This document shows, in pieces, positions 1 to 21,539 of a stretch of DNA of 21,539 nt (the first letter of the stretch is position 1; every line of letters starts with the position of its first letter). Below the pieces are notes generated by a model. That model did not search any database, had not been told where the DNA came from, and saw only the letters and a list, made by a program, of their open reading frames with translations. The translations under genes were made by a program, and so were the position numbers. Source of the DNA: a virus; IMG/VR virus record IMGVR_UViG_3300021185_000666, positions 1-21,539 of that record; one strand, written 5' to 3'.

Positions 1-2768
1 CATTCATTCGTGCAAGAAATGTACACTTTGAGGCAACAGGTATGAAACCTTTGACTCAGGTTTATCCTTTCTTTGATAAGAGAAGTGTTGCAAAATATGT
101 ATTCCCAACTGGTGGTGGTGTTAAAGGTACTGTATCTGACTTAGTAACTTCTTTGGTTGGTTCTTGGAGTAGTATTTCTAAGATTGAATTTGATTTCCAA
201 AAATTTGGTGGAGACCCACTAGTCGCTACTATATCGTATAACGGAAGTGGTGTAAATTTCACAACTATCAATACGCAACAGTATCCTGGCAGCGCTCGTT
301 CAGTTGTTTCAGTAACAGGACAGACACTAACTCCTGGCGATAAGGGTGAACTTTCTGTTAGAGGTTTCTTTACGGATACAAACAATGCTCTTGGAACAGA
401 TGATAGATTATATGATGTTCGTATTTACGACCAAGACGGAAACCTAATTCCTAGAAGTTTATATCAGATTGAAAGTTCTCGTAGATTTACTAATATCGGT
501 AGGGCTGTTGATGGAAGTACAGACAGTTTTGCTTTCTTTAATACCTCTAGATATGCTTTTGATGATAAACAATGTGAGATTACTATTCGAGTAATTGATG
601 GTGCGAAAACATTGTTACCTTCTAGTGGTAGACTGAAGAGATATGATTATCTTCGTGCAGACGAAACCTCTTTGGTTACAGACGCAGCTGGTTCTGTTGA
701 AGGTTACTTTGCAATTCCAGATGCTAGAAGGGCAAACAATCCAAGGTTCAGAACTGGTGAGAGAGTGTTTAGACTTACATCTTCACCTACTAATACCAAG
801 AGTCCAGAACCAGAAACTTTTGCACAGGCAACTTATACTGCTACTGGTGAAATCAGAAGTGTAAGAGAAACTATTGTTAGAACTCGTAATGCAAGAGTTG
901 TCACAAGAAATGTAAACCAAACTAGGACTTTAAGTAATACTGAAACAAGAGATGAAGTTGTAGGATGGTGGGATCCAGTTGCTCAATCATTTATGCCTCA
1001 AGTTGAGGGTGGCGAGTACATTACAAAGATTGATGTATTCTTCTCACAAGTAGACGATAACATTCCAGTGACATGTCAGATTCGTGAAATGAATACTGGA
1101 TATCCAACAACTAAAGTTCTACCTTTTGCAAGTAAAACTTTGTTGCCTGAAGAGTGTTCAGTGTCAAATGACGCTACCGCTGCAACAACATTTACTTTTG
1201 ATGAACCAGTGTATGTCAAGAATGGTGTAGAGGTTGCAATTGTTCTGCAAACAGATTCTCCAGATTACCTTGTGTGGATTTCACGAATGGGTGAAAAGGA
1301 TGTTGGTGGTAAGAGACTTGTATCTGAACAACCATACTTGGGTGTTCTATTTAAGTCACAGAACAACTCTACATGGACAGCATACGATATGGAAGATTTG
1401 AAATTCAAAATATATCGTGCTAAATTTGACACAACAAAAACTGGTACAGTTAAGTTTGTAAACGATGCAGTTGAAACTGCTGACTTAGAGACTGATCCTA
1501 TCAGGTCATTTAGTGGTGTTACAAAGGTTAAAGTTCTACATAGAGACCATCACATGTATGATGATACAAAGAATAATGTCACTATTAGTGGTATAACTTC
1601 TGGTGTAACATCTACACTGAATGGTGCAATAACAAACTCTGCAACAACTTTAACTCTTGCATCCACATTAACTGGTGTAGGAACAAGTACTGCTGTTACT
1701 CTAAAACTATTCTCTACAGATGCAGAAGGTGATCCAGTAACAGAAGTTGTTACAGGAACAACTAATGGGTCGGATGCTAAGATTGTTGAAAGTATCACTC
1801 GTGGAGTAGAGGGAACTGCAATCGCACATGTAACTGGTATTACTGTAGAAAGATATAGTGTCAATAATATTCCTCTGACAGAGATTAATAAGACGCATAC
1901 AAATATCAACGATGTTGAGATTGATAGTTACACTATTCCAATTACATCTACACCAAACGCTACTGGAAGTTTTGGTGGTAGTTCTGGTATTGTTTCTGAA
2001 AATGCTCAGATGGATCAGATGCAGGCATTGTTCTCTACTATCGAAAGTCCAGACACATCTCTAACCGCTAAGATAAGAACTACAAGTGGTACTTCACCAA
2101 GTGGTACAGAGACTTCTTTTGTTAAACAGTCGGTATCACAGTCAGAGACTATTCCTATCAATGACAACTATGTTTTTGATAAACCAAGACTTGTTGCATC
2201 TCAGATTAACGAGACAAATGAAATGAGTGGTGAGAAGTCGATGGAATTGACATTCACTATGCAATCTCAAAAGGACAATCTATCACCAATCATTGACTTG
2301 GAGAAGAGATCAATCGTGACAGTTTCAAACAGATTGGATAATGTTGATTCTGCTTCTGCTGTATATCCAACAACAGAATATACTCCACCAACTGCTCCAG
2401 ATGGTGACAGTAATGAGTGTGTGTATATTACTCGTAAGGCACAGTTGAAGAATCCAGCAAACTCAATCAAGTGTTACTTGGATGCTGCTAAGTTTCAAAG
2501 TTCTGAAATTCAAGTAATGTTCAAGATACTTCGTTCTGATGATGCGTCAGACTTTGATGAGATTGGTTGGCAATATTTCAACACAGATGGTTCGCCAGAT
2601 GTTGCAGTTAATGATTCAATAAATCCAGATGATTTTATTGAAAGAGTATATACTGCTGATGATATTGGTGAATTTATTTCCTTCGCTATCAAGATTAGAC
2701 TGCAAGGAACAAACTCAGCAGAAGTTCCACGCTGTAAAGACTTACGAGCAATTGCATTGGCGACATAA
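1..2768 (+). CDS. Large virion structural protein (baseplate/tail), 5'-truncated by window edge
   Basis: The frame is open to the left edge. Codons from position 3 read FIRARNVHFEATG directly before the methionine at 42, and this runs on into MKPLTQVYPFFDK. In marine T4-like phages the 'R.R.V.F...G.KP.T.VYPFFD' motif is normally internal to a large structural protein, so the ATG at 42 is probably not the true start. From residue ~305 (counting from position 42) a second conserved region reads WWDPVAQSFM, then ITKIDVFF, IPVTCQIREMNTGYPTTKV and a beta-rich stretch ending near residue 480. Residues ~532-605 hold a small module with SATTLTLAS and ITRGVEGTAIAHVTG, a common beta linker in phage structural proteins. 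The C-terminal ~200 residues look like a separate beta domain. Its position before the fibre locus and gp13 matches the baseplate-wedge/gp10 region of T4-like genomes. Virion structural role is likely; equivalence to gp10 is inference. Confidence 0.75.
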   Translation, partial: FIRARNVHFEATGMKPLTQVYPFFDKRSVAKYVFPTGGGVKGTVSDLVTSLVGSWSSISKIEFDFQKFGGDPLVATISYNGSGVNFTTINTQQYPGSARSVVSVTGQTLTPGDKGELSVRGFFTDTNNALGTDDRLYDVRIYDQDGNLIPRSLYQIESSRRFTNIGRAVDGSTDSFAFFNTSRYAFDDKQCEITIRVIDGAKTLLPSSGRLKRYDYLRADETSLVTDAAGSVEGYFAIPDARRANNPRFRTGERVFRLTSSPTNTKSPEPETFAQATYTATGEIRSVRETIVRTRNARVVTRNVNQTRTLSNTETRDEVVGWWDPVAQSFMPQVEGGEYITKIDVFFSQVDDNIPVTCQIREMNTGYPTTKVLPFASKTLLPEECSVSNDATAATTFTFDEPVYVKNGVEVAIVLQTDSPDYLVWISRMGEKDVGGKRLVSEQPYLGVLFKSQNNSTWTAYDMEDLKFKIYRAKFDTTKTGTVKFVNDAVETADLETDPIRSFSGVTKVKVLHRDHHMYDDTKNNVTISGITSGVTSTLNGAITNSATTLTLASTLTGVGTSTAVTLKLFSTDAEGDPVTEVVTGTTNGSDAKIVESITRGVEGTAIAHVTGITVERYSVNNIPLTEINKTHTNINDVEIDSYTIPITSTPNATGSFGGSSGIVSENAQMDQMQALFSTIESPDTSLTAKIRTTSGTSPSGTETSFVKQSVSQSETIPINDNYVFDKPRLVASQINETNEMSGEKSMELTFTMQSQKDNLSPIIDLEKRSIVTVSNRLDNVDSASAVYPTTEYTPPTAPDGDSNECVYITRKAQLKNPANSIKCYLDAAKFQSSEIQVMFKILRSDDASDFDEIGWQYFNTDGSPDVAVNDSINPDDFIERVYTADDIGEFISFAIKIRLQGTNSAEVPRCKDLRAIALAT

Positions 2769-2769
2769 C

Positions 2770-2997
2770 ATGACAGAATATATCAAAGTAGAAGAACACC
2801 CTAAACTTGTAAGAGATACATATTCTCGTGCAATTATTAATACAGACGTATATGCATACGAAGCTGCAATTACAAGATCAAGAAATGCTAAACAGCAAAA
2901 AGATGATATGAGAGATGCAGTAAGGGATATAAATAACTTAAAGAGTGAGATGCATGAAATTAAGTCCTTGCTTCTAAAACTAGTGGATAAAGAATAA
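2770..2997 (+). CDS. Small coiled-coil protein, conserved in style, function unknown
   Basis: A 75-residue protein that starts one base after the stop of the upstream structural gene (TAACATG), suggesting coupled translation. The frame is open further upstream (to 2629), but that extension lies inside the preceding gene, so the ATG at 2770 is preferred. The N-terminal half (TEYIKVEEHPKLVRD, TYSRAIINTD) is followed from residue ~35 by a charged helix (KQQKDDMRDAVRDINNLKSE, then IKSLLLKLVDK) with heptad-like spacing of I/L/M, which predicts a coiled coil. Its stop overlaps the next start as TAATG. The place between a baseplate-type protein and fibre proteins suggests a small virion or assembly component. 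I do not recognise a characterised homologue. Confidence 0.75.
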   Translation: MTEYIKVEEHPKLVRDTYSRAIINTDVYAYEAAITRSRNAKQQKDDMRDAVRDINNLKSEMHEIKSLLLKLVDKE

Positions 2998-3407
2998 TGG
3001 CAGATAGAAACGCACCTTCATCATTTACTTTAGAAGAGTGGAGAGTAGAGTTTAATGAACTGGCATCAGATGTTGGTGATGTTACCTCTCTTCCTTCTAC
3101 TGTAAATGGACAGAACGTAACAGATGTTGTTGGGGCAGTTGTTCAACTTGAAAGCGCTCTATCTTCTGTAATGTTCCCTACGGTTATTGATTTTGATGAC
3201 TCTTCGGGCGTAGCTTCTGAAAGAATTTTAATGGGTACACATGACGATCTCCAACTGTACCATGATGGAACAAAATCAGTAGTAAGTCACACAGGGACAG
3301 GTGAATTAGAACTTATTTCTAATACAACAACCTTGACATTTCCGAATGTTGGTGGTAAAATAGCTACTGAAGGTTTTGGAATTGCTCTTGCGATTGCACT
3401 TGGTTAA
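2997..3407 (+). CDS. Short fibre-like protein with C-terminal IALAIALG
   Basis: A 136-residue protein sharing one base with the upstream stop (TAATG). The N-terminal ~50 residues (SSFTLEEWRVEFNELASDVG, then VTDVVGAVVQLE) look helical and may anchor to the tail. Residues ~80-110 carry ILMGTHDDLQLYHDGTKS...GTGELELIS, a beta module recurrent in marine phage fibres and also present in the protein at 12031-13161. The last residues are EGFGIALAIALG; the ALAIALG ending recurs in the 10155-10781 product and a close version in the 16101-16304 product. It is followed by a late promoter and then a MANNFKNA gene; the same order of partners occurs at 10155/10796. Likely a small virion fibre or attachment protein; the exact role is unknown. 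Confidence 0.75.
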   Translation: MADRNAPSSFTLEEWRVEFNELASDVGDVTSLPSTVNGQNVTDVVGAVVQLESALSSVMFPTVIDFDDSSGVASERILMGTHDDLQLYHDGTKSVVSHTGTGELELISNTTTLTFPNVGGKIATEGFGIALAIALG

Positions 3408-3411
3408 GACT

Positions 3412-3419
3412 TATAAATA
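3412..3419 (+). promoter_or_regulatory. T4-type late promoter (TATAAATA)
   Basis: An exact TATAAATA lies 5 bases after a stop codon and 25 bases before the ATG at 3444, with AAAGGA (3429-3434) as ribosome-binding site in between. This is the consensus -10 element used by T4 late transcription (gp55/gp33/gp45-dependent polymerase). It probably drives 3444 through 6091. Confidence 0.75.
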
Positions 3420-3443
3420 ATAGAGATTAAAGGAAAAGAATAA

Positions 3444-3788
3444 ATGGCTAATAACTTTAAGAATGCATTTGCAACGAGTGTCAGTACTAATGGTGCTTCA
3501 CCTACAGATGTGTATACAGCAAACAATGGTTCTGCCTGTAACTCCATTCTAATTGAACTTGATATCGCAAACACAGGTGTATCTGCTGTTCAGATTTCTG
3601 TTGTGATTAGAGATAGTAGTGGTAGTGCATCATTTCATCTAGTTAAAAACGCTCCAGTTCCAGTTGGATCTTCTTTGAAGGTTGTTTCTGGACAGAAGAT
3701 TGTTTTGAATGGTAATGATAAAGTACAGGTTTATGCATCGGCAGCTACTGTGGATGTTATCGCATCAGTTCTAGAAGACGTAGCATAA
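3444..3788 (+). CDS. Small beta-rich virion protein (MANNFKNA family), paralogue of 10796-11131
   Basis: A 114-residue protein with ribosome-binding site AAAGGA at 3429-3434. It begins MANNFKNAFATSV and has alternating hydrophobic strands (SILIELDIANTGVSAVQISV, GSSLKVVSGQKIVLNGNDKV) ending VDVIASVLEDVA. The whole length aligns with the 111-residue product at 10796: same start (MAN-FKNA), the A.t...V.i.v..rD.s..a.f.L..n pattern, the P.g..l....GQK-iL..gD.v.V core and a hydrophobic end. The fold looks like a compact beta sandwich. It lies directly upstream of an MSNYIG fibre gene, whereas the paralogue lies directly downstream of one. Probably a fibre-associated or tail-decorating structural protein; this is inferred from context. 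Confidence 0.75.
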   Translation: MANNFKNAFATSVSTNGASPTDVYTANNGSACNSILIELDIANTGVSAVQISVVIRDSSGSASFHLVKNAPVPVGSSLKVVSGQKIVLNGNDKVQVYASAATVDVIASVLEDVA

Positions 3789-3800
3789 GAGGGGTAGATA

Positions 3801-4610
3801 ATGTCTAACTACATCGGCACTCCATTTGTGAATCAAGTATCACCCGCTTTTCAGCAGGAAGATTTTACTGATTCAAATTTTGGAAACGTAACAGTAGGTT
3901 CTACTACACATACAAACTCTACTACCTTGTCACAACAAGTGCCGGGCGGAAACGGAGAAAATATACTCGTTGTAATTAATAACGTAATTCAACAAGCAAC
4001 ATCTGCATATACTATTCAACAGGATGCAAATGGCGAACCAAAAATTTTGAAACTTGCAGAGACCCCTGCTTCTAGTTCTACAATCTATATTGTTCATAGA
4101 GGTATTGGTGGATTCCAAATGAAACCACCTACAGGTTCAGTTGGAGCAGACGAACTTGCTGCAAACTTAAAGTCATTTACAAATGATGTATTTACAGGCA
4201 ACGGTTCAGCTACTGCGTTTACTCTGTCAGAGACACCTCCAAATGCAAACTCAGTTTTAGTATTTGTTGATGGTATCCTACAGAAGTCAAGTACAAACTA
4301 TTCAATAAGTGGTACAACATTAACATTCACATCTGCTCCAGATGCAAGTGCAGAGATTGAGGCAAAACATTTTGGTATTCGTGGAGTGGTTCGTAGAAGT
4401 ACTGATTTTCAATACGATACATTTACTGGAAACGGTTCTGCGACAACATTTAATTTAAGTACAACTGGCGCAACAACTAATAGTGCTTTTGTTTTTTATA
4501 ACGGTATAGCACTTAAACCTACAAGTGACTATTCTATTAGTGGTGTTGTTTTAACAACAACATTCACACCACTTAACGCTTCAGAAATAATGGTGAGGTA
4601 TCAAATCTAA
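3801..4610 (+). CDS. Tail-fibre protein with three NGS-T-F beta repeats (MSNYIG type)
   Basis: 269 residues, starting MSNYIGTPF; RBS AGAGGGG at 3788-3794. The MSNYIG tag is shared with the product at 10155. Three repeats of a ~60-residue beta module follow. The first is divergent (residues ~27-101). The second (131-193) reads FTGNGSATAFTLSETP, LVFVDGILQ, YSISGTTLTFTSAP. The third (208-268) reads FTGNGSATTFNLSTTG, FVFYNGIAL, DYSISG. Copies two and three share near-identical coding sequence at their starts. The linker between copies one and two (GSVGADELAANL) is a short stalk of the type seen in many phage fibres. The stop overlaps the next ATG (TAATG), so this protein and the glycine-rich protein downstream are probably made together. 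Role in tail-fibre assembly or host binding is inferred. Confidence 0.8.
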   Translation: MSNYIGTPFVNQVSPAFQQEDFTDSNFGNVTVGSTTHTNSTTLSQQVPGGNGENILVVINNVIQQATSAYTIQQDANGEPKILKLAETPASSSTIYIVHRGIGGFQMKPPTGSVGADELAANLKSFTNDVFTGNGSATAFTLSETPPNANSVLVFVDGILQKSSTNYSISGTTLTFTSAPDASAEIEAKHFGIRGVVRRSTDFQYDTFTGNGSATTFNLSTTGATTNSAFVFYNGIALKPTSDYSISGVVLTTTFTPLNASEIMVRYQI

Positions 4611-5734
4611 TGCCAAGTAACTCAAAAAACCTAGCAGAACTATTAAATACAGACACTTCAATTGAAGTTGGAGATATTGCAAACGATTCTGTAACGGCAG
4701 CTAAACTTGCTTCTAATGCAGTAACAACTGCAAAGATTGCTGCCGATGCAGTAACAGATGCAAAGGTAGATATCACAGCTGATGCAATATCTGATAAAGC
4801 AAATGCTTCTACAGGATATATACAAATACCAAAGGGAACAACTGCACAACGTCCAGGCAGTCCAGCAGATGGAATGATTAGATATAATTCAACTCTTGAC
4901 CTCTCAGAAGAATATAGAGATGGTCAATGGAGAGCGTTATCTAATGTTATTACCATAAGTGGAGGTACAAAAACAACCTCTGGTGGTTATACTATTCATA
5001 CATTCACATCATCTGGAACTTTCTTGATTGATGGTGGTAATTTAACTGGTGTAGATTATCTAGTTGTCGCTGGTGGCGGCGGCGGTGGTTCTAAAAGAGC
5101 TGGTGGCGGTGGCGGCGGTGGAATGGTCAACGCAACCAACCAAACCATAACAGCAGGAGCTCACACAGTCACAATCGGTGCTGGTGGTGCTGGTGCTACT
5201 AGTGACACTGCTAATGGAGTAGTAGGTGGAAACACTTCTTTTGGATCAGTCCAAACTTGTACTGGTGGTGGTTACGGTGGTGGTGAAGGAAAAACTGGAG
5301 GTTCAGGCGGTTCTGGAGGCGGTGGTTCAGACGGGCAAGGGCCTGGTTCTGGAACTTCTGGTCAAGGTAATGCTGGTGGTACTTCTTTTGGTTCTTCTGG
5401 AGGCGGTGGAGGCGGCGGCAAAGGTGGCGTTGGTGAAGCTGGTGGAACAGATGGAACACAAGAAGGTGGCGATGGCGGCGCCGGTTTAACACTTAATTAT
5501 AGTGGAAGTTCAGTCGCATACGCTGGTGGCGGCGGCGGTGGAAGTCGTGATGGAGCAGCTGGTGGTACTGGTGCTAGTGGCGGTGGTAATGGTGGTGTGG
5601 ATAATTCAAACGTATCCACAGCAGGAGCCGCAAATAGAGGCGGTGGAGGCGGCGGTGGTGGTCGTAACGGCGGTACACCATTTGTTGGTGCTAACGGTGG
5701 TTCTGGTGTCGTTATTATTAGGTATCAAACGTAG
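4610..5734 (+). CDS. Glycine-rich tail-fibre adhesin
   Basis: 374 residues, overlapping the upstream stop by one base. The N-terminal stalk (residues ~1-60) contains IEVGDIANDSVTAAKLASNA and repeated AVT.AKI units. Residues ~65-100 (GYIQIPKGTTAQRPGSPADG, MIRYNS, EEYRDGQWRAL) form the conserved 'P.G.IRYN..t..fE.y..g.W..l' module of fibre ends. From residue ~153 to ~367 the chain is polyglycine-rich, with GGGGGG runs separated by short variable inserts, closing with GGSGVVIIRYQT. This ending is typical of phage glycine-rich domains and recalls the polyglycine sandwich of T-even gp38 adhesins, in which the loops bind the receptor. Likely host-recognition adhesin. Glycine codons here are GGT/GGC-dominated, so the region is locally GC-richer than its surroundings. 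Confidence 0.8.
   Translation: MPSNSKNLAELLNTDTSIEVGDIANDSVTAAKLASNAVTTAKIAADAVTDAKVDITADAISDKANASTGYIQIPKGTTAQRPGSPADGMIRYNSTLDLSEEYRDGQWRALSNVITISGGTKTTSGGYTIHTFTSSGTFLIDGGNLTGVDYLVVAGGGGGGSKRAGGGGGGGMVNATNQTITAGAHTVTIGAGGAGATSDTANGVVGGNTSFGSVQTCTGGGYGGGEGKTGGSGGSGGGGSDGQGPGSGTSGQGNAGGTSFGSSGGGGGGGKGGVGEAGGTDGTQEGGDGGAGLTLNYSGSSVAYAGGGGGGSRDGAAGGTGASGGGNGGVDNSNVSTAGAANRGGGGGGGGRNGGTPFVGANGGSGVVIIRYQT
5066..5730 (+). repeat. Low-complexity polyglycine-coding tract
   Basis: Runs of GGT/GGC codons (for example around 5068-5093, 5101-5121, 5398-5420, 5524-5543 and 5638-5662) encode glycine blocks of the adhesin. Each run is a near-perfect trinucleotide repeat and so a likely site for slippage or recombination between blocks, which would change loop number without breaking the frame. 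Confidence 0.75.
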
Positions 5735-5743
5735 GAGATTATT

Positions 5744-6091
5744 ATGGCACATTTTGCAAAAGTACTTAATGGAATAGTAGAAAATATTATAGTAGCAGAA
5801 CAAGAGTTTATGGATACTTTTATTGATGACTCTCCAGGCGAATGGATTCAAACTTCATATAATACAAAAGAAGGTGTACATTCAGATGGTGGTACTCCTT
5901 TAAGAAAAAACTATGCCATAATTGGTGGTACATATGATTCAACTAGAGATGCATTTATTCCTCAAAAACCATATCCAAGTTGGACTTTAGATGAAGACAA
6001 ATGTATTTACGTTGCACCCAAAGCATATCCAACTGACGGAAAAGATTATGATTGGGACGAGGACAAAACCTCTTGGATTGAAGCAGACTAA
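5744..6091 (+). CDS. Conserved small phage protein (MAHFAKV family), possible fibre partner
   Basis: 115 residues; RBS AGGAGA at 5733-5738 overlaps the stop of the glycine-rich gene. It begins MAHFAKVLNGIVENIIVAEQ and contains GEWIQTSYNT, LRKNYAIIGGTYD, RDAFIPQKPYPSWTLDEDK and Y.WDEDKTSW, ending EAD. This pattern is frequent in T4-like marine phages, usually beside fibre or adhesin genes, where it is annotated as unknown. The protein is acidic and rich in aromatic residues, with no membrane segment or signal. Placement immediately after an adhesin, like the other short acidic-tailed genes in this locus, suggests a fibre-assembly chaperone or capping partner. That role is inference. A CTAAATA late-promoter variant overlaps its stop codon. 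Confidence 0.75.
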   Translation: MAHFAKVLNGIVENIIVAEQEFMDTFIDDSPGEWIQTSYNTKEGVHSDGGTPLRKNYAIIGGTYDSTRDAFIPQKPYPSWTLDEDKCIYVAPKAYPTDGKDYDWDEDKTSWIEAD

Positions 6092-6094
6092 ATA
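6088..6094 (+). promoter_or_regulatory. Possible late promoter variant (CTAAATA) overlapping a stop codon
   Basis: CTAAATA spans the TAA stop of the 5744 gene and lies 29 bases upstream of the ATG at 6124. The surrounding 15 bases (6083-6097) are identical to 10115-10129, where the same motif overlaps another stop upstream of a fibre gene. The repeat of motif and position supports a promoter; the match to TATAAATA is imperfect. Confidence 0.45.
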
Positions 6095-6123
6095 GTATTA
6101 TAAAAGATATGGGAAATAATTAA

Positions 6124-7194
6124 ATGCCATTTATAGGAAAACAACCAGAAGTAGGTGCATACTCTAAGTTAGACGCTATTACTGCGTCTGCTACTGCAAC
6201 GTATAATCTAACTTTAGATAGTGGTGCATACTATCCAACAAGTGCAAATCATCTATTGGTTTCTCTGAATGGTGTTATGCAGGCTCCACAAGATTCATTC
6301 ACAGTAAGTGGTTCGACTATCGTATTCGACTCTGCTCTAACAAGTTCTGATAACATCGACTTTATCATGGCACTTGGTGACGTTCTAGATATTGGAACTC
6401 CAAGTGATGGTACGGTAACAAGTTCTAAACTTGCTGGTGCGTTAACTACTCCAAGCAATCTTACAGTTGGTGGTGTGCTAGATGCAACCACAGCTATATT
6501 TGACAGGGCTAGTACAGACGGCGTTATTGTTAACCTACAAAAAAATAATGGAAGCATAGGTAGTATTGATGTTGATAATGGAGATAATCTTACAGTACAA
6601 GGTAAGTCAGATCATTCAGGCCTTCAATTTGGAACTAATGCAATATTCCCTCATAAAAATAGTGCGAACATAGACGCTACAATAGACTTGGGCGAAAGCA
6701 CGCTTCGTTGGAAAGACATTTATCTATCAGGCGGTGTGAACTTCAGCGCAAATGCAAACGCTACTGGCATGACATCAGAAACGCTAGATGACTACGAAGA
6801 AGGCACTTGGACTCCAACTGTTAATGGTTTAAGTGGTGCTGCTAGTGGATATAGTGCTCAAATTGGTCACTACACAAAGATAGGAAATATTGTCGTTGCT
6901 TATTTTAGATTCACTTTAACAAATAAGGGAAATATTTCTGGTAACTATGCACTAATTCAAGGTCTACCATTTAATCATTCTGGTTCTGATGGTGGTTCTG
7001 GTATGGTTAATAGATATACAAATCTAGTAAATGCTGTAAGTAGTTTAGGTATAGAACTAGGTGGGTCAACACCTACGGCTGCTTGGTTAACTAAACAAAG
7101 TGGTACAAGTGGAACAAGTGATACATATGTAACTACTGCTGATATTGCGAACAATACATTTATGCAAGGCAGTTTGATATATAGAACGTCATAA
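6124..7194 (+). CDS. Tail-fibre protein (MPFIGK type with DDYEEGTW domain)
   Basis: 356 residues beginning MPFIGKQPEVGAYSKLDAI; the MPFIGK tag is shared with the product at 11143. Residues ~25-85 hold one diverged NGS-T-F type beta module (LLVSLNGVMQAPQDSFTVSG). A short stalk (DGTVTSSKLAGAL) follows, then a coiled or beta region with SANIDATIDLGESTLRWKDI and YLSGGVNFSANAN. DDYEEGTW is at residues 222-229, introducing a C-terminal domain with GHYTKIGNIVVAYFRFTLTN and LIQGLPFNHSG. The protein at 11143 shares the same sequence of motifs (INFSA, DDYEEGTW, YTKIG, GLPF) in a shorter form. This C-terminal domain is common at fibre tips of marine phages and is the likely receptor-facing part. The gene stands alone between two promoter-like sequences. 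Confidence 0.8.
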   Translation: MPFIGKQPEVGAYSKLDAITASATATYNLTLDSGAYYPTSANHLLVSLNGVMQAPQDSFTVSGSTIVFDSALTSSDNIDFIMALGDVLDIGTPSDGTVTSSKLAGALTTPSNLTVGGVLDATTAIFDRASTDGVIVNLQKNNGSIGSIDVDNGDNLTVQGKSDHSGLQFGTNAIFPHKNSANIDATIDLGESTLRWKDIYLSGGVNFSANANATGMTSETLDDYEEGTWTPTVNGLSGAASGYSAQIGHYTKIGNIVVAYFRFTLTNKGNISGNYALIQGLPFNHSGSDGGSGMVNRYTNLVNAVSSLGIELGGSTPTAAWLTKQSGTSGTSDTYVTTADIANNTFMQGSLIYRTS

Positions 7195-7254
7195 CATAAT
7201 TTTAATTATCTTCATCTGTATTGGTGGAGATGGACAGGTGACATGCTAAGTCAC

Positions 7255-7262
7255 GATAAATA
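7255..7262 (+). promoter_or_regulatory. T4-type late promoter (GATAAATA)
   Basis: GATAAATA, one base from the T4 late consensus, lies 14 bases before the ATG at 7277 with the strong ribosome-binding site AAGGAGA at 7264-7270. The 82-base gap upstream (7195-7276) is one of the two longest non-coding stretches in the window and otherwise holds only a weak 5-bp hairpin (7238-7254). Confidence 0.65.
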
Positions 7263-7276
7263 AAAGGAGAAAAAAA

Positions 7277-7543
7277 ATGGCTATTACGAAAAGAACGGAA
7301 GAAGATAAAATTGAAGTGATTGGAGCATTCAAGCACATTCAAGTGAGAACAGCTACGGTGATTGAAGAGGACGGTGTTGAACTGTCTCGTTCATTCGCAA
7401 GACATGTTGTTGCACCAAACTCAGACTCATCTAAGGAAAGTGCAGATGTAAAAGCGATGGTTGCACAGTTTCATACTGATTCAGTAAAAACTGCATATGC
7501 GGCACATCTTGCTGCTAACACACCAGCAGATGACGAAGAGTAA
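7277..7543 (+). CDS. Small conserved phage protein, unknown function
   Basis: 88 residues with a strong RBS (AAGGAGA, 7264-7270) and a late promoter directly upstream. It begins MAITKRTEEDKIEVIGAFKH, followed by IQVRTATVIEEDGVELSRSF and ARHVVAPNSD, and then a helical half (VKAMVAQFHTDSVKTAYAAH) ending ADDEE. The N-terminal half predicts beta strands of the kind 'k.e.i..fk.iqvR.atviedG.Els.s..R', a pattern I associate with small proteins next to phage fibre genes. No membrane segment or enzymatic motif is visible. It opens the cassette that carries the duplicated fibre genes, so a shared accessory role in fibre assembly is possible but unproven. Confidence 0.7.
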   Translation: MAITKRTEEDKIEVIGAFKHIQVRTATVIEEDGVELSRSFARHVVAPNSDSSKESADVKAMVAQFHTDSVKTAYAAHLAANTPADDEE

Positions 7544-7569
7544 TTAATAGAAACTTAGGATATTAACAG

Positions 7570-8664
7570 ATGGCGTTGATTAAATTAAATACAAGAAGTA
7601 TTCCAGACAATGCGGTGACGCCTGCGAAGGTGTCACAGAATCTTGGGCGTAGAAATATGATAATTAATGGCGCCATGCAAATAGCACAATACGGCACCTC
7701 CGTAACAGGTATTACTAGTGGCAACAATTTGACAGCAGATAGGTTTAGTTTTTCTACAGGAAGTAATGGTGGTACATATACATTATCTACATCTACAACT
7801 GTTCCTTCTGGTGAAGGGTTCAAAAGAAGTCTAAAACTTGATTGTACTACTGCCGGAAATTATTCTACTGCTGGTACTGCCACTATGTTAAGATGTTCGC
7901 CATTTGAAATTCAAGATTGTGCAAGACTAGCATACGGAACTTCTGGTGCAAAGAAACTAACAGTGTCATTTTGGACTCGTGCTAGTTATACAGGAACATT
8001 TACAGCATTGCTTGTAACACATGATTCTGCACAAAGAAATATTATAAAGACATTTACTATCTCTTCTGCTAACACATGGCAAAAAGTTGTTCTAACTTAT
8101 GATGGAGATACTGGAAGTACATTCACTGGGGCTGACATTAATCTGGGATTAAGCTTAGATATTTGGATGGGTGGTGGTTCTAGTTACACTGGTGGTTCTC
8201 AAACAGATGGTGTCTGGAGAGCTCGATCAACACATAACACTTCTGTCTTACAAGGTAATGGTACATTGTTTGGTACAAACACTTCCCATGACTTCTATAT
8301 AACAGGATTACAAGTTGAGGTTGGCGATGCAGCTACAGATTTCGAACACCGATCATACGCAGAAGAACTAGCGCTTTGCCAACGCTACTATGAAACAGAT
8401 GGCATGGCTGGTGGGGATAATTATAGAGTTGCATTACCTAAAGTTCAAACTAGTGATTCTTACTATTTTCATATTCCTTATAAACATTACAAAAGGACAA
8501 AAGCATCTGTAACTATAACCCAAGCGTATTCAGACAATTTAGTGCTTAATGCTCACAGTGCTTCTTCTGGTGTAGGTGGGTTTGGAACAGCAACTGCTAC
8601 TGGTGGGTCAGCAGATAATAGAGCTCTATTTGAATTTTTCTGGAAAGCGGATGCAGAGTTATAG
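7570..8664 (+). CDS. Tail-fibre protein, copy 1 of tandem duplicated cassette
   Basis: 364 residues beginning MALIKLNTRSIPDNAVTPAK. The motif GRRNMIINGAMQIAQYG (residues ~26-42) is followed by TADRFSF and a jelly-roll-like beta domain (TVSFWTRASYTGTFTALLVT, TWQKVVLTYDGDTG, DIWMGGG). This is the carbohydrate-binding-like fold typical of fibres with 'INGAM.IAQ' starts. GLQVEVGD...FEHRSYAEELALCQRYYE (residues ~245-272) is the conserved hinge, after which a variable tip of ~90 residues ends KADAEL. The product at 8861 shares the INGAM start, the hinge and the AEL end but has a different tip. Likely a host-binding fibre. The RBS of the small partner gene starts two bases after the stop. Confidence 0.85.
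   Translation: MALIKLNTRSIPDNAVTPAKVSQNLGRRNMIINGAMQIAQYGTSVTGITSGNNLTADRFSFSTGSNGGTYTLSTSTTVPSGEGFKRSLKLDCTTAGNYSTAGTATMLRCSPFEIQDCARLAYGTSGAKKLTVSFWTRASYTGTFTALLVTHDSAQRNIIKTFTISSANTWQKVVLTYDGDTGSTFTGADINLGLSLDIWMGGGSSYTGGSQTDGVWRARSTHNTSVLQGNGTLFGTNTSHDFYITGLQVEVGDAATDFEHRSYAEELALCQRYYETDGMAGGDNYRVALPKVQTSDSYYFHIPYKHYKRTKASVTITQAYSDNLVLNAHSASSGVGGFGTATATGGSADNRALFEFFWKADAEL
8336..8357 (+). repeat. 22-bp direct repeat at the fibre hinge (copy 1)
   Basis: These 22 bases are identical to 9600-9621. They encode the DFEHRS hinge shared by the two tandem fibre genes. A second identity of 14 bases (8315-8328 and 9579-9592) has the same 1264-base offset. The repeat marks the junction between conserved body and variable tip. 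Confidence 0.85.
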
Positions 8665-8675
8665 TAGGAGATGAC

Positions 8676-8858
8676 ATGAATATTACAGAAGTTAAATATC
8701 AATTTGATGAAACTAGCAAAAAAAATGTTGGTTATATCGCAACTATTGGTGATGAAGTTTGGTATGTTCCATTAGATGATGGAAACAGACACTACATTGA
8801 AATTCAAAAACAAGTTGCAGATGGTGACTTAACAATTAAAGATGCTGATGAGGAATAA
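8676..8858 (+). CDS. Small acidic partner of fibre gene, copy 1
   Basis: 60 residues; RBS AGGAG at 8666-8670. The protein reads MNITEVKYQFDETSKKN..., then GDEVWYVPLDDGNRHYIEIQ and KQVADGDLTIKDADEE. It aligns along its full length with the 57-residue product at 9950: MNIT..KY start, a central W.VPLD.DN..Y.EI stretch, QVA.GDLTI and an acidic end. Both copies lie directly behind their fibre gene, so the pair was duplicated as a unit. The size, acidity and position suggest a fibre-assembly chaperone or a capping subunit of the fibre; no experimental homologue is known to me. Confidence 0.8.
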   Translation: MNITEVKYQFDETSKKNVGYIATIGDEVWYVPLDDGNRHYIEIQKQVADGDLTIKDADEE

Positions 8859-8860
8859 AA

Positions 8861-9946
8861 ATGGCACTCAGTAAAGTAAATCCAAATCTAGTTCAGAACT
8901 TTGGACGTAGAAGATTAAACATTAATGGTGCTATGCAAGTGGCACAAAGGACAACTTCTGCGACAATATCAGATGGTGCTAATGAAGGATACAGAACATT
9001 AGATAGATGGAGAGCTTTATTTTCGTCTAGTGCTGGTGGTGTTGCTACTATGTCACAAGTTAACGGTGGCCCAAACTTTAAGTTTGCAAAATCAATGAAG
9101 ATAGACGTTACCACAGCAGATACATCATTGGATGCAAATCATGCTATAACCCTACAATATAGATTTGAAGACCAAGATATTGCAAACTCAGGTTGGGAAT
9201 ATAGAGATCCTAATTCTAAACTAAACGTATCTTTTTGGGCTAAATCAACAAAAGCAGGAACATACTGTGTATTTCTATATGCAGTAAGTAATACACAGTA
9301 CAATATTGTTAAAGAATATACTCTTGCTGCTGACACATGGACATATGTTAGTTTATCATTTAAGGGTAGTAATAATCAGGTAGCTTTTGATGGTACTACT
9401 GCTGAAGGATTACAGGTAGGATGGACACTAGCAGCAGGATCAAATAGATCTGAGAATGTCGTAGAGGGTGAATGGATTCTAAGAACCTCTGGAGCAGGAC
9501 AAGGAAGATATGCAACATCAAATCAAGTAAACTTTTTTGATAGTACATCCAATATCTATCATCTTACAGGGGTTCAAATTGAGGTTGGCGATACATCTTC
9601 AGATTTCGAACACCGATCATATGGTGAAGAACTATCGCTTTGTCAAAGATACTATCAATTAAATATTAGTAATACTGGATATACAAACACATCAACCAAT
9701 GCTAGACTAGGACTTGCTGGTAACTCAGCAATGAGAGCCGCACCATCTCTAAGTATAGTTGCGGCTACTGGAGTAGTTGAAGATTTTGGTACAAATAATA
9801 GAAATCTCGTTAGTTTAGGTGGCCTATCTGCCGGTGCCGGCGGTGGTTTTCTAGGAGGGGCGGTTGATGCGACTATTACATCGTCTACGAGTTCCAAACC
9901 CCACATCTTATTTCCAGGCGCAATTGCTATGTCAGCGGAGTTATAG
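8861..9946 (+). CDS. Tail-fibre protein, copy 2 of tandem duplicated cassette
   Basis: 361 residues, starting two bases after the previous stop and probably translationally coupled. It begins MALSKVNPNLVQNFGRRRLN followed by INGAMQVAQR, TLDRWRALF, and the same beta-sandwich order as copy 1 (LNVSFWAKSTKAGTYCVFLY, TWTYVSLSFKGS, GWTLAAG). The hinge GVQIEVGD...FEHRSYGEELSLCQRYY lies at residues ~240-264. The remaining ~95 residues form a tip unlike that of copy 1, ending AMSAEL. The stop is followed three bases later by the start of its small partner. The retained body and hinge with divergent tip suggest tip replacement by recombination or strong diversifying selection. Confidence 0.85.
   Translation: MALSKVNPNLVQNFGRRRLNINGAMQVAQRTTSATISDGANEGYRTLDRWRALFSSSAGGVATMSQVNGGPNFKFAKSMKIDVTTADTSLDANHAITLQYRFEDQDIANSGWEYRDPNSKLNVSFWAKSTKAGTYCVFLYAVSNTQYNIVKEYTLAADTWTYVSLSFKGSNNQVAFDGTTAEGLQVGWTLAAGSNRSENVVEGEWILRTSGAGQGRYATSNQVNFFDSTSNIYHLTGVQIEVGDTSSDFEHRSYGEELSLCQRYYQLNISNTGYTNTSTNARLGLAGNSAMRAAPSLSIVAATGVVEDFGTNNRNLVSLGGLSAGAGGGFLGGAVDATITSSTSSKPHILFPGAIAMSAEL
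9600..9621 (+). repeat. 22-bp direct repeat at the fibre hinge (copy 2)
   Basis: Identical to 8336-8357, in the same reading frame and at the same place in the second fibre gene. Recombination between the copies would delete the first partner gene and fuse the two fibre genes into a single intact one. Confidence 0.85.
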
Positions 9947-9949
9947 AAA

Positions 9950-10123
9950 ATGAATATTACAAATGCAAAATACTCTAAAGATTTGGATGGAAATAATTCT
10001 TGTGTAAAATGTACTATAGGTGGTGTTGATTGGTTAGTGCCTTTAGACCCTGATAACTCAGATTATGCAGAAATTCTAAGACAAGTTGCAGCAGGCGACT
10101 TAACCATTGCAGAGGCAGACTAA
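9950..10123 (+). CDS. Small acidic partner of fibre gene, copy 2 (57 aa)
   Basis: A short gene of 58 codons including the stop. It starts three bases after the stop of the second fibre gene. The protein begins MNITNAKYSKDLDGNNSCVK, continues CTIGGVDWLVPLDPDN, then SDYAEILRQVAAGDLTIAEAD. Its reality is supported by full-length similarity to the product at 8676: MNIT..KY, VPLD..N..Y.EI, QVA.GDLTI and an acidic end. Unlike copy 1 it has two cysteines in the N-terminal half. A CTAAATA promoter-like motif overlaps its stop. Function is inferred from pairing with the fibre gene, as for copy 1. Confidence 0.8.
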   Translation: MNITNAKYSKDLDGNNSCVKCTIGGVDWLVPLDPDNSDYAEILRQVAAGDLTIAEAD

Positions 10124-10126
10124 ATA
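10120..10126 (+). promoter_or_regulatory. Possible late promoter variant (CTAAATA) overlapping a stop codon
   Basis: CTAAATA overlaps the TAA of the 57-residue gene and lies 28 bases before the ATG at 10155. The 15-base context (10115-10129) equals that at 6083-6097. It probably starts the 10155-13525 cassette. Confidence 0.45.
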
Positions 10127-10154
10127 GTAGTATGGAAAATAGAGGCAAAATACA

Positions 10155-10781
10155 ATGAGTAACTATATCGGCGCAGAACCATCTTATGGTGTGTTCGACA
10201 GACAAATTTTGGCAGGGAACGGTACGACAACACAGTTCAACTTGGACTTTTTTGTTGCACAACCTTCTTCTTTGCTTGTTTCAATTGATGGTGTTATTCA
10301 AGAACCAGAGTATTCTTATACTACTGGAATAACATCTGGACAAGCGCTCATCAATTTCTCAGAAGCACCAGATAATGGCGCTAGAATCTTTCTTATCTAT
10401 ATGGGTAGACAGGTTCTTACTGCACAAGCTTCTGCGGCGTTATCGCAAACACACTTTGACGAATTTAATGGTAACGGTTCAACGACTGCCTTTACATTAA
10501 CAAACACTCCAGTATCAGGTGCATCTGAAAACTTTATGGTATATGTGGACAATGTATATCAAAGAAATGGTTCTGGTCTTGCATTCCAAGTATCTGGTTC
10601 AACAATAACATTTACCTCTGCACCACCATCTGGAACAAAGAATATTCAAGTTTACCAGTTAAATGGGGTAAACACACTAAATACTATTGCTGATAATACA
10701 GTCTCAGTTGCGAAAGTGCAACAGGGAGTATTTGACCAAGCAGAAGATGACGCAACAGCATTGGCAATTGCTTTAGGATAA
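10155..10781 (+). CDS. Tail-fibre protein with two NGS-T-F beta repeats and C-terminal ALAIALG
   Basis: 208 residues beginning MSNYIGAEPSYGVFDRQILA, sharing the MSNYIG tag with the product at 3801. Two copies of the beta module follow. Copy one, residues ~17-83, contains GNGTTTQFNL, LVSIDGVIQEPEYSY and INFSEAPDN. Copy two, residues ~104-168, contains FNGNGSTTAFTLTNTP, MVYVDNVYQR and VSGSTITFTSAPPSG. A short stalk (IADNTVSVAKVQQGVFDQA) leads to the end, DDATALAIALG. The ALAIALG terminus is identical to that of the 2997-3407 product. It therefore combines the start of one locus member with the end of another. The next gene is a MANTFKNA protein, as after the 2997 gene. Structural fibre role is likely. 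Confidence 0.8.
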   Translation: MSNYIGAEPSYGVFDRQILAGNGTTTQFNLDFFVAQPSSLLVSIDGVIQEPEYSYTTGITSGQALINFSEAPDNGARIFLIYMGRQVLTAQASAALSQTHFDEFNGNGSTTAFTLTNTPVSGASENFMVYVDNVYQRNGSGLAFQVSGSTITFTSAPPSGTKNIQVYQLNGVNTLNTIADNTVSVAKVQQGVFDQAEDDATALAIALG

Positions 10782-10795
10782 TATAGGAAAAAAAC

Positions 10796-11131
10796 ATGGC
10801 GAACACATTTAAGAATGCAGCAACAGCAAACGTATCGAATAGTTCATATGCAACTTTGTATACTTGTCCTGCTAATACACAGACTGTTGTTCTTGGACTT
10901 GCAGTTGCAAACAAGACAACCTCTGCTGTAACAGTACAGGTTCAGTTTACAGATACTTCTGCTTCTAGTGCAACATTTCAACTTTTAGAGAATATTAGTA
11001 TCCCAGCGAATACTACATTAGAAACTCTCGCTGGACAAAAATATATTTTAGAGGCTGGAGATATCCTCAAAGTCAAGGCAGGCACTGGTTCTGCTCTTGA
11101 TGTAGTTATGGGTCTCATGGAAAAATCATAA
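10796..11131 (+). CDS. Small beta-rich virion protein (MANTFKNA family), paralogue of 3444-3788
   Basis: 111 residues beginning MANTFKNAATANVSNSSYAT. The core has strands TVVLGLAVANKTTSAVTVQV and FQLLENISIPANTTLETLAG, then QKYILEAGDILKVKAG and the end LDVVMGLMEKS. It aligns over its whole length with the 3444 product, with the GQK.iL..gD.l.V stretch best conserved. Its start is 14 bases after the upstream stop, preceded by TAGGAAAA. The protein is a compact beta-sandwich candidate without signal or membrane segments. Both family members lie next to MSNYIG fibre genes, so a fibre-associated structural role is likely. Confidence 0.75.
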   Translation: MANTFKNAATANVSNSSYATLYTCPANTQTVVLGLAVANKTTSAVTVQVQFTDTSASSATFQLLENISIPANTTLETLAGQKYILEAGDILKVKAGTGSALDVVMGLMEKS

Positions 11132-11142
11132 GGGGATAATTG

Positions 11143-12015
11143 ATGCCATTTATAGGTAAAACGCCAGCACAGGGATTTGTAAACTCAGTAACCAAGGATG
11201 ATTTCACTCCTAATGGTTCTACTACTGCGTTTACAATGAGTAAAGCGCCCGCTACAGTAAACGAAATAGAAGTCTATGTAGGTAATGTTCGCCAAGAACC
11301 TACATCTGCTTATTCTGTTTCGGGAACAACTCTTACAATGACAGAAGCGCCTGCAACTAATGTTAACTTCTATGTAATGCATATTGGTGGGACTACTCAG
11401 AGTAGTACTGTTGTAGGAGATGGTACGGTAAGAAGTGCAAAGATTGTCAGTGGTGCAGTGACATCATCCAAACTAGATACTAACATTGCAATTTCTGGAA
11501 CTACAACATCAACTGGACTTATTACTGCAACTGCTGGTATTTCTGTTCCAAGTGGACAAGGTATTAACTTTAGTGCCACTGGTGATGGTAGTGGTACAAT
11601 GGCAAGTGAACTCTTTGACGATTATGAAGAAGGCACATGGGTGCCAGAATTTAGAGGATCTAGTGGTTCAGCTGGTAGTGCAAGCACTTCGGTGAGTATG
11701 GCTCAGTATACAAAGATTGGTAGGTTAGTTACTATCCAGTGTGATTTAAGGTGGTCTACAATAGGTAGTTGGGGGGGTAATTTAGAATTACACGGTTTAC
11801 CATTTACAGTTGGGGTTAAAGGACAAGGAACGCCTGGATTGTTGAAAAGAATTGAAATTACTCAGAAAATGATTACAGCTGTAGCATACCCTAGTGGTAC
11901 GGTGATAAAATTCTTTGATATAAGCAGTGATCTCAGTGTAAAGGCGCAAACCTCTGTGACTAGGTTTAACGATGCTTTGAATGAATTTACAATGACCATG
12001 TCATACTCTGTTTAA
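11143..12015 (+). CDS. Tail-fibre protein (MPFIGK type with DDYEEGTW domain), shorter paralogue
   Basis: 290 residues from the ATG at 11143. An in-frame TTG one codon earlier (11140) is possible but unnecessary: MPFIGK is the start shared with the product at 6124, and AAGGGG (11130-11135) is well placed. Residues ~21-80 hold one NGS-T-F module (FTPNGSTTAFTMSKAP, EVYVGNVRQEPTSAYSVSG). A stalk follows with DGTVRSAKIVSGAVTSSKL. INFSATGDG precedes DDYEEGTW at residues 159-166. The C-terminal domain has AQYTKIGRLVTIQCDLRW and LELHGLPF, like the 6124 product, but diverges afterwards. Likely another host-range fibre. Confidence 0.8.
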   Translation: MPFIGKTPAQGFVNSVTKDDFTPNGSTTAFTMSKAPATVNEIEVYVGNVRQEPTSAYSVSGTTLTMTEAPATNVNFYVMHIGGTTQSSTVVGDGTVRSAKIVSGAVTSSKLDTNIAISGTTTSTGLITATAGISVPSGQGINFSATGDGSGTMASELFDDYEEGTWVPEFRGSSGSAGSASTSVSMAQYTKIGRLVTIQCDLRWSTIGSWGGNLELHGLPFTVGVKGQGTPGLLKRIEITQKMITAVAYPSGTVIKFFDISSDLSVKAQTSVTRFNDALNEFTMTMSYSV

Positions 12016-12030
12016 TAAGGAAAAACTATA

Positions 12031-13161
12031 ATGCCAATTTCAAAGATTAAGACAGACAGTTTATCAAATGACTCAATAACCGCTGCAAAAATTGTAGGTG
12101 GTGCTGTTGATACCTCTGATATTGCTGCTGGTTCAATTGACGCTGCACAGTTATCTTCTAATTCTGTAATAACTGCAAAGATTGCTAATGATGCTGTAAC
12201 AACAGATAAACTAGCAACCCAAACTGGTAATGTAGATTTTGACGATAATGGTAAAATTAGACTGGGCACTGGAAATGATCTACAGATTTTCCATAACGGC
12301 ACTGAAAGTTTCATTCGTGATGTAGGCACAGGCGGTCTTAAAATAGACAGTAACGGCCCTGACCTTACACTTCGTGTTAATGCTACAGAGTCTGCCATTG
12401 TTGCTAATTCAAACGGCTCTGTTGACCTTTATTACGACAACGCATCCAAGCTCTCCACAACCAGCACAGGCATAAACATAACAGGCATTATGGACGCTAA
12501 TGATGCGACTATCGGTGACGTAGCTGATGGTACTGCATTAATACAAATGTTAGCTAATCCTACGAATGGTAATAACACAATTCACTTTGGTGATGCTACA
12601 AGTGGTGCTGATTCTTATGATGGTTATATTAACTATGCACACGATACAAGGGCTATGACGTTTGCAGTTGGTGGTGGTGAACATATGAGAATTACTCGTG
12701 ATGACGGCACTAGCGATGGACTTATTAAAATCAGGGGAGGTGTTGGACTTAATTACGCCTCTTCTCTAGGCTCTTCTCAAGTTGTGATGGCGATTGGGAC
12801 AGATAACTCTTACAGGTCTGGTGTTATTTTTGAACTTGCGTCCAACCAATCTCTTTGGGCTTCTGGATTTATTAAAATAAAATGCGCTGCAGGAAGAAAT
12901 GGATTAGAAAGTCGATCAGCTGCAGAGTACTTATATAGGTTTCAATGCCACAATGAAGGCATTTCGGGTATCGCACTAGCTTCCTCTTCTGGAGACACTG
13001 GTAGTTTTACTATAAGTGTTACAGAAGCGAACGCTAACAGTTCAACCGGCACAGTTGAATTGAAGGTAAAAGCATCGGCGTCAACTAATCATGGTACTTC
13101 GTTGATATTCGTTGAATGTGGTCATTATAACGGTATCAATAGAGTTAGAAGGGGAATTTAA
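12031..13161 (+). CDS. Tail-fibre protein with AVT-AKIA stalk and DLQ-FHNG modules
   Basis: 376 residues. The N-terminal stalk (residues ~1-65) is MPISKIKTDSLSNDSITAAK, then repeated units ending AKIANDAVTTDKLATQ. Residues ~70-130 contain KIRLGTGNDLQIFHNGTESF, DVGTGGLKIDSNG, VANSNGSVDLYYDNASKL and TSTGINITG, the repeated beta units of marine phage fibres that also occur once in the 2997 product. The central part (ADGTALIQMLANPTNGNN, TIHFGDATSGADSYDGYINY) and GGGEHMRITRDDG lead to a distinct C-terminal domain ending GHYNGINRVRRGI. Bases ~12260-12490 look more GC-rich and differ in codon use from flanking genes, which suggests an imported module. A small protein gene starts two bases after the stop. 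Confidence 0.8.
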   Translation: MPISKIKTDSLSNDSITAAKIVGGAVDTSDIAAGSIDAAQLSSNSVITAKIANDAVTTDKLATQTGNVDFDDNGKIRLGTGNDLQIFHNGTESFIRDVGTGGLKIDSNGPDLTLRVNATESAIVANSNGSVDLYYDNASKLSTTSTGINITGIMDANDATIGDVADGTALIQMLANPTNGNNTIHFGDATSGADSYDGYINYAHDTRAMTFAVGGGEHMRITRDDGTSDGLIKIRGGVGLNYASSLGSSQVVMAIGTDNSYRSGVIFELASNQSLWASGFIKIKCAAGRNGLESRSAAEYLYRFQCHNEGISGIALASSSGDTGSFTISVTEANANSSTGTVELKVKASASTNHGTSLIFVECGHYNGINRVRRGI

Positions 13162-13162
13162 T

Positions 13163-13525
13163 ATGAGTTGGACTATTTCAGAAAATTTAAGAACAATATC
13201 TTCTGGTGGTGTGAGTAATATAGTGAAACAAGCTACTTATAGATATACCGCTACAAACGGCAAAGCTTCTGCTTACTATGAAAAGGTTGCTGAGTTTGAA
13301 TATAATGCAGAAACTTTTACTCCATTTGCAAGTCTAACAGAAGATCAAGTTATTGGTTGGGTAAAAGGTCAACTAGGATCTACTTTTGTTACTCAGATAG
13401 AAGAAAAAGTTGCTGCTGAGCTCGCATTAGAAATTGAAGAATCTGGAGATATTGGACAAAAAATGTTTGTTGATTTTGTTCCAAGTGTCGAGCCTGAGTT
13501 AAACGCTCCAGACAATCCTTGGTAA
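13163..13525 (+). CDS. Small conserved phage protein following a fibre gene, unknown function
   Basis: 120 residues from the ATG at 13163, preceded by AGAAGGGG (13147-13154). The frame is open to 13112, but that part lies inside the fibre gene. It begins MSWTISENLRTISSGGVSNI, then VKQATYRYTATNGKASAYYE, FTPFASLTEDQVIGWVKGQL and a C-terminal helix and tail ending NAPDNPW. The pattern 'W.i..l......GgV......Y..tA..g...A...' followed by 'LTE..V..WV...LG' is one I associate with small uncharacterised proteins of T4-like marine phages located beside fibre genes. It is acidic. Probable virion-assembly partner; function unknown. The 87 bases after it hold only the late promoter and the RBS of the next gene. 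Confidence 0.75.
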   Translation: MSWTISENLRTISSGGVSNIVKQATYRYTATNGKASAYYEKVAEFEYNAETFTPFASLTEDQVIGWVKGQLGSTFVTQIEEKVAAELALEIEESGDIGQKMFVDFVPSVEPELNAPDNPW

Positions 13526-13581
13526 GAACAATTTCAAAAATAAAACTCTATTTATTACCATAACATCTAAGACACAATCCT

Positions 13582-13589
13582 TATAAATA
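13582..13589 (+). promoter_or_regulatory. T4-type late promoter (TATAAATA)
   Basis: An exact TATAAATA lies 23 bases before the ATG at 13613, with AAGGAG (13597-13602) between them. It sits at the end of an 87-base non-coding gap that is AT-rich and shows no clear hairpin. It probably drives 13613 onward, possibly through gp13-gp15. Confidence 0.75.
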
Positions 13590-13612
13590 GAACTAGAAGG
13601 AGACTGTGTTCG

Positions 13613-13948
13613 ATGGCAACAATATCAAATTTATTTATAGATCAAGACTCTGACTTTACCACCACGGTAACAGTCAATGACTCTAATGGGACTGCACTTG
13701 ATTTAACAAATTATACTGCACTTGGTATGGTACGCAAGACGTATGAATCATCAAGCGCAACTACATTTGCATCCTCGTTTGTTTCGCCAAGAACTACAGG
13801 ACAAATCACAATCTCACTGACAGACACGCAAACCGCAGCTCTTGACTACGGAAGGTATGTTTATGACTTGGTCATAACAGATGCCTCTGGTAGCAAAACA
13901 AGGGTTGTTGAAGGTATTGCAACTGTAAGTCCAAGCGTATCAAGGTAG
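13613..13948 (+). CDS. Small beta-sandwich virion protein
   Basis: 111 residues beginning MATISNLFIDQDSDFTTTVT, followed by DSNGTALDLTNYTALGMVRK, TGQITISLTDTQTAALDYGR and YVYDLVITDASG, ending VEGIATVSPSVSR. The sequence 'i..Gs.f...vtv.d.nG.a.dLt.y.a...irk' followed by 'g.i.l.Lt..qTaal..GrYvYDl.i' and 'v.G...v.P.vtR' resembles the N-terminal fibre- or baseplate-attachment domains found across marine and other phages. It is an Ig-like beta domain. It is preceded by an exact late promoter and a strong RBS (AAGGAG, 13597-13602), and followed 4 bases later by a collagen-containing gene. A virion structural or fibre-attachment role is likely. Confidence 0.75.
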   Translation: MATISNLFIDQDSDFTTTVTVNDSNGTALDLTNYTALGMVRKTYESSSATTFASSFVSPRTTGQITISLTDTQTAALDYGRYVYDLVITDASGSKTRVVEGIATVSPSVSR

Positions 13949-13952
13949 AACT

Positions 13953-14240
13953 ATGTCGATTACAGCAACAGTAAATACATCAAGAACGGTAGTTGGTTCG
14001 GTTTCTCAAGGAAATCAACCACAAGTAACTCGTGTAACAGTGCCTGGGCCGAAAGGTGACGCTGGTGCTACGGGCTCTTCTGCAAACAACATTTCCCAAG
14101 CGGCAGATGTTGATATCTCAACATTCCCATTACAAGATGGTTCTCTATTACAATATAGAACTGCAACTGGTAAGTGGACTGCTAGAAACGAACTTGACAC
14201 TACAAGTGGAAACCTCACATTGAGCGGTGGAAGTTTTTAA
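13953..14240 (+). CDS. Short collagen-repeat fibre protein ending GGSF
   Basis: 95 residues. After a beta N-terminus (MSITATVNTSRTVVGSVSQG, QVTRVTVP) comes a short collagen-like run GPKGDAGATGSS (residues 32-43, four Gly-X-Y triplets). Then ADVDISTFPLQDGSLLQYRT and GKWTARNELDTT form the 'dGs.L.y....gkW.a...' module of fibre ends. It ends LTLSGGSF; the 607-residue fibre protein downstream ends SIDGGTF, a very similar C-terminus. The collagen stretch is much shorter than in typical collagen-bearing phage fibres, so it may only form a triple-helical linker. Likely a small trimeric fibre or connector. Confidence 0.75.
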   Translation: MSITATVNTSRTVVGSVSQGNQPQVTRVTVPGPKGDAGATGSSANNISQAADVDISTFPLQDGSLLQYRTATGKWTARNELDTTSGNLTLSGGSF

Positions 14241-14247
14241 TTAAATA
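14241..14247 (+). promoter_or_regulatory. Possible weak late promoter (TTAAATA)
   Basis: TTAAATA follows the TAA stop at 14238-14240 and lies 13 bases before the ATG at 14261, with AGGAAAAA as a weak RBS. It differs from TATAAATA at one position in the matching seven bases. AT-richness makes a chance match plausible. Confidence 0.25.
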
Positions 14248-14260
14248 GGAAAAAAAGAAA

Positions 14261-16084
14261 ATGGCATTAACATTACAAATCAAACGATCTACTGGTAGTA
14301 CCGCTCCTGGCACCCTCTCTGATGGTGAATTGGCGTATACTCACGGTAATGAAAAATTTTACATTGGTGATGGTTCTACCGTAAAGGTAATTGGTGGTAA
14401 AAGTTTTAACGATAAGATAGACCATGCAGATGGTACACTAACTGCAAGTTCAGCAATTCTAGTTGATACAAACAAAGCAATTGATGACCTTAATGTTGGT
14501 AATCACGCAACAACTGGTGGTTCTCTTCAACTAAAAGAAGGAACGAACAACGGCACACACCATGTTCAACTTAAATCTCCAAATGCTCTTGCAGCAAATG
14601 TTGCATTTACTTTGCCTGCAGCAGACGGAAATGCAGATGAGTTTCTAAAAACAAACGGTTCTGGTGCATTATCATTTGGTGCAATCTCAAGTTCATTCAC
14701 ACTTGCAGCTGACAGTGGTTCAAATGACACATTTAGTACTAGTGAGACACTAACATTCACTGGTGGTACAGGTATCGACACAACTGTATCAAATAATGAA
14801 ATCACATATGCAATCGACTCTACTGTTTCTACACTTGCTGGTACACAGACACTTACAAATAAAACTATAAATGCTTCTAATAACACCATTACTAACATTG
14901 CTAATGGTGCATTAGCAAACTCAACTGTTTCTTACGGTGGTGTATCTCTTGCACTTGGTGCTACTGATGCAACCCCAGCATTTGACTTGGCGGATGCAAC
15001 AAACTATCCAACATCATCTCTTGCTGGAACAATTACAAATGCACAACTTGCTGGTTCAATCGCAAATGCAAAACTTGCTAACGATGGAATTACAATCGGT
15101 AGTGCTGATACATCACTTGGTGATACAATCACTGCATTGGCAGGAATGACTGCAATTGCTGTTGACAACCTTACACTTGATGCAAACACAATTTCAACAA
15201 CTAACTCAAATGGTGACATGATACTTGCTCCTAACGGAACAGGCTCAGTAACAGTTCCTTCTGGATATACTGCAAGAGCAGGATTTGGTTCAGACTCACT
15301 TGTAAATAAATCATATGTTGATAGTGTTGCAAACGGACTTGACGTTAAGGCATCTGTAAGAGTTGCTACAACTGCAAACCTTGCCGCAACATACAACAAT
15401 GGCGCTGGTACATTGACTGCATCCTCTAACGGTGCAATCTCAGTAGACGGTGTTACTCTTGTAGTGAATGATAGAGTTCTTGTAAAAGACCAATCAACTG
15501 CTGCACAGAACGGTTTCTATAAAGTAACGACTGTTGGTTCTGGTTCTGCTGCATTTGTTCTAACAAGAACTCCAGATGCAGACGCTGCTTCTGAATTGAC
15601 TGCTGGTGCATTTACATTTACTGAAGAAGGTACTGCAAACGCAGACAACGGTTATGTTCTAAGTACAAACGGTGCAATTTCACTTGGTACTACAGGAATT
15701 ACATTTGAACAATTCTCAGGTGCTGGACAGATTTCTGCTGGTGCTGGTTTAACTAAAACTGGTAACACAATTGATGTTGTGGGAACAGCAGACAAGATTA
15801 CTGTGGCTGCAAACGCAATCACTATTGCAAGTGGTTATGTTGGACAATCATCTATTACAACATTGGGAACAATCGCAACTGGTGTATGGAATGGTACAGC
15901 AATTGGTGTTGCACATGGTGGTACTGGACTAACTAGTGTTGCAAAAGGTTCTGTTCTAGTAGCAAACTCTGCAAACACATTGTCGGCACTTGACGGTGGC
16001 GGTAGTGATGATGGAATTCTACTTTATACAGCATCTTCTGATACTCTAGCATTTGGGACTTCTATAGACGGCGGCACATTTTAA
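14261..16084 (+). CDS. Long modular tail-fibre protein (607 aa)
   Basis: The largest complete gene here. The N-terminus MALTLQIKRSTGSTAPGTLS followed by DGELAYTHGNEKFYIGDGS (residues ~20-39) is the 'KRS...P..L..GElA.n....klyiGdG' start common to fibre and tropism-determinant proteins. Residues ~80-150 carry LQLKEGTNNGTHHVQLKSPN and FTLPAADGNADEFLKTNGSG, another fibre module. The middle (residues ~190-340) has repeats such as GTQTLTNKTINASNNTITN and short stalks (ITNAQLAGSIANAKLANDG). From residue ~349, YVDSVANGLDVKASVRVATT opens a ~140-residue domain (VNDRVLVKDQSTAAQNGFYK, EEGTANADNGYVL) frequent in phage fibres. The end has GTIATGVWNGTAIGVAHGGT and closes SIDGGTF. Likely a long tail fibre or host-recognition fibre. 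Confidence 0.85.
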   Translation: MALTLQIKRSTGSTAPGTLSDGELAYTHGNEKFYIGDGSTVKVIGGKSFNDKIDHADGTLTASSAILVDTNKAIDDLNVGNHATTGGSLQLKEGTNNGTHHVQLKSPNALAANVAFTLPAADGNADEFLKTNGSGALSFGAISSSFTLAADSGSNDTFSTSETLTFTGGTGIDTTVSNNEITYAIDSTVSTLAGTQTLTNKTINASNNTITNIANGALANSTVSYGGVSLALGATDATPAFDLADATNYPTSSLAGTITNAQLAGSIANAKLANDGITIGSADTSLGDTITALAGMTAIAVDNLTLDANTISTTNSNGDMILAPNGTGSVTVPSGYTARAGFGSDSLVNKSYVDSVANGLDVKASVRVATTANLAATYNNGAGTLTASSNGAISVDGVTLVVNDRVLVKDQSTAAQNGFYKVTTVGSGSAAFVLTRTPDADAASELTAGAFTFTEEGTANADNGYVLSTNGAISLGTTGITFEQFSGAGQISAGAGLTKTGNTIDVVGTADKITVAANAITIASGYVGQSSITTLGTIATGVWNGTAIGVAHGGTGLTSVAKGSVLVANSANTLSALDGGGSDDGILLYTASSDTLAFGTSIDGGTF

Positions 16085-16100
16085 TTAATAAGAGAAAATT

Positions 16101-16304
16101 ATGGCAACAATTGCAATTAAACCAAAACGCTCTGAGACTGCAACATCTACTCCATCTGCTAGTGATTTAGAAGCTGGGGAGATTGCTATTAACTCTGCCG
16201 ACCAAAAAATATATACAAAGAAGGCGGATGGAACAGTTGTTGAGGTAGCAAATAAGGGTGCAGATGAGGGATTCGCAATCGCTCTTAGCATTGCGTTAGG
16301 ATAA
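16101..16304 (+). CDS. Small fibre-attachment-like protein ending IALSIALG
   Basis: 67 residues: MATIAIKPKRSETATSTPSA, then SDLEAGEIAINSADQKIYTK, KADGTVVEVANKGADEGFAI, ALSIALG. The core 'KRS......P...dL..GEiAiN..D.kiYtk..dGtvv.v' (residues ~8-49) is the short N-terminal module of many phage fibres, here as a free-standing protein. Its C-terminal EGFAIALSIALG closely matches the EGFGIALAIALG end of the 2997 product. It is followed four bases later by gp13, so it sits between the fibre locus and the neck genes. It may cap or anchor a fibre; this is inferred from the module content. Confidence 0.75.
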   Translation: MATIAIKPKRSETATSTPSASDLEAGEIAINSADQKIYTKKADGTVVEVANKGADEGFAIALSIALG

Positions 16305-16308
16305 AGAT

Positions 16309-17124
16309 ATGGCAATACCAAATACAAGGGCGACATTTAAGGAATACTGTCTTAGATCACTAGGGAAACCAGTGATTGAAATTAATGTTGACCCAGATCA
16401 AGTAGAAGACAGAATTGATGAAGCTCTACAATACTTCTCGCAATATCACTACGATGGTATTGAAAGAGTATATCTGAAATATCAGATTACTCAAGCAGAT
16501 ATTGATAGAGCTCGTTCTGATACATCTTTACCTTCAGTAACGGATGTCGATTCATCTACAACAGCAGTATGGAAAGAACAGAAAAATTATATTCCTGTTC
16601 CAAGCACAGTTATGTCTGTGGTAAAAGTATTCCCTTTCATTGATAAGGGTGGGATGAATATGTTTGACGTTAAGTATCAGTTAAGACTGAATGACTTATA
16701 CGACTTTAGTTCAACCTCAGTCATTCATTACGAAATGACTATGCAACATCTAGATTTTCTAGACCATATCTTGACAGGTGATACACAGATACGTCACAAC
16801 CAACATCAAAACAGGTTGTATTTGGACTTAGATTGGCAACTTGATGTTGCTGATGGTGATTACATCATTATTGAATGTTATCGTAAATTAGATCCAGCAA
16901 CATTTGTTGATGTATGGGATGATATCTTTTTGAAGAAGTACGCAACACAATTAATTAAACTTCAGTGGGGTGCAAACCTTTCTAAGTTTCAAGGAATTCA
17001 GATGTTAGGTGGTGTCGCACTAAATGGCGAACAGATTTATACTCAAGCACAAGAAGAAATCAATAAACTTGAAGAACAAATTCAACTTGCTTATGAGTTG
17101 CCACCAATGCATATGATAGGGTAA
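16309..17124 (+). CDS. gp13: Neck protein gp13 (T4-like)
   Basis: 271 residues, somewhat shorter than T4 gp13. The start MAIPNTRATFKEYCLRSLGK is followed by PVIEINVDPDQVEDRIDEAL and QYFSQYHYDGIERVYLKYQI, the hallmark N-terminus of T4-like gp13. Later segments include VVKVFPFIDKGGMNMFDVKY, LRLNDLYDF, HQNRLYLDLDW and a C-terminal helix rich in E/Q (AQEEINKLEEQIQLAYELPP). In T4, gp13 and gp14 form the neck that closes the DNA-filled head at the portal and joins it to the tail. The next two genes are gp14 and gp15 in the T4 order, 3 and 2 bases apart, which supports one transcription and assembly unit. Start chosen at the first ATG, 4 bases after the previous stop. Confidence 0.95.
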   Translation: MAIPNTRATFKEYCLRSLGKPVIEINVDPDQVEDRIDEALQYFSQYHYDGIERVYLKYQITQADIDRARSDTSLPSVTDVDSSTTAVWKEQKNYIPVPSTVMSVVKVFPFIDKGGMNMFDVKYQLRLNDLYDFSSTSVIHYEMTMQHLDFLDHILTGDTQIRHNQHQNRLYLDLDWQLDVADGDYIIIECYRKLDPATFVDVWDDIFLKKYATQLIKLQWGANLSKFQGIQMLGGVALNGEQIYTQAQEEINKLEEQIQLAYELPPMHMIG

Positions 17125-17127
17125 GTT

Positions 17128-17976
17128 ATGCCGACTAATGTTTATTTTGATACAGGAACACGCCCAGAACAACACCTCTATGAAGACTTAATCATAGAGC
17201 AGTTGCGTATCTATGGGCAGGATGTATACTACATCCCTCGTAGACTCGTATCAGAAGATGAACTATTTGGTGAAGACGGACTGTCTAAGTTTGAAGATGC
17301 ATATCTCATTGAGATGTATGTCGATAACAATGACGGTTATGAGGGTGAAAAGGAACTTATGTCTAAATTTGGTTTGGACATACAGGATGATGCAACCTTC
17401 ACTGTAGCAAGAAGACGGTGGGAACAGTTTGTCTCAGTTGACAATAATCTCATTGTTTCTCTACGACCAAATGAAGGTGACTTGGTATACTGGCCTAAAG
17501 GTAGAAAGTTATTTGAAATAACTTTTGTAGACCATGATGATCCATTTTATCAGGTTCACAATCTACCTACATATAAGTTAAAGTGTAAAACCTTTGAATA
17601 CGGTTCAGAGGATATTGATACTGGTATTGCAGAGATTGATTCTGTAGAGACAGACAATAGTTTGGATCAACTAGAATATCAAGTTTCACTTGAACAAACT
17701 GGAACATTTAATGAAGAAATCAGACTAGAAGATAATTCTGGTGTTCTTCTGGACGATGAACTAGGAGATAAAATTCTTTCTGAAGATGAAACACATGGTG
17801 GTTCTCTAGAGGTTGAGGGTTCAGTACAGGGTGCCGATGCGTCCTATATAGTACTAGAAACATATAAAGTTGACACTATTGACGAAAACGCAATGAACGA
17901 TTTCTTTGAAAGAGAAGACGATAATATATTAGATTTTACCGAATCAAATCCATTCGGTGATGCTGGGATGAAATAA
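17128..17976 (+). CDS. gp14: Neck protein gp14 (T4-like)
   Basis: 282 residues; T4 gp14 is of similar size (about 256). The start MPTNVYFDTGTRPEQHLYED is followed by LIIEQLRIYGQDVYYIPRRL, FEDAYLIEMYVDNNDGYEGE, KELMSKFGLDIQDDATFTVA and RRRWEQFV, which together are diagnostic for this family. GDLVYWPKGRKLFEITFVDH and YQVHNLPTYKLKCKTFEYGS follow. The C-terminal third is strongly acidic. It acts with gp13 at the head-tail junction so that the filled head can accept the tail. It lies three bases after the gp13 stop and two before gp15, with no promoter between. Confidence 0.95.
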   Translation: MPTNVYFDTGTRPEQHLYEDLIIEQLRIYGQDVYYIPRRLVSEDELFGEDGLSKFEDAYLIEMYVDNNDGYEGEKELMSKFGLDIQDDATFTVARRRWEQFVSVDNNLIVSLRPNEGDLVYWPKGRKLFEITFVDHDDPFYQVHNLPTYKLKCKTFEYGSEDIDTGIAEIDSVETDNSLDQLEYQVSLEQTGTFNEEIRLEDNSGVLLDDELGDKILSEDETHGGSLEVEGSVQGADASYIVLETYKVDTIDENAMNDFFEREDDNILDFTESNPFGDAGMK

Positions 17977-17978
17977 TT

Positions 17979-18800
17979 ATGATTGGACAATATTTTTATA
18001 ACGAATCAACAAGAAACATTGTTGTTGGGTTTGGTACTATTTTTAATAATATCCAACTCGCAAAGAAAGATAACACAGGCAACATTGCACAGACAATGAA
18101 AGTGCCACTTGCGTATGGGCCAAAAGCAAAATGGTTGGCGAGACTAAGAGAAGACCCTTCTCTTAACAAAAAGGTAGCGGTAACTCTACCTCGTATTGGT
18201 TTTGAAATTAGTGGGTTATCTTATGACCCCAATAGAAAACTAAACAAGTCAATCAAGGTTAAGAAGGCGGCAAACGGAACTGATGGAGAATCTATCAAGT
18301 CTGGATTTATGCCTGTACCTTATAATGTTGACTTTGAACTATTCATTATGAGTAAAAACTCAGATGATGCACTACAGATTGTTGAACAAATTCTTCCATA
18401 CTTCCAACCAGAGTATACAATTACTTTGAAGGAGTCTGCCGAACTTGATATCATTAGAGATGTACCTATCGTACTAAATGATATTAGTTATGAGGATGAC
18501 TATGAAGGAGACTTTGCAAGTCGTAGAGCAATCATTTACACACTAAACTTTACTGCAAAGTATTACATGTATGGCCCAGTAACTTCACAGGGTGTTATTC
18601 GTTCTGTACAAGTCGACCAATACACAGACTTACAAGTTGCAGCACCTAAGAGAGAACAGAGATATTCTGCTACACCTAAACCTGCTGATGTTGCGCCGAG
18701 TGATTGGGATACAGATGACGGTGATTTCGGATTCAATGAAACATCATCTTTTTTCACAGATGCAAAAAATTATAACCCATCCAGTGGTCAAGACGAATAA
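17979..18800 (+). CDS. gp15: Tail-sheath stabiliser / tail terminator gp15 (T4-like)
   Basis: 273 residues, almost the length of T4 gp15 (272). It begins MIGQYFYNESTRNIVVGFGT and has IFNNIQLAKKD, MKVPLAYGPKAKWLARLRED, VAVTLPRIGFEISGLSYDPN and RKLNKSIKV, then VPYNVDFELFIMSKNSDDAL, QIVEQILPYFQPEYTITLKE and YTLNFTAKYYMYGPV. These are the family's conserved blocks. gp15 forms a ring at the top of the tail tube and sheath and connects the tail to the gp13/gp14 neck. Its stop lies inside a late-promoter-like sequence. In T4 the next gene is 16, but here an adhesin block of about 2.3 kb intervenes. Confidence 0.95.
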   Translation: MIGQYFYNESTRNIVVGFGTIFNNIQLAKKDNTGNIAQTMKVPLAYGPKAKWLARLREDPSLNKKVAVTLPRIGFEISGLSYDPNRKLNKSIKVKKAANGTDGESIKSGFMPVPYNVDFELFIMSKNSDDALQIVEQILPYFQPEYTITLKESAELDIIRDVPIVLNDISYEDDYEGDFASRRAIIYTLNFTAKYYMYGPVTSQGVIRSVQVDQYTDLQVAAPKREQRYSATPKPADVAPSDWDTDDGDFGFNETSSFFTDAKNYNPSSGQDE

Positions 18801-18803
18801 ATA
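18796..18803 (+). promoter_or_regulatory. T4-type late promoter (AATAAATA) overlapping the gp15 stop
   Basis: AATAAATA matches the NATAAATA late core and overlaps the TAA at 18798-18800. It lies 23 bases before the ATG at 18827, with TTAGGAAAAA between. It is placed to start the inserted adhesin block and possibly gp16. Confidence 0.6.
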
Positions 18804-18826
18804 ATACAAAGAATTAGGAAAAAGAT

Positions 18827-19333
18827 ATGGCAAGTACATTAAAAGTAGATACAATAGCACACACTAGTGGTACTAGTGCAATGACAATTGATAGTTCTGG
18901 CAGAATAAACAAAGGTGTTATGCCCTACATATACTTGCGTGGTAACAGTGCTACAGAAGTTCGAACACAGGGTTCAGCCGCAGTTTATACCCATTGGGAT
19001 TTAGAGGGCCCTGCTTTAGGTGGTATGACATGGAATAGCTCAAATGGGAGACTAACTGTACCAGTAGACGGTATGTATCTTGTTGCAGCTAAATTTTATC
19101 TCTGGATTAATAATGCTACCAACCACGGTATTATGGTTAGAAAAAACGGAACGACTTTTCAAGAGTATCAGACTGATTTCTCTGGAATTGGTGCTGGCGG
19201 CAGAACAGACCACACTGTAACTGTAAATGAAATTCTTAAATTAGATGCTAACGATTACATTGATTTTCATTGTAATGCAGATGTTTACGGTGGCAGTAAT
19301 CATACAAATATGCAAATGGTTATGTTGGGATAA
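18827..19333 (+). CDS. Fibre/adhesin with C1q-like jelly-roll domain
   Basis: 168 residues. The N-terminal tag MASTLKVDTIAHTSGTSAMT plus IDSSGRINKG is the short attachment segment found on many marine phage fibres; a close version starts the product at 19702. Residues ~33-168 resemble a C1q/TNF-like domain: VMPYIYLRG, then YTHWDLEGPALGGMTWNSSN, GRLTVPVDGMYLVAAKFYL, HGIMVRKNGT, TVTVNEILKLDANDYIDFHC and a final hydrophobic strand QMVMLG. The 'G.f.vP..G.Y.v......' and 'l.l..gDyI.f......' segments are the features of the fold. C1q-like domains trimerise and bind ligands, so this is a likely receptor-binding tip. It opens the block inserted between gp15 and gp16. Confidence 0.75.
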   Translation: MASTLKVDTIAHTSGTSAMTIDSSGRINKGVMPYIYLRGNSATEVRTQGSAAVYTHWDLEGPALGGMTWNSSNGRLTVPVDGMYLVAAKFYLWINNATNHGIMVRKNGTTFQEYQTDFSGIGAGGRTDHTVTVNEILKLDANDYIDFHCNADVYGGSNHTNMQMVMLG

Positions 19334-19347
19334 TAAGGAATAGAAAA

Positions 19348-19689
19348 ATGGCAATTAGAAAAATCATATCAAGAAGTATCGGAGTAGATGTTATCGCCGC
19401 AGAAGATTTGGCGAACAACTCAGTTACAACTGCTGAACTCACAGACGGTGCAGTAACACTGGCAAAGATTGCCACTTCTGCAAGAGATGATTTGGGTGGT
19501 GGTTTTTTCCAAGGAGAAAGTGATGGCGGAAGTTCTACTAATGGTAAGGGACATATCTTCAGAGTACACGAACCGACATTAAACACAAACGTAACAATTG
19601 CATCAACAGACAATGCACTTGCAGCAGGCCCTCTGGCGGTTGCAGATGGTGTCACACTTACTGTTAGTGGCAACTTGTCAATCGTATAG
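19348..19689 (+). CDS. Short fibre protein with AVT-AKIA stalk
   Basis: 113 residues: MAIRKIISRSIGVDVIAAED, then LANNSVTTAELTDGAVTLAK and IATSARDDLGGGFFQGESDG. The stalk repeats (NNSVTTAELTDGAVTLAKIA) are the units seen in the genes at 4610, 11143 and 12031. The C-terminal half (GHIFRVHEPTLNTNVTIAST, then LAAGPLAVADGVTLTVSGNL and SIV) is the common 'N..I....Na...GP..Ia.GvtvtV..g.l..v' fibre end. It lies 14 bases after the C1q-like gene and just before the paralogous pair at 19702 and 20175. Likely a small fibre or fibre base; receptor role not evident. Confidence 0.75.
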   Translation: MAIRKIISRSIGVDVIAAEDLANNSVTTAELTDGAVTLAKIATSARDDLGGGFFQGESDGGSSTNGKGHIFRVHEPTLNTNVTIASTDNALAAGPLAVADGVTLTVSGNLSIV

Positions 19690-19701
19690 GAGATATAAGA
19701 G

Positions 19702-20178
19702 ATGGCATCAACATTAACAGTAGACAACATTGTAGGGGCAACAACTGCAAGTACAGTGCATGCTCCAGGCCACGTTATACAAGTCCAGAGTGTTGCTAGT
19801 TCTGCTCAATTAACTTTAAGTTCTACCAATACTTGGGTAGCAACTGGAATACAATTAAATATTACACCAAAGTTTTCTAATAGCAAAATATATATAGTTG
19901 CAAACATAGACTTTGATGCAAATGCAGCTAACAGAATACTCTTTACTTCAATATTTAGAAATGATTCAGTTAATCTAGGACAGGCAACTAATGGATTTAA
20001 TGCAAGTATGTCATCTGGTGGTAGAATGATGAGTTCGGTAGGTATTAATCACTTAGACTCTCCAGCAACAACTAGTGCTGTAAATTATGAAGTTTATGCT
20101 AGATGTAATAACCAACCAACTTATATAAATTTATACGGTGGTGTTTGTGGACTTACTTTAATGGAGATTGCACAATGA
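19702..20178 (+). CDS. Fibre protein, first of a tandem paralogous pair
   Basis: 158 residues; RBS AGGAGA at 19688-19693. It begins MASTLTVDNIVGATTASTVH, an attachment tag similar to the 18827 product. Then come APGHVIQVQSVASSAQLTLS, TWVATGIQLNITPKFSNSKI, FTSIFRNDSVNLG and the ending GLTLMEIAQ. The core 'APG.vIQ..qv..sa......s..tW..t....ItP..SnSki...' is a frequent beta domain in marine phage fibres. The next gene, overlapping by ATGA, has the same core and end, so the two arose by duplication or form a hetero-oligomer. Host-binding or fibre structural role is inferred. Confidence 0.8.
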   Translation: MASTLTVDNIVGATTASTVHAPGHVIQVQSVASSAQLTLSSTNTWVATGIQLNITPKFSNSKIYIVANIDFDANAANRILFTSIFRNDSVNLGQATNGFNASMSSGGRMMSSVGINHLDSPATTSAVNYEVYARCNNQPTYINLYGGVCGLTLMEIAQ

Positions 20179-20723
20179 GTACTTTAGCAGTTAATACAAT
20201 CACGGCGGAGACAGGAACAACTGTTACTATTGCTTCTGGAAAGAAACTTGTGTCTACAAGTGCAATTGAAGCTCCAGGCACTGTTATCCAAACTGTACAG
20301 GTTGCAAACTCTGCCTCTCACAACAATAACAGTACTTCGACTTGGGCAAATACAAATTATACAATTAGTATTACTCCACAGTATTCTAACAGCGTATTAG
20401 AGTATTATTATGTTGTTCCATTTAGATTAAACAGTAATGGTTCGCCAATGAGAGGTGGGTTTAGAGTTTATAGAGATATTTCTGGTGGTTCTAGTAATTT
20501 AATTATTAATACCACAAGTAATTTTGAACAACATCAAGTTAGAAATGCAACTAATGAATATGATGATGTTTGGAGTGGTATCATGCAAGATACGCCAGGC
20601 ACAACTTCACAAGTAACATATAGAATACAGAGTTATATTCATGGTGACTCTGGAGCACAGTATATTACTACCTATGATGCAAATATCGGTGGAAATCTTC
20701 TTGTAAAAGAAATTAAACAATAG
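20175..20723 (+). CDS. Fibre protein, second of a tandem paralogous pair
   Basis: 182 residues from the ATG at 20175, which overlaps the upstream stop as ATGA. The frame is open to 20145, but that lies in the preceding gene. It begins MSTLAVNTITAETGTTVTIA, then SGKKLVSTSAIEAPGTVIQT, VQVANSASHNNNSTSTWANT and NYTISITPQYSNSVLEYYYV. Next come GGFRVYRDISGGSSN and TTSQVTYRIQSYIHGDSG, and it ends NLLVKEIKQ. The SG..l..tsaI.APG.vIQ segment aligns with the 19702 product, as does the ITP.ySNS block and the short EI.Q terminus. The tip region is longer and different. Likely part of the same fibre as its neighbour. Confidence 0.8.
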   Translation: MSTLAVNTITAETGTTVTIASGKKLVSTSAIEAPGTVIQTVQVANSASHNNNSTSTWANTNYTISITPQYSNSVLEYYYVVPFRLNSNGSPMRGGFRVYRDISGGSSNLIINTTSNFEQHQVRNATNEYDDVWSGIMQDTPGTTSQVTYRIQSYIHGDSGAQYITTYDANIGGNLLVKEIKQ

Positions 20724-20747
20724 AATGAATAAACAGGAGAAAAAATA

Positions 20748-21137
20748 ATGGCAACAGTATCAGATGCACTAAGTGCTCTTGGTGTCACAGAATATGTCCT
20801 TAGAGGAGATCCAACAAATTCAGACGAATTTGGAGCAATGTTCCGTAAGGTGACAGGTAAAACAGAGGATGGTTCTGCAATAGAATCAGACAACTCTTCT
20901 GACTGGCCTGAAGGTTTAACTTGGGATGCGGTAAATGAAAAGATGCAAGACTTGACTGCCGCAGAACCAATGAAATTCCTTCGTGCTGAACGAGACAGAA
21001 TGATTGTTGAAACTGATTGGTGGGCAAGTTCAGACTTGACTATGACAAAGGCACAAAAAGATTACAGACAAGCTCTTCGTGATATCACAAAGGACTACAA
21101 TTCTTTGGATAAAGTTAAGTGGCCCGCAAAACCATAG
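20748..21137 (+). CDS. Tail-assembly-chaperone-like protein (Phage_tail_APC type)
   Basis: 129 residues; RBS AGGAGA at 20735-20740. The N-terminal half is MATVSDALSALGVTEYVLRG followed by DPTNSDEFGAMFRKVTGKTE and WPEGLTWDAVNEKMQDL. The C-terminal half reads LRAERDRMIVETDWWASSDL, KAQKDYRQALRDITKDYN and VKWPAKP. The pattern 'Rd.ll.etDw......t....a.YRqaLRDit......v.WP..P' is the signature of the phage tail assembly chaperone family (Pfam Phage_tail_APC). Such proteins occur beside tail-fibre and tail genes and are proposed to help fold or assemble them. It sits at the end of the adhesin block and just before gp16, so it may serve those fibres. Family call from motif; not tested. Confidence 0.8.
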   Translation: MATVSDALSALGVTEYVLRGDPTNSDEFGAMFRKVTGKTEDGSAIESDNSSDWPEGLTWDAVNEKMQDLTAAEPMKFLRAERDRMIVETDWWASSDLTMTKAQKDYRQALRDITKDYNSLDKVKWPAKP

Positions 21138-21144
21138 GTGAAAA

Positions 21145-21539
21145 ATGTCTAACCAGACTGAAATTTTAGATAATGTTCTTGGAATAACAGATGTTGTGGA
21201 AACAGCTACAAGAGAAGTTACTCCACCTCGCCCAGTAATTGTTCCAGAAACAAATGAACAAGATACTGACAATGATTATAAATATCAGCGAGAGAATTTT
21301 TATCAGTTGGTAGAAAGAGGACAGGATGCAATTGATGGTATCCTAGACCTCGCAAGAGAAGGTGAACATCCCAGAGCATATGAGGTTGCTGGGAACTTGA
21401 TTAAACAGGTTGCAGACGTAACAGAGAAACTTGGTGACTTGCAGGCGAAGATGAAGAAATTAAAAGAAGTGCCTAACCAAGGCCCAAAGAATGTAACGAA
21501 TGCATTGTTTGTTGGTTCTACTGCTGAACTACAAAAGAT
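21145..21539 (+). CDS. gp16: Terminase small subunit gp16 (T4-like), 3'-truncated by window edge
   Basis: The reading frame starts at ATG 21145, seven bases after the preceding stop, and remains open to the right edge (131 codons plus two bases). It begins MSNQTEILDNVLGITDVVET. A central stretch DYKYQRENFYQLVERGQDAI, DGILDLAREGEHPRAYEVAG and NLIKQVADVTEKLGDLQAKM is mostly helical. NVTNALFVGSTAELQKD near the edge resembles the N.qNA.vF.GS..EL segment of T4 gp16. gp16 forms a ring that regulates the large subunit gp17 during DNA packaging. T4 gp16 is about 164 residues, so roughly the last fifth is missing here. gp17 would be expected downstream, outside the window. Confidence 0.9.
   Translation, partial: MSNQTEILDNVLGITDVVETATREVTPPRPVIVPETNEQDTDNDYKYQRENFYQLVERGQDAIDGILDLAREGEHPRAYEVAGNLIKQVADVTEKLGDLQAKMKKLKEVPNQGPKNVTNALFVGSTAELQK

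Follow-up and report, generated by a model that had tools for sequence, protein, structure and literature searches.

In phage Mu, the duplicate C-termini of the fibre, each with its own chaperone, are carried by an invertible cassette (S-U / S'-U'). The two Mu fibre versions are expressed one at a time (PMC11821841). A different type of exchange is described for the distal fibres of T-even phages in the account given in PMC3797505, according to which recombination between conserved motifs swaps the adhesin specificity (Tetart, Desplats and Krisch 1998); the same account also refers to Trojet et al. 2011 for the gp37/gp38 distal adhesin exchange. In Pam3, the fibre-binding N-domain of gp25 comprises residues 1-55 (PMC9608196).

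Two fibre and partner cassettes in a host recognition cluster

The 21,539-base virus contig analysed here (the window) comes from a Melnitz-like T4-type phage (Kyanoviridae). Its gp13 neck gene (16309-17124) showed 87% to the OM43 methylophage Melnitz and 72% to the pelagiphage HTVC008M, and it was followed in T4-type order by the head-tail adaptor Ad2, head closure Hc2, sheath stabiliser and terS genes. Two cassettes, each consisting of a fibre gene and a small partner gene, were located between the neck genes and a VrlC-like gene (3-2768, matching HTVC008M VrlC), in the region known in pelagimyophages as the 'host recognition cluster' (PMC7029224). The first-pass annotation had described a same-order tandem of two such pairs, and this was confirmed, as cassettes 7570-8858 and 8861-10123 formed a direct tandem of four intact ORFs on one strand with spacers of 11, 2 and 3 nt. 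The features are as follows.

7570-8664, plus strand: fibre 1 (364 aa; anchor, body, hinge and tip ending in AEL); ORF, phrog_4492 and L009 matches
7645-7680, plus strand: conserved GRRN..INGAMQ block of fibre 1 (left junction block); alignment, recurrent identity boundary in relatives
8305-8391, plus strand: hinge of fibre 1 (GLQVEVGDAATDFEHRSYAEELALCQRYY); profile match, L009 identity stops here
8392-8661, plus strand: tip of fibre 1 (90 residues); no relative found with it as a query against viral_contigs
8676-8858, plus strand: partner 1 (60 aa; stand-alone, putative tip chaperone or cap); ORF, partner alignment
8799-8912, plus strand: junction segment, the end of partner 1 and the first 17 codons of fibre 2; 91% nt in L009
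8861-9946, plus strand: fibre 2 (361 aa; anchor, CBM4-like body, hinge and tip); ORF, AlphaFold body
8903-8938, plus strand: GRRRLNINGAMQ block of fibre 2 (left junction block); alignment, recurrent identity boundary
9569-9655, plus strand: hinge of fibre 2 (GVQIEVGDTSSDFEHRSYGEELSLCQRYY); profile match, helix at residues 254-262 in the model
9656-9943, plus strand: tip of fibre 2 (96 residues); pLDDT 46-60 in mid-tip
9950-10123, plus strand: partner 2 (57 aa; predicted beta-beta-beta-alpha); ORF, pLDDT 95
9575-10123, plus strand: mobile unit of hinge, tip 2 and partner 2; 90% nt in L087/L088

Both fibres matched the tail fibre profile phrog_4492 (E 1.8e-47 for fibre 1 and 6.7e-41 for fibre 2), and partner 1 showed 52% to a Melnitz protein annotated as 'tail assembly chaperone'. 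A BLASTP comparison of the two fibres gave 36% over 287 residues (E 1e-41) with the alignment stopping just past the hinge, and the partners were 52% alike over 58 residues (E 4e-16). At the DNA level, a hinge repeat of 114 nt (79% identity) was detected between the fibres, including a 22-nt exact match (8336/9600), the longest common to both, as well as a partner repeat of 107 nt (70% identity). The annotation had also claimed that the last 90-95 residues or so of the fibres differ, and indeed no BLASTP alignment was obtained between the post-hinge tips, but they share the signature PVxMRxxPT plus C-terminal DAEL, which was found across 159 tips and makes them members of one hypervariable domain family and not unrelated sequences. 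The proposed tandem duplication with divergent tips held as far as the homology of fibres and partners is concerned; the bodies, however, were only 36% alike as well, which excludes a recent duplication and leaves a pair that is either old or independently acquired. Similarity confined to short common motifs, with separate closest relatives for each whole cassette, had been named as the pattern that would speak against duplication. The similarity extended far beyond short motifs, and the closest relatives varied by module and not by whole cassette.

The neighbourhood of the cassettes contained further fibre-like and repeated genes. The adjacent fibre at 6124-7194 was also mosaic, its first 103 residues being 97% to L009 3647-4972 and the remainder unrelated; the end of that L009 fibre resembled, by eye, an S74-type intramolecular chaperone. 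Just upstream of the cassettes, a small phrog_6228 protein (7277-7543) showed 86% to a gene of the Melnitz isolate MZ577098 (L005 7131-7388). This gene was not found in L009, where fibre 1 adjoins the 6124 homologue directly. A strongly glycine-rich fibre-like protein (phrog_2295) was encoded at 4610-5734, and a glycine-rich protein (L088 3764-4570) separated the two cassettes of L088. Paralogous sets were identified at 3444-3788 / 10796-11131 and 3801-4610 / 10155-10781 / 11140-12015, and the presence of several such sets suggests that the cluster grew by repeated gene acquisition or duplication. The T4-like late promoter core TATAAATA occurred five times in the window against 1.7 expected, including positions 2928, 3412, 13582 and 21277. 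None was found inside the cassettes, consistent with a single long late operon, and a promoter/terminator scan gave signals at about chance level.

Module structure and breakpoints of the fibre genes

The contig L009 (IMGVR_UViG_3300017729_000052) represented a near-identical phage, with 97% nt over window positions 2478-6433. Fibre 1 was 94% identical to it in nucleotides from the start to the hinge (up to window position 8396) and unrelated beyond; in 90-nt bins, identity was 87-100% through the bin at 8290 and 29-36% afterwards. Partner 1 of L009 differed from that of the window (47% aa), whereas the last 60 nt of partner 1 and the first 17 codons of fibre 2 were kept at 91% nt, beyond which fibre 2 differed again. 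As the joints were kept and the inserts differ, both slots have changed their contents within a conserved two-slot architecture. The relationship was the reverse for the second cassette. Its hinge, tip 2 and partner 2 were present at 90% nt over 552 nt in L087 and L088, two contigs from two samples, behind an unrelated body and at a site near terminase genes, outside this cluster; the contig of L088 also carried L106, 98% to the window over 13542-18906. With body 1 nearest to L009 and tip 2 plus partner 2 nearest to L087, module exchange is indicated and not a simple tandem duplication.

Comparison of dN/dS by region, which the annotation had proposed, gave, from small counts, values of 0.25 in body 1 and 0.16 in partner 2, indicating purifying selection on both, and of about 1.1 in tip 2 against L087. 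Within window positions 9641-10120, dS against L087 was 0.07 in tip 2 and 0.36 in partner 2 (small counts), a contrast hinting at separate exchange times inside one module.

The same structure was found in a survey of 161 modules extracted from 266 loci, most of them IMG/VR contigs, in which 12,090 module pairs were compared. The fibre consists of an N-terminal anchor, a CBM4-like body, a helical hinge and a tip of about 100 residues ending in AEL, and is followed by a partner of 57-60 residues. The hinge motif FEHRSY.EEL.LCQRYY was the best conserved block of the fibre, the C-terminus was AEL or SEL in 149 of the 161, and a partner gene lay directly behind the hinge fibre in 161 of 162 cases overall and in all 81 among loci found by the partner alone. 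Another hinge fibre directly followed the module in 11 of the 129 modules with enough downstream sequence, so the window is not alone in having direct tandem copies.

Bodies at least 80% identical were found in 14 pairs, of which only three were alike throughout; in the remaining 11, with bodies 82-99% identical and some up to 98% in DNA, the tips were at background level (21-36%, the median over all module pairs being 26%). Conversely, nine pairs had tips at least 76% identical, and in six of these the bodies were unrelated (28-45%), with the tips at 76-99% and the partner at 82-98% in all six. Where tips differed, the partner could stay at 93% (L062/L197) or drop to 38%. The partner thus appears to be exchanged along with the tip often, not always, and its co-transfer may be mere linkage.

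DNA identity broke at the end of the hinge, within about 20 nt. Among 166 identity boundaries inside fibre genes, none fell in the tip interior (21% of the length) and five in the body interior (44%), of which three preceded the hinge by 37-59 nt; all others coincided with or adjoined the INGAM block or the hinge, or fell within 60 nt of either end of the fibre gene. As they stem from pairs that overlap, these boundaries are not independent, and alignments tend to end at conserved blocks, but the pattern was unchanged when counted by distinct module.

Since most loci are IMG/VR contigs and the hinge is the best conserved block, assembly chimeras formed at the hinge could in principle create apparent mosaics. 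The same junction was present in S-N03 (MT162466) and MA01 (PP110484), two cultured Synechococcus phages propagated on strain MW02: their fibre sequences were 92% identical over 2,167 nt up to the hinge CQRYYQK, the tips had 17% aa identity, and 96% nt identity resumed from ADAEL-stop. No partner was detected downstream of these swapped tips. The occurrence of a tip-only swap in isolates means that the mosaics are not an assembly artefact. The arrangement of tip 2 with partner 2 in both L087 and L088, and an exact match of at most 22 nt between fibre 1 and fibre 2, also weigh against chimeras, which we regard as a very improbable source of the pattern. In two further cyanophage isolates, RB11-B and RN05-S, a fibre with a partner of 53-54 aa adjoined a second fibre, and these small proteins scored 36-39 bits against the partner profile.

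The isolates also bear on plain tandem duplication followed by fast tip divergence under positive selection, without module exchange. Such a course would agree with the same gene order, the homologous bodies and partners and the dN/dS of tip 2, but not with nearly identical bodies abutting background-level tips, tips 88-99% identical on unrelated bodies, or the closely similar flanks around the S-N03/MA01 tips. As a rule covering the tips in general it is refuted; it could survive only for the origin of the two slots, and it is improbable as a full account. The tip replacement downstream of the hinge for which the annotation had proposed a search, in contrast, was borne out, with a conserved frame and exchangeable tips seen in L009, L087 and S-N03/MA01.

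The number of cassettes per genome varied as well. A related 36-kb contig, G004 (L269, L270), contained six fibre and partner cassettes, some before and some after the neck genes, and the five fully readable ones all had mutually different tips and bodies. A single cassette was present in Melnitz-2, and none in MZ577098, an isolate nearly identical to it elsewhere. Both the number of cassettes and the identity of the tips are therefore labile. All Melnitz variants have an identical host range on the published panel (PMC9004378), so cassette variation need not change the host. Comparison of two Melnitz isolates (L004 6323-8863 and L005 6500-8357), elsewhere 99.8-100% identical, revealed that the fibre and partner cassette was replaced by another small fibre and a tail-fibre-assembly-like gene; the odd isolate is named Melnitz-3 in GenBank and Melnitz-4 in the paper.

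Predicted structures and a probable route of exchange

Structures were predicted from alignments from which rows of phage records were left out. The AlphaFold model of fibre 2 (66 sequences, mean pLDDT 83.8) had a beta-sandwich body (model residues 16-243) closest to CBM4-2 (2y64_A; Z 14.4, rmsd 2.6, 161 aligned), a hinge formed by a helix at 254-262 and a beta-rich tip of low confidence at about 300-350. In BFVD, cyanophage tail fibres matched the fold with TM (query) 0.72-0.79. Given its CBM4-like fold, the body itself may bind carbohydrate, and receptor binding need not be left to the tip alone. PDB sequence searches with fibre, partner and tip profiles gave nothing meaningful, and a literature search for the hinge motif returned no phage paper.

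The model of partner 2 (57 residues, pLDDT 95) showed three strands and one helix at 37-47. The best fold match, to a chemokine-like fold (Z 5.3, Foldseek E 0.2), was rejected, as it reflects a common beta-beta-beta-alpha topology with no functional meaning. No TFA structure was among the matches listed, which excludes nothing. In Pfam and PHROG, no convincing match to the partner was found, and a TFA-type annotation occurred in Melnitz only. Among 84,980 prokaryote genomes, the partner was detected in four MAG contigs only, which makes it essentially a virus family. By synteny and analogy, the partner probably helps to fold or cap the tip, as a chaperone or cap. Its size and position would fit a counterpart of the N-domain with which TFA chaperones such as Pam3 gp25 bind the fibre; the C-terminal helical trimerisation domain of TFA chaperones was not present in the 57-residue model.

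The explanation we favour starts from the observed module structure and breakpoints, the sharing of tip plus partner across bodies and genomic sites and the tip-only exchange in cultured phages. Each of the two cassettes would fill one slot for a modular adhesin in the host recognition cluster. The N-terminal anchor would dock the adhesin to the tail, and the tip would act as the receptor binder, with both adhesins presumably co-expressed. The GRRN..INGAM block, the hinge and the AEL-stop/partner region would supply conserved DNA as homology arms, at which recombination between co-infecting phages would replace the tip, the tip plus partner, or the body, with the joints staying in frame. Homologous recombination is the most likely route on the available sequences, and the explanation as a whole is considered well supported and probable.

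Carriage of two receptor specificities on one virion at once, raised by the annotation, is plausible in view of the intact cassettes, their close spacing, the purifying selection on body 1 and partner 2 and the six-cassette relative. The annotation's alternative, a reserve tip, would have one cassette in use and the other silent until switched, by Mu/P1-like inversion or in-genome gene conversion. A duplicate fibre with a small partner does recall the Mu S/U organisation, and the 22-nt exact match within the 114-nt hinge repeat could serve in-genome exchange. Both copies are, however, direct and complete with their own starts, and the window contig (an incomplete genome), its relatives and the two complete Melnitz genomes yielded no serine or tyrosine recombinase (PF00239/PF00589), resolvase, invertase or integrase, so that a reserve copy is not favoured and seems unlikely. 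Mutation of the tips by a diversity-generating retroelement, which a hypervariable C-terminal domain in a receptor-binding-like protein might bring to mind, is more remote still, as no reverse transcriptase (PF00078) was detected in the same contig, relatives and Melnitz genomes, and the tip variants differ in length and over the whole tip.

Comparison with described adhesin modules

It is well established that abundant marine phages carry hypervariable host-recognition islands, which largely lack annotation. With the domain grammar of anchor, CBM4-like body, hinge, tip and partner, receptor-binding tips can be recognised in metagenomic data from their joints, a family of small proteins that had no annotation is assigned a place, and it becomes testable whether phages of SAR11, OM43 and picocyanobacteria shift hosts through tip exchange. 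A broader, tentative proposal, about which we are rather more doubtful than confident, is that the hinge and AEL/partner blocks might be standard connectors for a community-wide pool of receptor-binding tips on which unrelated marine phages draw (methylophages, HMO-2011-type phages and cyanophages). In this proposal each tip would have its matching chaperone or cap, a stand-alone protein of one domain, and a single phage would display up to six different tips simultaneously.

The Melnitz methylophage tail region (PMC9004378) has the same gene neighbourhood as the window, and the Melnitz-2 partner is annotated as 'tail assembly chaperone'; Melnitz-2 has one cassette and MZ577098 lacks the family altogether, whereas the window has two. 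Unlike Mu S-U / S'-U', the window cassettes show no inversion or invertase, and both copies are complete and direct. In Alteromonas phages V22 (gp26/gp27) and A5 (gp8/gp9), a fibre and its cognate downstream gene likewise form a module common to distant marine phages (PMC7289586, PMC10579305). The chaperones of these phages, however, have 176-239 aa and mostly belong to DUF4376, while the window partners have 57-60 aa and no Pfam/PHROG family; in the window family, moreover, the exchange is resolved within the gene, at the hinge. In the Pam3 gp24/gp25 pair (TFA family; PMC9608196, PDB 7YPX), the N-terminal fibre-binding beta domain of gp25, about 55 residues long, is partner-sized, but gp25 has an extra C-terminal helical trimerisation domain that the partner lacks, the likeness being one of size and position only.

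The closest parallel is the T-even gp37/gp38 system, as far as it is described in PMC3797505. There, too, the phages are of the T4 type, recombination at conserved motifs swaps the distal part that determines specificity and a small downstream gene takes part. A sharp identity switch at a conserved motif, in both directions, which marks T-even-type exchange, was found in the window family. The motifs are different (hinge FEHRSY.EEL.LCQRYY, INGAM and AEL blocks), the fibre is a CBM4-like protein of about 360 aa, the partner has 57-60 aa, and there are several cassettes per genome. Judged from the sequences compared, the tip exchange described here is a marine variant of the adhesin exchange known from T4-type phages.
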